Shown here: one piece after another, positions 1 through 64,000 of the stretch
How the letters are laid out: each line of letters opens with the position of its first letter
Numbering within the stretch: position 1 is the stretch's first letter
Assembly: GCA_022771695.1 (NCBI GenBank)
Contig: JALEKJ010000006.1
Coordinates: 1 to 64,000, forward strand
DNA from: Roseburia sp.
Lineage (GTDB): Bacteria; Bacillota; Clostridia; Lachnospirales; Lachnospiraceae
Direction of reading: 5' to 3'
Length of the DNA stretch: 64,000 nucleotides
Notes under the pieces: generated by a model
What the model saw: the letters and a program-made list of their open reading frames with translations, nothing else
What the model was told of the DNA's origin: nothing
Database searches by the model: none
Made by a program: the position numbers and the translations under genes

Positions 1-135
1 GCTGTTGCTGTTCTTGCAGAAGTAGGAGAACGTGCTAAACAGGAAGATGCACCTATTTATGAAGGAGACAAGGAAGTAGATATGTGGGTGCGATTATCAG
101 ATGTGAATGAGGTAATTAATAAGCATTTAAACTGA
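1..135 (+). CDS. C-terminal fragment of an unidentified phage protein
   Basis: Frame 1 is open from the window edge to a TGA at 133-135, giving 44 residues that end ...DVNEVINKHLN. The start lies outside the window. It is followed after 29 bp by another small phage gene on the same strand. I do not recognise the family. The acidic, charged composition and absence of membrane segments suggest a small soluble protein of the early/late junction. Confidence 0.5.
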   Translation, partial: AVAVLAEVGERAKQEDAPIYEGDKEVDMWVRLSDVNEVINKHLN

Positions 136-164
136 CATTTATTCAAGAAAGAGAGGAAAAAAAC

Positions 165-302
165 ATGGAAGCAAGAAAAGTAGCAAAAATCATTGCAGAG
201 ATTATTGAGAGCAGCTTTGACGAGATTGTAGAAGCACATGAATCAGGAGACACGCAGGCGATTGAGGATATTGTTTATGAGAGCCTTCTTACATGTGAGT
301 AG
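165..302 (+). CDS. Small hypothetical phage protein (45 aa)
   Basis: An ATG at 165 follows a purine-rich ribosome-binding site (GAGAGG at about 151-156) and opens a 45-codon frame ending TAG at 300-302. The product is acidic and probably helical (MEARKVAKIIAEIIESS at the start, then Asp/Glu-rich). No family recognised. It sits between two other small same-strand phage genes, as is typical for the junction between replication and late modules. It is below the length at which gene finders are reliable, hence the moderate confidence. Confidence 0.45.
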   Translation: MEARKVAKIIAEIIESSFDEIVEAHESGDTQAIEDIVYESLLTCE

Positions 303-330
303 ATGAGATTTACGGAGGTATGAAATAAGT

Positions 331-528
331 ATGAGCAATAAGATTAAAAAGGAATATAAGAGTGTACGGGTGGTAGTAAATTGCACAAAAGGGACAGGAA
401 TGTTTATTACACAATCTAAGGTTGAGTGCATAGTCACAAACGATAAAATAGGTAAGACATTGAGCATTGTTGATAATGGAAAAATAATAACGATACCATT
501 CGAGCAATTAGAGAAGTACTTTCTTTAA
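331..528 (+). CDS. Small hypothetical phage protein (65 aa)
   Basis: This 65-codon frame starts at ATG 331, 12 nt after GGAGG at about 314-318. The product starts MSNKIKKEYKSVRVVVN and has alternating beta-type hydrophobic residues with a KIGKTLSIVDNGKIITIP segment, suggesting a small beta-barrel-like soluble protein. There is no recognisable family. Its position just upstream of the recombinase and ArpU-like regulator suggests a minor phage function. Confidence 0.45.
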   Translation: MSNKIKKEYKSVRVVVNCTKGTGMFITQSKVECIVTNDKIGKTLSIVDNGKIITIPFEQLEKYFL

Positions 529-545
529 ACAGAAGCTTTAATGTA

Positions 546-612
546 GTAATGCGTCCGGAATGTCCGGCATTACATAATCCTGCACCGGGACAGGCAGGAC
601 CGCTGGTGCAGG
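546..612 (+). other. Two tandem hairpins with a 23-codon micro-ORF
   Basis: The 177-bp gap before the recombinase holds two perfect inverted repeats in tandem: GTAATGC (546-552) with GCATTAC (567-573), and CCTGCACC (579-586) with GGTGCAGG (605-612). The stretch is visibly more GC-rich than its surroundings. A frame from ATG 549 to TAA 618-620 would encode a Pro/Gly/Gln-rich 23-residue peptide across both stems, with no convincing ribosome-binding site. This could be a structured leader, a small RNA or an attenuator. No T-tract follows, so a simple terminator is unlikely. Confidence 0.4.
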
Positions 613-705
613 AGCAGTAATTAAATAAAAAAGGAATAGGACTCTGGCCAGAGCAATGCATATGCAGTTCCTTAAAGAATCTGTAGAAAAGAGGAGAAGG
701 GCACC

Positions 706-1737
706 ATGGAAAAGAAAGAGATAATCATAAATCAGATCATCGTCTCTATGCAGCAGTATCTTGATAGAGAACAGATGAAGGAATTGGATAGCATATTAAG
801 GATTAATTTGCGGGGGATTCGGTTGGAGGAGGAGTGTACGGAGCTGTCAACGGACGTTGATGACAACATGTACATACTCAAAGTGTTCGCGGCAAATAAG
901 AAGCTGGAGGGATGTAAGGATGGAACGATTGAGCAGTACCTGCGCCAGACAAAGGATTTCCTTGATTCTGTGAATAAGAACTATAAGAACGTGACAAAGG
1001 ATGATGTGAAGTTCTACTTGGCAATGTATAGTAGGAATGTGAAACAGAATACGGTGGCAAATGCAAAGCGCTTTTTAAGTTCGTTTTTCTCATGGGCACA
1101 TGATGAGGGATATATCAGAAGCAATCCGGTAAAGACAATTAAGGGAATTAAGCCGGTAGAGGTAGCGAATAAGCATCTGTCATTAGAGGAAGAGGTAGCG
1201 GTACGTGATGTAGAGAAAAGTAAGAGAGACACGGCTATTATCGACTTCATGCTGTCTACCGGCGTGCGGGTTGGAGAGATAGAGGCAATGAACCGTAGCA
1301 ACGTGAATCTGATAGATGGTTCGGTAACATTCATCGGAGAGAAGAACGGAAAGCAGAGAACTGTGTATTTGGATGTATGTGCAAAGAAGCATTTGATTGA
1401 GTATTTACAGACAAGAACGGATAATGACGACGCGCTGTTTGTATCTCACAGGATGTTCAAGAACGTATACGGAATAAAGGATGTGCGCAGGCTGGGGAAG
1501 ACAGCATATGAGAATATTGCAAAGGATATAGCGATAAAGGCAGGAATAACGGACAAGGTATGCACGGTGCACGTTTACCGAAAGACATTTGCAACGCGCC
1601 TGGCAGAAAACGGATGTCCGCTTGAGGTTGTGCAGGAATTGCTAGGGCATTCGTCAGCAGACATTACGAGCAAGCACTATGTGGCGAAGACAAAGAAGAG
1701 AGTGAGAAAAGAGTTTGAACGATGCATGGCAGCATAA
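706..1737 (+). CDS. Tyrosine recombinase / phage integrase
   Basis: This 343-residue XerC/XerD-like recombinase cuts and rejoins DNA through a covalent 3'-phosphotyrosine. A SAM-like core-binding domain occupies roughly residues 60-150 (…TIEQYLRQTKDFLDSV…), followed by the catalytic domain. Visible active-site elements are Arg in STGVRVGEIEAM, HVYRKTFAT (H-x-x-R), LLGHSS (the second His) and the nucleophile in SKHYVAKT. The start ATG 706 follows GAGGAGAAG at good distance. It lies beside the late regulator rather than at the visible attachment end, so it may not be the enzyme that integrated the prophage. It could act in resolution, or the att organisation may be unusual. Confidence 0.9.
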   Translation: MEKKEIIINQIIVSMQQYLDREQMKELDSILRINLRGIRLEEECTELSTDVDDNMYILKVFAANKKLEGCKDGTIEQYLRQTKDFLDSVNKNYKNVTKDDVKFYLAMYSRNVKQNTVANAKRFLSSFFSWAHDEGYIRSNPVKTIKGIKPVEVANKHLSLEEEVAVRDVEKSKRDTAIIDFMLSTGVRVGEIEAMNRSNVNLIDGSVTFIGEKNGKQRTVYLDVCAKKHLIEYLQTRTDNDDALFVSHRMFKNVYGIKDVRRLGKTAYENIAKDIAIKAGITDKVCTVHVYRKTFATRLAENGCPLEVVQELLGHSSADITSKHYVAKTKKRVRKEFERCMAA

Positions 1738-1771
1738 GAAGCAATAAGGCAGCAGTACCGGAGGAGGACAT

Positions 1772-2221
1772 ATGACAGATACAGAACGAGAGGAATATGA
1801 GAAAAAGAAAGAATATCTAAGAGGATATGAATATGCAGTTAGGCAGATGCAGAGACATGCAGAGAGAATAACAGAGATGAGATTAAATAGAATGGGAGCA
1901 GCAATCAGAATAGATGGAATGCCACATGCACATAGTTCCAGCGACTTATCATCATATGCGGTGAAATTGGATGAGGAAGAGCGCAAATATCTTCGTGAGA
2001 GATACAAGAGGATTATGAAATGCAAGGAGATTACAGACAGAATAGAGATGCTATCTGATGAGGATGAGAAGGATGTGCTTATGTACAGATATGTGCGGCT
2101 GATGAAGTGGGAAGATATTTGTGTGAAAATGAACAGAAGCTGGAAACAGATACATAGAATCCATGCCAGGGCGCTGAGTAATTTCCGTTTGCCAGAAAAA
2201 ATAAAAGATGACATAGAATGA
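1772..2221 (+). CDS. ArpU/DUF1492-type phage late transcriptional regulator
   Basis: This 149-residue protein has a charged helical N-terminal half and a C-terminal sigma-70 region 4-like helix-turn-helix (EKDVLMYRYVRLMKWEDI, then SWKQIHRIHARAL). ArpU/DUF1492 proteins usually sit at the end of the early module, just ahead of the packaging genes, and switch on late transcription. Its position directly before HNH and terminase fits. ATG 1772 follows GGAGGA at 1759-1764. The HTH could bind the intergenic segment at 2222-2314, but no specific site can be defined from one copy. Confidence 0.8.
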   Translation: MTDTEREEYEKKKEYLRGYEYAVRQMQRHAERITEMRLNRMGAAIRIDGMPHAHSSSDLSSYAVKLDEEERKYLRERYKRIMKCKEITDRIEMLSDEDEKDVLMYRYVRLMKWEDICVKMNRSWKQIHRIHARALSNFRLPEKIKDDIE

Positions 2222-2266
2222 CACACTCAAGTAGTGATATATTATATGCTAAGAAAAGGATGGATG

Positions 2267-2299
2267 AAAGAGCACAAGGGAAAGCCGAGTGCTCTTTTT
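2267..2299 (+). terminator. Rho-independent terminator after the ArpU-like gene
   Basis: AAAGAGCAC (2267-2275) pairs perfectly with GTGCTCTTT (2289-2297) over a 13-nt loop and runs into five T residues. It separates the regulator from the packaging genes, so the late operon probably has its own promoter or relies on antitermination. Confidence 0.75.
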
Positions 2300-2314
2300 G
2301 TGTTGAGGTAGAGA

Positions 2315-2656
2315 ATGGCAAAAGAATGGGCGAAATGGTTCTATAACAGCGCTGAATGGAAAAAGGCCCGTGCCGCCTACATACGGTACAGGGTATCGAT
2401 AGATGGAGGATTATGTGAAACATGTCATGAAGTTCCTGGATACATTGTGCATCATAAAATACCTTTGACACCGGAAAATATAAATAATCAAGAAATAACA
2501 TTAAACTTTGAAAATTTTAAGTATGATTGCAAGAAATGTCATGATAATGAGGATGAAAATCATGGATTTAATAAAAAAAATGAAACATTATGTACATTCA
2601 TTGATGGAAGAATGGTTCCAAAGGGAGACAGACCAAATGAGATAGCCCCCCTTTAA
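2315..2656 (+). CDS. HNH endonuclease, packaging-associated
   Basis: This 113-residue HNH nuclease has CETC (zinc pair 1), the VHHKIPLTPENINN core with the tandem His and downstream Asn, and CKKCHDNED (zinc pair 2). Free-standing HNH proteins encoded immediately before small and large terminase are required with terminase for cos cleavage in HK97-type phages (established for HK97 gp74). Spacing of 100 bp to terS fits that layout. The residues after the second CxxC are low complexity and probably disordered. ATG 2315 follows GAGGTAGAG. Confidence 0.87.
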   Translation: MAKEWAKWFYNSAEWKKARAAYIRYRVSIDGGLCETCHEVPGYIVHHKIPLTPENINNQEITLNFENFKYDCKKCHDNEDENHGFNKKNETLCTFIDGRMVPKGDRPNEIAPL

Positions 2657-2689
2657 AAATAGGGCGTTTGGAGATTTCAAGACCGAGAG

Positions 2690-2745
2690 CGTAGGTCCGT
2701 GTAACACACAGGTCGCGCGTAAGACCCCCCTCCCCCCATGAAAGA
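2690..2745 (+). other. Candidate cos site region
   Basis: Between the HNH gene and terS lies an unusual non-coding stretch with GGTCGCGCG followed by a pyrimidine-rich C6-T-C6 run (about 2724-2738). It is out of character with the AT-rich neighbourhood. In HNH-associated siphophages the cohesive-end site commonly lies in exactly this interval. The assignment comes from position and composition only. No cut sites can be defined here. Confidence 0.4.
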
Positions 2746-2756
2746 AAGGTGGTTAC

Positions 2757-3140
2757 ATGGCAGAGAAAAAGGAACTGACAAAAGATGAGAGAATTGCAAA
2801 AGAGAAAAGAAGACTTAATCGAATTTACAAAGAAATAGATGATAAGAGGAAAAATACGGTAGAAGGATTGATTGATCTGGCAGCATATCAGAGAGTGACA
2901 TTAGAGGAATTCAAAGAAGACCTTGATAAAAACGGATTTACAGAATGGTTCCAACAGGGAAAGGAACAAGATGCTTATGAAAGAAAAAGGCCGATTGCCG
3001 ATATGTACAATTCATTGAGCAATTCGTACCAGAAGACAATAAAGCAGCTGACAGACTTGTTGCCGAAGGAAGATGCAGGAGGAATGCAGGCATCAGACGG
3101 ATTTGATGAATTTGTTGAAAGGAGAAAAGAAATGAAATGA
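2757..3140 (+). CDS. terS: Terminase small subunit (P27 family-like)
   Basis: This 127-residue, highly charged helical protein opens with TKDERIAKEKRRLNRIYKEI and ends in a DEFVERRKEMK tail. It overlaps the large terminase start by 4 bp (ATGA at 3137-3140), so the two are translationally coupled. Size, charge, order and overlap match P27-family small terminases, which bind the packaging site and recruit the large subunit. Identification is partly positional. ATG 2757 follows AAAGGTGG. Confidence 0.8.
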   Translation: MAEKKELTKDERIAKEKRRLNRIYKEIDDKRKNTVEGLIDLAAYQRVTLEEFKEDLDKNGFTEWFQQGKEQDAYERKRPIADMYNSLSNSYQKTIKQLTDLLPKEDAGGMQASDGFDEFVERRKEMK

Positions 3141-4822
3141 TAAAGTACCCACTTGCATATAACCCGATTTTAGAATATTGGCAGGCAATAGAGAGCGGCC
3201 AAGAGGTTGTATGCAATAAAACGAGGGTATGGTATCAGCATTTGGTCGACCAAATTCATAATCCGGGTGAATACAGATACGATGCAAACAGGGCAAATCA
3301 TGTAATAGAGTTTGCAGAAAATTTCTGTAGAGTTTCAAAAGGGAAAGGAGCCGGTACAGGACCGGTCAAACTTGAACTTTGGGAAAAAGCACATCTGGCA
3401 GCAGTATTTGGATTTGTAGACAAATTCGGAATCAGACAGTGCCAGGAATCGATGCTCATTGTTGGAAAAAAGAATGGAAAGTCATTAATAGCATCCGTAG
3501 TTGGGTTGTATATGCTTGTGGGAGACGGGGAACCGGGACCGGAAGTATATGCGGTTGCAACAAAGAAGGACCAGTCAAAAATTATTTGGGGCGAGTCCAA
3601 GAAAATGGTGAAAAAATCACCGACGTTGTTAAAACGGATAAAGCCACTTGTTGCAGAATTATCGAGTGAGGATTTCAACGACGGTACATTTAAGCCGTTG
3701 GCGAGCGACAGCGACACTTTGGATGGACTTAATGTGCATTGTGTTCTGATGGATGAGATACACCAGTGGAAAAATGGACTCGCATTATACGACATAATGG
3801 CAGATGGAACAAGTGCAAGAGAACAACCGTTGATATATATCACGTCGACGGCAGGAACAATCAGAAAAGACATTTACGACATTAAGTACGAATATGCAGA
3901 AAGAGTAATAAATGCATTGATGAAGGGAGAAGTAATCGATGAGCACTTCTTCCCGTTTATTTACGAATTGGATGATAGGAGTGAATGGGTAGATGAAAAT
4001 TGTTGGAAGAAAGCGAATCCGGGACTGGGAACGATAAAGAATATTAAGACCTTGAGAAACAAGGTCGAAAAGGCAAAGAAGAATCCACGAATGGTAAAGA
4101 ACCTTGTATGCAAGGAGTTCAATATTCGTGAAACATCGGAATCTGCATGGTTGACATTCAATGAAATCCAGAATGAGAAGACGTTTGATATCTCAGAGTT
4201 AAATCCGAGATATGGAATAGGTGGAGCCGATTTATCAAGCACAACAGATTTGACATGTGCGACAATTCTTTTCCAAGTACCGGATGATGATGATATTTAT
4301 GTAATGCAAATGTATTTCTTACCGGAAGATTTACTCGAACAGAGAGTGAACGAGGACAAAATTCCATATGATGTATGGAATGAAATGGGACTGTTAAGAC
4401 TCTGTGATGGGAACAAAGTGCATTACAGGGACGTTGTAAGATGGTTCGAAGAGGTAGAAGAGGAACTTGACATTTATATTTTCAAAGTTGGATACGACAG
4501 TTGGAGTGCAGATTATTTTGTTCAGGATATGAAAAATCGTTTTGGAGCAGATGTGATGGAACCGGTAATACAAGGAAAGAAGACGCTTTCAAGTCCGATG
4601 AAGAACCTTGGAGCAGATATTTGCGCAAAGCGTATCAATTACAACCAGAATCCGATTCTGGAATGGTGCCTGTACAACACATCAGTAGATGTTGACAAAA
4701 ACGACAACATTCAGCCGTGCAAAGGAAACGACAGAACAAAGAGAATTGATGGACTGGCTTCTTTGCTCGATGCTTATGTAGCATACGAAAACAACATGGA
4801 AGAATACATGTCAGTTATTTAG
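3137..4822 (+). CDS. terL: Terminase large subunit
   Basis: This 561-residue packaging motor has an N-terminal ATPase and a C-terminal RNase H-like nuclease. The Walker A-like loop is VGKKNGKS (about residues 110-117). Walker B is VLMDEIHQW, with the catalytic Glu after Asp, and the coupling motif is ITSTAGT. The nuclease begins with the metal-binding Asp in GGADLSSTTDLT (about residue 360), with further acidic residues in VGYDSWS and RIDGLASLLDAY. Length and motifs are typical of HK97-like (Terminase_1) proteins. It drives ATP-dependent packaging into the procapsid through the portal encoded just downstream. Confidence 0.95.
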   Translation: MIKYPLAYNPILEYWQAIESGQEVVCNKTRVWYQHLVDQIHNPGEYRYDANRANHVIEFAENFCRVSKGKGAGTGPVKLELWEKAHLAAVFGFVDKFGIRQCQESMLIVGKKNGKSLIASVVGLYMLVGDGEPGPEVYAVATKKDQSKIIWGESKKMVKKSPTLLKRIKPLVAELSSEDFNDGTFKPLASDSDTLDGLNVHCVLMDEIHQWKNGLALYDIMADGTSAREQPLIYITSTAGTIRKDIYDIKYEYAERVINALMKGEVIDEHFFPFIYELDDRSEWVDENCWKKANPGLGTIKNIKTLRNKVEKAKKNPRMVKNLVCKEFNIRETSESAWLTFNEIQNEKTFDISELNPRYGIGGADLSSTTDLTCATILFQVPDDDDIYVMQMYFLPEDLLEQRVNEDKIPYDVWNEMGLLRLCDGNKVHYRDVVRWFEEVEEELDIYIFKVGYDSWSADYFVQDMKNRFGADVMEPVIQGKKTLSSPMKNLGADICAKRINYNQNPILEWCLYNTSVDVDKNDNIQPCKGNDRTKRIDGLASLLDAYVAYENNMEEYMSVI

Positions 4823-4831
4823 GAGGAAGGC

Positions 4832-6007
4832 ATGGGGCTTTTTAGAAACGCAAGAAAAAAAGAGCGTCTTGAGATGGTTGTAGATAGAGGAGAAGGTTTT
4901 TACTCGTTTGATGGAAAACTCTATCACTCAGACATTGTCAGATCGTGCATAAAAGCGAAGACAAAAGCAATAGGGAAAACGGTAGCGAAACATGTGCGGG
5001 AAACAATAAAGGATGACGGAACAAAGGAAATAGAGGTTAATCCACTGATTTACATGCGATTTTTGCTGGAAGAGCCGAATCCGTTGATGAGCTGGCAGGT
5101 GATGGAGGAAAAGCTTGCAAACCAATTATGGTTGAATAACAATTCGTTTGCACTGATTGTACGTGACGATAATGGATTGCCGGTAGAGATATATCCGATT
5201 CCGTGTGTATCTGTATACAAAGAGTATCAGAACGAAGAGCTGCATTTAAGATTTATCTACAAAAATGGAAAAAGCAATGTGTTCCCATATACGGAAATCA
5301 TACATATAAGGGACGATTTTATTACAGACGATGTTTTTGGAGATGCTCCTGGAAAAGCACTAGAGGAACTGATGGAATGCGTTACGACAATTGACCAGGG
5401 AATCATAAAAGCAGTAAAAAACAGTAGCTTTATCATGTGGCTCCTGAAGTACAAGAGTTCACTTAGAGCGGACGATTTGAAAAAGAATGTGAAAGAATTT
5501 GTTGATAATTATTTGAAGATTGAATCTGACACATTCGGAGCAGCAGGCGTGGATTCCAAAGTGGATGCTGAGAGAATCGAACCGAAGGATTATGTGCCAA
5601 ATGCGCTTGTTACAGACAGAATCATCACACGTATTCATAATTTCTTTGGAACAAATGAGAAAATTGTAAGCAATGAGTACAACGAGGATGAATGGGCTGC
5701 ATTTTATGATGGTTGTATATCACCGATATTGAGCCAGATGAGTACCGAGTATACAAGAAAACTATTTACAAGAGCAGAACGCTTGAATGGAAATAAAATT
5801 GTATTTGAAGCATCAAATCTCATGTTCGCAAGCGTTAAAACGAAATTGGACCTCGTACAATTTGTGGATAGAGGAATTATGACGCCAAATGAAGTAAGAG
5901 GATTGCTTAATATGGCACCAATACAGGGAGGAGACAAGGCACTTCTCAGAAAAGATACTGGAAGATTAGAGGAAGGTGAGGAAGGAAATGAAACAGGTCA
6001 AGATTAG
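4832..6007 (+). CDS. Phage portal protein (HK97 family)
   Basis: This 391-residue portal protein forms the dodecameric vertex ring through which DNA enters and leaves. HK97-portal hallmarks include the early SDIVRSCIKAKTKAI helix, the PNPLMSWQVMEEK segment, LWLNNNSFALIVRD, and the C-terminal region with YTRKLFT and MTPNEVRGLLNM. It follows terL by 9 bp and overlaps the protease start, as in HK97-type packaging operons. The GTGAGGAAGG near the end doubles as the ribosome-binding region for the next gene. Confidence 0.94.
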   Translation: MGLFRNARKKERLEMVVDRGEGFYSFDGKLYHSDIVRSCIKAKTKAIGKTVAKHVRETIKDDGTKEIEVNPLIYMRFLLEEPNPLMSWQVMEEKLANQLWLNNNSFALIVRDDNGLPVEIYPIPCVSVYKEYQNEELHLRFIYKNGKSNVFPYTEIIHIRDDFITDDVFGDAPGKALEELMECVTTIDQGIIKAVKNSSFIMWLLKYKSSLRADDLKKNVKEFVDNYLKIESDTFGAAGVDSKVDAERIEPKDYVPNALVTDRIITRIHNFFGTNEKIVSNEYNEDEWAAFYDGCISPILSQMSTEYTRKLFTRAERLNGNKIVFEASNLMFASVKTKLDLVQFVDRGIMTPNEVRGLLNMAPIQGGDKALLRKDTGRLEEGEEGNETGQD

Positions 6008-6689
6008 TGGAGTAATCGTTCCAAACGAGGATAAGTGGATATACGATTGGTTTGGAATGGAAGCAACGTGCCCGGATGATGTGAAAAAGGCGATAAAGAG
6101 CGCAGGGAAAGATGAAATCACATTTGTTATCAATTCTCCTGGAGGAGAAATCGGGGCAGGAAGTGAAATGTGGTACATGATTAATAGCTATGAGCAGAAG
6201 ACATATGCTGACATTGTAGGATATGCGTGCTCGGCGGCATCATATCTGGCGATGGGAGCTGATGTGGTACGAATGGCACCGACAGCACTTATGATGATTC
6301 ACTTGGTATCAGGAGATGCAAGTGGAAACTGTAATGCGATGGAGAAAGAAGCCAGCACATTACGAGTAGCGGATAAGGCAATCAGTAATGCATATAAGCT
6401 GAAAACTGGAAAGAGTAATGAAGAACTGCTTGCATTAATGGAGCAGGAGACATGGATGGATGCAGAAAAGGCAAAAGAATTAGGATTCATAGATTCTATT
6501 ATCGGAGCTGAAAATGAAGCGAAAGCAATGCCTATTTATAATGCATTCGGAAATATTTTGAGTGAAGAAGTGAAAGAAAAAGTTAGAAACATGGTAAAGC
6601 ATACTGATACCGGAGATTCCGGAAATCAGGATTTTTTATTACAAACCAAATTAAATCTTTTAAAACTTGGAGGTATGAGAAATGTTTAA
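5988..6689 (+). CDS. Prohead protease, ClpP/S49-like
   Basis: This 233-residue ClpP-type maturation protease starts at ATG 5988 behind GAGGAAGG, giving MKQVKISGVI. A GTG 12 bp upstream is possible but less likely. Key elements are the NSPGGEIGAGSEM oxyanion/strand segment, the nucleophile Ser in YACSAASYLAMGAD, the catalytic His in MMIHLVSGDA, and an acidic region near WMDAEKAKELGFIDSI. It probably removes scaffold or delta domain segments from the capsid protein. It overlaps both portal (20 bp) and major capsid (8 bp), indicating translational coupling. Confidence 0.93.
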   Translation: MKQVKISGVIVPNEDKWIYDWFGMEATCPDDVKKAIKSAGKDEITFVINSPGGEIGAGSEMWYMINSYEQKTYADIVGYACSAASYLAMGADVVRMAPTALMMIHLVSGDASGNCNAMEKEASTLRVADKAISNAYKLKTGKSNEELLALMEQETWMDAEKAKELGFIDSIIGAENEAKAMPIYNAFGNILSEEVKEKVRNMVKHTDTGDSGNQDFLLQTKLNLLKLGGMRNV

Positions 6690-7917
6690 GAACAAAGAAG
6701 ACTATCAGGACCAGAGAAAAGCATTGATGGATGCAGCGCAAAAAGCGTTGGAAGATGGAGATGCAACAAAAGCAAATGAGTTAATGGACTCGGTTCGGGA
6801 GCTGGACAAAGCATTTGAGGATTGGACAAAAACAAATGCAGATTTCGCAGCACTGAACAAGACACCGGTAATCGCACCGAGCGTACCGATGCAGGATGGA
6901 AAGCTTGATACAACAGGCGGACATCCGATTGAGAACATGACGGCAGATTCAGTTGAGTACAAAAATGCTTGGCTGAAAGCAGTAAAAGGAGATACTCTTA
7001 CAGATTCAGAAAAAAAGGTTATTGACACAATCAATAGCAAAGGAAAACTGAATGTTGAGACAACATCCGAACACACACTTGTGATCCCGACAACCGTTCG
7101 TAATGGAATCTGGGAAGCAGCAGCGGAAGAACATCCGGCGCTTGGAGATTTGCTTACAACAACGATTCAGGGCGACATCGTTATCATTAAAGACACATCT
7201 GCAAAATCAGATGCAGACTGGGTTGATGAAGCAGATAGCTCTGCGGATGCAGAATTTACAGAAGGACAACTTCGTTTGACCGGATGTGAATTAGCAAAAT
7301 CAGTAACAATCAGCTGGAAATTAAAGAAGATGAATGATCAGGATTATGAGGCATATCTAATTCGAAAATTAGGAGAAAAAGTAGGAAATGCGATTGCTAA
7401 GGCATTGTTCTATGGAAAAGGAAAGCCTGCAGCAGAGGAGTCATTTAAGCCACAGGCACGCGGTGTAGTAACGGCACTTAAGGCGCAGGAAAACACTCCG
7501 CAGGTAATCACATACAGCGGAAACGTTGCATACAAAGACACGACATCATTAATGGCATTAATCAAATCAGCATATGCAGCAGGTGCTGTAATTTACGCAG
7601 AGAATACAACGATCTGGAACCAGCTGGCAAATATTGTTGATACAAACAAGAGACCGATTTTTGTGCCGGATGTGACAAATGGAGGAGTCGGTAAAATTTT
7701 CGGTATTCCTGTTAAGGCAGAAGATGGTGTGAATGCAGGAGACATTGTACTTGCAAACTTCAAAAAATGCTACGCTTTCAATTTCAATGAGCAGATGGCA
7801 ATCTACAAAGAAGATCATGTGAAAGCAAGAACAACTGACTACATGGCGTATGGAATTGCAGATGGTGATGTGCTGACAGAGAATGGTTTTGCCATGCTGA
7901 CACCGTCAGCTTCATAG
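6682..7917 (+). CDS. Major capsid protein (HK97 fold)
   Basis: This 411-residue HK97-type capsid protein has an N-terminal charged coiled-coil region (about residues 1-60, likely the delta/scaffolding domain cleaved by the upstream protease). The capsid fold follows, with SEHTLVIPTTVRNGIWEAA, WVDEADSSADAEFTEGQLRL, KLGEKVGNAIAKALFYGKG and a C-terminal YAFNFNEQMAIYKEDHVKART segment. The start at 6682 lies inside the protease 3' end behind GGAGGT. A terminator follows directly, which would make this the most abundant late product. Confidence 0.94.
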   Translation: MFKNKEDYQDQRKALMDAAQKALEDGDATKANELMDSVRELDKAFEDWTKTNADFAALNKTPVIAPSVPMQDGKLDTTGGHPIENMTADSVEYKNAWLKAVKGDTLTDSEKKVIDTINSKGKLNVETTSEHTLVIPTTVRNGIWEAAAEEHPALGDLLTTTIQGDIVIIKDTSAKSDADWVDEADSSADAEFTEGQLRLTGCELAKSVTISWKLKKMNDQDYEAYLIRKLGEKVGNAIAKALFYGKGKPAAEESFKPQARGVVTALKAQENTPQVITYSGNVAYKDTTSLMALIKSAYAAGAVIYAENTTIWNQLANIVDTNKRPIFVPDVTNGGVGKIFGIPVKAEDGVNAGDIVLANFKKCYAFNFNEQMAIYKEDHVKARTTDYMAYGIADGDVLTENGFAMLTPSAS

Positions 7918-7937
7918 TAAGCAAGATAAAATGAAAC

Positions 7938-7966
7938 GGCGAGCGTGATAGGCGCTCGCCATTTTT
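7938..7966 (+). terminator. Terminator/attenuator after the capsid gene
   Basis: GGCGAGCG (7938-7945) pairs perfectly with CGCTCGCC (7953-7960) across a 7-nt loop and is followed by ATTTTTG. It probably lets part of transcription stop after the capsid gene, lowering expression of the connector genes. Confidence 0.8.
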
Positions 7967-7979
7967 GTGAGGTAATACG

Positions 7980-8312
7980 ATGAGCGATGCAACTTTGAGT
8001 ATGTGGGAAAAGGTGAAACAGTCATTACATATCTCGCATAATAAACTGGATGAAGAAATAAAAAGAAAAGTGGAAATCTGCAAGCTTGACATGAAGCGCG
8101 TTGGAATCTCTACAGATTCAGAGGACGAACTGATATACATTTTATGTGAGTTATACGTAAAATGGCATTTAAACTTTAATGGCATGGGAGAAACTTTCAG
8201 AATGAATTATGAGCAAATGCGTGATGCAGTGAGTCTTGCGGACCAGTATCGGATGAAAGAAGGAAGTTGCACCGGTGCAACCGGAGGTGAAGCAAATGAA
8301 ACCTCTGAATGA
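7980..8312 (+). CDS. Head-tail connector protein (gp6-like)
   Basis: This 110-residue mostly helical protein starts at ATG 7980 behind GTGAGG. The helix-rich N-terminus (MWEKVKQSLHISHNKLDEEI) and place directly after the major capsid gene match gp6-like adaptor proteins that dock on the portal. It ends with a Gly/Thr/Glu-rich tail that overlaps the next gene by 17 bp. The assignment relies on position and fold-type composition more than on unique motifs. Confidence 0.72.
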   Translation: MSDATLSMWEKVKQSLHISHNKLDEEIKRKVEICKLDMKRVGISTDSEDELIYILCELYVKWHLNFNGMGETFRMNYEQMRDAVSLADQYRMKEGSCTGATGGEANETSE

Positions 8313-8634
8313 AGTAATTATTCTTGTGACAGAAGGTCCGGGAGAACGTAATGAAAATGGATTCCGTGAAAGCGTGATTTTGAAGCAAAGCGAAGTATTT
8401 GCTGCAATGGAATCGGTCAAGAGAAGTGAGTACTACGAGGCACTTCGTGCAGGAGATTATGTAAGTGCGACATTCACAATGAATAAAGACGATTATGAGG
8501 AAGGAATTGTCACGAACGATGACGGGAAATACAAGCCGAATAAGGTATTTTATGAGGATGTCGAATATGTAATACAGAGGACGTACAGGAAGGATAGCCA
8601 GTATTTAGAACTAATAGTAAAAGAGGTAGAGTGA
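8296..8634 (+). CDS. Head closure / head-tail joining protein
   Basis: This 112-residue beta-rich protein begins at ATG 8296, immediately downstream of GGAGGTGA (8283-8290). An in-frame codon 21 bp earlier lacks a comparable site. The pattern (short strands, RNENGFRESV near the start, VEYVIQRTYRKDSQYLELIVKEVE at the end) fits SPP1 gp16-like head closure proteins. It overlaps the preceding and following genes, as in other connector operons. It would cap the connector and hold packaged DNA. Confidence 0.68.
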   Translation: MKPLNEVIILVTEGPGERNENGFRESVILKQSEVFAAMESVKRSEYYEALRAGDYVSATFTMNKDDYEEGIVTNDDGKYKPNKVFYEDVEYVIQRTYRKDSQYLELIVKEVE

Positions 8635-9098
8635 TGGCATCATTTGATTTGGAATTTCCTGAGGATTTTATGAGTGACCTGCTAGAATGCGATTGTGATG
8701 AGCTTTGTACCGAGATGCTGAAAGAAGCATCTCCGATTTATGTAGAAAGCATGAAGAAATCAATGGAACAGGTAATTGATCATGAAGGAGATTCGGAGAT
8801 GGTACAATCTGTGAAAGCATCAAAACCAAAGCGTAGCAGAACAGATGCGTACATTGTAAACGTAGGCCCATCAGGATATTCAAAAGAAAAGAAGTACCAT
8901 GGAACAGACGGAACCGGTAAGAAAACATCAAGACAGTATCCGGTTTCAAATGCATTAAAAGCTGTTTGGAAAGAATATGGAATACCGGGTAGACAACCTG
9001 CGCAACCGTTTCTGGCAAATGCTAAAAATAATGCGGAAGAGCGGACAATGTCGAAAATGCAGGAAGTTTATAACAAGAAGGTGGGAGCAAAAGGATGA
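8634..9098 (+). CDS. HK97 gp10-family tail-completion protein
   Basis: This 154-residue protein starts at ATG 8634, which shares a base with the previous TGA. The pattern of an N-terminal acidic helix (CDELCTEMLKEASPIYVESM), a basic strand region (KPKRSRTDAYIVNVGPSGYS) and the near-C-terminal motif GIPGRQPAQPFLANA is characteristic of gp10-family proteins, which link connector and tail. The following gene overlaps by 4 bp (ATGA). Confidence 0.82.
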   Translation: MASFDLEFPEDFMSDLLECDCDELCTEMLKEASPIYVESMKKSMEQVIDHEGDSEMVQSVKASKPKRSRTDAYIVNVGPSGYSKEKKYHGTDGTGKKTSRQYPVSNALKAVWKEYGIPGRQPAQPFLANAKNNAEERTMSKMQEVYNKKVGAKG

Positions 9099-9442
9099 AT
9101 CTGAACGTGAAGATACAGGATATTGAAAAAAAAGTAAATATTCCAATAGAAGAGGATGAGTATCAGGGGAAGAAAAGCACCTACATGGTATTTTCATATG
9201 ATGATGAGAGACCGATTTTAAATGCAGACAATGAGCCATATGCAGATATGGCAGACATTACGTTTCAGCTTATTATGCCGAAAAACGCAGACTATATGAA
9301 TCTGAAACATCAGATAAGAGATGAACTTGAAAACAGTGGTTTTTCAGTAACAGCTATACGAACGTTGCTTGGAAGTGCCATGAATGGAACTGACAAGATA
9401 AGACGTATCATTTTTGAAACAAATTACACAGAAGAAAGATAG
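9095..9442 (+). CDS. Tail terminator/completion-like protein
   Basis: This 115-residue alpha/beta protein, translationally coupled to the gp10 homologue by ATGA, lies just before the tail tube gene. That is where the tail terminator or completion protein is encoded in HK97-like phages. Features include MVFSYDDERPILNADNEPYAD, then a DITFQLIMP strand and a basic helix. The sequence motifs are weak, so the function is inferred from order and size. Confidence 0.62.
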   Translation: MNLNVKIQDIEKKVNIPIEEDEYQGKKSTYMVFSYDDERPILNADNEPYADMADITFQLIMPKNADYMNLKHQIRDELENSGFSVTAIRTLLGSAMNGTDKIRRIIFETNYTEER

Positions 9443-9455
9443 GAGGAACTTTAAA

Positions 9456-10250
9456 ATGCCAAATTTCGGATTATCAAAACCGTACATCGCACAGTACGTA
9501 AAGGACGGTGTGTACAAGAGTGGATTTAAATGTGGTAAGGCTGTAAGTACAGCAGTAACGCCAAATTACAATGAAGCATCTTGCTATGGAGACAACATTC
9601 AGGCGGAAGACGTGAAGGAATTTAAAAATGCGTCAGTAGCACTTGGAGTAACAACACTTCCAGTTGTTGCAAAGAAAGTAGTATTCGGACATTCTGTGAG
9701 CGAAGCTCAGGAAGAGGTATCGAACTCGAATGACTCTGCAAATTATGTAGGGTATGGATTTATTACCGCAGAAATGAACGATGGTGTGAAGACATATGGT
9801 GCATGTGTGCTATTGAAGGTTCTTTTCCAGGAGGGAGAAGATTCTTATGAAACGAAGGGCGATTCTATCACTTTCAAGACACCGACACTTTCCGGAACTG
9901 CAACGACATATGAGAATGGCGATTGGAGAAAGAAAAAGACATTTAGTACGGAGAAAGAAGCGGAAGCATATATTGAGGGTATTCTTGGAATCACAGAGCA
10001 GTGCGAAGAGCCGGTATTCAGCGTAGATGCAGGTACATACGCAGAAGCACAGACAGTGACGATTGCTACAACGACAAAGGGAGCATCCATTTATTATACA
10101 ACAGATGGTTTGACACCTACGGCAGAAACTGGAACAGAGTATACAGATCCGGTAGAAATCAGCAAGAGCACATTGCTTAAGGCGATTGCAGTAAAAGCCG
10201 GGGCAAATAGCTCAGAGGTTGCGATGGCTGAGTACATCATTACTGCATAA
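9456..10250 (+). CDS. Major tail tube protein with C-terminal Ig-like domain
   Basis: This 264-residue tail tube protein of the phi13/TP901 type starts at ATG 9456 behind AGGAGG (9441-9446). Residues 1-180 form the tube domain (PNFGLSKPYIAQYV at the start, GYGFITAEMNDGVKTYGACVLLKV in the middle). Residues about 185-264 form a separate beta-sandwich of the chitobiase C-terminal/Ig-like type (YTTDGLTPT, then STLLKAIAVKAG). Such domains decorate tails and are thought to bind carbohydrate weakly. The next features are a terminator and the tail chaperones, as expected. Confidence 0.86.
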   Translation: MPNFGLSKPYIAQYVKDGVYKSGFKCGKAVSTAVTPNYNEASCYGDNIQAEDVKEFKNASVALGVTTLPVVAKKVVFGHSVSEAQEEVSNSNDSANYVGYGFITAEMNDGVKTYGACVLLKVLFQEGEDSYETKGDSITFKTPTLSGTATTYENGDWRKKKTFSTEKEAEAYIEGILGITEQCEEPVFSVDAGTYAEAQTVTIATTTKGASIYYTTDGLTPTAETGTEYTDPVEISKSTLLKAIAVKAGANSSEVAMAEYIITA

Positions 10251-10264
10251 TATGAGAATGGATA

Positions 10265-10292
10265 GGGCTGGGGAAAACCAGCCCTTTTCTTT
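10265..10292 (+). terminator. Terminator/attenuator after the tail tube gene
   Basis: GGGCTGG (10265-10271) pairs with CCAGCCC (10278-10284) around a short loop and is followed by TTTTCTTT. It lies between a highly expressed structural gene and the low-level tail assembly chaperones, suggesting a role in expression stepping. Confidence 0.78.
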
Positions 10293-10307
10293 AAATGGAG
10301 GAGAAGA

Positions 10308-10700
10308 ATGGAACTTTCAAGAATAGAAATCGGTGGAGAATCATATCCGCTAAAGTGCGATAACATCGTGCTGATGGAAATACAGGAGAAATACGGTACG
10401 GTAAGAGAATTTGAGAAGGCGCTTGTGGGGTTGGAAGAAAAGAGGGATGAGAACGGGGATTTAATTCTAAATGAAGATGGAATGCCTGTTTATATAAAAA
10501 AAGAGCCTTCCATAAAAGCAATCAACTTTGCTTTGCCGCTTATGATTAACGAGGGATTGGAGATAGAAGCAGAGAAGAAAAAAGAAGCGTTTGAACCGGT
10601 AAAGGAGAAGACATTACTTAGAAAAATAGACCAGAACTATTTTGAATTGAGCAAGTTGCTTCATCAGGAATTTAGCAGGTGCTTTGTAACAAAAAAATAA
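10308..10700 (+). CDS. Tail assembly chaperone (gpG-like)
   Basis: This 130-residue protein lies between tail tube and tape measure and starts at ATG 10308 behind GGAGGAG. It begins with beta-type strands (ELSRIEIGGESYPLKCDNI) and ends in a basic helix. Position and the downstream frameshift cassette identify it as the G component of a lambda-like G/GT chaperone pair that coats the tape measure during tail assembly. Its last sense codons form the slippery run described separately. Confidence 0.85.
   Translation: MELSRIEIGGESYPLKCDNIVLMEIQEKYGTVREFEKALVGLEEKRDENGDLILNEDGMPVYIKKEPSIKAINFALPLMINEGLEIEAEKKKEAFEPVKEKTLLRKIDQNYFELSKLLHQEFSRCFVTKK
10691..10697 (+). promoter_or_regulatory. Programmed -1 frameshift slippery site (A AAA AAA)
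   Basis: In the zero frame the last codons of the upstream gene read ACA AAA AAA TAA. The heptamer A AAA AAA therefore sits exactly on codon boundaries for simultaneous slippage. A -1 shift bypasses the TAA and continues with ATA AAA GCC in the frame of the next open segment, whose open frame overlaps this point without a well-placed start of its own. This is the expected arrangement for siphophage tail chaperones. Confidence 0.88.
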
Positions 10701-10930
10701 AAGCCCAAGTGAATCAGATGTATCGGGAGCCTGTACCAATAGATTTTACTTGGGTAATTTTCATGGGAATAAACCGTCTGGGATTTACGATGCAGCAGGT
10801 GGAGAAAATGTATTTTGGAGAATGGCAGGATTTCTTCGAGGTTTATAAGAAAGTGTACAATTTTGAGACTTCAAAGCAATTGTATTGTGAGGAAGAGGAA
10901 GAAAAAATTGCATCGATAAATGATTTGTAG
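10697..10930 (+). CDS. Tail assembly chaperone T extension (made by -1 frameshift, gpGT)
   Basis: This 77-codon extension is read in the -1 frame relative to the upstream gene and would yield a G-T fusion of about 207 residues. It includes FTWVIFMGINRLGFTMQQVE and a FFEVYKKV helix, then an acidic tail. The frame is open upstream of the slip site but has no good initiation signal, supporting expression only as a fusion. The T domain in lambda-like phages contacts the tail tube protein. The tape measure gene begins 9 bp downstream. Confidence 0.83.
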   Translation: MKAQVNQMYREPVPIDFTWVIFMGINRLGFTMQQVEKMYFGEWQDFFEVYKKVYNFETSKQLYCEEEEEKIASINDL

Positions 10931-10939
10931 GAGAAAAAT

Positions 10940-13900
10940 ATGGCGTCAAAAGGAACAATCGGTGGCCGCATTGTATTAGAGGGCGAAGCGGAATATAGGG
11001 CGGCATTAAAAAATATAAATCAAGAACAGAAAGAATTACGGTCCGAGATGAAACTCTGTACGAGTGAATTTGAAGGAAACCAGAATTCGATAGAAGCGCT
11101 TGGCAAAAAGTACAGCGTCTTAAGCATTCAGGTGGAAAACCAGACAAGAAAAGTAGAGTTGTATTCAGAGCAGCTTGAAAAAGCGGAAAAGGCACAGGAC
11201 AAAGCAGCTGATAAAGTAACGGAGTTAAAAAAAGAGCTGGAAGATGCTGAGAAGGTGCTTGCGGAAATGTCGGAATCCTCTGATACGTCAGCGGATGCGT
11301 TGGAAAATCAGGGGAAGGCAGTAGAAGAGTTACGGAAAAAGCTTTCAAATGCCGAGCAGTCATATGATAGTGCTGGTCGGAAGGTAAGCGAGTATCAGAC
11401 CAATACAAACAATGCACAGGCTACATTAAATAAAATGCAGCGTGAGCTTGACGAAACAAAGTCATATATGGATGAAGCCGCAAAATCCACAGATGGATGC
11501 GCGACTTCGATTGATAAATTTGGGAAGAAAACAAAAGAATCCGGTGAGGAAGCAAAAAAGATGGGAGAAAACAGCGAGGAGGCTGTTAATGCACTTGCGA
11601 GCGTGCTAGCTGCAAGCGGAATCGCTGCCGGATTCGATAAAATAAAAGATGCGATAATTGAGTGCTCCGAGAGTGCGAAGGAGTTTGAGTACTCGACGGC
11701 AAAGCTATCGACTATCGCAGACACATCAAATGTATCATTTGGAAAATTAAGGGAAGAAATATTAAAGACTGCAACTGAGATGGGAACCGCAGCTTCTGAT
11801 ATCGCAGAAGTATCATACAATGCGATTTCTGCCGGCGTTGACACGGCAAAATCTGTAAGCATTGCGGCTGATGCATCTATGCTTGCAACCGCAGGATTTA
11901 CAAATAGCAGTGCTGCATTGTCTGTATTAACAACGGCAATGAACAGCTACAACTTAGCTGCGGATGAGTCGAGAAATATATCAGATTCATTAATTCAAAC
12001 ACAGAATCTCGGAGTGCTTACAATTGACCAGTTAAGTTCTTCAGTTGGTAAAGCAATCAGTACAGCATCCGCCTTTAATGTTGATTTGTACAATTTGGAA
12101 TCAGGATACATCAGTTTAACAAAATCAGGAATTGCAGCCGCAGAAGCAACGACCTATATGTCAAGCATGTTCGCGGAACTTGGAGATTCCGGAAGCGTTG
12201 TGGCAAAAACGTTGAAAGAGAAAACTGGAAAGAGCTTTGGAGAACTCATGAAGTCCGGATATTCTCTTGGCGATGTATTGCAGATTCTTTATAAGAGCGT
12301 AAACGGAAATGCAGAGGCTCTTATGAACCTGTGGGGAAGTCAGGAAGCAGGAAAGGCATCAAATGCGATTGTGAATCAGGGGTTGGAGACATTTAATAAA
12401 AACCTCAATTCCGTGAAAAACTCCGCAGGAGCAACAGAATCTGCATTTGAGAAAATGGCAGATACAACAAAGATAGCAGAAAATAAGATGGATACTTCTA
12501 TTGAGAATTTGAAAATAGCAATAGGAGAACGTTTAAATCCTGCAATGGTAGAGTTATATGAAACAGGAGCAGACATTACAAATTGGGCGGCAGAGTTCGT
12601 GGAGGAGAATCCGGAAGTTGTATATGCGATAACTGGACTTACAGTTGGATTTGGAGCACTTACGGTTGGAATTGGAGCAATGACGGTAGCATCAACCGTA
12701 GGCACAAAAGCAATAGAAGCTATGAATCTCGCTATCGCATCGAACCCGATTGGACTGGCAGTAACAGCGGTTGTGGCGCTTACTGCGGCGCTTGGAACAA
12801 TGGCGCTTGCGCAAAAGGCAGCAACAGAATCCTATATGGATGATGTGAAAGCACATAAAGAATCTCTTGAGACAATTAATGCAGAAATAAACGCCAGGAA
12901 GACATCTTCCGCTGATACGCAGGCGCAGATTGTTGCGATAGATAGTCTGACATCGTCATTAATGGCATTAAATGAAAAGGAACATTTAAATGCAGACGAA
13001 AAGACTAAGCTGAAAAATATCGTAGATCAGCTGAATACTGCAATGCCGGAGTTGAATCTTAGCGTGGACGAGCAGACCGGACTCCTTAATATGAATAACA
13101 GTGAGTTGGAAAAGCTCATAGAGAATCAGAAAACGTATCTTCTCGTACAGGCTGCGCAGGAAGATTTGAATGAAATCGCAAGTGAACAGTATGAAATACT
13201 GAAAGAGCAGGCAGAAGCATCAGAAGGTCTTGCAGAAGCACAAGAACATCTGGCCGAACTTGAATCAAAACGAATGGAAGTCATTGAGGAAGGTGGTACA
13301 GCTCTCGATAATTACAATACGCAGCTTGTGATAGCGCAGGATGAGGTCAATGCCTATAACGAAATAATTGAAGAGCAAAATGCAAAACTTGCAGAACTAG
13401 ATGAAGAATACAGCTCTGTAACTGACATAATCGGTGGATACACATCAGCGGTCGGCGATGCAAAAAATGCACAGGATGATATGAGTACGTCTACATATTA
13501 TTACGGGACACAGGTTTATGAGGTGTCCGATTCTGTGAGACAGAGCATTGATACATTAACGGCATCTTATGAAGAAGCAAAGGTGAAAGCAGAGGAATCT
13601 CTGCAAAGTCAGGTTGGGCTGTTTGATGAATTGAGCACAAAGTCTGATTTGAGTGTTCAGCAGATGGCGGCAAATTTACAGAGCCAGACGGATGCTTATA
13701 ATCAGTATTCAACGGACCTTATCGCAGCATCGCAGATCATGAAGGATGATACGACTGGGAACTTTTCCGTAATGGTGCAGTCTATTATGGATATGGGAAT
13801 GTCCGGCGCAGGATATCTGCATGAACTGGTAACAGCGGCAGAAGATTCTACAGAGTCATTTGATGAAGTAATGACGTCATTTGCAGAGATGGAAAATGCA

Positions 13901-14287
13901 AGAACGACACTCGCATCGACGATGGCAGACATAAACACAGGATATTCAGATGGCATAGAAGAACTGATAACAACGACAGAAACAGGAATGACAAGCATGG
14001 CGGATGCGGTGACAAAGGGAATGCCGCAGGTAACACTTGCTACAACGAATCTTGCAAACACAATTCCGCAAACGGCGAATACAGTGCTTGGAGTGTCAGA
14101 CGGAAGTTCTTCGGTCATGAATTCCACAGGAAGAGCAGTATCTCAAGGAATTGCAGATGGTATCACGAGTAACCAGGGAGCAATTCAAACAGCGATGCAG
14201 AACGCAATAAATAATGCAACTGCAAATGCGAATTTCAGTGGAGTCACGGCACGTATCAATCAGATAATGGGAGACATGTTACAATGA
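10940..14287 (+). CDS. Tail tape measure protein
   Basis: This 1,115-residue protein is the longest of the tail module. Residues about 20-230 are coiled coil (heptad-rich KKELEDAEKVLAEMSE-like stretches). Residues about 230-540 resemble the TP901-type tape measure core. Hydrophobic Gly/Ala-rich segments at about 565-625 (VYAITGLTVGFGALTVGIGA and following) are probable membrane-active helices. Further coiled coil follows to about 1,000. At about 1.5 Å per residue the length implies a tail on the order of 160-170 nm. It sets tail length and probably assists DNA entry. It overlaps the next gene by 4 bp. Confidence 0.93.
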   Translation: MASKGTIGGRIVLEGEAEYRAALKNINQEQKELRSEMKLCTSEFEGNQNSIEALGKKYSVLSIQVENQTRKVELYSEQLEKAEKAQDKAADKVTELKKELEDAEKVLAEMSESSDTSADALENQGKAVEELRKKLSNAEQSYDSAGRKVSEYQTNTNNAQATLNKMQRELDETKSYMDEAAKSTDGCATSIDKFGKKTKESGEEAKKMGENSEEAVNALASVLAASGIAAGFDKIKDAIIECSESAKEFEYSTAKLSTIADTSNVSFGKLREEILKTATEMGTAASDIAEVSYNAISAGVDTAKSVSIAADASMLATAGFTNSSAALSVLTTAMNSYNLAADESRNISDSLIQTQNLGVLTIDQLSSSVGKAISTASAFNVDLYNLESGYISLTKSGIAAAEATTYMSSMFAELGDSGSVVAKTLKEKTGKSFGELMKSGYSLGDVLQILYKSVNGNAEALMNLWGSQEAGKASNAIVNQGLETFNKNLNSVKNSAGATESAFEKMADTTKIAENKMDTSIENLKIAIGERLNPAMVELYETGADITNWAAEFVEENPEVVYAITGLTVGFGALTVGIGAMTVASTVGTKAIEAMNLAIASNPIGLAVTAVVALTAALGTMALAQKAATESYMDDVKAHKESLETINAEINARKTSSADTQAQIVAIDSLTSSLMALNEKEHLNADEKTKLKNIVDQLNTAMPELNLSVDEQTGLLNMNNSELEKLIENQKTYLLVQAAQEDLNEIASEQYEILKEQAEASEGLAEAQEHLAELESKRMEVIEEGGTALDNYNTQLVIAQDEVNAYNEIIEEQNAKLAELDEEYSSVTDIIGGYTSAVGDAKNAQDDMSTSTYYYGTQVYEVSDSVRQSIDTLTASYEEAKVKAEESLQSQVGLFDELSTKSDLSVQQMAANLQSQTDAYNQYSTDLIAASQIMKDDTTGNFSVMVQSIMDMGMSGAGYLHELVTAAEDSTESFDEVMTSFAEMENARTTLASTMADINTGYSDGIEELITTTETGMTSMADAVTKGMPQVTLATTNLANTIPQTANTVLGVSDGSSSVMNSTGRAVSQGIADGITSNQGAIQTAMQNAINNATANANFSGVTARINQIMGDMLQ

Positions 14288-15102
14288 GAAAATTTAAGTT
14301 AATTAATTCCAGAGGAGATACATGGGATTTGAACGAGAGAAACTCGTTTTTTAATGATCCGAAAGGATTGGGGCAGGAACATAAAAACGAGTATGAGCAG
14401 ATAGGGACTCGATTTGTTAAGTTGAACGATGGATTGAAACAAAAAAGTATCTATGGAAATATTAATTTTTCCGGGTACAAAGAATATCATGACTTCTCTT
14501 TATTTAGCCAGCACACACCACTTACGCTTGAGTATGAATCATATGAGAAGATTTATATAGACGTAAGCATTGATAAATTGGAGAAAACGGAAATGTCTAC
14601 AGGATGGATTGTGTGTCCTGTAAAAATCTCCGGTCTTACTACATTTTATAAATTGGCTCGTTCTGAAAATTCCGGGGATGGGAATACCGGGAAAATTTAC
14701 AGGTATTCTTATCCATACAAATATGCAGATTATTCAACAGGATCTGTAGAAATCGAATCAGACAGTGCGATTGTAAGCCCTGCAAGGCTGACGATTATAG
14801 GACCGTGCACAAATCCATCATGGACGCATTATCTGAATGGTGTTGTAAAAACATCCGGAAAAGTAAATTGTGTCATACAAGATGGCCACAGGCTTGTTGT
14901 TGACGATATGAAGACACCATTTGAAATAGCGGAATATGATTCTACAGGAACGTTTGTGCAGAGCCTGTATCAAGATAGCGATTTCTCAACAGAACGATTT
15001 GTGTTTTTGGGATTCGGGAACAACAAAATTTCATTTTCGCATGAAGGCGATACGGTATTATCTCTTATCGCGGAAGGGAGAATTGAATATGAGACTTTAT
15101 AA
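14284..15102 (+). CDS. Distal tail protein (Dit-like)
   Basis: This 272-residue protein follows the tape measure gene with an ATGA overlap. The N-terminus MRKFKLINSRGDTWDLN and the NPKGLGQEHKNEY-like loop are typical of siphophage Dit/tail-family proteins, with a C-terminal galectin-like part (KVNCVIQDGHRLVVDD, LGFGNNKISFS). Dit forms the hub at the tail tip where the tail-associated protein and receptor-binding proteins attach. It shares 14 bp with the next gene. Confidence 0.82.
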   Translation: MRKFKLINSRGDTWDLNERNSFFNDPKGLGQEHKNEYEQIGTRFVKLNDGLKQKSIYGNINFSGYKEYHDFSLFSQHTPLTLEYESYEKIYIDVSIDKLEKTEMSTGWIVCPVKISGLTTFYKLARSENSGDGNTGKIYRYSYPYKYADYSTGSVEIESDSAIVSPARLTIIGPCTNPSWTHYLNGVVKTSGKVNCVIQDGHRLVVDDMKTPFEIAEYDSTGTFVQSLYQDSDFSTERFVFLGFGNNKISFSHEGDTVLSLIAEGRIEYETL

Positions 15103-16156
15103 TGTTGAGATTTTTGACAGCAATTTTAATTTCAAAAGCTCTCATCCGATAAGCGATAGGGGAAAGTACGAGTACGACTACATAAGCATTTCTGTAAATA
15201 AAGTGAGCGTTCCGGATATAGAGGTTGAAAAAGGCGACTATATTATCATGACAGCTATGAATCAGGATGAGGAGCAGATAATTGGAATTGTTGTTTCCTT
15301 TACAGATAAGGGAATGGAATATGAGATAGAATATAAGACATTTCTATCAATTACGGACGTTGATGTGCATTATGATAAATCGCTGTTATCTACCATAACA
15401 CTTGAGCAATGGCTTGCAGACATCATCAGCGATACATATGTGAACAATGCAGACAATATGCAGAATATCTACGGATTATCTGTCACATATGAAGCAGCAA
15501 CATCGAATGCTCTTCTCGATTTGGAAGAAAACATCGGAAACCTTTACGAGATACTGATTAAGGCACTGGTGAATTACAATGTTGTGGTCGACTTTTCAAT
15601 TGATATATGTAAGAGAAAAATCAATGCACATGTCTATTCAAATAAGAAAAAGGAACTGTATATCGAAGCTGACATTATGAATGTGGTTGAAAAGAAATTC
15701 AACTTCAAAAAAAGCAATTCATCATATAACAAGATGACGGTTTACAACTCACTTGACGAGACGGAACAACAGACATTTTATTTAGATACATCAGGGAATA
15801 TCAGCACAACTCCTGATGCTTCAAAAAGAATCGCGCCCGTAGTATTTACAAATATATTCATAAAGCACGAGGATGATGATAAAAAAAGCTTTTATGAAGA
15901 AGCTTATGAGAAAGCATTTAATAAGCTGTCGGCAGAAAAATATGATAATCTCATAGAAATTTCAGTGTTAGAAGATGATGAGCTAGTAAATCCACATGAC
16001 CTCAATGTAGGACAAAACACAGTGATCATTCATGACAATATGAAGTACAGAACGATTTTGACCGGTATGGAAATTGAAAATGGAATCGCAAAGCTCATGT
16101 TCGGAACCGTTAGATTGGAGTTGACAAAAAAGATTAAGAGGAGGATGTACCTATGA
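15089..16156 (+). CDS. Tail-associated/baseplate hub protein (Gp37/Tal-like)
   Basis: This 355-residue protein starts at ATG 15089 (MRLYNVEIFDSNFNFK) behind GGGAG. The frame is open further upstream but lacks a better start. The N-terminal hub-like region with DYIIMTAMNQDEEQIIGIVVS, the later NVVEKKFNFKKSNSSYNKM segment and the SVLEDDELVNPHDLNVGQ motif resemble Gp37-like tail proteins of siphophages. No peptidase or lysozyme domain is visible. It probably forms the tail tip below Dit. Confidence 0.75.
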   Translation: MRLYNVEIFDSNFNFKSSHPISDRGKYEYDYISISVNKVSVPDIEVEKGDYIIMTAMNQDEEQIIGIVVSFTDKGMEYEIEYKTFLSITDVDVHYDKSLLSTITLEQWLADIISDTYVNNADNMQNIYGLSVTYEAATSNALLDLEENIGNLYEILIKALVNYNVVVDFSIDICKRKINAHVYSNKKKELYIEADIMNVVEKKFNFKKSNSSYNKMTVYNSLDETEQQTFYLDTSGNISTTPDASKRIAPVVFTNIFIKHEDDDKKSFYEEAYEKAFNKLSAEKYDNLIEISVLEDDELVNPHDLNVGQNTVIIHDNMKYRTILTGMEIENGIAKLMFGTVRLELTKKIKRRMYL

Positions 16157-17082
16157 GCATTTATGCAAAACGAATCGATGAGAGCATTATCACACCAAAG
16201 GATGACCGCATCTTATTTGATGCGATTTTTGATAATTACGGACTCATATACGGCGGAAGTGCCAAAATGAGCGCTGTAAATAAAATTAATGTTGGAGCTG
16301 CCAGAGGATTCATTAAGGGGACAGAAATCATCGTAGAGGAAGAAGATATCGCAGTAGAGCTTTCTGATAGTGGCACAAAGAGCGGAAGACTTAAAATCAT
16401 TGTTGATTATACAAACACCGAGAATCCGGTTGCATTCACATCAGAGGTTGCAACATCTCTTCCGGCATTAGAACAGGATGATTTAATTAATTACACAAAT
16501 GGAGTTTATGAAGTTGCGTATGCGACGTATACGGCGTCAGAGACAAGCATTTCAGATGTGAAGCTAGTAATGCCTACGCTTGAGACTGTAAAGGAGAAGC
16601 TTAAGAGGCTAAACACGGATTTAAGCACTAAAGCCAATGCTGCTGATTTAGCCGCAAAAGCTTCAGCAGCGGATTTGAATGCAGAGAAAAATACGCGAGC
16701 GTCCGTGGATGCAAGCTTGCAGAGCCAGATAAACGATACGAAATCAGTTGCTTCATTTGCATTTGGCACAATTATTTCAACTGTTGCCGAGTTTTCCGAT
16801 GGGTATCTGAACAAGAAAGATGGTGTTGTTTACTTCTCTTTTGAGTTCAAAATAATAAATATCACAAATGGCGTGACTACAAACATTGCATCGATTCCTT
16901 ATAAACCGTATGGAATTTGCCATTGCTCGGCAACATTATATAATGGCAATACGTCATTCCCTGTTTTCACAGCAATAAATGATGGAATTATACAGGTGCA
17001 TTTGCCGTCTGATTGCGTTTTGAGTTCAAACAAAGAAAATAACAAATTAAGATTCTCTGGAAGCTTCCCAGCTAAAAATTAA
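16153..17082 (+). CDS. Tail fibre / receptor-binding protein
   Basis: This 309-residue protein has an N-terminal attachment domain (MSIYAKRIDESIITPKDDR, about 1-135), a coiled-coil neck with alternating heptads (about 140-195, ADLAAKASAADLNAEKN) and a C-terminal beta-rich head (about 195-309, ending SGSFPAKN). The architecture is that of a short trimeric fibre. The stop codon lies within a 14-bp perfect palindrome shared with an antisense frame immediately downstream. The head is the likely receptor-binding, host-range-determining part. Confidence 0.78.
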   Translation: MSIYAKRIDESIITPKDDRILFDAIFDNYGLIYGGSAKMSAVNKINVGAARGFIKGTEIIVEEEDIAVELSDSGTKSGRLKIIVDYTNTENPVAFTSEVATSLPALEQDDLINYTNGVYEVAYATYTASETSISDVKLVMPTLETVKEKLKRLNTDLSTKANAADLAAKASAADLNAEKNTRASVDASLQSQINDTKSVASFAFGTIISTVAEFSDGYLNKKDGVVYFSFEFKIINITNGVTTNIASIPYKPYGICHCSATLYNGNTSFPVFTAINDGIIQVHLPSDCVLSSNKENNKLRFSGSFPAKN

Positions 17083-17093
17083 ATAGCTATTTA
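17080..17093. repeat. 14-bp perfect palindrome shared by two convergent stop codons
   Basis: TAAATAGCTATTTA reads identically on both strands. Its first TAA is the stop of the forward tail fibre and, on the opposite strand, its first TAA is the stop of the antisense tail-fibre-like frame. The site could act as a recombination or joining point, a bidirectional stop, or arise by chance. Confidence 0.7.
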
Positions 17094-17366
17094 TGATGCA
17101 TACCCAAACATTATCCAAGCAACGTTGCAACTATCCCCTTGAGAAAATGTACCAGCAGGGGCATCAATGCGGATTCTAAACCCAGACGCTGTTTTATTTT
17201 GAATTGACACGTTGGCACCTGTACTTGTTGCAATAGATTGCAAAACAGGGAGAACAATATATTTTGCATCGTTTAAAGGAGTAGAGAATGTAATGTCTCT
17301 TACAAGTGCTCCACTGCTTGCATAACCATTAACAGTAGAGGCATCTGAATAACTGATGATACGCAT
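17091..17366 (-). CDS. Antisense tail-fibre-like C-terminal fragment
   Basis: This minus-strand frame of 91 codons (from ATG 17366) stays open 12 codons further upstream (AFPFILNTDLGG) before a stop, so it looks like the C-terminal piece of a longer protein rather than a complete gene. Composition is that of a secreted beta-rich phage fibre head (SDASTVNGYASSG, KTASGFRIRIDAPAG, then GDSCNVAWIMFGYAS). The whole late operon runs the other way. The AGGTGG is only one base from the ATG, too close to be a good ribosome-binding site. It may be an alternative fibre end left by inversion or recombination. Confidence 0.5.
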   Translation of the reverse strand: MRIISYSDASTVNGYASSGALVRDITFSTPLNDAKYIVLPVLQSIATSTGANVSIQNKTASGFRIRIDAPAGTFSQGDSCNVAWIMFGYAS

Positions 17367-17447
17367 GCCACCTAAATCCGTGTTTAATATGAAAGGAAAA
17401 GCCTATGAGAATAAGAGGACCAACTTAATAAAGTATTAAGAGTTCAA

Positions 17448-17486
17448 GAGCCGAATGTGCGGAAAACTGCATGTCCGGTTCTTTTT
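17448..17486 (+). terminator. Strong hairpin with T-tract; group II intron domain V look-alike
   Basis: Fifteen paired positions (one A-C mismatch, a few G-T pairs) enclose an AAAA loop and are followed by TTTTT. It can therefore terminate transcription between the fibre region and the lysis genes. The 34-nt element (17448-17481) begins GAGCCG, contains GGAAAA at the tip and ends CCGGTTC, matching the length and most invariant positions of group II intron domain V. No intron-encoded reverse transcriptase is present in the window. Confidence 0.65.
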
Positions 17487-17522
17487 ATATAAAATCAGCC
17501 TGCAGGCAGAAAGGAAGGGACT

Positions 17523-17762
17523 ATGGAGACAGAGATTGTTGTGGCTCTGATTACTCTTGCCGGGAGCGCGCTTGGAACCTTTGCTGGAATTGTCACAAGC
17601 GCAAGGTTAATGACATACCGGATTGAGCAGTTGGAGAAAAAAGTTGACAAGCATAATACCGTCATTGAGCGAACCTTTAAATTAGAGGAAGCGCAAGCTG
17701 TTATGCAGGAACAAATCAAAGTAGCCAATCATAGAATTGAGGATTTGGAAAGAGAGGAATAG
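17523..17762 (+). CDS. XhlA-like membrane protein of the lysis cassette
   Basis: This 79-residue protein has one N-terminal hydrophobic segment (VVALITLAGSALGTFAGIV) followed by a coiled-coil tail (EQLEKKVDKHNTVIERTFKLEE, shown in part). The layout, a short membrane anchor plus a charged coiled coil upstream of holin and endolysin, is that of XhlA/BhlA-type lysis-associated proteins. The next gene starts 4 bp after its stop. It may modulate holin triggering. A tail-tip membrane anchor role is an alternative. Confidence 0.68.
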   Translation: METEIVVALITLAGSALGTFAGIVTSARLMTYRIEQLEKKVDKHNTVIERTFKLEEAQAVMQEQIKVANHRIEDLEREE

Positions 17763-17766
17763 AATT

Positions 17767-18030
17767 ATGGATTTAGGATTTTTAACAGATTACTATGTGC
17801 CAGTGGTAGTAGTTGCGTGCTTGATCGTCGGATACATCATCAAGACGTCATTGGATTTCATTCCAAATAAGTACATACCACTTATTCTTGCTGTTTTAGG
17901 TGCAGTAGTTGGTTGTGTGGCAAATTCATCCATCGACTTAAACACAATTGTATATGGGGCATTCAGCGGTCTTGCAAGTACAGGTTTGCACCAGGCATTT
18001 ACAAAAATTGTAGAAAGAGAGGACAATTAA
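17767..18030 (+). CDS. Phage holin
   Basis: This 87-residue membrane protein has two to three transmembrane segments (YYVPVVVVACLIVGYI, about 8-24; IPLILAVLGAVVGCVA, about 37-53; a weaker one at about 60-80) and a charged C-terminus (KIVEREDN). It lies directly before the endolysin with a 1-bp gap. Size, topology and position support a holin that permeabilises the membrane so the muramidase can reach the wall. ATG 17767 is chosen over an upstream in-frame codon because it follows AGAGAGG. Confidence 0.82.
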   Translation: MDLGFLTDYYVPVVVVACLIVGYIIKTSLDFIPNKYIPLILAVLGAVVGCVANSSIDLNTIVYGAFSGLASTGLHQAFTKIVEREDN

Positions 18031-18031
18031 T

Positions 18032-19012
18032 ATGAAGTACGGAATTGATGTTGCAAAATGGAATGGAGAAATTGACTGGGGAAAGGTCAAAGAAGATGGC
18101 ATTGTGTTTGCCATTTTAAAAGCCACAAAGAAAAATAATTCTGTAGAAGAGGCATTCGAACGGAATTATGCCGGTTGTATTGAAAATGGAATTGAGGTTG
18201 GTGCGTATCGTTATGTGTACGCGAAAACGATTGAGGGAGCAAAAAAAGAAGCGCAGGCGTTATGCGAAGTTCTTGCAGGAAAGAAAATCACATACAGGGT
18301 ATGGCTTGACATGGAAGATGATTCCATTAAGTATATCGGTGCGTCAACATTAACAAACATTATTAATGCAGAGGCAGAGATTTTACAAGCAGCAGGATTT
18401 GAGGTTGGAGTATACTGCAACTTGAATTGGTACAAGAATGTGCTTCAGTCGGAAAAGCTTAAGGAAAAATATCCATTCTGGATTGCAAGATATGGAACGA
18501 ATGATGGGGAGATGCAGGAAGAGTATAGTCCTGAAGCATTTGCGCATGCGTGGCAGTACACATCCAAGGGAAAGGTAAACGGAATCAGTGGAAACGTTGA
18601 CCTTGATGTGGTATTTTCTGAAATGTCGACAGAAACAGTAGAACCGGAACCACACAAATACAGTGTTGGCCAGACAGTAACTTACTCATCTTATTATTAT
18701 GCAGCAGGAGATGATATCTCAAAGGCTGTTATTTTAAGTAAGTACGGAAAGGGGAAAATCACAGGCATTACATCAGGCGCGAGAAATCCGTATCAGTTAG
18801 ACGGAAGAAACCGTTACCTGAATGATGGAGATATCAGAAGCATTGTCACATCGAAGGAATCAGAGTATGTGTATCATACAGTAAAGAGCGGACAGAATTT
18901 GACCGTAATTGCAAAAATGTATGGTACATCAATTAATCAGATTCTGAAACTTAATCCGAGCATTAAAAATAAGAACCTCATTAAAACAGGAGCAAAGATT
19001 AGAGTGAAATAG
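18032..19012 (+). CDS. Endolysin: GH25 muramidase with C-terminal LysM
   Basis: This 326-residue lysin has a GH25 (Chalaropsis-type) lysozyme domain at residues 1-195 (KYGIDVAKWNGEIDW with the conserved Asp at the start, VWLDMEDDS carrying the acidic catalytic residues, and SGNVDLDVVF at the end). A linker with an SH3-like segment at about 210-275 (NPYQLDGRNRYLNDGDIRSI) and one LysM repeat at about 284-326 (TVKSGQNLTVIAKMYG, INQILKLNP) follow. It cleaves the glycan backbone of peptidoglycan. LysM binds GlcNAc-containing glycan. There is no signal peptide, so release needs the holin. Confidence 0.95.
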   Translation: MKYGIDVAKWNGEIDWGKVKEDGIVFAILKATKKNNSVEEAFERNYAGCIENGIEVGAYRYVYAKTIEGAKKEAQALCEVLAGKKITYRVWLDMEDDSIKYIGASTLTNIINAEAEILQAAGFEVGVYCNLNWYKNVLQSEKLKEKYPFWIARYGTNDGEMQEEYSPEAFAHAWQYTSKGKVNGISGNVDLDVVFSEMSTETVEPEPHKYSVGQTVTYSSYYYAAGDDISKAVILSKYGKGKITGITSGARNPYQLDGRNRYLNDGDIRSIVTSKESEYVYHTVKSGQNLTVIAKMYGTSINQILKLNPSIKNKNLIKTGAKIRVK

Positions 19013-19017
19013 TATAG

Positions 19018-19050
19018 AAGCCGGCGGGAGAAATCCTGCCGGCTTTTTTT
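19018..19050 (+). terminator. Terminator after the endolysin
   Basis: AAGCCGGCGGG pairs with TCCTGCCGGCTT (arms at 19018-19028 and 19035-19045, one G-T pair) around a 6-nt loop and runs into seven T residues. It marks the end of the late operon and isolates the accessory cassette that follows. Confidence 0.88.
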
Positions 19051-19097
19051 GTATACGAAAATTAAATCAGTTATTAGTAAAAAAATCAAAAAAACGC

Positions 19098-19126
19098 TTG
19101 ACAATACTCCGCTAGAGGAGTAATAT
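19098..19126 (+). promoter_or_regulatory. Vegetative promoter with internal palindromic operator
   Basis: TTGACA (19098-19103) is separated by 17 bp from TAATAT (19121-19126), which precedes a second A/T-rich element. Between and overlapping them lies TACTCC-N6-GGAGTA (19105-19122), a spaced palindrome well placed for repressor binding. The promoter lies behind the endolysin terminator and in front of the three accessory genes, so these can be transcribed independently of the late operon, possibly from the lysogen. Confidence 0.7.
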
Positions 19127-19163
19127 ATAATCAGAAAGAGGAAATACGAAGGAGGAACACGAA

Positions 19164-19508
19164 ATGAAAAAATATAATTTATCAGAGATAATGAAAAGAG
19201 CATGGGAATTAAAAAAGCAGTTCGAAGTTCCTTTTAAGGAAGCATTAAAAAGATCATGGGAAATTGCAAAAGAAGCTGTTAAAAAAGCAGAGAAAAAAGT
19301 ATCTGAGATTCGTATCGAAAACTTATCAATTAAAGATTGGTTCTTGAACAAGAATTTCACACAGAACGAAAGATATGCCATTAAAATGGCAGAAGAAAAT
19401 AATGAAATTACAGCAGTAAAGCAGACAGAAAAAGCTTTATTGCTCAAAGCAAACAGCGAATATGGTATGTTGACATTCTGGGCACCAAAGTCTGTTTGCA
19501 TATATTAA
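19164..19508 (+). CDS. Accessory phage protein with repeated AWE-K helices (114 aa)
   Basis: This 114-residue basic protein contains two similar helices, LSEIMKRAWELKKQ and FKEALKRSWEIAKE, then a third charged segment and a globular end (LLKANSEYGMLTFWAPKS). Proteins with this LSEIMKRAWEL-type opening are common small genes on clostridial phages and plasmids, but I know of no established function. It has a strong ribosome-binding site (GGAGG) and is the first gene after the independent promoter, so it may be made during lysogeny. Confidence 0.65.
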   Translation: MKKYNLSEIMKRAWELKKQFEVPFKEALKRSWEIAKEAVKKAEKKVSEIRIENLSIKDWFLNKNFTQNERYAIKMAEENNEITAVKQTEKALLLKANSEYGMLTFWAPKSVCIY

Positions 19509-19521
19509 AGGAGGAAGAGAA

Positions 19522-19875
19522 ATGATTGGAACAAATGAATTAAGAATAGCAGTTGAGGTTTTGAAGTATTATAATGAGAACAGCAGATTGTTCGGATTTG
19601 ACAATGATGAGCTTGATGCATTGGCAAAGACAGAGAAGATTATGAAAAGAGAATTGAACTGGCAGGATGACCAGGAAGCACACTCGGAAGTAACGATTGA
19701 GATGGAACTTGGAAGAGAAATATCCCTAGCAGAATGGGCAAGAATACACAAAATTGATGAATCAACTGCAAGACAGAAGGCACGCAGAGGAGGATTTAAG
19801 ACAGCTCGTAAGGTAGGGCGCGATTGGCTGATTATGGAAACAGAAGAGAATCCGGATGGGAGACGGAAAAAATGA
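19522..19875 (+). CDS. Helix-turn-helix DNA-binding protein, excisionase-like
   Basis: This 117-residue protein has a helical N-terminal half and a C-terminal MerR/Xis-type winged helix-turn-helix: ISLAEWARIHKIDESTARQKARR then GFKTARKVGRDWLI (given in two parts). The pattern of helix, turn, RQ-K-ARRG recognition helix and W-x-I wing is that of small phage excisionases and regulators. It lies 450 bp from the attachment end and could be a recombination directionality factor or the repressor of the upstream operator. A GGAGG site precedes ATG 19522, and it overlaps the next gene by 4 bp. Confidence 0.72.
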   Translation: MIGTNELRIAVEVLKYYNENSRLFGFDNDELDALAKTEKIMKRELNWQDDQEAHSEVTIEMELGREISLAEWARIHKIDESTARQKARRGGFKTARKVGRDWLIMETEENPDGRRKK

Positions 19876-20321
19876 AAGCTGCCGACATGGTAGGATTTGA
19901 GCATGGAAGACTGAAGGTATTACGGAGAGCCGGGACAAAGAATGGGAAGGCTCTATGGGAGTGCCAGTGTAAGTGTGGAAATAAGTGCCAATACACAACG
20001 ACGCAGCTTAGAGCATTTGGTGTAGAATCCTGCGGATGTTTGCAAAAAGAGAAGGCAAGAAAGCTTGCACCGATTGAAGGTAGAAAGAGAACACTAAAAG
20101 ATGGAACATGTTTGAATGCGTTTAATAGAGAAATTGGGAAAAATAACACTTCAGGAATAAAAGGTGTGTCATATTATAAAAAAACAGGGAAATGGCGTGC
20201 ACAGATACGTGTGCAGGGAAAGAACTACCATCTAGGTTTATATGATAAGATAGAAGATGCAGAAACAGCGAGAAAGATTGCAGAAGAAAATGTGAAAAAG
20301 TGGATAAACGAGAGAAAATAA
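19872..20321 (+). CDS. AP2-domain DNA-binding protein
   Basis: This 149-residue protein starts at ATG 19872 (MKAADMVGFEHGRLKVL), coupled by ATGA to the upstream gene. The N-terminal part has a Cys-rich zinc-type segment (WECQCKCGNKCQYT, ESCGCLQKEKARK). The C-terminal part is an AP2/ERF-type domain (SGIKGVSYYKKTGKWRAQIR, then NYHLGLYDKIEDAETARKIAEE). Phage AP2 proteins of this form often resemble HNH homing nucleases, but here no HNH motif is present, so it is probably a DNA-binding protein only. It is the last gene of the prophage, and its stop lies a few bases from the host junction. Confidence 0.85.
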   Translation: MKAADMVGFEHGRLKVLRRAGTKNGKALWECQCKCGNKCQYTTTQLRAFGVESCGCLQKEKARKLAPIEGRKRTLKDGTCLNAFNREIGKNNTSGIKGVSYYKKTGKWRAQIRVQGKNYHLGLYDKIEDAETARKIAEENVKKWINERK

Positions 20322-20350
20322 GAATTATCTGTTATTACAATACGGAGGTC
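20322..20350. other. Right prophage-host junction (attR region)
   Basis: The phage AP2 gene stops at 20,321, and from about 20,326 the sequence reads as host CotJC (YLLLQYGGPDGE), matching residues about 25-36 of CotJC proteins. The crossover core should lie within these bases or just beyond, since cores usually duplicate a few host bases. The other copy is outside the window, so the exact core cannot be defined. Confidence 0.7.
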
Positions 20351-20865
20351 CGGACGGGGAAGCCGCTGCGTCGTTTCGTTATCTGTCACAGCGTTATGCC
20401 ATGCCGTACCGTAAGGTGGCAGGACTTTTGACAGATATCGGAACGGAAGAACTTGCGCACCTTGAAATGGTGGGTGCAATCGTAAGACAGCTCACAAGGG
20501 GACTTAGCGCTGAGCAGCTTGAGGAAGCCGGATTTGCCCCATATTATGTGGATCACACAGCAGGCATCTGGCCGCAGGCGGCGGGTGGAATTCCGTTTAA
20601 TGCCTGTGAATTTCAATCCAAAGGAGATGCGATCACGGATCTCTTTGAGGATATGGCAGCAGAGCAGAAGGCCAGAACCACCTATGATAATATTCTGCGC
20701 CTGGTAAAAGATCCTGAGGTTTGTGACCCGATTCGTTTCTTGCGACAGCGCGAAATTGTGCATTTCCAGCGCTTTGGTGAAGGCCTGCGCATGGTACAGG
20801 ATGAACTTGACAGTAATAACTTTTATATGTGCAATCCGGATTTTGATCCGGGGTGCCCCAAATAG
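20326..20865 (+). pseudogene. cotJC: cotJC, 3' part: spore-associated manganese catalase split by prophage
   Basis: The frame from 20,326 to the TAG at 20,863-20,865 gives about 179 residues of the CotJC/manganese catalase family. It includes GEAAASFRYLSQRY (first metal-binding helix), TEELAHLEMV (E-x-x-H), EDMAAEQKARTTYD and REIVHFQRF (second E-x-x-H). Full-length CotJC is about 190-200 residues and begins with a short MW-YEKKL-YP segment, which is absent here. Only about the first 25 codons are missing and no start or ribosome-binding site replaces them. ATG 20401 could initiate but would lose a metal-ligand helix. The 5' end presumably lies left of the prophage, so excision would restore the gene. 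Confidence 0.85.
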
Positions 20866-20883
20866 TATTGTCAAAAATTGGAA

Positions 20884-20911
20884 AGAGGATGCCTTTAGGC
20901 ATCTTCTTTTT
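20884..20911 (+). terminator. Terminator after cotJC
   Basis: AGAGGATGCC (20884-20893) pairs with GGCATCTTCT (20898-20907) around TTTA and continues into T residues. It ends the host cotJC transcription unit. Confidence 0.85.
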
Positions 20912-20940
20912 GGTATATTCGACAAAAAATAAGTCTGCCA

Positions 20941-20969
20941 TTGACACGGAGAAGCGCTGGTATTAGTAT
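20941..20969 (+). promoter_or_regulatory. feoAB promoter
   Basis: A perfect -35 TTGACA (20941-20946) and TAGTAT -10 (20964-20969) are separated by 17 bp. Transcription would begin near 20,976, immediately before the Fur-like operator. Confidence 0.75.
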
Positions 20970-20978
20970 GGAGTTAGT

Positions 20979-20993
20979 TGAGAATAACTATCA
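20979..20993. promoter_or_regulatory. Fur box-like operator
   Basis: TGAGAATAACTATCA matches the 7-1-7 Fur consensus TGATAATNATTATCA at 12 of 14 defined positions and extends outward as TTGA...TCAA. It lies across the predicted start of feoA transcription, so iron-loaded Fur would block transcription when iron is sufficient. Confidence 0.72.
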
Positions 20994-21015
20994 ATAAGAG
21001 AAAGCTGGAACGATT

Positions 21016-21249
21016 ATGACATTAGAAGAATTACCGATTGGACAAACGGCGACAATTAAAAGTGTAGGCGGCGAGGGCGCGTTGCGCTGTAGGCTTTTAG
21101 ATATGGGGCTTATCCCGCGAACGAAAGTGGAGGTGTGCAAGGTGGCACCGATGGGTGACCCGATTGAGATACGTCTCCGCGGTTATGAACTCACCATCCG
21201 TAAGGAAGATGCAAAGAAAATTGAGATGATAACGGAGGCAGAGTCATGA
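21016..21249 (+). CDS. feoA: Ferrous iron transport protein A
   Basis: This 77-residue SH3-fold cytosolic partner of FeoB contains the conserved LRCRLLDMGLIPRTKVEV and GDPIEIRLRGYELTIRKEDA segments of FeoA. It overlaps feoB by 4 bp (ATGA at 21246-21249), so the two are translated together. FeoA is thought to regulate or assemble the FeoB channel. The ribosome-binding site is weak (AGAAAGCTGG). Confidence 0.93.
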   Translation: MTLEELPIGQTATIKSVGGEGALRCRLLDMGLIPRTKVEVCKVAPMGDPIEIRLRGYELTIRKEDAKKIEMITEAES

Positions 21250-23252
21250 TATTTGCATTGGCAGGAAATCAGAATTGTGGTAAGACGACATTATTCAATC
21301 AGTTGACCGGAGCAAATCAACACGTGGGGAATTTCCCGGGAGTGACAGTAGACCAGAAGATGGGAGAGATACGTTCCGTGAAGAACTGCTCGGTGGTGGA
21401 TTTGCCGGGAATCTATTCTATCCGTCCATATACCAATGAGGAAATTGTAACGCGTGATTTTATCTTAAATGAGAAGCCGGATGGTATTATCAATATTGTG
21501 GATGCAACAAATATTGAACGAAATCTTTATCTGACGCTTCAGCTTCTTGAAATGCATATACCGATGGTGCTCGCACTCAATATGATGGATGAGGTGCGTG
21601 GCAACGGTGGTTCCATCAATTATGATAAGATGTCAGAGGAACTTGGAATACCGGTAATCCCAATCAGTGCGGCAAAGGATGAGGGGATTGAGGACCTGAT
21701 TCAGGCAATCGTAGATGTTGCCAAAAAGAAAACACTTCCGAAGGTGATGGATTTTTGTGAGCAGGGACCGGTACACCGCTGTATTCATGCGGTATCCCAT
21801 CAGGTGGAGGACCACGCGATAAATGCCGGCATGTCGCCCAGGTTTGCGGCGACAAAGATTGTTGAGCATGATACGGATATTATAGCGAAGCTGGAGCTGT
21901 CCGAAAATGAGCTCGATATGATGGAACACAGTATTGCGGAGATGGAAAAGGACTGTGGGCTTGACCGCAATGCAGCACTTGCAGATATGAGGTATACATT
22001 TATCGAAAAAGTATGCAAAAAGACGGTGAAGAAGTGCCAGGAGAGCAAAGAGCATATCCGAAGTGTGAAAATTGATAATGTCCTGACTAACAAGTATTTG
22101 GCGATTCCGATGTTCATACTTATCATGTTTGCGATTTTTGTGCTGACATTTAATGTGATAGGAGCAGCACTCAGCGACTGGCTTGCAATGGGAATCGATG
22201 CATTTACGGCACTGTGCGATGAGGGGCTTACTGCATACGGCATTAATCCGGTAGTGCATAGCCTGATTATTGATGGTATTTTTGCGGGTGTAGGAAGTGT
22301 TTTGAGCTTTTTGCCGATTATTGTCGTGTTGTTTTTCTTTCTCTCTATATTGGAAGATTCAGGATATATGGCGCGCGTGGCATTTGTCATGGATAAACCG
22401 CTCCGTAAAATCGGATTGTCAGGCAGAAGTTTTGTGCCTATGTTGATTGGATTCGGTTGTACCGTGCCGGCAGTTATGGCAACGCGTACCCTCTCGAGCG
22501 AACGTGACAGAAAGATGACCATTATGCTGACACCTTATATGAGTTGTTCTGCGAAAATTCCGATTTACTCTGTGTTTGCGGCAGCGTTTTTCCCGGGCAG
22601 AGAGGCATTCGTAATGATTGCGCTTTACGGAACCGGTATCCTTGTGGGAATTGTTTCAGCGCTGATTTTAAACCGCACGGCGTTCCGTGGCAATCCGATT
22701 CCATTCGTGATGGAATTGCCGAATTACCGGCTTCCATCGATAAAAAGCGTTGGACAACTGATGTGGGACAAGGCAAAGGATTTTATTGAACGAGCATTTA
22801 CGGTTATTTTTGTGGCAACAATCGTAATCTGGTTTTTACAGACTTTCGATATGAGATTTAACGTAGTAAAAGAAAGCAGTGACAGCCTGCTTGCTATGAT
22901 TGGTCAGTGGATTGCTCCGATTTTTGGACCGCTTGGATTCTCGGATTGGAGAGTGTCAACGGCGCTCATCACAGGATTTACTGCAAAAGAGGCAGTGGTC
23001 AGCACCTTAAGTGTGTTGACAGGCACGGCAACTGCAAACTTAGGCAGTGTGCTTGGGGCGATGTTCCCGGGAGCGTCGGTAGCAAGCTTTTTGGTATTTA
23101 CGCTGCTTTATACACCGTGTGTGGCGGCGGTAGCGGCTGTGAAGCGTGAAATGGGAAGTGGTGCGAAGGCAGCCCTTGTGGTGGTGCTGCAATGTATCGT
23201 AGCATGGCTTGTAGCATGTCTTGTATATCAGATAGGGGGATTGCTTTTTTGA
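21246..23252 (+). CDS. feoB: Ferrous iron transporter FeoB
   Basis: This 668-residue membrane GTPase takes up Fe(II). The N-terminal G domain shows G1 GNQNCGKTT, the Thr-containing switch I FPGVTVD, G3 DLPGIYS and G4 NMMDE, followed by the helical GDI-like region (to about 270). The membrane part (about 285-668) has two gate repeats with Cys-containing motifs (FGCTVPAVMATRTL, LTPYMSCSAKIP) and several hydrophobic segments. It lies in a feoA-feoB-mini-protein operon behind a Fur box. The length is normal for clostridial FeoB. Confidence 0.96.
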   Translation: MIFALAGNQNCGKTTLFNQLTGANQHVGNFPGVTVDQKMGEIRSVKNCSVVDLPGIYSIRPYTNEEIVTRDFILNEKPDGIINIVDATNIERNLYLTLQLLEMHIPMVLALNMMDEVRGNGGSINYDKMSEELGIPVIPISAAKDEGIEDLIQAIVDVAKKKTLPKVMDFCEQGPVHRCIHAVSHQVEDHAINAGMSPRFAATKIVEHDTDIIAKLELSENELDMMEHSIAEMEKDCGLDRNAALADMRYTFIEKVCKKTVKKCQESKEHIRSVKIDNVLTNKYLAIPMFILIMFAIFVLTFNVIGAALSDWLAMGIDAFTALCDEGLTAYGINPVVHSLIIDGIFAGVGSVLSFLPIIVVLFFFLSILEDSGYMARVAFVMDKPLRKIGLSGRSFVPMLIGFGCTVPAVMATRTLSSERDRKMTIMLTPYMSCSAKIPIYSVFAAAFFPGREAFVMIALYGTGILVGIVSALILNRTAFRGNPIPFVMELPNYRLPSIKSVGQLMWDKAKDFIERAFTVIFVATIVIWFLQTFDMRFNVVKESSDSLLAMIGQWIAPIFGPLGFSDWRVSTALITGFTAKEAVVSTLSVLTGTATANLGSVLGAMFPGASVASFLVFTLLYTPCVAAVAAVKREMGSGAKAALVVVLQCIVAWLVACLVYQIGGLLF

Positions 23253-23253
23253 T

Positions 23254-23415
23254 ATGAAAATCATGGATTGTGTGATTATTGCTGTAGTTCTGCTGTGGCT
23301 TGTGGCGGTTCTTTTCTTCTTTCATAGGAAGAAAAAATCAGGCAGATGTATTGGCTGTGGCGGTAGAGACTGCAGCATATGTAAAAAAACAGCCACGTTA
23401 AGAGAGAAAGAGTAG
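23254..23415 (+). CDS. FeoB-associated Cys-rich membrane protein
   Basis: This 53-residue protein starts one base after the feoB stop. A single N-terminal transmembrane helix (CVIIAVVLLWLVAVLFFF) is followed by a basic stretch and a Cys cluster, CIGCGGRDCSIC (C-x2-C-x5-C-x2-C). Size, topology, Cys pattern and position match FeoB-associated Cys-rich membrane proteins (PF12669-type), proposed to aid Fe(II) delivery. Its stop lies inside the operon terminator stem. Confidence 0.88.
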   Translation: MKIMDCVIIAVVLLWLVAVLFFFHRKKKSGRCIGCGGRDCSICKKTATLREKE

Positions 23416-23438
23416 TCTTTGGACTCTTTCTCTTTTTT
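23404..23438 (+). terminator. feo operon terminator
   Basis: GAGAAAGAGT (23404-23413) pairs with ACTCTTTCTC (23423-23432) over a 9-nt loop and is followed by TTTTTT. The left arm contains the stop codon of the Cys-rich mini-protein. Confidence 0.88.
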
Positions 23439-23468
23439 GTGAAAGTTGCGAAAAGTTTCGGTAAAGAT

Positions 23469-23515
23469 TAGACAAAAACATCTAAATAAGGTAAAATAGT
23501 ACTAGTTAGATGTTT
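23469..23515 (+). promoter_or_regulatory. Promoter bracketed by a 10-bp inverted repeat
   Basis: TAGACA (23469-23474) and TAAAAT (23492-23497) are separated by 17 bp. A perfect inverted repeat, AAACATCTAA (23476-23485) and TTAGATGTTT (23506-23515), flanks the -10 element and the start site, with 20 bp between arms. This is a plausible operator for a regulator of the binding protein/chemoreceptor pair. The spacing (centres about 30 bp apart, about three turns) would put both arms on one face of the helix. Confidence 0.6.
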
Positions 23516-23537
23516 CAATTAACGGAGGGAAAAGTGC

Positions 23538-24842
23538 ATGAAGAAAAAAGGCATTATAGCAATGTTTTTGACATTGGGAATGTTATTTTCTGCTTGCGGT
23601 GGAAATCAGGCAGAGGTGGCAGACGGGACAGAGTTTGTTCCGATGGAAGATGCTTCGCAGCAGAACGGTGAGGGAACGAACCAAGAGACACTGCCCGGAG
23701 GGAAAGTGGAATTGAAAGTGTGGGGCGCAGAGGAAGATCAGGCATTACTTGCAGAAATGGTGGAGAGTTTCAAGCAGGAGTATGCAGGAGCGGCAGACTT
23801 TGAGATTACCCTCGAGGTACAGGGGGAATCCGATAGTAGGGATAAACTGTTGGGAAATCTTGACAATGCGGCGGATGTCTTTGCATTTGCGGATGACCAG
23901 CTAATGAGTATGGTTGCTGCGGGAGTTCTCGAGCCGATTTCGAATGCGGATGAGATTGCAAGCCGTAACGTGGAAGGAGCGGTTGCGGCAGCTACAGTGA
24001 ATGATAAACTGTACGCATACCCGATGACGGCGGATAACGGCTATTTCCTTTACTATAATAAGGCATATTTTTCCGATGAAGATATCAAGACATTGGATGG
24101 AATTCTTGCGGTTGCTGCGGCAAATGGGAAAAAATTCTCAATGGAAATGACATCGGGATGGTATTTATATTCGTTCTTTGGACAAACGGGCTTGACAGTC
24201 GGTTTGAATGATGACGGTATTTCAAATTACTGTACCTGGAATGCGACAGACGGGAAGATTAAGGGTGTGGATGTTGCACAGGCATTGCTTGATATTTGTG
24301 CAAACCCCGGTTTTGCGAATAATGTAGATGGCGATTTTGTCGAAGGAGTGAAAGATGGCAGCATTATTGCCGGTGTCAGTGGTGTGTGGAACTCTACCAC
24401 AATAGAAGAAGTATGGGGAGAAAATTACGGAGCAACCAAGCTTCCGACTTATACCTGTGCCGGACAACAGATACAGATGAGTTCCTTTACCGGATATAAG
24501 ATGATCGGTGCAAATGCGTATTCAAAGTATCCGGAATGGGCTTCAAAACTTGCTGACTGGATTACCAATGAACAGAATCAGACATTACGTTTTCAGGAGC
24601 GCGGTCAGGGACCGTCAAATATCAAAGCAGCAGAGAATCCTGAGGTAGCAAAATCTTTGGCGATTCAGGCGGTACTAAAGCAGGCGGAGTATGGGAACTT
24701 ACAGCGCATTGGTGGAAGTTATTGGATGCCGGTGTGTGAATTTGCCACGGAAATGGTAAACGGAAACCCTTCCGGAAAAGAATTACAGGCACAACTGGAT
24801 AATATGGTAGACGAAATTACTGCATCAAATTCGCTGAAATAA
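23538..24842 (+). CDS. Extracellular solute-binding lipoprotein (sugar/maltodextrin type)
   Basis: This 434-residue MalE-like cluster-B binding protein has a lipoprotein signal peptide (MKKKGIIAMFLTLGMLFSAC, lipid-modified Cys20) and an acidic linker, then two lobes. Recognisable pieces are VELKVWGAEEDQALL, DNAADVFAFADDQL, KLYAYPMTADNGYFLYYNK, FVEGVKDGSIIAGVSGVWNS and WITNEQNQTLRFQERGQGPSN. It would bind an oligosaccharide outside the membrane. Unusually, no ABC permease genes accompany it. The next gene, 14 bp away, is a chemoreceptor, so it may work as a ligand presenter for chemotaxis. Ligand identity cannot be inferred. Confidence 0.88.
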   Translation: MKKKGIIAMFLTLGMLFSACGGNQAEVADGTEFVPMEDASQQNGEGTNQETLPGGKVELKVWGAEEDQALLAEMVESFKQEYAGAADFEITLEVQGESDSRDKLLGNLDNAADVFAFADDQLMSMVAAGVLEPISNADEIASRNVEGAVAAATVNDKLYAYPMTADNGYFLYYNKAYFSDEDIKTLDGILAVAAANGKKFSMEMTSGWYLYSFFGQTGLTVGLNDDGISNYCTWNATDGKIKGVDVAQALLDICANPGFANNVDGDFVEGVKDGSIIAGVSGVWNSTTIEEVWGENYGATKLPTYTCAGQQIQMSSFTGYKMIGANAYSKYPEWASKLADWITNEQNQTLRFQERGQGPSNIKAAENPEVAKSLAIQAVLKQAEYGNLQRIGGSYWMPVCEFATEMVNGNPSGKELQAQLDNMVDEITASNSLK

Positions 24843-24856
24843 GGGGAGGGTAAACG

Positions 24857-26590
24857 ATGAATAAGAAGAAACATGGGAGTATTCGAACAGCGATTATGAT
24901 TCCGGTTATCATACTTGGACTGGTTTCTGTGATTTCAAATTTTCTGGCTGTTCAGAACATTCGGAATGTAAATAAAAATGCAACCGTCATTACCGACAAT
25001 TATATGGTATGTATCGGAAAGCTTGCGGATATTGAAAATGAAACCAATAATATTCATGAACTTGCGCTTTCGCACATTATAGCGACAAATTATTCCACCA
25101 AAATCGATTTGGTGGATAATATCAAACAACAGGAGCAGATACTCGAAGGATATCTTACAGATTATGAATCTTTTGTAAATGAAGATACCGGGGAATTATA
25201 TCAGAAACTGCTTACGGACTATGATGATTTTAAAAGATTTGTCCGAAATGTAGTCGCATACAGCGCGAATACTCAGACGGCGGAAGCGTATGCCTGTGCA
25301 AATGAAGAACTTGCGGTAGCGGCGCAGAGTATGAAAACGGATATAGAAGCCATTAACGATGTGATAGGGACAGAGACCGATGCAGCAAGAGTGCAGTTTG
25401 CGGCTGCTTACCAGAGTTCTCTGGTTATCAATACGATAACGATTGTTTTAAGTATTGTAACGCTTCTGATTGTGGTATACAGTGTCATGAAACGTGTGGT
25501 AAGACCTGTTAAGGCGACAGAACGGGAACTTATGGCAATCATTGACAGCATTGATGCGAAGGATGGTGATTTGACCAAACGTATTGCAATTGTGTCAAAT
25601 GACGAGATTGCTGCTTTGGCAGGCGGTATCAATAGCTTTATGGAAAAATTGCAGCACATTTTTGGTGTTATCGTCAACAATTCCCGTAAGATGGAAGGCG
25701 TTGTGGATGAGGTAAGAGGAAGTGTCAGAACTTCGAATGACAGTGCGTCCGATTTGTCGGCGTTGACGGAAGAACTCTCCGCAACGATGGCGGAAGTAGC
25801 GAACAATACCGCAGTTATCAATGACAGGGCAAATGAAATCAGTCAGGAAGTAACTGCAATCGCAGACAGGTCGGACGATATCAATCGCTATTCGAAAGAA
25901 ATGAAGTCACGTGCGGATGAGATGGAGCGTGTTGCGAAGACAAACCGCGATTCTATCAGCGAGAAGGTGAATGCCATCTTAAGTGTTTTAAATCAGGCAA
26001 TTGAAGACAGTCATAGTGTGGATCAGGTAAATACATTGACAAATGAAATTTTAAGTATTTCGAGTCAGACGAATTTGCTTGCGCTGAATGCTTCGATTGA
26101 GGCTGCAAGGGCAGGAGAAGCGGGAAGAGGCTTTGCGGTTGTGGCAGAGGAAATCGGACAGCTTGCGAATTCCAGCAGGGATACTGCAAATCGTATTCAG
26201 GATATCAATGCGGTTGTTACGGATGCGGTACATAATCTGGCGGAGAATGCCAATAATCTGGTTACTTATATGAACGATTCCATTCTTCCGGAATTTGAGG
26301 AGTTTGTGGCAACCGGTGGTCAGTACAAAGCAGATGCAACTTATATCGAAGGTGTGATGAATGAGTTTGCAGAGAAGACAGATGAGTTGAAGAGTGTGAT
26401 GGAAGAGATTGCAGGCTCTATCAATACAATTACCAGTGCGATTGACGAAGGCGTAAACGGTGTAACCGGAGCAGCAGAGAGCACACAGGTACTTGTCGGA
26501 GATATGGATAATATTTCGAAACGAATGGATGAGAACTTTGCAATTGCGGGTGAACTGAAGAATGAGACAAGTATTTTTACCAAACTTTAA
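24857..26590 (+). CDS. Methyl-accepting chemotaxis protein
   Basis: This 577-residue receptor has TM1 at about residues 10-30, an extracellular helical sensor (about 31-190, four-helix-bundle type), TM2 at about 192-212 ([19 protein letters not shown]), HAMP to about 270, and a cytoplasmic signalling domain. The conserved hairpin tip includes [19 protein letters not shown] and [11 protein letters not shown]. No C-terminal pentapeptide for CheR/CheB tethering is visible. It follows the binding lipoprotein directly in an apparent two-gene operon and a terminator follows, suggesting a dedicated receptor-ligand-binding pair feeding the flagellar motor encoded downstream. Confidence 0.94.
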
Positions 26591-26604
26591 TTGGTAGCAC
26601 AGTG

Positions 26605-26645
26605 AAATTGCGGTTTCGGCATCTTGCCAGAACCGCAATTTTGTT
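26605..26645 (+). terminator. Terminator after the chemoreceptor
   Basis: AAATTGCGGTT (26605-26615) pairs with AACCGCAATTT (26631-26641) followed by a T-rich tail. Inner bases CGGC/GCCA partly extend the stem. It separates the binding protein/MCP unit from gltX. A further small hairpin CTGCC-ATTA-GGCAG lies at 26692-26705 just before the gltX ribosome-binding site. Confidence 0.8.
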
Positions 26646-26722
26646 ATATAATTGCCTGTGGTTTCATGACCGAAAGTGAGTATTGTAAGGTCTGCCATTA
26701 GGCAGAGAAGAGGAGAATAGAC

Positions 26723-28180
26723 ATGAGTGATAAAGTTAGGACAAGATTTGCACCGAGTCCGACGGGAAGAATGCATGTGGGAAATCTGCGTTCGGCATTG
26801 TATGAATTTTTGATTGCGAAGCATGAGGGCGGTGATTTCATGCTACGTATTGAGGATACCGACCAGGAACGCTTTGTAGAAGGCGCGGTGGACATTATAT
26901 ACCGTACCATGGCAAAGACCGGCTTACAGCATGATGAGGGACCGGATAAGGATGGCGGTTATGGTCCTTATGTGCAGAGTGAGCGCATGAAAACCGGAAT
27001 TTATATGAAATATGCCAAGGAGCTGGTTGAGAAGGGAGAAGCATACTACTGCTTCTGCGATAAGGAGCGTCTGGCATCTTTAAAGACCGAAGTGGTTGAG
27101 GGTAAGGAGATTATGCTTTACGATAAGCATTGCCTTAGTCTTAGCAAGGAAGAGGTGGAAGCAAATCTTGCCGCCGGAAAACCGTTTGTTATTCGTCAGA
27201 ATATTCCAAATGAGGGGACAACGACATTTCATGATGAACTGTACGGAGATATCACCGTGGAAAATGCAGAGCTTGATGATATGATATTGATTCAGTCTGA
27301 CGGTTATCCGACCTACAATTTTGCGAATGTTGTGGATGACCATACCATGCATATCACACACGTGGTAAGAGGAAATGAGTACCTTTCCTCCGCACCGAAG
27401 TATCAGAGACTTTATGATGCATTTGGCTGGGAGTCACCGGTATATATCCATTTGCCGCTGATTACCGATGAGAACCATAAGAAACTGTCAAAGAGAAGCG
27501 GACATTCTTCTTTTGAGGATTTATTGGAACAGGGATTTTTGACGGAGGCAATTGTCAATTACATTGCATTGCTTGGTTGGAGTCCGGAAGATAATCGTGA
27601 GATATTCACACTGGATGAGCTGATTAAAGAGTTTGACTATCACAGAATCAGTAAATCACCGGCAGTATTTGATTATACGAAGTTAAAGTGGATGAATGGT
27701 GAGTACATCAAAGCAATGGATTTTGATGCATTTTATGAGATGGCTGAACCATACATTCGCGCCGTAATTAAGAAGGATCTTGACCTTAAGAAGATTGCGG
27801 CAATGGTGAAAACGCGTATCGAAGTTTTTCCGGATATTGCAGAACATATTGATTTCTTTGAAGAACTTCCGGAGTATGATATAGCGATGTATACCCACAA
27901 GAAGATGAAAACCAATGAGGAGACATCCCTTGCAGTATTGACAGAGGTACTTCCATTGCTTGAAGCACAGGAAGACTTCAGCAATGATGCATTGTATCAG
28001 ACACTCCTTAAGTATGTAGAGGAGAAAGGGGTAAAGAACGGCTATGTGATGTGGCCGATTCGTACCGCGGTTTCCGGTAAGCAGATGACACCGGGCGGTG
28101 CTACCGAATTGATGGAAGTACTTGGAAAAGAGGAATCTATTGCGCGAATCAAAAAAGGCATTTCTATGTTGCAAAAGTAA
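26723..28180 (+). CDS. gltX: Glutamyl-tRNA synthetase
   Basis: This 485-residue class I synthetase charges tRNA(Glu), and in many Firmicutes also tRNA(Gln). It shows the HIGH-type motif in [30 protein letters not shown], the glutamate-binding region, [13 protein letters not shown], and the KMSKS-type loop [12 protein letters not shown]. The C-terminal anticodon-binding part ends [16 protein letters not shown] 26723 follows AGAGGAG. The length is normal. A helicase gene follows after 12 bp, likely co-transcribed. Confidence 0.96.
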
Positions 28181-28192
28181 GTAGAGGTATCT

Positions 28193-30040
28193 ATGAGTTT
28201 TAACACTTCTCAGCGTGAGGCCATCCTGCATAAGGATGGTCCCATGCTTGTTTTAGCCGGTCCCGGCTCAGGTAAGACCCTGGTTATCACAGAACGTACA
28301 AAATGTTTAATTCAAAAATATGGCATATCACCATCTAATATTCTGGTGATTACATTTACAAAAGCAGCGGCAACGGAGATGAAAGAACGTTTTTTTCGAT
28401 TGATGGAAGGAAAAAAATATCCGGTAACGTTCGGAACATTTCATGCTGTCTTTTTTGCTATCCTAAAACACGCATATCACTATAGCGCTGAGAACATCAT
28501 CCGCGAGGAACAGAGGGTGCAGTGTATGCGTGAAATTATTGTAAGACACCGATTGGAGTATGAGGATGAGACGGAATTTATCCAGAATATGCTTGGTGAA
28601 ATAGGACTGGTCAAAAATACAGGAATTGATATTGCACATTACTATTCGAAAAATTGTGCGGAGGAGATGTTTCGAAGAATTTACAGTGAGTATCACGAAT
28701 ATCTTTTGAAACATCGGCTGATTGATTTTGAAGATATGTTGGTCTATACATGGGAACTGCTTAGTGAGCGGAATGACATTCTTGCAGCTTGGCAGAATAA
28801 GTACCAATATATTCTGATTGATGAGTTTCAGGATATCAATAAAATCCAGTTTGACATTATAAAACTGTTGGCAGGGGCGCAGAAGAATCTGTTTGTGGTG
28901 GGAGATGATGATCAGTCTATTTACCGCTTCCGTGGAGCAAAGCCGGAGATTATGCTACGCTTTGGGGACGACTTCCCACAGGCAAAAACGGTGCTTCTTG
29001 ACACAAATTACCGTTCACAGGAGAATGTGGTGACGCATGCGCTCAACTTGATTTCACACAACAAAGAGCGTTATCAGAAACAAATTAAAGCAGCAAAGCC
29101 GGCGGAAACAGAGGTTGAGTACGCGCTTTTTGAAAACGTAAGACAGGAGAACCTGCGGATTATCCGTGACATTGCAGAGGCTATAGAACGGGGAGAAAGC
29201 TATGAAAATTTTGCGGTACTTTTCCGCACGAATACGCAGCCAAGGCTTTTGATGGAGCAGATGATGGAGTATAATATTCCGTTTCGGACGAGAGAACGTG
29301 TGCCAAATCTGTATGAACACTGGATTGCAAAAGATATCTTTGCATATATCCGGATTGCATCGGGAAGCAGGGAACGAAGAGATTTTTTACAGATTATGAA
29401 TCGTCCGAAGCGCTATATCAGCAGAGAGTCTCTGGATGAAGAATATGTAGCATTTGATGTGTGGGAATGGTTCTATGAAGAACAGCCATGGGTAGCAGAA
29501 CGCATCCGGAAATTAGAACAGGACATCAAGCGTTTGGAACGCATGAATCCGTTTGCGGCAATCAACTATATTCGCAAGGGAATCGGCTATGATGAATTTT
29601 TGGAAGAATATGCGGATTATCGTCGAATTCGTGTGGATGACCTGTATGATGTGCTGGATGAACTACAGGAAAGCACCAAGGGGTTTGACGACTTTGACGG
29701 CTGGTTTTCCCATATTGAGGAATATACGAAAGAATTAGAACGCCTGTACCGTGAGCAGGCAGACCAAAGAGCATGTGTGACGTTGGCAACGCTGCACAGT
29801 GCAAAGGGGTTAGAATATGAAAATGTATATCTGATAGATATCAATGAAGGGATTATGCCATATAAAAAGGCGGTACTGGATGCGGAAATTGAAGAAGAAC
29901 GCAGAATGTTCTATGTAGGCATGACCAGAGCAAAAAAAAATCTGCATCTCTTCTCAGTCAAACAACTGAATCAAAAAGATGCAGATATCTCGCGGTTTAT
30001 TGCGGAGTCACAGGAGAAGTCTAATCCTCCATATCGTTGA
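28193..30040 (+). CDS. UvrD/PcrA-type superfamily 1 DNA helicase
   Basis: This 615-residue 3'-5' helicase homologue shows all core motifs: GPGSGKTLV (I), TFTKAAATEMKER (Ia), LIDEFQDINKIQ (II), VGDDDQSIYRFRGA (III), DTNYRSQ (IV), TLHSAKGLEY (V) and YVGMTRAKK (VI). It is about 100 residues shorter than typical PcrA, mainly at the C-terminus and 2B region, and belongs to a compact clostridial UvrD-like group. Likely a repair or replication-restart helicase. The 3' end overlaps the convergent DUF1292 gene by 20 bp. Confidence 0.93.
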   Translation: MSFNTSQREAILHKDGPMLVLAGPGSGKTLVITERTKCLIQKYGISPSNILVITFTKAAATEMKERFFRLMEGKKYPVTFGTFHAVFFAILKHAYHYSAENIIREEQRVQCMREIIVRHRLEYEDETEFIQNMLGEIGLVKNTGIDIAHYYSKNCAEEMFRRIYSEYHEYLLKHRLIDFEDMLVYTWELLSERNDILAAWQNKYQYILIDEFQDINKIQFDIIKLLAGAQKNLFVVGDDDQSIYRFRGAKPEIMLRFGDDFPQAKTVLLDTNYRSQENVVTHALNLISHNKERYQKQIKAAKPAETEVEYALFENVRQENLRIIRDIAEAIERGESYENFAVLFRTNTQPRLLMEQMMEYNIPFRTRERVPNLYEHWIAKDIFAYIRIASGSRERRDFLQIMNRPKRYISRESLDEEYVAFDVWEWFYEEQPWVAERIRKLEQDIKRLERMNPFAAINYIRKGIGYDEFLEEYADYRRIRVDDLYDVLDELQESTKGFDDFDGWFSHIEEYTKELERLYREQADQRACVTLATLHSAKGLEYENVYLIDINEGIMPYKKAVLDAEIEEERRMFYVGMTRAKKNLHLFSVKQLNQKDADISRFIAESQEKSNPPYR

Positions 30041-30332
30041 ATTCCGCTTCATCAAGCAACTCGTCAAAGCGGTCGGAGACTGCCTCGTATTCTTCATCGC
30101 TTTCGATGTTGTCTAAGGAAGCATTGCCTTCTTCGTCCTCGGAATAGCGATAAATAAAAACTTCGCCGTCCTCGTTTGGCTCTCCTTTGTCGTCTAATGG
30201 GAGGAGAGCGATATAATCACGTTCTAAAACAGTGAAGATTGTGAGAATTTCGCATTCTACCTGACTGCCATCGTCTAAATCAAGGGTTACCAGGATATCT
30301 GTGTCTTCGTTATTTGGGTGGTTGTCTGCCAT
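30021..30332 (-). CDS. DUF1292 family protein
   Basis: This 103-residue, very acidic protein contains the DUF1292 core: DILVTLDLDDGSQVECEILT, then YIALLPL and a GEVFIYRYSEDEEGN segment, and a Glu/Asp-rich tail. DUF1292 (YrzB-like) genes are widespread in Firmicutes and lack an established function. The start is backed by GAGAGGTAA on the minus strand. Its last codons overlap the 3' end of the convergent helicase gene. Confidence 0.9.
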   Translation of the reverse strand: MADNHPNNEDTDILVTLDLDDGSQVECEILTIFTVLERDYIALLPLDDKGEPNEDGEVFIYRYSEDEEGNASLDNIESDEEYEAVSDRFDELLDEAEFNDMED

Positions 30333-30359
30333 ATTTGTTACCTCTCTTTTTATAAATTA

Positions 30360-31451
30360 TTAAATAATAGCCTGAACGTAAAGGTCCAGACGTTCTTCCA
30401 GATTAATGAATTCCTGTGGACCGGTGCGGATGGTTGGTCTGGTCAGACGTTTGTTGATTAAGACAATCTCTCCGACGGTTCCGTCATTTAAACGCACTGT
30501 GTTGTTGATATATGTGTTGGCAATGCGGTTTAAAAACGTTAGGATGTATTGCGGTTTGTATTTTTGCAAGCCTTCCTGCTCAAACTGGGCAATGACTTCA
30601 AACGGACAAAGCCCTGCACGATAGCAGCGATTGGCAGTCATGGCATCGTATACATCAGCGATTGCTACGATAGCAGCAAAGTCATCGATTTCGGCATCCT
30701 GCAGATGTTGGGGATAGCCTGAGCCATCACAGCGCTCATGATGCATAAGGGCTACATTTTTGACATGGTCGTCAAGTGCCATAGGTTTTAATAGCTCGTA
30801 TCCTAAGAGCGTGTGCTTTTGTACCTCGGAATATTCCTCAGGGGTGAGCTTTGACGGTTTTGAGATAATTTGGCTTGGTACACAGCATTTGCCGATGTCG
30901 TGCAGCATGCCGCAGAGCGTCAATAAATCAAGTTCTTTATCCGGATAACTCAGCCACATGCCAATCATTCGAGAGATGATAGCGACATTTATGCTGTGTG
31001 CATAAGTCGAATCGTCAATCTGGCGCAGATTGTGCAACATATCAAACATGGAAATCGTGGTAGTGTGCGCTGCAAACAAATTTAGTGTTTCGGTTAATAA
31101 CTCAGCGGTATCTAATTCTTTTGAGCGGAGAATACAATCATTCAGCGCAGTGCGCAAGGTAGAAATGTTGTGGTTAAACTTCTGGCTGAATATTTGATAT
31201 TCCTGACTGTGCTGAATTTTTTGTGCACGCGTTTCGAAAGGCGGATGCTGATGCAAAAACTTGTGCAAACGCTCCTCTTCATTTACTTCATCCACAATCG
31301 GTACGGATGGGACTGAGTAATAGGAAATGTGCGCAATCATCTGTGCAGTTAGAATGCTTCCTGTTTCGAAAAGGAATTGTCCCCTCGGCGTGTAGATGCG
31401 TGCCGCAGTAACCATTCCTGGTTTTAAGTCGGCAGTGAGTACCTGTTTCAT
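30360..31451 (-). CDS. HD-GYP domain protein (putative c-di-GMP phosphodiesterase)
   Basis: This 363-residue protein starts at ATG 31451 behind GAGGTGA. The frame extends 9 bp upstream to a GTG. An N-terminal region (1-130) without a known sensor domain is followed by the HD-GYP domain: SHSINVAIISRMIG-like helix, GMLHDIGKCCVP (HD), HTLLGYELL, MHHERCDGSGYP (HHE-x-x-DGxGYP) and IVAIADVYDAMTANRCYR. All metal-ligand signature residues appear present, so it may hydrolyse cyclic di-GMP, a regulator of motility versus attachment. No GGDEF or membrane segment is visible. Confidence 0.93.
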   Translation of the reverse strand: MKQVLTADLKPGMVTAARIYTPRGQFLFETGSILTAQMIAHISYYSVPSVPIVDEVNEEERLHKFLHQHPPFETRAQKIQHSQEYQIFSQKFNHNISTLRTALNDCILRSKELDTAELLTETLNLFAAHTTTISMFDMLHNLRQIDDSTYAHSINVAIISRMIGMWLSYPDKELDLLTLCGMLHDIGKCCVPSQIISKPSKLTPEEYSEVQKHTLLGYELLKPMALDDHVKNVALMHHERCDGSGYPQHLQDAEIDDFAAIVAIADVYDAMTANRCYRAGLCPFEVIAQFEQEGLQKYKPQYILTFLNRIANTYINNTVRLNDGTVGEIVLINKRLTRPTIRTGPQEFINLEERLDLYVQAII

Positions 31452-31507
31452 AAGAATCACCTCGGTATATCAATGAGATATGAGACACGTTGTATTCTGT
31501 TAAATTA

Positions 31508-31537
31508 ATGATACCATAGAACCATGTGGTAGGACAA
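31508..31537 (-). promoter_or_regulatory. Candidate promoter of the HD-GYP gene
   Basis: On the minus strand TTGTCC (31537-31532) and TATCAT (31513-31508) are spaced 18 bp apart. They lie about 60 bp upstream of the HD-GYP start, in the divergent interval shared with the GH13 gene. Medium-quality match only. Confidence 0.45.
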
Positions 31538-31631
31538 GGTATATGTAATAAAAGAAAAAGCTATACAAAAAAAAGTAAGATGGGTTATACTGTATGTATC
31601 ATGAGTGAATTAAGACAAGAGGGTGGACAGC

Positions 31632-33503
31632 ATGGGCGATACGATGAAAGAAGGAAATTATGCAAAGTATGGCGTACAAGTGCAGAGTGATGGCATAATC
31701 TTTACATTCGAAGCGGAAAAAGAGGATGAATGTAAGATTATTTTTTATGGGAAAAATCAGGAAACACTCGAAAAAATGGAAATTCCGAGCCGGTATTGCA
31801 GGGGAGCAATCCGCTCCGTCTGTATTCAGGGAAAATCTGCAAAGCATCTGCGCTATAACTATGAGATTAACGGAGAGGTCATAACCGACCCTTATGCAAG
31901 CCGTATTCTGGGCAGGGAAAAATGGAATGATAAGAGAAGGAAGAACTGTAATTATCAGGTTTGTGGTGGATATTCCTCGCCGGAATTTGATTGGGAGGAA
32001 GACAAGCAGCCGGAAATATCGCGTCAGCAGATGGTGATGTATAAGCTACATGTGAGAGGCTTCTCCATGGATGCGGGGATAAGAGGAAAGAGCAAGGGCA
32101 CATTTGCTGCTGTACGTGAACGTATTCCGTATTTTAAAAAGATGGGAATTACCACATTGGAGTTTATGCCGGTCTATGAGTTTGAGGAGCTTGTGCTGCC
32201 ACAAACTGTAGAACTACCGGATTATCTGAAATGGCAGGCAAAGGAGGAGGATATCATCAAGCCGGAGAATTCGCCGGTGCCCGATAAACTCAATTACTGG
32301 GGATACGTGCCGGGCAATTATTTTGCGGTGAAGTCTGCCTATTCCAGCACGCCGGATGCGGCACGTGAGTGGAAAGAACTGATTCGCGAATTGCATGCTA
32401 ACGGAATAGAATGTGTGATGGAGATGTTTTTTGTGGAATCACAGAACCAGAATATCATCTTAGATGCGCTGCGTTACTGGGTACGCGAATATCATGTAGA
32501 CGGCTTTCATCTTTTGGGTGAAAAGCTTCCGATTACGCTGATTGCGCAGGATGCGTGGCTGAGACGCACGAAGATTTTTTATACGGGATTTGATGAGATG
32601 CTTTTGGAGGAGCCTTGCAGGTATCCGCATCTGTTTGCATACAATGACGAATATTTATATCCGGTGCGTGCGATGCTGAATCATATGAATGGCAATTTAG
32701 AAGCACTTATGTGCCAACAGAGGAAACAGCACAAGGTGCAGGGATTTGTCAATTATATTGCAGATAACAATGGATTTAGCCTCATGGATGTTTTTAGTTA
32801 TTCCGAGAAACATAATGAGGCAAATGGTGAAGCAAACTGTGACGGAAGTAATTGGAATGTGAGTAGCAATTATGGCATGGAGGGAAAGACGGCAAAGAAA
32901 CATATAAATGCCATGCGCGAACGTCAGTTGCGCAATGCGATTGCAATTTTGATGCTTGGACAGGGGGTGCCGCTTCTCTTTGCAGGAGATGAGATGGGGA
33001 ATTCCCAGGAAGGAAATAATAACGCTTACTGCCAAGATAACCGCATTGGATGGGTGAACTGGAAGAAGAACGAGAAGTATATGTGGCTTGCGGAGTTTAC
33101 TTCCCAGATGGCAGATTTTCGAAAGAAACATCCGGTGATATCCTCCGAGAAACCGAAGTGTTTTTCTGATTATGGCAGAAAGGGATTCCCGGACTTGTCA
33201 TATCACGGTGAGAATGCTTGGATTTCCGCACTGCCTAAGGAACAGCAGGCAGTTGGGGTGATGTACTGCGGAGCGTATGAAAAGCGTGCGGATGGCAGCG
33301 AGGATGACATGATTTATGTCGGTTACAATTTCCACACAGGCCTTGGAAGACTTGCACTTCCGAAGTTGCCGGATAAGAAAAAATGGTATCTTTGTATGGA
33401 TACCGCACGAGGTAAGGAAGCATTCCTTGAAACTGAGGAAGTGCAAAGGGAAGTGCAGATTGCGGTGAAAGGGCAATCTGTTGTAATCTTGATAGGAAAA
33501 TAA
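31632..33503 (+). CDS. GH13 debranching-enzyme homologue with degenerate catalytic motifs
   Basis: This 623-residue protein has an N-terminal CBM48-like beta domain (about 1-110), a GH13 barrel of the GlgX/isoamylase/pullulanase type and a C-terminal beta domain. It retains non-catalytic signatures such as NYWGYVPGNYFAVKSAYS, SEKHNEANGEAN, QGVPLLFAGDEMGNSQEGNNNAYCQDN and IGWVNW. The four catalytic regions are altered: region I reads VMEMFFVES where D-V-V-Y-N-H is expected; region II reads DGFHLLGE and lacks the nucleophile Asp; region III lacks the acid/base Glu; region IV has NN in place of HD. It is probably a binding or regulatory pseudoenzyme of glycogen/alpha-glucan metabolism. ATG 31632 is chosen behind GAGGGTGG. 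Confidence 0.85.
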   Translation: MGDTMKEGNYAKYGVQVQSDGIIFTFEAEKEDECKIIFYGKNQETLEKMEIPSRYCRGAIRSVCIQGKSAKHLRYNYEINGEVITDPYASRILGREKWNDKRRKNCNYQVCGGYSSPEFDWEEDKQPEISRQQMVMYKLHVRGFSMDAGIRGKSKGTFAAVRERIPYFKKMGITTLEFMPVYEFEELVLPQTVELPDYLKWQAKEEDIIKPENSPVPDKLNYWGYVPGNYFAVKSAYSSTPDAAREWKELIRELHANGIECVMEMFFVESQNQNIILDALRYWVREYHVDGFHLLGEKLPITLIAQDAWLRRTKIFYTGFDEMLLEEPCRYPHLFAYNDEYLYPVRAMLNHMNGNLEALMCQQRKQHKVQGFVNYIADNNGFSLMDVFSYSEKHNEANGEANCDGSNWNVSSNYGMEGKTAKKHINAMRERQLRNAIAILMLGQGVPLLFAGDEMGNSQEGNNNAYCQDNRIGWVNWKKNEKYMWLAEFTSQMADFRKKHPVISSEKPKCFSDYGRKGFPDLSYHGENAWISALPKEQQAVGVMYCGAYEKRADGSEDDMIYVGYNFHTGLGRLALPKLPDKKKWYLCMDTARGKEAFLETEEVQREVQIAVKGQSVVILIGK

Positions 33504-33515
33504 GGAAAGTAAAAA

Positions 33516-34118
33516 ATGCATGTTTTAAAACATTTACACACGATTAATCATCATAAGAGTCTGGTGATGAAGGGGTGCTTTGCGGTTGGTTTATATCGGC
33601 AGGGACTGCTTCATGATTTGTCAAAGTATACACCCACTGAATTTTTTGTGGGATGTAAATATTATCAGGGAACGATGAGTCCGAATAATGCAGAGCGCGA
33701 AGCACGTGGATATTCCTCGGCATGGCTGCATCACAAGGGGCGTAATAAGCATCATATGGAGTACTGGATTGACTATGGTGTTACACATAAGGGCATGTGC
33801 GGGATGAAGATGCCGTTGCGTTATGTGGTGGAAATGTATATTGACCGTGTGGCGGCATCTAAAAATTATCAAAAAGCGCGCTATACGGACAGAAGTGCTT
33901 TGGACTATTATCTTCATGGCAGACAGTTCCATATCCTGCATGAGGATACAAGAGCATTGCTGGAACTGCTCTTGTATATGCTCGCTGCAAGAGGCGAAGC
34001 GTACGTCAATCGTTTTATTCGTGAGAAGCTTTTGAGGGGTCAGATTGCGTATGAACGGGTGGCACTAGAGAAACTAATGCAGCCATATCAGCAGGAAGTG
34101 GAGCAAGCAAATCCATAG
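33516..34118 (+). CDS. DUF5662 family protein
   Basis: This 200-residue His-rich protein contains LLHDLSKYTPTEFF, WLHHKGRNKHHMEYW and an RYVVEMYIDRVAASK helix. The His/Asp pattern (H-D at the start, HH...HH) suggests an HD-like helical metal-binding fold, but activity is unknown. DUF5662 genes are common in Lachnospiraceae. It follows the GH13 gene by 12 bp. Its last 104 bp lie antisense to the end of the RluA-type gene. Confidence 0.85.
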   Translation: MHVLKHLHTINHHKSLVMKGCFAVGLYRQGLLHDLSKYTPTEFFVGCKYYQGTMSPNNAEREARGYSSAWLHHKGRNKHHMEYWIDYGVTHKGMCGMKMPLRYVVEMYIDRVAASKNYQKARYTDRSALDYYLHGRQFHILHEDTRALLELLLYMLAARGEAYVNRFIREKLLRGQIAYERVALEKLMQPYQQEVEQANP

Positions 34119-34968
34119 GAACACCTGTAATCGGATGGTTAAACTGTAAGCGGTAGGAATGAAGTGCCTGCCGCTTTATTTTGTTATCCGAAAAACTTGA
34201 ACTATATTCCGGGTGATAGAGTGCGTCGCCAATCAATGGATATCCAAGATGTTTCATGTGTACACGAATCTGATGCGTGCGTCCGGTCTCTAAATGAAGA
34301 GAGAGAAGAGAAATTCCGTTTTCATAGGAGAGACGCCTGTAATGTGTGACGGCGCGATCTCCGTGTTCGTAGTCAATCACTCGTTCGATGGAGGAATTGC
34401 TTTTTCTGCCAATGGGAGCGGATATGGTGCCTTCTTCGGGTACGCAACCGTCTGCAAGGGCTAAGTATTCACGATGTATGCCACGTTCACAGATTGCCTG
34501 ATTTAAGATGGTGGAGCTTAAGGTGTGCTTGGCTAGGATGACAAGACCGGTAGTGTCGCGGTCAAGACGATTCACACAGCGGAATGTATAAGGAATTCCC
34601 TGTGAGTGGAAGTAGGCACACACTGCATTGGCAAGCGTATGCGTAGGGTGTCTCTTGGAAGGGTGGATTGGCATGTCTGCTGGCTTGTTGATTACGAGAA
34701 TATCTTCGTCTTCATAGCAGATGTCAAGTGGCATCGGCGAAGGCGCGATAGCGTCGGAACATTCAGACTCCGTTAGGACAATGCGCAATGTATCACCCGC
34801 TTTTATGTGCGTGCGCATATATTCCCATTTACCGTTTCGCAGGATGCTTTCCGGCGTTTTTTTCAGATGCACAAGAATTGCGTGCGAATATCCCTTTTCT
34901 ATCAGAAAATCCTGTATTGTTTTTCCATCGTCTTGTATGCCTATACGGTAGTCAAGCGTTCGCATCAT
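34015..34968 (-). CDS. RluA-family 23S/tRNA pseudouridine synthase
   Basis: This 317-residue enzyme isomerises uridines in RNA. An S4-like N-terminus (KTIQDFLIEKGYSHAILVHLK) is followed by the catalytic domain: INKPADMPIHPSK, CVNRLDRDTTGLVILAK (catalytic Asp in RLDRDT), HREYLALADG, LETGRTHQIRVHMKHLGYPLIGD and the final ALHSYRLQFNHP. All family motifs are intact. The minus-strand gene overlaps the 3' end of the convergent DUF5662 gene by 104 bp. The residues beyond about 295 are an unconserved tail that accounts for most of this overlap. Confidence 0.93.
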   Translation of the reverse strand: MMRTLDYRIGIQDDGKTIQDFLIEKGYSHAILVHLKKTPESILRNGKWEYMRTHIKAGDTLRIVLTESECSDAIAPSPMPLDICYEDEDILVINKPADMPIHPSKRHPTHTLANAVCAYFHSQGIPYTFRCVNRLDRDTTGLVILAKHTLSSTILNQAICERGIHREYLALADGCVPEEGTISAPIGRKSNSSIERVIDYEHGDRAVTHYRRLSYENGISLLSLHLETGRTHQIRVHMKHLGYPLIGDALYHPEYSSSFSDNKIKRQALHSYRLQFNHPITGVPMDLLAPLPADMAALVSLVPPVHTQSDPSKASHE

Positions 34969-35067
34969 AGTGAACCTCTTTTCATGTCAATCATAGCTAT
35001 TATAGCGGATGCCGGATAGGCTTGTAAAGCTATCGTGCGGGCAGTAAATAAGAAAAATAGGGAAAAG

Positions 35068-35096
35068 CACGAAGAACATGACCTAGACATAGAATA
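35068..35096 (+). promoter_or_regulatory. Candidate mother-cell sigma (SigE/SigK) promoter of sigK
   Basis: CATAGAATA (35088-35096) fits the shared SigE/SigK -10 consensus CATAnnnTA exactly. An AC dinucleotide (35069-35070) lies 17 bp upstream, as in the SigK -35 pattern mACm-N16. It lies 27 bp before the sigK start. No good SigA promoter is visible in this 154-bp interval. Confidence 0.5.
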
Positions 35097-35122
35097 TATC
35101 AATAAAGTTTTTAAGGTGTGTT

Positions 35123-35767
35123 TTGAAAACTTTTTTATCTCCCTTTACCCCGGAACAGGAAAATGACTGCCTGCAAAAAATGAAAAATGGTGATCAAGAA
35201 GCCAAGAAGGAACTGATACTTAGAAATATGCGCTTAGTTGCGCACGTGGCAAAAAAATATCAGAATTCCGACGAAGATATGGAGGATTTAATTTCGATAG
35301 GAACGATAGGATTGATGAAAGCGATAGCAACATACAAAGAAAATTATGGGAGCCGTCTGGCGACTTATGCTGCACGTTGCATTGACAATGAACTGCTGAT
35401 GCATTTTCGAGCCAAGAAGAAAACTTCGCGAGAGGTCTCTTTGTATGAACCGATTGGCACAGATAAAGAGGGGAATCAGATTAGCCTGCTTGATATTGTA
35501 GAAAGTGAAGAGTTAGACGTCGTGGAGGAATTGGAAAAGAAACGTCAGACAAGAAAAATGTTGGAATTGGTACCGGCGGTTTTGAATGAAAGAGAGCGGT
35601 TCATCGTCTCTCAAAGATATGGTTTATACGATAAAAAGCCTATGACACAGCGAGAGATTGCAGCCGCGCTTGGAATTTCACGTTCTTATGTGTCTCGCAT
35701 CGAGAAACGCGCACTGGAAAAATTACGAAAAAACTTTCAGGATGAAAAAAACCAGTCTTTTCTTTGA
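35123..35767 (+). CDS. sigK: RNA polymerase sporulation sigma factor SigK
   Basis: This 214-residue sigma-70 factor has regions 2 (RNMRLVAHVAKKYQNSDED, DLISIGTIGLMKAIATY, YAARCIDNELLMHFR) and 4 (VSQRYGLYDKKPMTQREIAA, LGISRSYVSRIEKRALEKL). The match to SigK is strong, particularly SLYEPIGTDKEGNQISLLDI. It starts at TTG 35123, 4 nt after AAGGTG, so there is no N-terminal pro-sequence of the kind cleaved by SpoIVFB in Bacillus. The Clostridioides difficile SigK also lacks one. The gene is uninterrupted here. It directs late mother-cell genes such as coat proteins. Confidence 0.92.
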   Translation: MKTFLSPFTPEQENDCLQKMKNGDQEAKKELILRNMRLVAHVAKKYQNSDEDMEDLISIGTIGLMKAIATYKENYGSRLATYAARCIDNELLMHFRAKKKTSREVSLYEPIGTDKEGNQISLLDIVESEELDVVEELEKKRQTRKMLELVPAVLNERERFIVSQRYGLYDKKPMTQREIAAALGISRSYVSRIEKRALEKLRKNFQDEKNQSFL

Positions 35768-35787
35768 ATTACAGGTGTGATATAATA

Positions 35788-35822
35788 ATGGGCGTCCCGT
35801 AATGGGCGTCCTTATCTTTTTA
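35788..35822 (+). terminator. Possible terminator after sigK
   Basis: GGGCG and CGTCC can pair, and the 11-bp direct repeat AATGGGCGTCC occurs twice in this short gap, followed by TTATCTTTTT. The stem is short and includes a G-T pair, so the call is tentative. The region to 35,880 otherwise holds only the ribosome-binding site of the next gene. Confidence 0.4.
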
Positions 35823-35893
35823 TCAAATATATTTTCGGAACGAATCATGTTCAACTGTAAATCCCATATTTAAGAATAAAAAGGAGTGATACG

Positions 35894-37426
35894 TTGTATA
35901 GTATTGTATCGACAGCAATTATACAAGGCATTCATGCGATTCCAATCTGCGTAGAAGCAGATGTGAGCAATGGTATGCCTACGTTTGAGATGGTTGGTTT
36001 CCTTGCATCAGAGGTAAAGGAGGCGAGAGAAAGAGTGCGTACGGCACTGCGTAATTCTGGATTTTTGCTTCCGCCGAAACGTATTACAGTGAACTTTACA
36101 CCGGCAGATATTCGCAAGTCAGGGTCCGGATTTGATCTGCCGATTGCGGTAGCGGTTCTTTGTGCGATGGGAAGTCTTGCCGAGGCGCCACTGGATAAAT
36201 TTTTTATTACAGGGGAAGTTGGGCTGAACGGAAAAGTACAGCCGGTGCGGGGCGTATTGCCAATGATTGCTGATGCGAAAGAACGCGGAATCAGGCATTG
36301 CATTGTTCCGAAGAAGAACAAAAAAGAGGCGGAACTGGTGACCGATATGCAGGTATATGGTGTGGAAAGCATAAGAGATGTCATTTGTATCCTAAGCGGA
36401 GAATTATGGCAGGAGAGAGAAGAAACATATAATATAGAAGAAATAGCAGAAGCAGTCAGAATGCCCGACTTTTCGGATATTCACGGACAACAGTTGGTCA
36501 AGCGTGCATGCGAGGTTGCGGTGTCCGGACGGCATAATCTTTTGATGGTGGGTTCCCCGGGGGCAGGAAAGACGATGATGGCAATGAGAATTCCATCTAT
36601 CCTGCCTCCGCTTCTTGACGAGGAACAGATGGAACTTTCAAAAATCTATAGTGTGAGTGGGCTTTTTTCGGAGCGTGAGCAACTGATGAAGGTACGACCG
36701 TTCCGTGCACCACATCACACGATTACAGCGCAGGGGCTTTCGGGAGGCGGCGTAGTGCCGAAACCGGGGGAGATATCACTGGCGCACAAAGGAGTACTTT
36801 TCTTAGATGAGCTTCCTGAATTTCAGAATCAGACCCTGGAGATTCTGCGTCAGCCGATGGAGGAAAAGTGTGTGCGTCTTGTCCGGACGCATGGAAGCTA
36901 TGAATATCCGGCAGAGTTTATGCTGGTGGCGGCAATGAACCCGTGCAAATGCGGATATTACCCCAACATGCAAAAGTGCAGATGTTCGCAGGCGTCCATT
37001 GAGCGGTATATAAATCGGGTCAGCAGACCGCTTCTGGATCGAATCGATATCTGTGTGGAGGCACCACAGATTGCCTTTCGCGACTTGAATGCTTTGGGCG
37101 TGGAGGAAACCTCGGCACAGATTAGGGAACGAGTGATTGCCGCACAACAGATTCAGGAGAAAAGATATCAAGGAGAAAAATTTTCGTACAACAGCCAGAT
37201 TCCGGCAGAACGCATTCGTGAGTATTGCGGACTCGACAAAAAGCAGGAACAGTATATGGGGGATATTTATGAGAAGCTGGAGCTTACGGCGCGCTCCTAT
37301 CACAAGATTTTGAAAGTAGCACGAACACTTGCGGATATGGAGCAGTCTGCAAAAATTACAATGCGGCACTTGAATGAGGCTGTTTGCTACCGCAGTCTTG
37401 ACAAAAAGTTTTGGGAGAGACCATAA
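35894..37426 (+). CDS. YifB/ComM-family Mg-chelatase-like AAA+ ATPase
   Basis: This 510-residue protein has an N-terminal Lon-protease-like domain (about 1-165, VNFTPADIRKSGSGFDLPIA), an AAA+ core with Walker A VGSPGAGKTMM and Walker B GVLFLDELPEF, a zinc-type insertion (NPCKCGYYPNMQKCRCSQ), and a C-terminal lid (GISRSYV-unrelated AKITMRHLNEAVCYR). ComM acts as a branch-migration helicase in transformation. Its neighbour dprA fits that process. TTG 35894 follows AAGGAG. The gene is intact, although yifB/comM is a frequent prophage target elsewhere. Confidence 0.93.
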   Translation: MYSIVSTAIIQGIHAIPICVEADVSNGMPTFEMVGFLASEVKEARERVRTALRNSGFLLPPKRITVNFTPADIRKSGSGFDLPIAVAVLCAMGSLAEAPLDKFFITGEVGLNGKVQPVRGVLPMIADAKERGIRHCIVPKKNKKEAELVTDMQVYGVESIRDVICILSGELWQEREETYNIEEIAEAVRMPDFSDIHGQQLVKRACEVAVSGRHNLLMVGSPGAGKTMMAMRIPSILPPLLDEEQMELSKIYSVSGLFSEREQLMKVRPFRAPHHTITAQGLSGGGVVPKPGEISLAHKGVLFLDELPEFQNQTLEILRQPMEEKCVRLVRTHGSYEYPAEFMLVAAMNPCKCGYYPNMQKCRCSQASIERYINRVSRPLLDRIDICVEAPQIAFRDLNALGVEETSAQIRERVIAAQQIQEKRYQGEKFSYNSQIPAERIREYCGLDKKQEQYMGDIYEKLELTARSYHKILKVARTLADMEQSAKITMRHLNEAVCYRSLDKKFWERP

Positions 37427-37437
37427 GGGGGAATGGA

Positions 37438-38514
37438 ATGAATTATTCATATTGGTTTGCAAATATCGCGGGAATCGGAAACCGGACAAAGAATAAGCTG
37501 ATACTTGCGGCAGGAAGTGCAGAGGAACTCTATTTTTTGCCGGAAAGCCAATTAAAAAGGATACCTGATGTGGAAGAGGAAGCCGTTGACAGATTGATGC
37601 AGGCAAGAAAAAGTGAAACGCAGCCTGTATATGAAACGCTCTGTGAAGAGGGAATTGCATTTTTGACATTGGAGGATGAGGCATATCCTGAGAAACTTCG
37701 CCAAATACCGGATGCACCTTACGCACTTTATGTAAAGGGTCGCCTACCGGATGAAAATCATAAAAGTGTCGCAATTGTGGGGGCACGTATGTGTTCGGAA
37801 TATGGGCGTGCGGTCGCGCGACAGCTTGCCAGACGACTTGCATCTCACGGAATCTGTGTGGTCAGCGGAATGGCACGTGGGATTGATGCGGCGGGGCATA
37901 CGGGAGCGCTGGAAGCGGACGGAATTACCTGTGCGGTCTTAGGGTGTGGCGTGGATATTTGTTATCCTAAATCTAATGCGCAGCTCTATCAAAATATTTT
38001 ACAAAAAGGATGTATCTTGTCTGAATATCCGCCGGGCACACCGCCGCAGCCAATGCTTTTTCCACAGCGCAATCGTATTATATCAGGGCTTAGCGATGTG
38101 GTTGTCGTCGTTGAGGCGAGAGCGCGGAGCGGTTCATTGATTACGGCAGATCAGGCATTAGAGCAAGGCAGGGATGTCTATGCAGTGCCGGGACGCATGT
38201 ATGATTCGTTGTCGTCAGGGTGCAATGGATTGATTCGTCAGGGTGCGGGTATTATTTCAAATATAGAAGATTTTGTAAAAGAGCTTGAAGTTTCTGGAAT
38301 AAATGAGTATAGACAGGAAAATTTTGAAAATTTATTACTTGAAAAAGGGGAAAGCTTGGTGTATAGTTGTGTAGATTTACGACCGAGAAACATTGAGGAA
38401 CTTTTACAGAAGACGAAGCTTCCCATGCCGGTATTGGCACAGATATTAGCACAGCTTCAGCATAAAGGATTTATTGCAGAAACATTTAAGAATTATTATA
38501 TCAGACAGAGTTAA
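37438..38514 (+). CDS. dprA: DNA-processing protein DprA
   Basis: This 358-residue Rossmann-fold protein binds single-stranded DNA and loads RecA during transformation. Signatures are IVGARMCSEYGRAVARQLA, VVSGMARGIDAAGHTGAL, AVLGCGVDICYPKSN, SEYPPGTPPQPMLFPQRNRI and VVVVEARARSGSLITADQAL. A C-terminal winged-helix (about 300-358) follows. ATG 37438 lies behind AAGGGGGAA. The frame extends 27 bp upstream into yifB without a ribosome-binding site. Confidence 0.94.
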   Translation: MNYSYWFANIAGIGNRTKNKLILAAGSAEELYFLPESQLKRIPDVEEEAVDRLMQARKSETQPVYETLCEEGIAFLTLEDEAYPEKLRQIPDAPYALYVKGRLPDENHKSVAIVGARMCSEYGRAVARQLARRLASHGICVVSGMARGIDAAGHTGALEADGITCAVLGCGVDICYPKSNAQLYQNILQKGCILSEYPPGTPPQPMLFPQRNRIISGLSDVVVVVEARARSGSLITADQALEQGRDVYAVPGRMYDSLSSGCNGLIRQGAGIISNIEDFVKELEVSGINEYRQENFENLLLEKGESLVYSCVDLRPRNIEELLQKTKLPMPVLAQILAQLQHKGFIAETFKNYYIRQS

Positions 38515-38540
38515 GAAATCAGCATAAAGGAGATGGATGA

Positions 38541-40628
38541 ATGGCAAAGTACCTTGTTATCGTAGAGTCGCCTGCAAAGGTGAAAACAATCAAAAAGTTC
38601 TTAGGTAAGAATTATGAGGTGGTTGCATCAAATGGACATGTCAGAGATTTGCCGAAGAGCCAGATGGGAATTGACATTGAAAACGATTATGAGCCAAAAT
38701 ATATCACGATTCGTGGAAAGGGGGATATTCTTGCAAAGCTTCGTAAGGAAGTGAAGAAAGCGGACAAGATATACCTCGCAACTGACCCTGACCGTGAAGG
38801 AGAAGCGATATCATGGCATCTTAGCCAGGCATTAAAGCTGGAAGACAAGAATGTAAGACGAATCAGTTTCAACGAGATTACACAGAATGCGGTAAAAGCG
38901 TCGTTAAAAGAGCCACGTGATATCGATATGAATTTGGTTGATGCACAACAGACCAGAAGAATTTTGGATCGTATGGTAGGTTATGAAATCAGCCCGGTTC
39001 TCTGGGCAAAGGTAAAACGGGGATTAAGTGCCGGGCGTGTGCAGTCTGTTGCATTGCGTATTATCTGCGACAGAGAGGAAGAAATAGGTGCATTTATTCC
39101 GGAGGAATATTGGAGCTTAGAAGCGGCACTTTCCATAGAGGGAGAGAAGAAACCGCTCATAGCAAAATTTCACGGCGATGAGAACGGCAAACTTATAATT
39201 TCTTCTGAGGCGGAGATGAAACGCATTACGGAAGAAATAGAAAAAGAGACATTTCAGGTTCTGGAGGTGAAAAAGGGGGAGCGCGTGAAGAAAGCGCCGC
39301 TGCCGTTTACCACGAGTACTCTGCAGCAGGAGGCTTCTAAGGCACTCAATTTCCCAATTTCCAAAACGATGCGTATCGCACAGCAGCTCTATGAAGGTGT
39401 GGATGTCAAGGGACAGGGAACGGTCGGATTGATTACTTATCTTAGAACAGACTCCGTTCGTATTTCTGAAGAGGCGGATGAACAGGCACGTGAGTATATT
39501 GAACGAAACTACGGAGAACAGTTTACTTCAACCCAGACAAATGAGAAAAAGAGCAGTGCGAAGATTCAGGATGCACATGAGGCAATCCGTCCGTCTGATA
39601 TTAATCGTACCCCGGCGATGGTTAAGGATTCTCTTTCTAGAGACCAGTTCCGGCTGTATCAGTTAATTTGGAAGCGCTTTGCGGCGAGCCGTATGGCAGC
39701 GGCGGTCTACGAGACAACCAACGTGAAAATTGGAGCCGGCAAATATCGTTTCCATGTAGCTGCATCGAAAATTGCATTTGAAGGTTTTATGACGGTATAT
39801 ACCAGTGATGAGGATGAAAAAGAAGAGAATAACGTACTTTTGAAATCCATTGATGAGAATACCAAGCTTTCTCTGAAACAGTTTGATGAAAAGCAGCATT
39901 TTACACAGCCGCCGGCACATTATACAGAAGCTTCACTGGTTAAGACGCTAGAAGAACTTGGAATCGGACGTCCGAGTACGTATTCGCCTACCATTACGAC
40001 ATTGCTCGGAAGACGCTATATCGTAAAGGAAGCCAGAAACCTTTACGTAACAGAGCTTGGCGAGGTGGTGAACCAGATTATGAAGGAGTCCTTCCCAAGC
40101 ATCGTGGATGAACACTTTACCGCCAATATGGAGTCTCTGCTTGACAGTGTGGGTGAGGGAAAAGTGGCATGGAAGACTGTTGTGCGCAATTTCTTCCCGG
40201 ATTTGCATGCGGCGGTAGAAGTGGCGCAAAAAGAGCTGGAAAAAGTTAAGATTGAGGATGAAGTGTCAGATGTGGTCTGCGATTTGTGTGGACGCAACAT
40301 GGTTATCAAATACGGACCGCACGGCAAATTCCTGGCATGCCCTGGATTCCCGGACTGCCGCAATACAAAGCCATATTTGGAGAAGATTGGTGTGGCATGC
40401 CCGAAATGTGGAAAAGAAGTCGTATTACGTAAGACGAAAAAGGGTAGAAAATATTTTGGATGTGAGAATAATCCGGAATGTGACTTTATGAGTTGGTCAA
40501 GACCTGTTGCTGAAAAATGTCCGAAATGCGGTGGTTATATGGTGATAAAAGGCAACAAGATTGCATGTGCGAATGAACAGTGCGGTTATCTTACTGAGAA
40601 GAAAACAGCAGAAAATGATGTGAAATAA
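38541..40628 (+). CDS. topA: DNA topoisomerase I
   Basis: This 695-residue type IA topoisomerase relaxes negative supercoils. It shows the Toprim domain (YLVIVESPAKVKTIKKFLG, LATDPDREGEAISWHL), the active-site Tyr in GLITYLRTDSVRIS, and three C-terminal four-Cys zinc ribbons beginning at about residues 576, 615 and 655 (CDLCGRNM, CPKCGKEV, CPKCGGYM). Length and order are normal for Firmicutes. It follows dprA as in many Firmicutes genomes and precedes codY. Confidence 0.97.
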   Translation: MAKYLVIVESPAKVKTIKKFLGKNYEVVASNGHVRDLPKSQMGIDIENDYEPKYITIRGKGDILAKLRKEVKKADKIYLATDPDREGEAISWHLSQALKLEDKNVRRISFNEITQNAVKASLKEPRDIDMNLVDAQQTRRILDRMVGYEISPVLWAKVKRGLSAGRVQSVALRIICDREEEIGAFIPEEYWSLEAALSIEGEKKPLIAKFHGDENGKLIISSEAEMKRITEEIEKETFQVLEVKKGERVKKAPLPFTTSTLQQEASKALNFPISKTMRIAQQLYEGVDVKGQGTVGLITYLRTDSVRISEEADEQAREYIERNYGEQFTSTQTNEKKSSAKIQDAHEAIRPSDINRTPAMVKDSLSRDQFRLYQLIWKRFAASRMAAAVYETTNVKIGAGKYRFHVAASKIAFEGFMTVYTSDEDEKEENNVLLKSIDENTKLSLKQFDEKQHFTQPPAHYTEASLVKTLEELGIGRPSTYSPTITTLLGRRYIVKEARNLYVTELGEVVNQIMKESFPSIVDEHFTANMESLLDSVGEGKVAWKTVVRNFFPDLHAAVEVAQKELEKVKIEDEVSDVVCDLCGRNMVIKYGPHGKFLACPGFPDCRNTKPYLEKIGVACPKCGKEVVLRKTKKGRKYFGCENNPECDFMSWSRPVAEKCPKCGGYMVIKGNKIACANEQCGYLTEKKTAENDVK

Positions 40629-40660
40629 TGAAAAAATTTGTACTAAATATCATAAAAATA

Positions 40661-40689
40661 TTGAATTTTCAGAATTAACATGATAGAAT
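40661..40689 (+). promoter_or_regulatory. codY promoter
   Basis: TTGAAT (40661-40666) and TAGAAT (40684-40689) with a 17-bp spacer form a good vegetative promoter. Transcription would begin near 40,696, some 40 bp before the codY start. Confidence 0.7.
40664..40678. promoter_or_regulatory. CodY box-like operator overlapping the codY promoter
   Basis: AATTTTCAGAATTAA matches the CodY consensus AATTTTCWGAAAATT at 11 of 15 positions, with the left half perfect. It covers the -35 element and spacer, so binding would repress codY. Confidence 0.6.
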
Positions 40690-40720
40690 ATGAAGCATAA
40701 TGAAAACTCGTTCTATCATG
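40679..40720. repeat. 10-bp inverted repeat across codY -10 and leader
   Basis: CATGATAGAA (40679-40688) and TTCTATCATG (40711-40720) are perfect inverted copies with 22 bp between them. The left arm includes the -10 element, and the right arm abuts the TAGGAGG ribosome-binding site. Since the left arm lies mostly upstream of the predicted RNA start, a protein operator is more likely than an RNA hairpin. Confidence 0.65.
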
Positions 40721-40734
40721 TAGGAGGCACAGAT

Positions 40735-41517
40735 ATGAGTGTTCAATTATTGGACAAAACCAGAAAGATAAACAAACTGCTTCACAATAATAATTCGTCA
40801 AAGGTTGTTTTTAACGATATTTGCGATGTGTTAAAGGAGATTCTGGAATCGAATATCCTGGTCATCAGTAAAAAAGGAAAGGTGCTCGGAACTGGTGTCT
40901 GCAAAGGGGTAGATGAGATTAATGAGTTGATTGCAGATGAGGTGGGCGGATTTATTGATCCACTCTTGAATGAGCGTCTGCTTGGAATTTTATCAACCAA
41001 AGAGAATGTTAACTTAGAGACACTTGGCTTTGTAGATGGTGTGAAGAAGTACACTGCAATTATCACGCCGATTGATATTGCTGGAGAGCGCTTGGGAACA
41101 CTTTTTGTATATAGACAGGACAAACAGTATGATATTGACGATATCATCTTAAGCGAGTATGGCACTACGGTTGTCGGGCTTGAAATGATGCGTTCTGTGA
41201 ATGAAGAGAATGCAGAGGAGACCAGAAAAGTACAAATCGTAAAGTCTGCAATCAGTACATTATCTTTTTCTGAACTTGAAGCGATTACACATATTTTTGA
41301 TGAGATGGATGGCAAGGAGGGTATCCTTGTTGCGAGTAAGATTGCTGACCGTGTAGGTATTACACGTTCTGTTATCGTAAATGCACTCCGCAAATTTGAG
41401 AGCGCCGGTGTTATTGAGTCCAGATCCTCCGGTATGAAGGGGACTTATATCAAAGTATTAAACGATGTTGTTTTTGATGAATTGGACAAGATAAAAAAAC
41501 AAAATCAAAAGAGTTAA
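40735..41517 (+). CDS. codY: GTP-sensing global transcriptional repressor CodY
   Basis: This 260-residue regulator has an N-terminal GAF domain that senses branched-chain amino acids (about 1-155), a linker helix and a C-terminal winged helix with the near-invariant ASKIADRVGITRSVIVNALR and GMKGTYIKVLN. ATG 40735 follows TAGGAGG. An ATG 45 bp upstream is in frame but lacks a site. CodY controls stationary-phase metabolism, motility and sporulation in Firmicutes, so its place directly before the flagellar operon may matter. Confidence 0.97.
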   Translation: MSVQLLDKTRKINKLLHNNNSSKVVFNDICDVLKEILESNILVISKKGKVLGTGVCKGVDEINELIADEVGGFIDPLLNERLLGILSTKENVNLETLGFVDGVKKYTAIITPIDIAGERLGTLFVYRQDKQYDIDDIILSEYGTTVVGLEMMRSVNEENAEETRKVQIVKSAISTLSFSELEAITHIFDEMDGKEGILVASKIADRVGITRSVIVNALRKFESAGVIESRSSGMKGTYIKVLNDVVFDELDKIKKQNQKS

Positions 41518-41533
41518 TTTTATGTGCAATAAG

Positions 41534-41570
41534 AAAGGGCTTATAGAAGGTACTATAGGTCCTTTTTTTT
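41534..41570 (+). terminator. codY terminator
   Basis: AAAGGGCTTATAG (41534-41546) pairs with CTATAGGTCCTTT (41553-41565) including two G-T pairs, around a 6-nt loop, followed by eight T residues. It isolates codY from the flagellar operon. Confidence 0.85.
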
Positions 41571-41600
41571 GAAGAAAATGGCATGAGACTAAGGTACCAT

Positions 41601-41664
41601 TGGCGAAAAAGAGAAAATTATGGCGACAAAATACGGATATCTAGTACATAAAATGGCAAAATAC
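41601..41664 (+). repeat. Three TGGCGA/TGGCA direct repeats upstream of the flagellar promoter
   Basis: TGGCGAAAAA (41601), TGGCGACAAAATAC (41621) and TGGCAAAATAC (41654) share a TGGC(G)A core. The first two are exactly 20 bp apart and the third 33 bp further, roughly 2 and 3 helical turns. They lie about 35-100 bp upstream of the predicted -35 element, as expected for activator-binding sites. Confidence 0.45.
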
Positions 41665-41696
41665 TACAATATCCTGTAAAAAATAGTAAAAAGTAC

Positions 41697-41724
41697 TTGC
41701 GTTTTTTATATGATATTTTATAAT
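41697..41724 (+). promoter_or_regulatory. Flagellar operon promoter candidate
   Basis: A perfect TATAAT (41719-41724) lies 16 bp downstream of TTGCGT (41697-41702). The weak -35 suggests dependence on an activator. No SigD-type (TAAA-N15-GCCGATAA) element was found in this 200-bp interval. Transcription would begin around 41,731, 43 bp before flgB. Confidence 0.55.
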
Positions 41725-41773
41725 AAAATAAGGTATTTGTAGAAATTTGGTACTTGATGAAAGGAGAAGCGTT

Positions 41774-42169
41774 ATGATTACGACGAACGCATTTGACTAT
41801 ATCAATATCATGGATAAGGCTGCGGATGCGAGCTGGACGCGTGAAAATGTGATTACGAACAATCTCGCGAATGTCGATACTCCCGGCTATAAACGGCAGG
41901 ATGTGGATTTCCAGAGTGCATTAAAGCGTGAATTGGGAAGTTCAAAGTACATACCATTGGATAAAAAGGTGCGCTCGTTGAATTCTGATTTGAGCGGACT
42001 GAGTGTTTCACCATATATGGATTCATCAAACTATTCTTATCGTCTGGATCGTAACAACGTGGATGTGGATACGGAACAGGTAGAATTGGCATCTGAGCAG
42101 CTCCGTTATGAGCTGCTTACCAATGCAATCAATGAAGAGTTCAGCCGTATGAAGGTTGTGTTAAAATAG
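41774..42169 (+). CDS. flgB: Flagellar basal-body rod protein FlgB
   Basis: This 131-residue proximal rod protein starts at ATG 41774 behind AAAGGAGAA. An in-frame TTG 27 bp upstream is less likely. The conserved rod motif NNLANVDTPGYKRQDVDFQ is at about residues 33-51, and the C-terminal coiled coil (DTEQVELASEQLRYELLTN) is typical. It is the first gene of the cluster and 12 bp from flgC. Confidence 0.96.
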   Translation: MITTNAFDYINIMDKAADASWTRENVITNNLANVDTPGYKRQDVDFQSALKRELGSSKYIPLDKKVRSLNSDLSGLSVSPYMDSSNYSYRLDRNNVDVDTEQVELASEQLRYELLTNAINEEFSRMKVVLK

Positions 42170-42181
42170 AGGAGGTAACGT

Positions 42182-42622
42182 ATGGGATTATTTCAAGCGT
42201 TTGATATTAGTGCGAGCGGTATGACCGCAGAGCGTTTTCGTATTGATACGATTGCACAGAATGTTGCAAACGTTAATACGACACGTACAGAAGACGGAAC
42301 ACCATATCGTCGTAAAATTGTTACTTTTGCAGAAAAAGATTTGACGCCGTTTAGCAGATATTATCAGTCTTCCAGAGCGAAAGCGGTTGGCAACGGCGTG
42401 AAGGTTACCTCTGTGAAAGAAGATATGGAAACTGATTTCATTATGGAGTACGACCCGTCTCACCCGGATGCAGATGAGAACGGATATGTATCTTATCCGA
42501 ATGTTAATACCGTGACGGAGATGACGAATCTGATTGACGCTACGAGAGCTTATGAGGCAAACACGACAGCATTCAATGCCAGCAAGAGCATGGTACAGGC
42601 TGCGCTTAAGATTGGTCAGTAG
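42182..42622 (+). CDS. flgC: Flagellar basal-body rod protein FlgC
   Basis: This 146-residue rod protein opens with FDISASGMTAERFRIDTIAQNVANVNTT (in part), the Flg_bb_rod motif, and ends with MTNLIDATRAYEANTTAFNA, the conserved C-terminal helix shared by rod and hook proteins. It assembles with FlgB and FliE above the MS ring. GGAGGTAACG precedes ATG 42182. Confidence 0.96.
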   Translation: MGLFQAFDISASGMTAERFRIDTIAQNVANVNTTRTEDGTPYRRKIVTFAEKDLTPFSRYYQSSRAKAVGNGVKVTSVKEDMETDFIMEYDPSHPDADENGYVSYPNVNTVTEMTNLIDATRAYEANTTAFNASKSMVQAALKIGQ

Positions 42623-42665
42623 TACCTACGGATGTATTTGAGTAATTAAGAAATGGGGAAGCAAA

Positions 42666-42980
42666 ATGGATATTAGTTCATTATCAGGAATTTTATCGAC
42701 AGATTATATGAGCGCCGTGACCGAGAAGACATTGCTTGCGAAAAATACGGGAGAGACCTTTGATTCGGTATTGGCATCGGCTGTAAATATGTTGACGGAG
42801 ACGAACAATCTGCAGAATGATGCACAATCGGCGAAGATTCAGTTCGCACTTGGTGAGGCGGAAAACCCACACGATATGCAGATTGCAGCGGCAAAAGCAT
42901 TAGAAGCATTGCAGTATACGGTTGCAATCAGGGACAAGATGCTTGATGCTTACAAAGAGATTATGAACATGCAGATTTAG
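42666..42980 (+). CDS. fliE: Flagellar hook-basal body complex protein FliE
   Basis: This 104-residue protein shows the FliE pattern: ETFDSVLASAVNML near the start, then LQNDAQSAKIQFALGEAENPHDMQIAAAKA (in part) and a final LQYTVAIRDKMLDAYKEIMNMQI helix. FliE joins the MS ring to the rod and is an early export substrate. ATG 42666 follows GGGGAAGC. Confidence 0.95.
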   Translation: MDISSLSGILSTDYMSAVTEKTLLAKNTGETFDSVLASAVNMLTETNNLQNDAQSAKIQFALGEAENPHDMQIAAAKALEALQYTVAIRDKMLDAYKEIMNMQI

Positions 42981-42997
42981 TGAATGGAGTCGGGAAA

Positions 42998-44599
42998 ATG
43001 CCAGAACAAGTTCAAAAGATATGGAACCAGATTGTAGAATGGTGGAAAAAGTTTAATACAAAGCAAAAGGTATTGTTGGGAAGTATCGCGGCGACCCTTG
43101 TATTGGCACTTGCGATACTGGCATTTGTTGTCAGCACGCCGACAATGGTTACATTAATTGAGTGTGAAAATACAGCGCAGGCCGGCGAGGTTAAGGCGCT
43201 TTTAGACGGAGATGGCGGCGTTGATTATGAGATGTCGCAGGATGGCTTGATTTTCTATGTGAATGAGAAGGATGAAGCAACGGCATCTATTCTGTTGGGA
43301 CAGAACAGTATTCCTACGAAGGGGTATTCAATTGAAAATGTTGTAGACAGAGGCTTCGGTTCTACAGAGGCGGATAAGACGAAATTGTACAAATTGTATT
43401 TGGAGGAGCATTTTGCTGAACATTTAGAGACATTGTCCAATGTTGAGGAAGCATACGTGACACTTGACATCCCGAATGATGATGGCACGATTCTTGCAAG
43501 AGAGCAGGATGCGTATGCTGCGGTAATTCTTTCCCTGTCAGAGGAGATGTCTGAAGAACAGGCATTTGGAATTGCACAGTATATCGCAACGCAGCTAGGT
43601 AATGATACGACGGACAACATCTTGATTTTGGATTCCGATTCGAATGTGCTCTATTCCGGTGCGGACTCCGATACTGCAATTGGAACGGCAAGCACACAGT
43701 TGTCACTTCGCGCTAAGACCGAAAACATGGTAAAGAGCGAGGTAAAAGACGTGTTGGTTGGCTCCGGATTGTATGACCATGCAGAGGTTGCTACAAAGCT
43801 GGATATGGATTTTGATCAGTATCGTGAAACAGAACGCCAGTACTCTGCGCCTGAGGGACAGACGAATGGTATGATTGGCGAGCAGAGCGTATATGAATCT
43901 ACGAGTATTGGCGGAGCGGCAGCAACACCGGGCACAGATTCAAACGACGACACGACTTATGTGATAGAGGATAACAACTATACAGAGTCCACAATCTCTG
44001 ATACAACTACGAAATATCAGAATAATGAGAAGGTAACGGATCGCACTGCTGCAATGGGCAAAGTAAATTACGATAATTCCTCTATCGCAATTGTCTTAAA
44101 AGACTATGTCATTCATGATGAAGATACATTAAGAGCTTCCGGAGCACTTGAGGATATGACATTCGAGGAGTATATTGCAGCAAACAGTGAGCCGATTCAG
44201 AAAGAGGTTGCAGAAGATCGTTATACGATGATTGCAAACGCAACAGGATTTCCTGTTGAGAATATCAGTATTATTGCTTACGATGAACCGATTTTTCAAT
44301 ATTCTACCAGTCAGCGGACCTTGTCTGATTATCTACAGATTGTTTTGGCTGTGCTGATTCTTCTTTTGCTGGGATATGTGGTATTCCGCAGTACTAGGAA
44401 AGAGAAAGATACAGAAATGGAAGAGGAACTTTCTGTGGAGAGTTTGTTGGAGTCTACCAAAGAAAGCCGAGAACGCTTAGAGGACATTGGTTACAATGAG
44501 AAGTCTGAAATCAGGATTTTGATTGAAAAATTCGTAGAAGAAAATCCAGAAGCAGCTGCGTCACTGTTACGCAACTGGCTGAATGAGGAGTGGGATTAA
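42998..44599 (+). CDS. fliF: Flagellar MS-ring protein FliF
   Basis: This 533-residue membrane ring protein has TM1 at about residues 24-45 (IAATLVLALAILAFVVS), a periplasmic-side ring region with two ring-building motifs, a low-complexity Thr/Ser-rich loop (about 270-370), TM2 at about 440-460 (IVLAVLILLLLGYVVF) and a cytoplasmic FliG-binding tail ending AASLLRNWLNEEWD. ATG 42998 (MPEQVQKIW) is preferred over GTG 42980, which overlaps the fliE stop. Confidence 0.96.
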   Translation: MPEQVQKIWNQIVEWWKKFNTKQKVLLGSIAATLVLALAILAFVVSTPTMVTLIECENTAQAGEVKALLDGDGGVDYEMSQDGLIFYVNEKDEATASILLGQNSIPTKGYSIENVVDRGFGSTEADKTKLYKLYLEEHFAEHLETLSNVEEAYVTLDIPNDDGTILAREQDAYAAVILSLSEEMSEEQAFGIAQYIATQLGNDTTDNILILDSDSNVLYSGADSDTAIGTASTQLSLRAKTENMVKSEVKDVLVGSGLYDHAEVATKLDMDFDQYRETERQYSAPEGQTNGMIGEQSVYESTSIGGAAATPGTDSNDDTTYVIEDNNYTESTISDTTTKYQNNEKVTDRTAAMGKVNYDNSSIAIVLKDYVIHDEDTLRASGALEDMTFEEYIAANSEPIQKEVAEDRYTMIANATGFPVENISIIAYDEPIFQYSTSQRTLSDYLQIVLAVLILLLLGYVVFRSTRKEKDTEMEEELSVESLLESTKESRERLEDIGYNEKSEIRILIEKFVEENPEAAASLLRNWLNEEWD

Positions 44600-44602
44600 C
44601 TT

Positions 44603-45613
44603 ATGACAAAGAATGAGGAGTATTCAGGTATCCAGAAAGCAGCAATTCTTTTGATTGCTTTGGGACCGGAGAGATCTGCGGATGTATTCAAGCATCTGAA
44701 GGAAGACGAGATTGAAGAACTGACACTTGAGATTGCGAATACGAGGAGTGTGTCTCCGCAGGTAAAAGAGGACATACTAAACGAGTTTTATCAGGTTTGT
44801 CTTGCACAGCAGTATATTGCAGAGGGCGGTATCGGATATGCGAAAGAGTTACTTGATAAAGCGCTTGGAAGCGACAAAGCGCAGGAAGTTATCACAAAAC
44901 TCACGGCATCCTTACAGGTTCGTCCGTTCGAGTTCGTACGAAAAACAGATCCGAGCCAGCTTTTGAACTTTATTCAGGACGAGCATCCGCAGACAATCGC
45001 GATGATTCTGTCTTATCTGACAGCACCACAGGCATCTATGGTACTTGGTGCATTACCGCCGGAGAAACAGGCGGATGTTGCAAAGCGTATAGCGATGATG
45101 GATCGTACTTCGCCGGATGTTATCAAAGAGGTGGAGCGCGTATTGGAAAGAAAGTTGTCTTCGTTAGTAAATCAGGATTATACAATCGTGGGCGGTGTCG
45201 ATGCAATCGTAAATATCTTGAATGCGGTGGATCGTTCTACAGAGAAGCATATTATGGAATCTCTTGAAATTGAAGAGCCAGAACTTGCAGATGAAATCCG
45301 TAAGAAGATGTTTGTATTTGAGGATATCCTTTTACTGGATGACCGTGCAATTCAGCGAGTACTCAGAGATGTTGACAATGCAGATTTGGGTGTTGCGCTT
45401 AAGGCGGCGAATGAAGAAGTGCAGAATGTTATTTTCAAGAATCTGTCAAAGCGTTTGGCAGCCATGATCAAAGAGGATATGGAATTCATGGGACCTGTGC
45501 GTATGAAGGATGTGGAAGAGGCACAGCAGAAAATTGTCAGCGTAATTCGTAAATTAGAGGATGCAGGTGAGATTGTTATCTCCAGAGGCGGAGGTGACGA
45601 AATCGTTGTCTAA
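44603..45613 (+). CDS. fliG: Flagellar motor switch protein FliG
   Basis: This 336-residue C-ring protein couples stator force to rotation. It contains the N-terminal FliF-binding domain (IQKAAILLIALGPERSADVFK), the middle domain with EHPQTIAMILSYL (the EHPQ motif) and the C-terminal torque domain with charged residues in VFEDILLLDDRAIQRVLRDVD. Length is standard. It starts 3 bp after fliF and overlaps the fliH start by 8 bp. Confidence 0.97.
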   Translation: MTKNEEYSGIQKAAILLIALGPERSADVFKHLKEDEIEELTLEIANTRSVSPQVKEDILNEFYQVCLAQQYIAEGGIGYAKELLDKALGSDKAQEVITKLTASLQVRPFEFVRKTDPSQLLNFIQDEHPQTIAMILSYLTAPQASMVLGALPPEKQADVAKRIAMMDRTSPDVIKEVERVLERKLSSLVNQDYTIVGGVDAIVNILNAVDRSTEKHIMESLEIEEPELADEIRKKMFVFEDILLLDDRAIQRVLRDVDNADLGVALKAANEEVQNVIFKNLSKRLAAMIKEDMEFMGPVRMKDVEEAQQKIVSVIRKLEDAGEIVISRGGGDEIVV

Positions 45614-46421
45614 TCTTTTTAAACCATGGTCTGTTCAGACCGAAGTATCAAATGCGCGTGTGATTAATTCGAATGAGCTGATGGCAGAATATCTTGAAAA
45701 GAATGCTGTGCAACGTGTTGTTCCACAGGAGCAGGCGGAACCGACCGGAGAATCGGGAGAGTTTTCAGAAGGACTTTTTGCTGGTGGTAATCCGACGGTT
45801 ATCAAAGCGGAGCCGGAAGTGGACTATGTGGCGATAGCAAAGGAAGAGGCGGAGCAGATTCTTGCAGATGCGAATGCAAAAGCAGAAGAGCTTATAAATC
45901 ATGCAAATGCTGAAGTGGATAAGATACGGGAGACTGCCAAGAACAAAGGCTATGAAGATGGGAAAGAAATGCTGGAACGTGAATTGGCAGAGTTGCGTAC
46001 ACAGATGCAGGAATCCTATCGGCAGAAGACAGAAGAACTGGAATATGATTATTGTGAAAAGCGTAAGAATATGGAACACGAACTGGTTGATGTCATATTG
46101 AGCGTGTTCAATAAAGTATTCCATATTCAGTTTGATAATAAGAAGCACATCCTGATGTATTTGATTGATGATGCGATTATGAACATTGAAGGTGAAAAGC
46201 GGTTCCGAATCAAGGTGGCGCAGAGCAATGTCCTTTTTCTTGAAAATCACAAAGAAGAAATTCTTGACAGAGTAGGACATGATATTGAGTTGGAAATTCT
46301 GGCTGACTCCATGATGGACGGTAATGACTGTATTATCGAGACAGATTCCGGTGTATTTGACTGCAGCCTGGGAACTCAACTTGAAAATTTGATTAAGGAC
46401 ATCAGATCATTATGTTCATAG
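45606..46421 (+). CDS. fliH: Flagellar assembly protein FliH
   Basis: This 271-residue export ATPase regulator starts at TTG 45606 (MSNLFKPWSV), 8 nt after GGAGGTGA. The frame is open further up inside fliG but lacks a start signal there. It has a coiled coil rich in Ala/Glu (about 80-160, EEAEQILADANAKAEELI) and a C-terminal FliI-binding domain (VDVILSVFNKVFHIQFDNK; ADSMMDGNDCIIETDSGVFD). It anchors FliI to the C ring and export gate. Confidence 0.92.
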   Translation: MSNLFKPWSVQTEVSNARVINSNELMAEYLEKNAVQRVVPQEQAEPTGESGEFSEGLFAGGNPTVIKAEPEVDYVAIAKEEAEQILADANAKAEELINHANAEVDKIRETAKNKGYEDGKEMLERELAELRTQMQESYRQKTEELEYDYCEKRKNMEHELVDVILSVFNKVFHIQFDNKKHILMYLIDDAIMNIEGEKRFRIKVAQSNVLFLENHKEEILDRVGHDIELEILADSMMDGNDCIIETDSGVFDCSLGTQLENLIKDIRSLCS

Positions 46422-46432
46422 GGTGAGATGAT

Positions 46433-47743
46433 ATGACACATGAATTTGAAAAATACCTACAACTGGGAGAGAAGACATATTTTAATCGTCTTGGCAAGGT
46501 GGTAAAGATTGTCGGACTTACGATTGAATCAGTGGGACCGGATGCTAAGCTGAATGATTTGTGCCGTATTATTCTGGACAAAGAGAAGAATCTTTCTGTA
46601 ATGGCAGAAGTCGTAGGTTTTCGTGATAAAAGATTACTTCTTATGCCCTATGAGAATGCCACGGGGATTGGAGTTGGATGTATCGTAGAAAATACGGGAC
46701 ATCCTTTGTCTGTTTTTGTTGGAGATGAGGTTTTAGGGCATACTTTGGACGGTATTGGCAGACCGACAGACGGAGCGGTAATATCCACAGGCGTAGAGTA
46801 CCCGGTAGAAGCACCGCCTCCGGATCCGATGAGCCGAAAGATTATTGATGAGGTTTTACCGCTTGGTGTGAAAGCAGTAGATGGATTGATTACGGTTGGC
46901 AAGGGTCAGCGTATTGGCATCTTTGCCGGTTCCGGTGTCGGGAAAAGTACCTTGCTCGGTATGTTTGCGAGAAATACGAAAGCGGATATCAACGTTATTG
47001 CACTGATTGGTGAGCGCGGCAGGGAAGTCCGGGAATTTGTCGAGAGAGACCTTGGTGAAGAAGGTATGAAACGATCCATTGTAGTCGTGGCGACTTCTGA
47101 CAAACCGGCATTGATTCGTAATAAAGCAGCAAAGACAGCGACAGCAATTGCAGAATATTTCCGAGATCAGGGCAAAGATGTTTTGCTTATGATGGATTCG
47201 CTTACCCGATTTTCTATGGCACAGCGAGAGATTGGATTGGCTTCCGGTGAGCCGCCGGTTACCAGAGGATATCCGCCAAGTGTATATTCTGAGATGCCAA
47301 AGCTGTTAGAGCGTGCAGGTACCTCAGAGAAAGGCTCTATTACCGGACTGTACACGGTATTGGTAGATGGTGATGACTTCAATGAGCCGATTACAGATAC
47401 TGCACGAAGTATTTTGGATGGACATATTATGTTGTCCAGAAAACTTGGTCATAAGAACCATTATCCGGCGATTGATATTCTACAGAGCATTTCCCGAGTC
47501 ATGAGTTCCATTGCTACGAATGAACACAAAGAACTGGCGGGAAAACTCAAGAATGTGCTTGCTACCTATAGTGATGCGGAGGATTTGATTAATATCGGCG
47601 CATATAAGAGCGGGTCGAATCGTGAAATTGATTATGCGGTACAGAAGATAGATGCAGTGAATGAGTTTTTGATGCAGAAGACAGATGAAAAATTCCTGTT
47701 TGAAGAAGAGCTTGAATTGCTCAGACAACTGTTTGAAAGCTAG
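46433..47743 (+). CDS. fliI: Flagellum-specific ATPase FliI
   Basis: This 436-residue F1-beta-like ATPase energises type III flagellar export. Motifs include Walker A FAGSGVGKSTLLGM, GERGREVREF, Walker B VLLMMDSLTRFSMAQRE and the PSVYSEMPKLLERAG segment. Cysteine-poor N-terminus binds FliH. ATG 46433 lies behind GGGTGAGATG. It is followed by its coiled-coil partner FliJ. Confidence 0.97.
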   Translation: MTHEFEKYLQLGEKTYFNRLGKVVKIVGLTIESVGPDAKLNDLCRIILDKEKNLSVMAEVVGFRDKRLLLMPYENATGIGVGCIVENTGHPLSVFVGDEVLGHTLDGIGRPTDGAVISTGVEYPVEAPPPDPMSRKIIDEVLPLGVKAVDGLITVGKGQRIGIFAGSGVGKSTLLGMFARNTKADINVIALIGERGREVREFVERDLGEEGMKRSIVVVATSDKPALIRNKAAKTATAIAEYFRDQGKDVLLMMDSLTRFSMAQREIGLASGEPPVTRGYPPSVYSEMPKLLERAGTSEKGSITGLYTVLVDGDDFNEPITDTARSILDGHIMLSRKLGHKNHYPAIDILQSISRVMSSIATNEHKELAGKLKNVLATYSDAEDLINIGAYKSGSNREIDYAVQKIDAVNEFLMQKTDEKFLFEEELELLRQLFES

Positions 47744-47769
47744 GGCCCAAGGAAGAAAGGTGTATCGAC

Positions 47770-48210
47770 ATGGCGAAGTTTACATATCGGATGCAGAACA
47801 TCTTAGACATCAAAGTAAAAATGGAAAATCAGGCCAAAATCGCATACGGCATTGCGAATACCAAGCTGTTGGAAGAACAGGAGAAACTGCAGGCGATTCT
47901 GCTGCGCAGGGCTTCCTATGAGCGTCGTGCGAAAGAATTGGCATGTGGCACGCTTGACATACAGAATATAAAAGAGTGCAGGCGGGCGATTGACATAATG
48001 AAGAGCAAGCAGCGTACGCAGATGATGAATGTGCATGTTGCTGAGAAGAATCTGGAAATTGCACGTGTGGAGCTGAACCGCGTGATGATAGAACGTAAGA
48101 CACATGAAAAATTGCGTGAAAAAGCATTTGAAGAGTTCAAACAGGAACTGGAACGCGCAGAGGGCAAAGAGATAGACGAATTGGTAAGCTATAATTACCA
48201 TGAAAACTAG
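47770..48210 (+). CDS. fliJ: Flagellar export protein FliJ
   Basis: This 146-residue, almost wholly coiled-coil protein (FTYRMQNILDIKVKMENQAK at the start, then repeated Glu/Arg heptads to HEKLREKAFEEFKQELE) fits FliJ in size, position and charge. FliJ links the FliI ring to FlhA and escorts chaperones. It starts 26 bp after fliI behind GGAAGAAAGG. Confidence 0.9.
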   Translation: MAKFTYRMQNILDIKVKMENQAKIAYGIANTKLLEEQEKLQAILLRRASYERRAKELACGTLDIQNIKECRRAIDIMKSKQRTQMMNVHVAEKNLEIARVELNRVMIERKTHEKLREKAFEEFKQELERAEGKEIDELVSYNYHEN

Positions 48211-48263
48211 AAGCCGAAGCAAGATGCTTAAAGCTGGCTGCGGTGACGGGATGGAGGTTAGGC

Positions 48264-49103
48264 ATGGCGGAAGAAATGGATGAGGTTTTAGATAAAAAAG
48301 CCAGAAAAAAAGCCGAAAAAGAAAAGAAAAAGGCGGAAAAGAAAAAGGCGAAGACAGAAAAAGATGAGCTTGATTTGGAGGAAGAAACTTCCGTCGGTGG
48401 TAAGATAGCCATATTTTTTGTTACATTAATTATTTTCATTATCTGGCTGGCAATCATTGTTCTGCTGATTAAGTGGGATGTTGGAGGCTTTGGTTCCGGT
48501 GTGCTTGGTCCGGTGCTCAAAGATGTGCCGTATGTGAATAAAATTTTGCCGGAAAGCGTACTGAAAGAGGAGTCTACCGAGGACAGTGCCTATGCATTTG
48601 ATACGATGGAAGATGCAGTGAATCGTATTAAAGAATTGGAGATTCAGTTGGCAGAATCGCAGAATACTACGAATGCCAATGCGGAATATATTGCACAATT
48701 AGAAGGACAGGCGGCTGAACTTGCACAGTATAAGCAGGATGAAGCTGAATTTGAGGCGGAGAAACAAAGATTTTATGAAGAGATTGTATTTGGAGATTCT
48801 GCGCCGGATATAGAAGAGTATATGACGTTTTATGAGAGCATCGACCCTGCAAATGCGGAAATCATCTATCGACAGGTGGTGGAGCAGAATGCAGTAGATG
48901 AGGAACTGGAGGATTACGTAAAGACATATTCCTCCATGAAGCCCAAAGAGGCGGCTGCAATCTTTGACACAATGACTGATGATTTGAAATTGGTTGCAGA
49001 AATCCTTGAGAACATGGATGCACAGTCCAGAGCTGATATTCTGGGTAAAATGAACTCTGAAACCGCAGCAAAGGTGACAGAGATTATGGAGCCTTCAGAA
49101 TAG
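48264..49103 (+). CDS. YlxF/MotE-like protein with C-terminal MgtE-N domain
   Basis: This 279-residue single-pass membrane protein has a Lys/Glu-rich cytoplasmic N-terminus (to about 50), a transmembrane helix at about 51-75 (IAIFFVTLIIFIIWLAIIVLL), an extracellular coiled coil (about 110-180) and a C-terminal MgtE-N-like helical domain (SMKPKEAAAIFDTMTDDLKL, ILGKMNSETAAKVTEIME). B. subtilis YlxF and rhizobial MotE have this layout; MotE is a chaperone for a motility protein. It sits between fliJ and fliK as ylxF does. ATG 48264 follows GGAGG. A GTG 21 bp upstream is less likely. Confidence 0.85.
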   Translation: MAEEMDEVLDKKARKKAEKEKKKAEKKKAKTEKDELDLEEETSVGGKIAIFFVTLIIFIIWLAIIVLLIKWDVGGFGSGVLGPVLKDVPYVNKILPESVLKEESTEDSAYAFDTMEDAVNRIKELEIQLAESQNTTNANAEYIAQLEGQAAELAQYKQDEAEFEAEKQRFYEEIVFGDSAPDIEEYMTFYESIDPANAEIIYRQVVEQNAVDEELEDYVKTYSSMKPKEAAAIFDTMTDDLKLVAEILENMDAQSRADILGKMNSETAAKVTEIMEPSE

Positions 49104-49193
49104 AGAAGATTCACTCATTATAGAGGGATTCTTCAAAAATAGGATGCCTTGCATACGAAAGATGCGGCAGCTAACAGAAAGGAGGAACGAAAG

Positions 49194-50690
49194 ATGGGAG
49201 CTTCAGACATTTCCGGTATTGGAAAAGTGCTTGTGCAGACACAGACACAAGGTGCAAAAGGCGGCACACCGGAAGAGGAACTTCAGGTTGCTTTTACGGA
49301 AGTGATGAGTCAGATGCAGACTTGCGTCGGCGATAGTCTGATGTCGGGAAGGCAGGAAATGAATGTCGGTGCAGACTCGTTTTCAACCAAATCTACGGTA
49401 GATACAGAGTATGAACGCTATGGAAGCCGTGGAGTGAAGATTGGAGAAAGTTCCGGTGTCAATAAGATGGAACAGGAACAGCTTACTGAGAAGTTAGAGC
49501 AGTTTGCAGAAGATGTAAAAGAAGTACTGAAGGAAGAACTCGGTGTTTCGGAAGAGCAGATAGCAGAAGCGATGGAAGCGTTGGGACTTACCTTTTCTGA
49601 TTTGCTAAATGTGAATCAACTTGCTTCGCTGGTTGCTGAACTGACAGGAACCGAGGATATGGGCAAATTACTTTGCAGTGAAGAATTTGTGGAAATTTTA
49701 AATGCTGTTGATGAGCTTGGAGAAAAGCTGTTGCAGGAACTTGGCATTTCCGGTGAGGAATTGTCACAGATGCTGGCAGACATGCAGAATATTGCAGAAT
49801 TAAATGCTGGTGAGCAGATGTTACAGGAAGACAGCACTATACAGGATGCTGCTGTGCAGGAAACAATAACACAGGAGACAGATTTGATGTCGCAGAAACT
49901 GCAGTCTGCAGAGAATAGTGAAGAACAGGCGGATGTTTTAAATGCAACGGAAGAAGGCTTGGCAGAAGAGAACAAATTCACTGTGGATGAGAAAACGACG
50001 TCGAATGAGCAGGAAAGCAATTCTGACGGACTGGCAGTGTTAGAGAGTGACGAGGAAACAATCACAAGTGACAAAAATAAGAATGGAATGTTTTCCGGAC
50101 AGCAGAAATCTGAAAATTCCGGCACGCAGGCAAGAAGTGACATGACAGGTTCTGTAAACCAGAATGTTACGGAGACAACTTTTGCACAGACACAGGAAAG
50201 CGTAAATGGAACAACTTCACAACTGGATGTTTCCAATATCATGAAGCAGATTGTAGAATTTTCCAGAGTGACGCTTAATAATAACGCGACAACGATGGAG
50301 ATGCAACTTAATCCTGAGCATCTTGGGAAAATCTATTTGGAACTCACAGCGAAAGATGGAGTGGTATCTGCACATATTACTGCGCAGAATGAAGCAGTTA
50401 AAGAAGCTTTGGAAAGCCAACTGGTGGAGTTCAAGCAGAACATGAATCAGGCTGGAGTCAAAGTAGATGCGGTGGAAGTCACTGTTGGAAGCCATGAGTT
50501 TGAAAAAAACTTGGAGCAGAACGCGAAACACGAGCAACAGCAGGCGGAAGAACAGGAAAAAGCAGCAAAACAGACCAGACATATCAACTTAAATGATTTA
50601 GATGAATTAAGTGGAATCATGACAGAAGAAGAGAGTTTGGTTGCACAAATGATGGCGGATCAGGGAAATAGCGTTGATTTTACCGCCTAA
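49194..50690 (+). CDS. fliK: Flagellar hook-length control protein FliK
   Basis: This 498-residue protein has a long acidic, Gln/Ser/Glu-rich ruler-like N-terminal part (about 1-340) and the Flg_hook domain at about 360-450 (MEMQLNPEHLGKIYLELTAKD, VEFKQNMNQAGVKVDAVEV). The C-terminal domain switches FlhB specificity once the hook is complete. ATG 49194 follows GGAGG. An upstream TTG adds 15 residues without a site. flgD and flgE, which it controls, follow. Confidence 0.9.
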   Translation: MGASDISGIGKVLVQTQTQGAKGGTPEEELQVAFTEVMSQMQTCVGDSLMSGRQEMNVGADSFSTKSTVDTEYERYGSRGVKIGESSGVNKMEQEQLTEKLEQFAEDVKEVLKEELGVSEEQIAEAMEALGLTFSDLLNVNQLASLVAELTGTEDMGKLLCSEEFVEILNAVDELGEKLLQELGISGEELSQMLADMQNIAELNAGEQMLQEDSTIQDAAVQETITQETDLMSQKLQSAENSEEQADVLNATEEGLAEENKFTVDEKTTSNEQESNSDGLAVLESDEETITSDKNKNGMFSGQQKSENSGTQARSDMTGSVNQNVTETTFAQTQESVNGTTSQLDVSNIMKQIVEFSRVTLNNNATTMEMQLNPEHLGKIYLELTAKDGVVSAHITAQNEAVKEALESQLVEFKQNMNQAGVKVDAVEVTVGSHEFEKNLEQNAKHEQQQAEEQEKAAKQTRHINLNDLDELSGIMTEEESLVAQMMADQGNSVDFTA

Positions 50691-50705
50691 GAAAGGAGAA
50701 GATAT

Positions 50706-51401
50706 ATGGCATTAGTACAAGCTGTTGAAGATGGAAAAATTGTAAGCAATACATCATCTTCAGAAGACACAAAAGCCAGCAATAATGATCTGGGATATGA
50801 TCAATTTTTACAATTGTTATGTGCAGAAATGCAGTATCAGGATCCGTTAGAGCCGACAAGTAACACGGAGTATGTAGCACAGTTGGCGACATTTTCACAG
50901 ATGGAAGCAATGTTAAACATGCAGAACAGTATCGAGAGCAGCAATGCAAATGCGCTGGTTGGAAAATATGTGATTGTTAAGACTACATCTACATCGACCG
51001 GTGAGACAACAGCGGTTGCAGGCTTCGTAGATTATGTGCAGTATGAGAATGGCAAGCAGTATTTGAGCATTAACGGAAGCCTTTATTCTATCGACGACCT
51101 TTATGAGGTTGCAGATACAGAGTATATGGAAGCTGTTGCTTTGGGAGAAGCATTTACCGCATCTGTGGCGAAACTTCCGGATGCAGATAAGCTGACCTTA
51201 GCATGGAAGGAAGATGTAGAGAATCTCTCGACTGTGTATGATAGTTTTTCCAGTTATCAGAAATCTTATATCAGTAAAGATACGCTTACTAAGTTCCAGG
51301 AGCTCGTTGCCACGATGAAGGAATTGGTGGCTAATAGTTCTGAAAATACAGAAGAAACTGACGAGAGTACCGATACAGACGATACTATGACAACGGAATA
51401 A
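50706..51401 (+). CDS. flgD: Flagellar hook capping protein FlgD
   Basis: This 231-residue hook scaffold has the conserved N-terminal motif YDQFLQLLCAEMQYQDPLEPTSN (in part) and VAQLATFSQMEAMLNMQNS, then a short beta domain. The C-terminal third is helical and acidic (ENTEETDESTDTDD), longer and less conserved than in Bacillus. It starts 15 bp after fliK behind AAAGGAGAAG. It caps the growing hook and is replaced by hook-filament junction proteins. Confidence 0.94.
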   Translation: MALVQAVEDGKIVSNTSSSEDTKASNNDLGYDQFLQLLCAEMQYQDPLEPTSNTEYVAQLATFSQMEAMLNMQNSIESSNANALVGKYVIVKTTSTSTGETTAVAGFVDYVQYENGKQYLSINGSLYSIDDLYEVADTEYMEAVALGEAFTASVAKLPDADKLTLAWKEDVENLSTVYDSFSSYQKSYISKDTLTKFQELVATMKELVANSSENTEETDESTDTDDTMTTE

Positions 51402-51415
51402 CAGGAGATGGTTTT

Positions 51416-51814
51416 ATGAATAAGATCAGTAACCAGTTTGCTTCGATTGAGCAGGTAACTGACCAGTATCTGAACCGGAAGAGCACGGAAGCGAGTTATT
51501 CCGAGAGCAGTATCTCCTTCGAGGAGATATTAAAACAGAAACAGGATGTTACTGGCAGCTCAGAGCTTAAGTTTTCCAAACATGCATCAATGCGCCTGAA
51601 TGACAGGCATATCAACCTGTCTCAGGAACAGAACGAGCGGTTGGAGAACGGCGTGTTAAAAGCAAGCGCGAAGGGCATAAATGAATCACTCGTTATCCTT
51701 GATTCTTTGGCATTCATTGTGAATGTTCCGAATCGAACAGTGGTGACAGCCATTGATCAGAGCGAATCAAACGATAACATTTTTACAAATATTGACGGTG
51801 CCGTTATTGTATAG
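51416..51814 (+). CDS. TIGR02530-family flagellar operon protein
   Basis: This 132-residue protein has the motif FSKHASMRLNDRHINLSQEQ at about 57-76 and AKGINESLVILDSLAFIVNVPNRTVVT (given in part), the signature of TIGR02530 proteins encoded between flgD and flgE in Bacilli and Clostridia. It lacks a signal peptide. Exact function is unknown; a role in hook assembly or export is inferred from position. GGAG precedes ATG 51416. Confidence 0.9.
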   Translation: MNKISNQFASIEQVTDQYLNRKSTEASYSESSISFEEILKQKQDVTGSSELKFSKHASMRLNDRHINLSQEQNERLENGVLKASAKGINESLVILDSLAFIVNVPNRTVVTAIDQSESNDNIFTNIDGAVIV

Positions 51815-51892
51815 CTGGACCTTACAAGGAAGCGAAGAATCCCTGACTGACAGAGGGGAGAATGGCACATAAGATTAGGAGGTCATTTCATT

Positions 51893-53554
51893 ATGATGAG
51901 ATCAATGTACTCTGCTGTGTCCGGTCTTAAGACACATCAGAACAAAATGGACGTTATTGGTAACAATATCGCCAATGTAAATACCGTAGCATTCAAATCT
52001 TCATCCGTTACATTCCAGGATATGTTATATCAGAATATGTCCGGAGCGTCCGGAGCAAATGCTACCACCGGAGTGGGTGGTGTCAATGCAAAACAGATTG
52101 GTCTTGGTGTTACCACCGGAGCAACCAACATCAGCATTACATCATCAGGAGCTGCTGAGACGACAGGCAATCCGTTTGATATTCGTCTTTCTGACAGCTC
52201 TACGACAAACTTCTTTATTGTAAACAACGGTTCTGAGAATTTATTTACCAGATCCGGTTCTTTCTATGTGGATGGTGCAGGTAACTTATGTATGACATCT
52301 ACCGGTTATACCGTAATGGGCTGGCAGGTAGACCCAACAACCGGAAATATTAAAAAGGATACTGTATCTGCACTTCGTATCATGCAGCCTGCAAATCTGA
52401 CATCCGCACCGGAGCCTACAACTGATGCAACAATGTCGGGGGTTATTGACAAGAATGATCCGGATGTTGTCAGTGATTCCGGTCTTGTGAAGAACTTGAA
52501 CTTCTATGATAAGCAGGGTTACGCATATACGGCAAGATTTGCGATTCGTAAGGTTGGGGATACCGATGCAGATGCCGGCAAGTTTACGGTAGAACTTGAA
52601 AGTATCTTAGACAGTAACGGAACAGCAATTTTCTCAGCAGATGAGAAACAGAACGCGGATATTGCAAAATTATTTGGTACAGAGAGCACGGTAGCGCGAA
52701 CATATCAGGTTGACACAGAGGCGGGATTTACAATTGACAATACGGTTTCACCGGCTGTTATTAAGGATTCCAATGGTTCCGTAATTACTTATAATGGTAC
52801 GGACGGCAAGTATCATGATGCGGCAGGTACGAATACATACACAGTGGCACAGGTGTTTGGAATGAGCCAGGATATGGCAGACAGAATTACGGCTGGTAAG
52901 GCTGCATATGCAGCTGCACCATCAGACGACGGAACAGCACTTGTTGTGAATGACACAGTTGTAACCAATTCTCTGAATTTCAGCCCTGCAGACGGTACAT
53001 TTGTCGGTGTAGGCGGTGCGAATGATGCAGTTACGTTGAATCTCGCTTCCTCCGGGCTGTTCCCGAATGGTAACTTTGAAGATATCACGATTGATTTCTC
53101 CGGTTGCCAGAATACAAATAACGGTGGTAAGTCAACGGTTACTATGGATACCGGTAATGTCAATGATGCAAGTCTTGGAAAAGGTAAGAAGTTAGGTGCT
53201 TTGATTGGTCTTTCCGTAAGCAACAACGGTGAAATTTACGGTACCTATGACAATGGCAACACCGAACTTTTGGGACAGATTGCAGTTGCACAGTTTGCGA
53301 ATGCGTCTGGTCTTGAGAAGGTGGGAGATAACTGTTATACCACAACCTTGAACTCCGGAGAATTTGATGGAATCGGTGTTGAGATTTCGGCAGACGGAAG
53401 CAAGATGACCTCTGGCGAGTTGGAAATGTCAAATGTTGACTTGTCACAGGAATTTACACAGATGATTACAACGCAGCGTGGTTTTCAGGCAAACTCCCGT
53501 GTTATTACGACATCAGATACATTACTCGAGGAGCTTGTTAACCTGAAACGCTAA
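51893..53554 (+). CDS. flgE: Flagellar hook protein FlgE
   Basis: This 553-residue hook subunit begins MMRSMYSAVSGLKTHQNKMD with the rod/hook motif NNIANVNTVAFK and ends with DLSQEFTQMITTQRGFQANSR and ITTSDTLLEELVNLKR, the classical C-terminal helix. A middle insertion (about 230-370, including a Gly/Asp/Thr-rich stretch) makes it longer than Bacillus FlgE and likely forms exposed outer domains. AGGAGG lies 10 nt upstream of the first of two ATGs. Confidence 0.96.
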   Translation: MMRSMYSAVSGLKTHQNKMDVIGNNIANVNTVAFKSSSVTFQDMLYQNMSGASGANATTGVGGVNAKQIGLGVTTGATNISITSSGAAETTGNPFDIRLSDSSTTNFFIVNNGSENLFTRSGSFYVDGAGNLCMTSTGYTVMGWQVDPTTGNIKKDTVSALRIMQPANLTSAPEPTTDATMSGVIDKNDPDVVSDSGLVKNLNFYDKQGYAYTARFAIRKVGDTDADAGKFTVELESILDSNGTAIFSADEKQNADIAKLFGTESTVARTYQVDTEAGFTIDNTVSPAVIKDSNGSVITYNGTDGKYHDAAGTNTYTVAQVFGMSQDMADRITAGKAAYAAAPSDDGTALVVNDTVVTNSLNFSPADGTFVGVGGANDAVTLNLASSGLFPNGNFEDITIDFSGCQNTNNGGKSTVTMDTGNVNDASLGKGKKLGALIGLSVSNNGEIYGTYDNGNTELLGQIAVAQFANASGLEKVGDNCYTTTLNSGEFDGIGVEISADGSKMTSGELEMSNVDLSQEFTQMITTQRGFQANSRVITTSDTLLEELVNLKR

Positions 53555-53597
53555 TTTCGTCGAATGATGTGAGCTTTTTGTAAAAAAATAGAATATA

Positions 53598-53629
53598 TGT
53601 AGTAAAATGTATTCACACATTCTACTACA
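53598..53629. repeat. Long imperfect hairpin downstream of flgE
   Basis: A 13-nt arm (53598-53610, starting TGTAGTA) pairs with 53617-53629 (ending CTACTACA) with only one mismatch, over a 6-nt loop. There is no T-tract. It overlaps the -35 of the promoter at 53612-53640, so it may be an operator rather than a terminator. Confidence 0.65.
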
Positions 53630-53640
53630 TGTGGTATACT
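53612..53640 (+). promoter_or_regulatory. Extended -10 promoter in the flgE-motA gap
   Basis: TTCACA (53612-53617), 17 bp, then TATACT (53635-53640) preceded by TGG, an extended -10. Transcription would begin about 53,647, inside the next hairpin's left arm, and run toward motA. Confidence 0.55.
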
Positions 53641-53642
53641 AA

Positions 53643-53692
53643 CCGTGTAACTTGGTCCTTTCGTACAGGGGTAAGGGCGCGAGTTACACGGT
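53643..53692 (+). other. 11-bp perfect stem in the flgE-motA leader
   Basis: ACCGTGTAACT (53642-53652) pairs with AGTTACACGGT (53682-53692), enclosing a 29-nt loop that contains GGTCC and AGGGGTAAGGG. It is followed by GTTTTG, a poor T-tract. It could be a structured RNA leader, a weak terminator or a regulator site. It does not match a riboswitch class I can recognise. Confidence 0.5.
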
Positions 53693-53760
53693 GTTTTGTA
53701 TCGAGTATATGCGAAAAATTGCAAAATGGTCGCTAAATGAGAGCCTTCAAAAAAGAAAAG

Positions 53761-53789
53761 TAGACAAATAATCCTAAATTTAGTAGAAT
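53761..53789 (+). promoter_or_regulatory. motA-proximal promoter with palindrome in the spacer
   Basis: TAGACA (53761-53766) and TAGAAT (53784-53789) are spaced 17 bp. The perfect palindrome CTAAATTTAG (53774-53783) fills the spacer up to the -10. Transcription would begin near 53,796, 80 bp before motA, giving the stator/export genes a transcription unit of their own. Confidence 0.6.
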
Positions 53790-53875
53790 TATACAAAGGG
53801 ATGTTATGACAACTAAGGCGATTTTGCATAGGTTTTGTAGAAACAATAGCAATACTATAATATCAAGGATGGTAG

Positions 53876-54679
53876 GTGGAAGAATTGGATATAGCTTCTT
53901 TAGCAGGGATGCTGCTCGGCGTCGCAATGTTTCTTTTCGGTGTATTCTCCAGTGGAGGTATTGCCGGTCTAAGCAGTATGTTTGATTTTGCTTCTATTAT
54001 TATTACGGTTGGCGGATCAATAGCTGGTACTTTGGAGTCGAACAAACTGCCGGACTTTATTAACGGTCTGAAAGCGATAAGCTTGATTTTCAAAAACGAA
54101 CAGCAGGATCCGGGAGAGACAATCAAGCATATTATCGAATTGTCTAATACTGCTCGTAAGGAAGGTCTGCTTGCTTTAGAGGAAGCAGCAAACGGGATAG
54201 AAGATGATTTCCTGAAAAAGGGTATCATGCTGGTGGTTGATGGTACAGACCCGGAATTGGTACGAGGAATTATGGAGACAGATCTTTCTTGTATTGAATC
54301 AAGACACAAGAAGACGATTGCTGTATGGGAAAAATGGGCAGAACTTGGTCCTGCCTGGGGTATGATTGGTACTTTGATTGGACTGATCTTAATGCTTAAA
54401 GATATGAATGATCCGTCTTCCATTGGACCGAAAATGGCGGTTGCGTTGGTTACTACATTGTATGGTTCTTTGGTTGCAAACTGGTTGTGTAACCCGGTTG
54501 CGGCAAAGCTTACCATTAACAACAATACCGAGATGATGTTGAAAGAAATCACAGTGGAAGGTATCCTGTCGATCCAGGCGGGAGAGAATCCTCGTGTTAT
54601 TGAAGAAAAATTAAAGTCATTCCTTGCTCCTTCTGCACGTAACAATGGATCGGAAGATAATGGCGGAGGTGAAGAATAG
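53876..54679 (+). CDS. motA: Flagellar stator protein MotA
   Basis: This 267-residue stator subunit has four membrane segments (about 5-25, 35-52, 150-172, 183-203), a large cytoplasmic loop with DLSCIESRHKKTIAVWEK and the conserved GPAWGMIGTLIGLILML segment with Pro/Gly-rich TM3. Start may be GTG 53876 or TTG 53885 (MDIASLAGM), the latter closer to family N-termini and well spaced from AGGTGG. It overlaps motB by one base. MotA-MotB form the ion-driven torque unit. Confidence 0.95.
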   Translation: MEELDIASLAGMLLGVAMFLFGVFSSGGIAGLSSMFDFASIIITVGGSIAGTLESNKLPDFINGLKAISLIFKNEQQDPGETIKHIIELSNTARKEGLLALEEAANGIEDDFLKKGIMLVVDGTDPELVRGIMETDLSCIESRHKKTIAVWEKWAELGPAWGMIGTLIGLILMLKDMNDPSSIGPKMAVALVTTLYGSLVANWLCNPVAAKLTINNNTEMMLKEITVEGILSIQAGENPRVIEEKLKSFLAPSARNNGSEDNGGGEE

Positions 54680-55488
54680 TGGCAAGAAAAAAAAAGCAAG
54701 ACGCGCCAAAGGGTTCGCCGGCATGGATGAATACCTTCGCGGATTTGATGAACCTGCTGCTTTGTTTCTTCGTGTTGTTGTTCTCCATGTCTACGGTGGA
54801 TGCAGAGAAGTTTGAGAAGGTGATTGCTTCTTTGCGGAGCACATTTAGTGTGTTGCCAAGTGGTGGTGCTTCCATTGGAGATGGAGAGATGATATCCTCG
54901 GGCGTCAGCCAACTAGAGATGTTTGACATCTATTATGATGAGATGGCAAACGCAGAGTCGGAGGGAGACGCAGAGGAAGAAACCGATGTTGTGGAGGCGT
55001 ATGAAGAACAGGCACTGTCAGAGTCTGAGAAGATGGCAGAACAGATTGAAGCAGCCATCGAGCGATATGGCATACAGGATCAGGTGGAAGTGGATTTCAA
55101 TGCAGAGTACGTTTTACTGAATATGAATGGCGCATTGCTTTTTGATTCCGGCAAGTCAGAGCTTCGTTCGGAGGCGTACCCATTGATTGATAAGCTTGGT
55201 AAGATTATTTCAAATTATGATCAGCATATTATCGAAGTGGAAGGTCATACGGACAATGTTCCGATACATTCTGCGAAGTATGCAGATAACAATGTACTTT
55301 CAATGTTTCGAGCTCTGACGGTAGCAGATTATCTACGTGAAATCACAACGATTGATCCGGGACACATCAAGTCTTCCGGAAGAGGAGAGTATGTTCCGAT
55401 AGCAGATAATACGACACCGGAGGGCAGAGCGCGAAACAGACGCGTTGAAATAAAGATTTATAATTCTTATAACTCAGACTTGAATTGA
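54679..55488 (+). CDS. motB: Flagellar stator protein MotB
   Basis: This 269-residue protein has one transmembrane helix at about 20-42 (ADLMNLLLCFFVLLFSMS) with the ion-carrying Asp near its start, a plug/linker with acidic residues (about 60-130) and a C-terminal OmpA-like peptidoglycan-binding domain (IIEVEGHTDNVPIHS, SSGRGEYVPIADN, GRARNRRVEI). GTG 54679 shares a base with the motA stop. Ion type (H+ or Na+) cannot be read from this sequence alone. Confidence 0.95.
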   Translation: MARKKKQDAPKGSPAWMNTFADLMNLLLCFFVLLFSMSTVDAEKFEKVIASLRSTFSVLPSGGASIGDGEMISSGVSQLEMFDIYYDEMANAESEGDAEEETDVVEAYEEQALSESEKMAEQIEAAIERYGIQDQVEVDFNAEYVLLNMNGALLFDSGKSELRSEAYPLIDKLGKIISNYDQHIIEVEGHTDNVPIHSAKYADNNVLSMFRALTVADYLREITTIDPGHIKSSGRGEYVPIADNTTPEGRARNRRVEIKIYNSYNSDLN

Positions 55489-55504
55489 GTGGGAAGGGTA
55501 GCAT

Positions 55505-56029
55505 ATGAAAAAAAATCTTATGAGTGTAATCATCATGGCATTGGTTTTGGCGAATCTTATTCTGACAGCGATTCTTGCCTTTACCATTATTCCGCAGACA
55601 AAGAAGTCAAATGAGCTGATTGATCAGGTATGTTCCGCAATTAATATTGAACTCGAAGGTGGACAGAACAAGGATGCATCGGCAGTGCCAATCGAGGATA
55701 TCGAGGTATATAACATCACAGACAGCTTTACTGTAAATCTTGCATCGAACGGAGATGGCAAAAAGCACTATGCGATTTTCTCAGTAGGTTTATCCATGAA
55801 TACAAAGAGCGAAGGATATAAGACTTACGGTGGTGCAGAGGGCTTGACAGAAAAAGAAACAATTATCCGCAGCGAGATTAATTCAATCGTCAGCGCTTAT
55901 ACAGTGGATGAGTTTGAAGCGGATGCACAAAAGGCTGTTAAGAAAGAAATCTTAGAGGCGATGCAGGATATGTTTGGTGGAACAGACTTCATCGTAGGTG
56001 TTAATTTCTCAAGCGTAACATCAGAGTAG
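55505..56029 (+). CDS. fliL: Flagellar basal body-associated protein FliL
   Basis: This 174-residue single-pass protein has an N-terminal TM (about 8-30, VIIMALVLANLILTAILAF) and a periplasmic/extracellular domain with the FliL features ITDSFTVNLASNGDGKKHYAIFSVG (in part) and final FGGTDFIVGVNFSSVTSE. FliL surrounds MotB and supports stator function. It follows motB by 16 bp. Confidence 0.92.
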   Translation: MKKNLMSVIIMALVLANLILTAILAFTIIPQTKKSNELIDQVCSAINIELEGGQNKDASAVPIEDIEVYNITDSFTVNLASNGDGKKHYAIFSVGLSMNTKSEGYKTYGGAEGLTEKETIIRSEINSIVSAYTVDEFEADAQKAVKKEILEAMQDMFGGTDFIVGVNFSSVTSE

Positions 56030-56061
56030 CACTGAAATAACTATTTAGGTGGTGAGAGAGA

Positions 56062-57042
56062 ATGGGTGAAGTCTTATCTCAAAATGAGATAGATAGTTTG
56101 CTCAAAGCATTAAGCAGCGGTGAACTAGATGTAGATGAAATTAAAGATAATAATGAAAAACAGGTCAAGAACTATGATTTTGCCCGTCCGGTTAAATTCT
56201 CTAAAGAGCATCTGCGTACCTTAGAGATTATCTTTGAACATTACGGCAGGCTTTTGTCAACGAATTTACCGGTATATTTACGAAAAACGGTTCAGGTAGA
56301 GGTGATGAGTTCCGAAACGGTAACATACTCAGAGTTCTCGAATGCCTTATCTAATCCGGTACTGCTTGGAATTGTGAATTTCGCTCCTCTTCGCGGAAAT
56401 ATTATTATTGAAATTGCGGAGAATGTCGGTTATACGATTGTAGATCGTATGCTTGGCGGGGCAGGGGCTCCACTTGATAAAGTGAGGGAGTTCTCAGAGA
56501 TAGAGTTGCTGATTCTTGAGCGAATTTTTAATGTTTGTGTGAATCTGCTCACGGAACCATGGGCAAGTGTATGCGAGATTATGGCGCGTTTAGAGCGAAT
56601 TGAGACGAACTCCCAGTTCGCACAGATTATATCTCCGACAGAGATGATTGCGCTTGTGACATTGAATATTAAGATTGGCGAGGTAGAGGGATTGATTAAT
56701 ATCTGTCTGCCGTACATGACCCTAGAACCGGTTATGGACAATCTGAATACGAAAAACTGGTATGCAAGCCTACAGGAGAAGGATCAACAGCAGTATAGTG
56801 ATACGATTGAAGCTGTTATTTCAAGAGCACCGATGCCTCTAAAGGCAGTACTCGGTAAAAGTACTATATCGGTGAATGATTTCTTGGGTTTGCAGAGAGG
56901 TGATATTATTCGCTTGGATACCAAGGTGGATCAGGAACTGAATGTTTATGTTGGAAACATTAAAAAGTTTACTGCTCTGCCGGGTGCAGCCGGTGATAAT
57001 TATGCAATAAGAATTACATCAGTAATCAGGGAGGAGCAGTAA
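56062..57042 (+). CDS. fliM: Flagellar motor switch protein FliM
   Basis: This 326-residue C-ring protein begins with the CheY-P-binding peptide LSQNEIDSLLKAL, followed by the CheC-like middle domain (about 40-230, LRTLEIIFEHYGRLLSTNL; GGAGAPLDKVREFSEIELL) and the C-terminal SpoA domain (about 245-326, FLGLQRGDIIRLDTKVDQEL). It ends with one base before the fliY start. ATG 56062 follows GGTGGTGAG. Confidence 0.97.
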   Translation: MGEVLSQNEIDSLLKALSSGELDVDEIKDNNEKQVKNYDFARPVKFSKEHLRTLEIIFEHYGRLLSTNLPVYLRKTVQVEVMSSETVTYSEFSNALSNPVLLGIVNFAPLRGNIIIEIAENVGYTIVDRMLGGAGAPLDKVREFSEIELLILERIFNVCVNLLTEPWASVCEIMARLERIETNSQFAQIISPTEMIALVTLNIKIGEVEGLINICLPYMTLEPVMDNLNTKNWYASLQEKDQQQYSDTIEAVISRAPMPLKAVLGKSTISVNDFLGLQRGDIIRLDTKVDQELNVYVGNIKKFTALPGAAGDNYAIRITSVIREEQ

Positions 57043-57043
57043 G

Positions 57044-58186
57044 ATGGATGGAGTTATGTCGCAAGAAGAAATCAATGCATTACTGAATAGTCCCGCGGCC
57101 TCTGGCGAGGAAGGTCGCCAGGAGGTACTGACAGACAAAGAAATAGATGCGATTGGTGAAATTGGTAACATTAGTATGGGAACGGCGGCAACAACGCTGT
57201 TTTCACTGGTAAATCGTAAAGTAGAGATTTCTACTCCAAGAGTTTCCTATGCAAACTGGAGCGATGTCTGCGAGGCGTACGAGAGACCATGTGTATTTAT
57301 CCGAATCGGATATACGGTCGGACTGGATGGAAGTAACATTCTTGTATTGAAGGAAAACGATGTTAAGATTATCACAGACTTGATGATGGGTGGAGACGGA
57401 ACAAATACGGACGGTGAGTTAGGTGAATTGCATTTAAGTGCAATCAGCGAAGCGATGAACCAGATGATGGGTTCCGCAGCAACATCGATGTCCTCCATGC
57501 TAAATAAGGTGATTGATATCAGCCCGCCACAGGCGGATTTGATTGACTTACAGCAGACAATTGATGAGAGTGAAATTGATGAATTCCTTGCAAGTGAATT
57601 TGTGAAGATTTCGTTCCGCTTGGAAATCGGAGATCTTATTGATAGTGATATCATGCAGTTGTATCCGATATCCTTTGCAAAAGAGATGTGTGCAAGTGTT
57701 ACACAGAGTATGGAAGAAGATGCAAATGATACTGCGGGTAATACATCTACACCTGCACCGGAATCAACGGTAGCACCTCAGACAGCAACGCCTCAGCCAG
57801 CAGCATCTCAGATGTCAGCCCCTCAAATGGGAGGACCGATGATGGGAGGACCGATGATGGGGCAGGATATGTCACAAATGTATGGACAACAGGTGAATGT
57901 CCAACCGGCGCAATTTCAGCCGTTTACAGGAAATGTTCCAGTTGGATATGGACCGGAAAATATCGATTTAATTATGGATGTACCTCTTGAGGTAACCGTT
58001 GAGTTGGGTAGAACATCAAAATCAATTAAAGAGATTCTTGATTTTACCCCTGGAACTATTATAGAATTGAATCGTATCGCCGGAGAACCGATAGATGTTC
58101 TGGTAAATGGTAAATATGTTGCCAAGGGTGAAGTCGTTATTATCGAAGAAAGCTATGGTATTCGTATTACCGATATCATAAAATAA
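57044..58186 (+). CDS. fliY: Flagellar motor switch phosphatase FliY
   Basis: This 380-residue FliY (CheC-FliN fusion type) has an N-terminal CheY-binding peptide (MSQEEINALLNS) and a CheC-like phosphatase domain with two active-site helices (EIDAIGEIGNISMGTAA and LSAISEAMNQMMGSAA, both with E-x-x-N). A Pro/Gln/Met-rich linker (about 230-295) with repeats of GGPMMG and a C-terminal FliN/SpoA domain (about 300-380) follow. It dephosphorylates CheY-P and completes the C ring. cheY follows directly. Confidence 0.96.
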   Translation: MDGVMSQEEINALLNSPAASGEEGRQEVLTDKEIDAIGEIGNISMGTAATTLFSLVNRKVEISTPRVSYANWSDVCEAYERPCVFIRIGYTVGLDGSNILVLKENDVKIITDLMMGGDGTNTDGELGELHLSAISEAMNQMMGSAATSMSSMLNKVIDISPPQADLIDLQQTIDESEIDEFLASEFVKISFRLEIGDLIDSDIMQLYPISFAKEMCASVTQSMEEDANDTAGNTSTPAPESTVAPQTATPQPAASQMSAPQMGGPMMGGPMMGQDMSQMYGQQVNVQPAQFQPFTGNVPVGYGPENIDLIMDVPLEVTVELGRTSKSIKEILDFTPGTIIELNRIAGEPIDVLVNGKYVAKGEVVIIEESYGIRITDIIK

Positions 58187-58225
58187 CACTATTTAAGAAA
58201 ACACATATGAACAGGAGAGATTATT

Positions 58226-58585
58226 ATGGCAAAGATTATGATTTGCGATGATGCAGCGTTTATGAGAATGATGATTAAGGATATCTTAACCAAAAATGGT
58301 TATGAAATCGCTGCAGAAGCTGAAAACGGAGCAGTAGCAGTTGAAAAGTACCCAGAAGCACAGCCGGACTTAGTACTTATGGATATTACTATGCCGGATA
58401 TGGATGGAATTCAGGCATTGAAGAAAATCAAAGAGATTGATGCAAATGCAAATGTTATCATGTGTTCTGCGATGGGACAGCAGGCGATGGTTATTGAGGC
58501 AATTCAGTCCGGAGCAAAAGACTTTATCGTAAAACCATTCCAGGCAGAGCGTGTATTAGAAGCTGTGAAAAAAGTAGTGGGTTAA
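58226..58585 (+). CDS. cheY: Chemotaxis response regulator CheY
   Basis: This 119-residue single-domain receiver shows acidic pair DD in ICDDAAFMR, phospho-acceptor Asp in LVLMDITMPDMDG, Ser/Thr in IMCSAMGQQ and Lys in FIVKPFQ. It lies between fliY and fliO as in Bacillus. Phosphorylated CheY binds FliM and FliY to set rotation bias. GGAGAG precedes ATG 58226. Confidence 0.97.
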   Translation: MAKIMICDDAAFMRMMIKDILTKNGYEIAAEAENGAVAVEKYPEAQPDLVLMDITMPDMDGIQALKKIKEIDANANVIMCSAMGQQAMVIEAIQSGAKDFIVKPFQAERVLEAVKKVVG

Positions 58586-58586
58586 T

Positions 58587-58988
58587 ATGATTTTACTCAG
58601 TTCTTCTTTTGAAAGCTTTATACAGCTTGTGGGCGTACTTATTATATTTTTATTCGTGTTGGTTATCACTTATTTCACAACAAAATGGATTGGTGGTTAT
58701 CAGAGGCTACAAATGTCCGGACACAGTTTTCAGGTTTTGGATACGATTCGGATTGCAAACAATAAGTATGTCCAGATTTTAAAACTGGGAGATGTCTATC
58801 TTGTTATAGCGGTTGGAAAGGATGAGGTCACGATGCTGGCAAAGCTGACAGAGGATGAAATCGGTCTGACCGAAGAGCAGATAACGGATTATAGGAAGCC
58901 GAAGACTGCGCGTATGACAGGAACACAGGAGTCTTTTCAAGAAACATTAGAGAAAATTAGGGAACGTTTTTCGAAAAAGCAGGATTAG
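58587..58988 (+). CDS. fliO: Flagellar biosynthetic protein FliO
   Basis: This 133-residue protein has one transmembrane helix at about 8-32 (FIQLVGVLIIFLFVLVITYF) and the cytosolic FliO signature VLDTIRIANNKYVQILKLGDVYLVIAVG (in part), with a basic C-terminal tail. FliO helps assemble the FliP pore. It starts one base after cheY and ends 3 bp before fliP. Confidence 0.9.
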   Translation: MILLSSSFESFIQLVGVLIIFLFVLVITYFTTKWIGGYQRLQMSGHSFQVLDTIRIANNKYVQILKLGDVYLVIAVGKDEVTMLAKLTEDEIGLTEEQITDYRKPKTARMTGTQESFQETLEKIRERFSKKQD

Positions 58989-58991
58989 ATT

Positions 58992-59858
58992 ATGACGATA
59001 TTTAAAAGATCATATTGTGCTTTGTCACTCATAGCTGCGGTAATAGTATTTATTGCCGCTATGACTTTATTTGTCGGAAAACCAACGACCGTATTTGCAT
59101 CGGAGAACAATTCAGATATGATTACCGGATTGAGCGAGGAGACAGATGATGTTACGGTAGATGCAAAAAGTGACAGTACGAATGGGTTATCAATTACATA
59201 CAATAACGATACGGGTTCCCTATCAACACCGGTAAAGGCGTTTTTGGTGCTTACAATTATAGCTTTGGCACCTTCTATTTTGATAATGCTGACATCGTAT
59301 ACGCGAATCATCATAGTACTTCATTTTATACGTACTGCGATAGGAACGCAATCTTCACCTCCAAATCAGGTGTTAATCGGTCTGGCATTATTTTTGACAT
59401 TCTTTATTATGTGGCCTACGTTTCAAGAAGTTAATGAGAATGCGATTCAGCCGCTGGACAATGGGGATATCACGATAGAGCAGGCGCTTGAAGCCGCGGG
59501 CGGTCCATTGCGTGATTTCATGTATGGTCAGACGCAGGAGAAGGATTTACATCTGTTTATGGATATTGACGGACAGGAATATCCGAAGGAGATGACGCTG
59601 GAAGCATATTATGAAGTGCCGTTCACAACGGTAGTACCGGCATTTATCATCAGTGAATTGCGATATGCATTTATTATGGGATTTTTGATTTATATTCCGT
59701 TTATTGTAATTGATATGGTTGTAGCATCGGTGCTTATGTCAATGGGTATGATGATGTTGCCGCCAACTACGATATCCCTTCCGTTTAAGATTTTATTGTT
59801 CATCATGGCTGATGGATGGAATCTTGTGATAGGAAGCGTGGTAAAGACGTTCTATTGA
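58992..59858 (+). CDS. fliP: Flagellar biosynthetic protein FliP
   Basis: This 288-residue export gate subunit has a cleavable signal-like N-terminus (about 8-36), a short extracellular Asp/Ser-rich stretch and four transmembrane helices. Family motifs are SILIMLTSYTRIIIVLHFIR (20 residues), ALFLTFFIMWPTF, FIISELRYAFIMGFLIYIPF and MMMLPPTTISLPFKILLF. Five FliP subunits form the pore with FliQ and FliR. Confidence 0.96.
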   Translation: MTIFKRSYCALSLIAAVIVFIAAMTLFVGKPTTVFASENNSDMITGLSEETDDVTVDAKSDSTNGLSITYNNDTGSLSTPVKAFLVLTIIALAPSILIMLTSYTRIIIVLHFIRTAIGTQSSPPNQVLIGLALFLTFFIMWPTFQEVNENAIQPLDNGDITIEQALEAAGGPLRDFMYGQTQEKDLHLFMDIDGQEYPKEMTLEAYYEVPFTTVVPAFIISELRYAFIMGFLIYIPFIVIDMVVASVLMSMGMMMLPPTTISLPFKILLFIMADGWNLVIGSVVKTFY

Positions 59859-59890
59859 CGGATGGATGTGTTAGGACAGGAGTGAGATAG

Positions 59891-60160
59891 ATGACAGAAG
59901 GACAGGTTTTAGACATTGCGAGAGAGGCATTATATACGATTATTGTCTGTGCAGCACCATTGTTATTAATTTCGCTGGTGGTAGGATTGATTATCAGTAT
60001 TTTTCAGACGGTCACATCCATTCAGGAGCAGACGCTTACATTCGTGCCCAAGATTATCTGTGTATTTATCGGAATCATGATATTTGGCTCTTGGATTATA
60101 AATAATTTGACGGAGTTTATCAACAGACTCTGGTCAGATTTCAGTATTTATCTCGGTTAG
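59891..60160 (+). CDS. fliQ: Flagellar biosynthetic protein FliQ
   Basis: This 89-residue export gate protein with two transmembrane helices shows the conserved LLISLVVGLIISIFQTVTSI and QEQTLTFVPKIICVF segments. Four copies wrap the FliP-FliR pore. GGAGTGAG precedes ATG 59891, and fliR starts 8 bp later. Confidence 0.95.
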   Translation: MTEGQVLDIAREALYTIIVCAAPLLLISLVVGLIISIFQTVTSIQEQTLTFVPKIICVFIGIMIFGSWIINNLTEFINRLWSDFSIYLG

Positions 60161-60168
60161 GATGAGGC

Positions 60169-60948
60169 ATGATTGATTATACGTTTTCGTTAGTGGATTT
60201 TGAAATATTGCTATTGATATTGGTCCGCATATCCTGCTTTGTGTTTGTAGCACCTTTTTATGGGATGAACAATGTCCCGTCCAGAGTTAAGATAGGACTG
60301 TCTGTTTTGATTGCGATATTGATTTTTGGTTCTGTTGACAAGACAGCAGTCACATACACAGGCATGATTGGATATGCAGTGATTGTTTTAAAAGAAGGAA
60401 TTACAGGGTTGCTGATAGGACTTGCTGCAAACATATGTAATTCCATTATTTTATTTGCAGGCAATATTATTGATATGGACATCGGACTTGCAATGGCACA
60501 GGAGTTCGACCCAATGACGAAGGCACAAGTCACCATCACGGGAAATCTGTATCAATACTTTGTTTTGTTAATGCTACTGGCAACCAATATGCACCATTAC
60601 ATTTTGCGAGCACTGATTGATTCTTATGAGGTAATACCGGTCAATGGCCAGTCCTTTGACTGGGAAAGCATCGCAAATTCATGGGTTCAGTATATGGGAG
60701 ATATGTTTGTGATTGCATTTCGCATTGTGCTACCTATATTTGCCAGTATTATGATTTTGAACTGTATTCTTGGAATTATGGCAAAAGTTGCTCCACAGAT
60801 GAATATGTTTGCGGTTGGTATACAGCTAAAGGTTCTGTTAGGGTTGACAGTGTTGTTTTTGACAATAACTCTACTGCCGGGAATTTCTGATTTTATCTTT
60901 ACTGAGATGAAGAGAATGATTGTATCAATGATAGAAGGAATGTATTAG
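60169..60948 (+). CDS. fliR: Flagellar biosynthetic protein FliR
   Basis: This 259-residue protein has about six membrane segments. It includes FEILLLILVRISCFVFVAPF, the charged VPSRVKIGLSVLIA loop, AGNIIDMDIGLAMAQEFDP and the C-terminal APQMNMFAVGIQLKVLLGL. One copy closes the FliP5Q4R1 gate. It ends 1 bp before flhB. Confidence 0.95.
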   Translation: MIDYTFSLVDFEILLLILVRISCFVFVAPFYGMNNVPSRVKIGLSVLIAILIFGSVDKTAVTYTGMIGYAVIVLKEGITGLLIGLAANICNSIILFAGNIIDMDIGLAMAQEFDPMTKAQVTITGNLYQYFVLLMLLATNMHHYILRALIDSYEVIPVNGQSFDWESIANSWVQYMGDMFVIAFRIVLPIFASIMILNCILGIMAKVAPQMNMFAVGIQLKVLLGLTVLFLTITLLPGISDFIFTEMKRMIVSMIEGMY

Positions 60949-60949
60949 C

Positions 60950-62074
60950 TTGGAACAGGAAATGAAACTGATTCTACAATATAATCTTCAATGGTTTGCA
61001 AAGGACGGACCGGGTGGTGAGAAAACAGAGCCCGCTACCGCGAAAAAGTTAAAAGAAGCAAGAGAAGAAGGTAAAGTTGCTAAGAGTAAAGAGCTTACAG
61101 CGGCGTTTGACCTGATTGTTCTGTTCCTTGTGTTGAAAATCTTTGTTTCCATGATTGGCGACGGATTTTTGAACATATTTTACTATGTATATAAGTTGAT
61201 TCCTGATTTTTTGTCTATGAATGCGATGGATGTATCGCCGCAGGCAATATCAGGATTCTTTATAGAAATATTTGTGCAGATGATTTCGATTGCATGGCCA
61301 TTTTTTTTATTTGGTTTTGCAATCACTCTGGTTATCAGTATTTTTCAGGTGGGTTGGAAGGTAACAGGAAAACCGTTGCAGCCGAAACTGGATCGCTTTA
61401 ATCCGATTAGCGGATTTAAGCGTATTTTTTCAAAGGATTCTCTATTTGAATTTGTGAAATCGGTCTTGAAGATTTGCGTTATCATTTATATTGCTTATAC
61501 GTCAATCAAAGATCATACGAATGATATATTTATTCTTTACGATATTCCGCTTGGACAAGCGATTGCTCTATGCGGAGATGTCATTATAAATGCAGGACTT
61601 AAAATCAGCATTGTATATCTTATTGTCGGAATTGCGGATTATGCTTATCAGAAGTATCGCTTTAATGAAGAAATGAAGATGACGAAGCAGGAAGTAAAGG
61701 ATGAATATAAAAATACCGAGGGAAATCCGGAAATCAAAGGTCGTCAGAGACAACGAATGCGTGAGGCATCCAGACGACGTATGATGCAGGATGTTCCAAA
61801 AGCAGATGTAGTCATCACAAACCCGACGCATCTTGCGATAGCGATTAAGTATGAGCCGGAAGTGAATCGTGCTCCGATTGTACTTGCAAAAGGTGAAGAT
61901 TACCTGGCACAGAAGATTCGCGAACTTGCGAAAGAAAATCATATAGAAATCGTAGAAAACAAACCGTTGGCGAGAATGCTTTATACGAATGTGGAAGTTG
62001 GCAGTGAAATACCGCCGGAATTATATCAGGCAGTGGCAGAAATTCTTGCAATGGTATATAATATGAAACAGTAG
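60950..62074 (+). CDS. flhB: Flagellar export switch protein FlhB
   Basis: This 374-residue protein has the FlhB entry motif GGEKTEPATAKKLKEAREEGKV (in part), four transmembrane helices (about 45-215) and a cytoplasmic domain with the self-cleavage site NPTH (ADVVITNPTHLAIAIKY). Autocleavage between Asn and Pro allows the switch from rod/hook to filament export under FliK control. Start TTG 60950 or ATG 60962; the family N-terminus fits either. Confidence 0.95.
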   Translation: MEQEMKLILQYNLQWFAKDGPGGEKTEPATAKKLKEAREEGKVAKSKELTAAFDLIVLFLVLKIFVSMIGDGFLNIFYYVYKLIPDFLSMNAMDVSPQAISGFFIEIFVQMISIAWPFFLFGFAITLVISIFQVGWKVTGKPLQPKLDRFNPISGFKRIFSKDSLFEFVKSVLKICVIIYIAYTSIKDHTNDIFILYDIPLGQAIALCGDVIINAGLKISIVYLIVGIADYAYQKYRFNEEMKMTKQEVKDEYKNTEGNPEIKGRQRQRMREASRRRMMQDVPKADVVITNPTHLAIAIKYEPEVNRAPIVLAKGEDYLAQKIRELAKENHIEIVENKPLARMLYTNVEVGSEIPPELYQAVAEILAMVYNMKQ

Positions 62075-62094
62075 AAAACGAAGGAGGAAAGGGT

Positions 62095-64000
62095 ATGAAG
62101 AAAGCTGACATTGGCGTCGCGCTATATATACTTGCAGCAGTCATCTTTTTAATTGTGCCGATTAACTCCACGTTACTTGATGTAATGTTGGCGCTAAATA
62201 TTTCACTTGCATTGATTGTCTTGTTTAATACATTGTTTGTAAAAGAAGTGCTTGATATGTCATTTTTCCCGACATTGCTTTTGTTTACGACAATTTTCAG
62301 GATTTCTTTGAATGTGTCATCCACACGTCTGATACTTACCACAGGACAGCCGGGGAATGTTGTAGAGACATTCGGCCAGTTCGTTGGCGGTGGCGATATG
62401 ATTGTTGGTGCGGTCGTATTTATCATTCTGATTATTATCCAGTTTGTTGTTATCAATAAAGGTTCTGAGCGAGTGGCAGAGGTATCTGCACGATTTACTT
62501 TGGATGCAATGCCCGGTAAGCAGATGGCAATTGACGCCGATTTGAATACAGGAGCAATCACAGATGCACAGGCAAGAGAGCGCCGTAATAAGATTCAGGA
62601 AGAAGCCGGCTTCTTCGGCTCAATGGATGGTGCTACGAAGTATGTCAAGGGAGATGCTGCGGCAGGTCTTATCATTACCATTGTCAACTTGATTGGCGGT
62701 ACTGCAATGGGTATGATTCGTGGAGGAATGGAGTTTGGTGAGGCTATTCAGCGTTACGGACTTCTCACCATGGGTGATGGTCTTTGTTCGCAGGTTCCAT
62801 CTCTGCTAATTTCTCTGGCAACCGGTATTTTGGTAACGAAGGCTTCTAAGGAAGCAGATTTCTCCAATGTGCTTGTCGGCCAGCTCTTTGGCATCCCAAA
62901 GGTGCTCTATCTGGTGGGTGGTACCATTGCATTCCTTGGCGTGGTCACACCACTTGAGTGGTTCTTATTTGTACCACTTGGTATCGCATTTATTATTGCC
63001 GGCAGGATGGTAGATAAGAACATTGGTATTGAGAGCATAGAAGAAGAAGTTAATATGGCGGAGACGGAGGCAGAAGAAATCAGAAAGCCGGAGAATGTCG
63101 TATCTTTGCTGCAGGTTGACCCGATTGAGTTGGAGTTTGGATATGGTATTATTCCACTTGCGGATGTCAATCAGGGAGGCGACCTTTTAGACCGTGTTGT
63201 TATGATTCGAAGACAGATTGCATTGGAACTTGGTACGGTTGTGCCGATTATTCGTCTGCGTGATAATATTCAGTTGAATCCGAATCAATATATTATCAAG
63301 ATTAAAGGGATTCAGGTGACAGAAGGAGAAATTCTTTTTGACCACTATATGGCGATGAATCCCGGTTATGTGGAAGAGGAGATTACCGGTATTCCTACCT
63401 TTGAACCTTCGTTCCATTTACCGGCAATCTGGATTACAGAGAGCCAGAGAGAGCGTGCGGAGAGTCTGGGCTACACCGTAGTAGACCCACCATCCATTAT
63501 TGCGACGCACTTGACAGAGGTCATCCGTTCTCATATTGCAGAGCTGCTTACGAGACAGGATGTACAAAATCTTGTCAATAATTTAAAGGAGAGCAATCCG
63601 GTTCTTGTGGAAGAACTTGTACCCAAACAACTGGGACTTGGTGAAATCCAGAAAGTATTGCAGAATCTTTTATCGGAGGGGATTTCTATCCGCGATTTGC
63701 TTACTATTTTCGAGACCCTTGCAGATCATGCATCGACAACAAGAGATACCGATGTGCTCACGGAGTATGTACGCCAGAGCTTGAAACGTTCAATCTCCAG
63801 TAAGTATTTTCCTGCAAATGAGACCACGAGTGTTATTACATTAGACCCGCGGATTGAGCAGGATATCATGTCGTCTGTAAAACAGACAGAGCAGGGGGCT
63901 TATCTGACATTAGACCCTGACAAAACGAAAGCAATTATTGCCTCTGTGGAAGAGGAAGTGTCAAAACTTGAGAACATGGGGAAGAGCGCAATCGTTATTA
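62095..64000 (+). CDS. flhA: Flagellar export gate protein FlhA (3' end outside window)
   Basis: The frame runs from ATG 62095 (behind AAGGAGG) to the window edge: 635 codons of the about 680-690 expected. The membrane part (about 1-310) has eight predicted segments and the FHIPEP signature (FRISLNVSSTRLIL; GKQMAIDADLNTGAI; VKGDAAAGLIITIVNLIGG). The cytosolic part begins about 330 (SLLQVDPIELEFGYGIIPL) and includes LTRQDVQNLVNNLKESNP and STTRDTDVLTEYVRQSL. FlhA forms the nonameric export ring that receives FliH-FliI-FliJ and chaperoned substrates. Confidence 0.96.
   Translation, partial: MKKADIGVALYILAAVIFLIVPINSTLLDVMLALNISLALIVLFNTLFVKEVLDMSFFPTLLLFTTIFRISLNVSSTRLILTTGQPGNVVETFGQFVGGGDMIVGAVVFIILIIIQFVVINKGSERVAEVSARFTLDAMPGKQMAIDADLNTGAITDAQARERRNKIQEEAGFFGSMDGATKYVKGDAAAGLIITIVNLIGGTAMGMIRGGMEFGEAIQRYGLLTMGDGLCSQVPSLLISLATGILVTKASKEADFSNVLVGQLFGIPKVLYLVGGTIAFLGVVTPLEWFLFVPLGIAFIIAGRMVDKNIGIESIEEEVNMAETEAEEIRKPENVVSLLQVDPIELEFGYGIIPLADVNQGGDLLDRVVMIRRQIALELGTVVPIIRLRDNIQLNPNQYIIKIKGIQVTEGEILFDHYMAMNPGYVEEEITGIPTFEPSFHLPAIWITESQRERAESLGYTVVDPPSIIATHLTEVIRSHIAELLTRQDVQNLVNNLKESNPVLVEELVPKQLGLGEIQKVLQNLLSEGISIRDLLTIFETLADHASTTRDTDVLTEYVRQSLKRSISSKYFPANETTSVITLDPRIEQDIMSSVKQTEQGAYLTLDPDKTKAIIASVEEEVSKLENMGKSAIVI

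Follow-up and report, generated by a model that had tools for sequence, protein, structure and literature searches.

The window, the whole 64,000-nucleotide stretch of Roseburia sp. DNA analysed here, corresponds to contig C38 of a 69-contig genome and has its position 1 at the first base of that contig, so that the left end of the prophage it contains is invisible in it. An earlier note, made from the window, had claimed that this prophage splits the spore manganese-catalase gene cotJC near its 5' end, and had looked to the left end for the N-terminal piece of cotJC, after cotJA and cotJB and with a matching core. We found that left end on another contig of the same genome, C9 (C9:56000-79339, loci L087 and L088), with the piece and the core in place, so it does not lie in an unrelated locus. 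The features on the two contigs are the following.

Window 1..20337, plus strand: right part of the prophage, with the late genes (phage genes fill 1-20321)
Window 706..1737, plus strand: tyrosine-type recombinase (PF00589 E 7.5e-29; phrog_1 E 1.3e-49), among the late genes and without visible att sites
Window 3137..4822, plus strand: terminase large subunit (phrog_9 E 2.7e-157)
Window 4832..6007, plus strand: portal protein (phrog_12 E 5.4e-58)
Window 6682..7917, plus strand: major capsid protein (phrog_10 E 2.4e-44)
Window 10940..14287, plus strand: tail tape-measure protein (phrog_1533 E 1.4e-80)
Window 17737..18030, plus strand: holin (phrog_1129 E 1.7e-24)
Window 18032..19012, plus strand: endolysin (phrog_291 E 2.1e-55)
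Window 19522..19875, plus strand: small protein, weakly excisionase-like (phrog_66, excisionase and transcriptional regulator, E 5.9e-4)
Window 19824..20321, plus strand: last phage ORF before attR, with an AP2-like domain (PF00847 E 1.8e-7, 31.8 bits, below the Pfam cut-off of 33.3); the frame opens at TTG 19824 and the true start may be further in
Window 20325..20348, plus strand: attR, with the phage arm from 20325 and the core CAATACGGAGG at 20338-20348, matching the attL core
Window 20338..20865, plus strand: cotJC 3' piece, residues 28-202 (Mn catalase of the spore coat; PF05067 E 5.9e-37, joined ORF), beginning with the att core
L087:7847-8062 (C9): cotJA
L087:8050-8325 (C9): cotJB
L087:8325-8416 (C9): cotJC 5' piece, codons 1-27 plus the core, followed by phage DNA to the contig end
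L087:8406-8416 = C9:64405-64415: attL core, a copy of the 11-bp core CAATACGGAGG
L087:8453-9937 (C9), minus strand: large serine recombinase, 494 aa (PF00239, Resolvase, and PF07508, Recombinase, both above cut-offs; phrog_95 integrase E 4.1e-97)
L087:14053-14214 (C9): candidate directionality factor (RDF) of this phage, 53 aa, a member of the profile family described below, in the recombinase locus

Both pieces of cotJC are located, and the element sits within the coding region of the gene, in the cotJABC operon. The same 11-bp core lies at each junction, flanked by complementary phage arms on C9 and in the window, which bears out the proposed split. In the window, the last phage ORF stops at 20321 and the cotJC frame is open up to its stop codon at 20863-20865. 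The earlier note had cotJC resuming at about residue 25; the frame is indeed open to the natural stop, but the true break is at residue 28, the host/phage border being the core at 20338-20348 (codons Q28-Y29-G30-G31) and the in-frame codons upstream of it being phage DNA. Joining the pieces at the core gives a 202-codon cotJC without a stop and with its frame exactly restored, and the joined protein is 90% identical to the one-piece relatives L007 and L008 (88-89% for the 3' piece). A Mn_catalase profile search of the whole genome returned four matches. The 3' piece scored E 5.9e-37; the 5' piece, matched over the first 31 residues of the enzyme, gave E 0.0013, its shortness keeping it under the curated cut-off; the other two were weak (E 0.16 and 0.21) and fall within long other frames. 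No second complete cotJC was found in this search, in agreement with the earlier proposal.

We take the Mn ligands of CotJC to be E35, E65, H68, E136 and H169, numbered by analogy with the Lactobacillus plantarum enzyme; with this numbering, all predicted ligands fall in the 3' piece, in line with the earlier claim that the metal-ligand helices are retained. Against L007 and L008, pN is 0.069-0.077 in each cotJC piece, and dN/dS of this genome is uninformative because synonymous sites are near saturation. The sequence CATAGAATA precedes cotJA, and the genes directly after cotJC (window 21016-23252) are presumably feoA/feoB-like. The host genome has spoIVA. A sigK-like gene lies in one piece at window 35126-35737 (TIGR02846 E 1.1e-86, 290.5 bits against a cut-off of 298.65); its match begins at model position 24, so it is probably without a pro-sequence. 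The cotJ genes are described as mother-cell genes (PMC3789822, PMC3416734).

The prophage measures at least 35.3 kb, made up of 14,935 bp on C9 (from the attL core to the contig end) and 20,337 bp in the window; the gap between the two contigs, whose ends share no overlap, comes on top of this. Packaging, capsid, tail and lysis genes are all present. The serine recombinase gene adjoins attL, its end being 36 bp from the attL core, and the deduced attP, TTATCTGTTATTACAATAC-GGAGGACT-GTATTGTAATAACAGATAA, consists of an 8-bp centre between two 19-bp arms that form a perfect inverted repeat. In the PDB, this recombinase matches TP901-1 integrase best (E 5.5e-8). A protein search of a phage collection gave only distant relatives, the top-ranked being 37% identical and 399/399 below 60%, and the exact phage arm had no match in IMG/VR, so no free copies of the same phage were found there. 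We considered the tyrosine recombinase at 706-1737 as the integrase and rejected it, since it lies 18.6 kb from attR whereas the serine recombinase lies 36 bp from the attL core; the distance from it to attL includes the gap between the contigs. A ParE-type toxin (PF05016 E 8.2e-10) and a probable antitoxin adjoin the phage recombinase (L087:10157-10653, C9), and this pair was set aside as directionality factor on its toxin-antitoxin match.

The same break, which we call site A, recurs in other genomes. Among the first 80 cotJC relatives, 74 give an unbroken match across the compared stretch, four (L020, L041, L067 and L074) are broken at the same codons as this cotJC, and two (L014 and L078) are broken near the 3' end. 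In those four, a related serine recombinase ends just 5' of the cotJC 3' piece, with 41-45% identity to this one in L020, L041 and L067 and 32% over a fragment in L074. Of 75 viral contigs that carry a related recombinase, 8 also show a piece of cotJC, and 34 have too short a flank to tell. At a threshold of E up to 1e-60, a related recombinase was present in 50 of 397 sampled genomes of the same family, own included; all 58 listed loci were fetched, and a cotJC piece lies at 34 of them (own included), nearly always broken at residues 25-33. Forty recombinase loci have a site-A-type piece within 900 bp of the recombinase 3' end, and there the recombinase faces the 5' piece in 16, the 3' piece in 18 and is ambiguous in 6, which means that the elements sit in both orientations. 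Left out of this count were L089, L090, L094, L145, L167 and L210, where the cotJC piece is opposite to the recombinase picked by the script; in the first four, the mismatch is likely due to a second recombinase at an apparent site B, a break further into the gene. On the viral contigs L089, L090, L094, L140 and L145, the piece of cotJC that follows the site-A recombinase runs to residues ~62-79, and their phages may sit in cotJC genes that are also split at site B.

With the whole CotJC as query, 243 of the 397 same-family genomes gave matches. The best 150 matches were shown for these 243, and 103 of the 104 genomes beyond them were rerun in full, G341 (one match, E 3.8e-94) being left out. 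The rerun found complementary pieces in 71 genomes, whole copies only in 12, and lone or unclear pieces in 20. At least 71 of the 243 cotJC-bearing genomes, or about 3 in 10, are split besides this one, a lower bound because genomes among the best 150 matches can also carry a split copy (e.g. G033, G046, G253 and G321). Both pieces lie on one contig in 44 of the 71, and a whole copy is also present in 10 of them, including G149, G309 and G369. The junctions fall at four sites, at residues ~28-33 (A), 59-67 (B), 133-139 (C) and 166-178 (D). Per genome, 25 cases were assigned by script to A, 32 to B, 13 to C and 8 to D, and four were left unplaced, which by eye belong to A (G269, G369), B (G122) and C (G264); two sites are used within one cotJC in 11 genomes. 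Joining at a shared core closes the frame in 26 of 33 junctions (from 32 single-contig loci, a few on a core of 5-6 bp), and in the remaining 7 the script found no usable core. In L078 (site D) and in the g361 genomes (site B), the serine recombinases are only ~22-26% identical to this one. One contig, G255:C130, has two cotJC pieces in site-A register 117.6 kb apart, too far for one ordinary phage.

As a control we took ribosome recycling factor: of 140 genomes searched, 137 gave a match and all 137 have the gene in one piece, and an additional weak, incomplete match lies in a different frame of 741 aa; a hand count in the same 140 genomes found cotJC split in 24 of the 86 that bear it, own included. 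The YabG Pfam model matched 0 of the 140 genomes and was useless as a spore-gene control, leaving one vegetative gene as the control of the survey. In a class-level sample, cotJC was present in 157 of 245 genomes, and a hand count among the matches listed gave 53 of 157 (own included) with only a partial best match, most of them with breaks at the boundaries already described; stop codons occur in several of these pieces, about three start at a contig end and the second pieces are mostly beyond the matches listed, and the class-wide partial matches are only suggestive of the same split.

The four sites lie 0-3 residues from a predicted Mn ligand, and 91 of 20,000 random placements did as well, in a test that used the ligand numbering given above and site limits fixed after the junctions were known. 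The DNA at the sites is conserved above average: across 74 whole genes, four randomly drawn windows reached the same conservation in 77 of 20,000 draws. Read most simply, the phages aim at the codons least free to change.

Several of the cotJC elements are ~3 kb long, apparently too small for phages, and keep the recombinase and a small candidate RDF. That of G149 (3.0 kb) carries the recombinase, a candidate RDF with a good promoter match and, by eye, a small Cro-like protein; that of G321 (~3.4 kb) has the recombinase, the candidate RDF and few other ORFs, one of 221 aa; that of G284 (3.7 kb) has the recombinase, the candidate RDF and a 339-aa ORF. The full rerun with the CotJC query found no whole cotJC in G284. 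A whole cotJC is also present in G149, G309 and G321, so that in three of the four best minimal elements the split gene is not the sole source of CotJC. The recombinase is truncated in the split genes of G310 and G155, and there is none in G350, which means that cotJC there is either dead or freed by excision in trans. The G350 element carries an ORF with a Spo0A C-terminal domain; a Spo0A DNA-binding domain protein (L222:887-1222, PF08769 E 4.7e-31) is also the only sizeable ORF of a 1.6-kb cotJC insert, and L108 and L110-L112 have short proteins with PF08769 (E 5.7e-15, fragment). An ORF found beside the recombinase in small cotJC elements (L226:681-2336, also near L216 and L219) encodes a membrane protein, which we take to be a SulP-type transporter. 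The phage SP-beta, when reduced to sprA and sprB, is reported to excise still in sporulation (PMC4191935).

At 31 of 137 recombinase loci, a set that includes duplicates, the gene piece beside the recombinase belongs to a gene other than cotJC. These loci, among them L105, L172, L174, L180 and L187, give this family of serine recombinases a second target, which looks like sleC, the gene for a spore cortex-lytic enzyme; the 5' piece of the sleC-like gene has no significant Pfam match, and its name is assigned by inference. Both sleC and the CotJC-like genes cotCB and cotD are placed in the sigma-K regulon of Clostridioides difficile (PMC3789822).

A profile seeded by two small ORFs of minimal elements (from G149 and G284) gave 76 ORF hits, duplicates included, in the recombinase loci, of which 62 are non-identical and have enough upstream DNA; the proteins have ~50 residues. 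They have no Pfam match and only a weak PHROGs match, to phrog_26314 (unknown function). The bipartite pattern AC-N16/17-CATA occurs upstream of the candidate RDF in 27 of 51 non-redundant regions and is absent from the other 24; among 575 regions upstream of other ORFs in these loci, 14 contain it (Fisher 2.8e-23). The test took its start codons from a script and drew on many loci without a visible cotJC. For the stricter AC-N16/17-CATANNNT, the counts are 20 of 51 and 7 of 575, and shuffled sequences give an expectation of 0.44. By group, the pattern is present in 6/9 loci at site A of cotJC, 6/11 at sleC, 10/16 with too little flank, 2/9 classed as other, 0/2 of attP type, 2/3 of the later elements and 1/1 for this phage. 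Here the candidate RDF is preceded by AAC-N16-CATAGGATA (AAC at L087:14001-14003, CATAGGATA at 14020-14028), a match to the short pattern; the phage's recombinase gene has no CATANNNT within the 140 bp upstream of it. Sigma-K promoters of C. difficile are described as having AC at -35, and the -10 elements of sigma-E and sigma-K as alike (PMC3789822), and the -35 region of the candidate RDF promoter also resembles the SpoIIID box, given for C. difficile as KRTAACARK (PMC5025042). From these sequence patterns, the ~50-residue protein would be the RDF of this recombinase family, and its mother-cell-type promoter would be in use. The candidate is recognised by its sequence family and by the company it keeps, and the phage also encodes a rival for the role, the weakly excisionase-like protein at 19522-19875.

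Outside the family, three species that share a genus (G593, G529 and G633) have a cotJC 3' piece that starts at residue 59 (site B), with a recombinase 92-95% identical among them 4-10 kb upstream and a stretch of ~5 kb around it that is 93-94% identical. Over the 137 codons of the 3' piece, G593 and G633 differ by dN 0.0 and dS 0.16, and the other two pairs by dN 0.017 and dS 0.42-0.46. By this comparison, strong purifying selection acts on the 3' piece in the genus: if the gene were dead, its protein sequence would not stay so nearly unchanged. The same element inserting independently again would be a loophole in the test. G529 has pieces 1-33, 30-62 and 59-197 in order on its one contig and is the only one of the three species with all pieces located; the 5' piece of G593 was not found within 60 kb upstream, and the contig of G633 ends before it. 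A further member of the genus, G421, has three cotJC pieces in order on one contig and is too distant for the selection test.

We give a probability of about 0.8 to the reading that the prophage-split cotJC is rejoined by developmental excision in sporulating cells. A temperate prophage of the tailed-phage type would use the large serine recombinase that it encodes to integrate into cotJC at codons 28-31; the gene would be off in vegetative cells, so the lysogen would pay little. In sporulation, the prophage would exit the mother-cell chromosome as a circle, at little cost to the phage since the mother cell dies; cotJC would be rebuilt, its product would enter the coat, and the forespore would retain the prophage. 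The site, the recombinase and the exact rejoining can be read directly from the assembled contigs, and excision in the mother cell is what we infer. Developmental control is supported by the candidate RDF with its mother-cell-type promoter, by the ~3 kb elements and by the purifying selection on a split copy at site B in the one genus just described.

A misassembly or a chimeric contig is hardly credible as the source of the split: the halves do lie on different contigs whose ends do not overlap, but both contigs carry the exact 11-bp core with reciprocal phage arms, a single contig holds the two pieces in 44 genomes, and genomes assembled as a single contig are split too, among them G271 (site A, 35.7 kb), G282, G319 and G391, as well as G529 and G421 with two insertions each. 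It is also very improbable that cotJC is a fossil here, dead and with both pieces decaying. Such a fate would suit a gene whose start codon and ribosome-binding site are separated from residues 28-202, 175 of its 202 codons; yet both pieces are open and in frame, with the pN values given above, although synonymous sites are saturated and a recent insertion would look alike.

Plain lysogeny in a dispensable gene, where the phage uses conserved DNA whose loss is harmless, excises only on phage induction and leaves spores without CotJC, seems to us unlikely. The insertion sites may simply track conserved DNA, given that so few of the random draws were as conserved (77/20,000), and some elements have a truncated recombinase or none. 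In C. difficile, insertions in cotCB and cotD are reported to have lowered catalase activity without a significant coat defect (PMC11222575). Left unexplained, however, would be the mother-cell-type promoter of the candidate RDF, the ~3 kb elements that keep a recombinase and a small gene, the double insertions with all pieces kept, and the dN of 0 at a dS of 0.16 in a split 3' piece.

Beyond this genome, developmental excision may be one case of something wider, and on balance we favour, with some reserve, the view that cotJC and sleC are general loci of programmed rearrangement in Clostridia. Phages and stripped-down elements of several recombinase families would enter repeatedly at four fixed sites beside the metal-ligand codons of cotJC, sometimes two per gene, and leave by excision in the mother cell, which at site A and in sleC at least would depend on a shared small directionality protein with a promoter tuned to mother-cell sigma factors. 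If so, spore-coat assembly in perhaps 3 in 10 of these bacteria would need at least one timed DNA excision, and many gut spore-formers should routinely rearrange their mother-cell genome. Excision from spore genes has so far been described case by case, in the papers on Bacillus, C. difficile and C. botulinum, and becomes countable in one gene and one family, with interrupters that range from whole phages to ~3 kb elements and with a likely switch protein and its promoter named. Automated annotation may be listing many coat genes as absent or defective, and the locus is a natural setting in which to test why mother-cell genes are chosen by phages. We found no description of an element inside cotJC or sleC in the literature searched, a search whose scope excluded preprints and most subscription journals.

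The earlier note had likened the geometry to skin in sigK and SP-beta in spsM, and the likeness holds in anatomy: a terminal large serine recombinase, a short core with inverted phage arms and exact in-frame rejoining. In these respects the prophage resembles the known sporulation-gene intervening elements, which comprise skin, SP-beta/spsM, vfbin, gin and yin. Like SP-beta in spsM of B. subtilis, as described, this element is an apparently whole temperate phage inside a mother-cell spore gene, with a large serine recombinase and a small partner; in SP-beta, the 58-aa SprB carries the timing via a promoter of sigma-E/sigma-K type (PMC4191935). Unlike SP-beta, the target here is the Mn catalase gene cotJC and the hosts are Clostridia, and the likening to SprA/SprB is by arrangement. 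The att sites lie inside the gene as they do for skin in sigK of C. difficile (recombinase CD1231, RDF CD1234), where the serine recombinase CD1231 is reported not to be restricted to sporulation and the RDF CD1234 to be under sigma-E and SpoIIID (PMC5025042). In both systems, by these accounts (PMC4191935, PMC5025042), the small partner and not the recombinase carries the timing, and here the -10 pattern likewise stands before the candidate RDF and is absent from the 140 bp ahead of the recombinase. Skin rebuilds a sigma factor needed for sporulation (PMC5025042), whereas the product here is a coat enzyme and the sigK-like gene is in one piece.

The phage phi027 of C. difficile is similar in having its attR just before a CotJC-like gene, cotG; by its description, it is adjacent to cotG with a possible effect on expression, and no interruption or rebuilding is part of that description (PMC11222575, PMC12122855). 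Published regulon lists place cotG among the sigma-G (forespore) genes (PMC3789822). The non-phage or phage-like elements gin, in gerE of B. cereus (PMC5595907), and yin, in yabG of C. botulinum (PMC10747680), also interrupt a late spore gene, and both are described as leaving exactly. The ~3-kb cotJC elements resemble gin in being without visible phage structural genes and differ from it in size and equipment, gin having 28.6 kb and three recombinases (PMC5595907) and the small cotJC elements ~3 kb and one. Finally, yin was reported as unique (PMC10747680), whereas the elements in cotJC are widespread.
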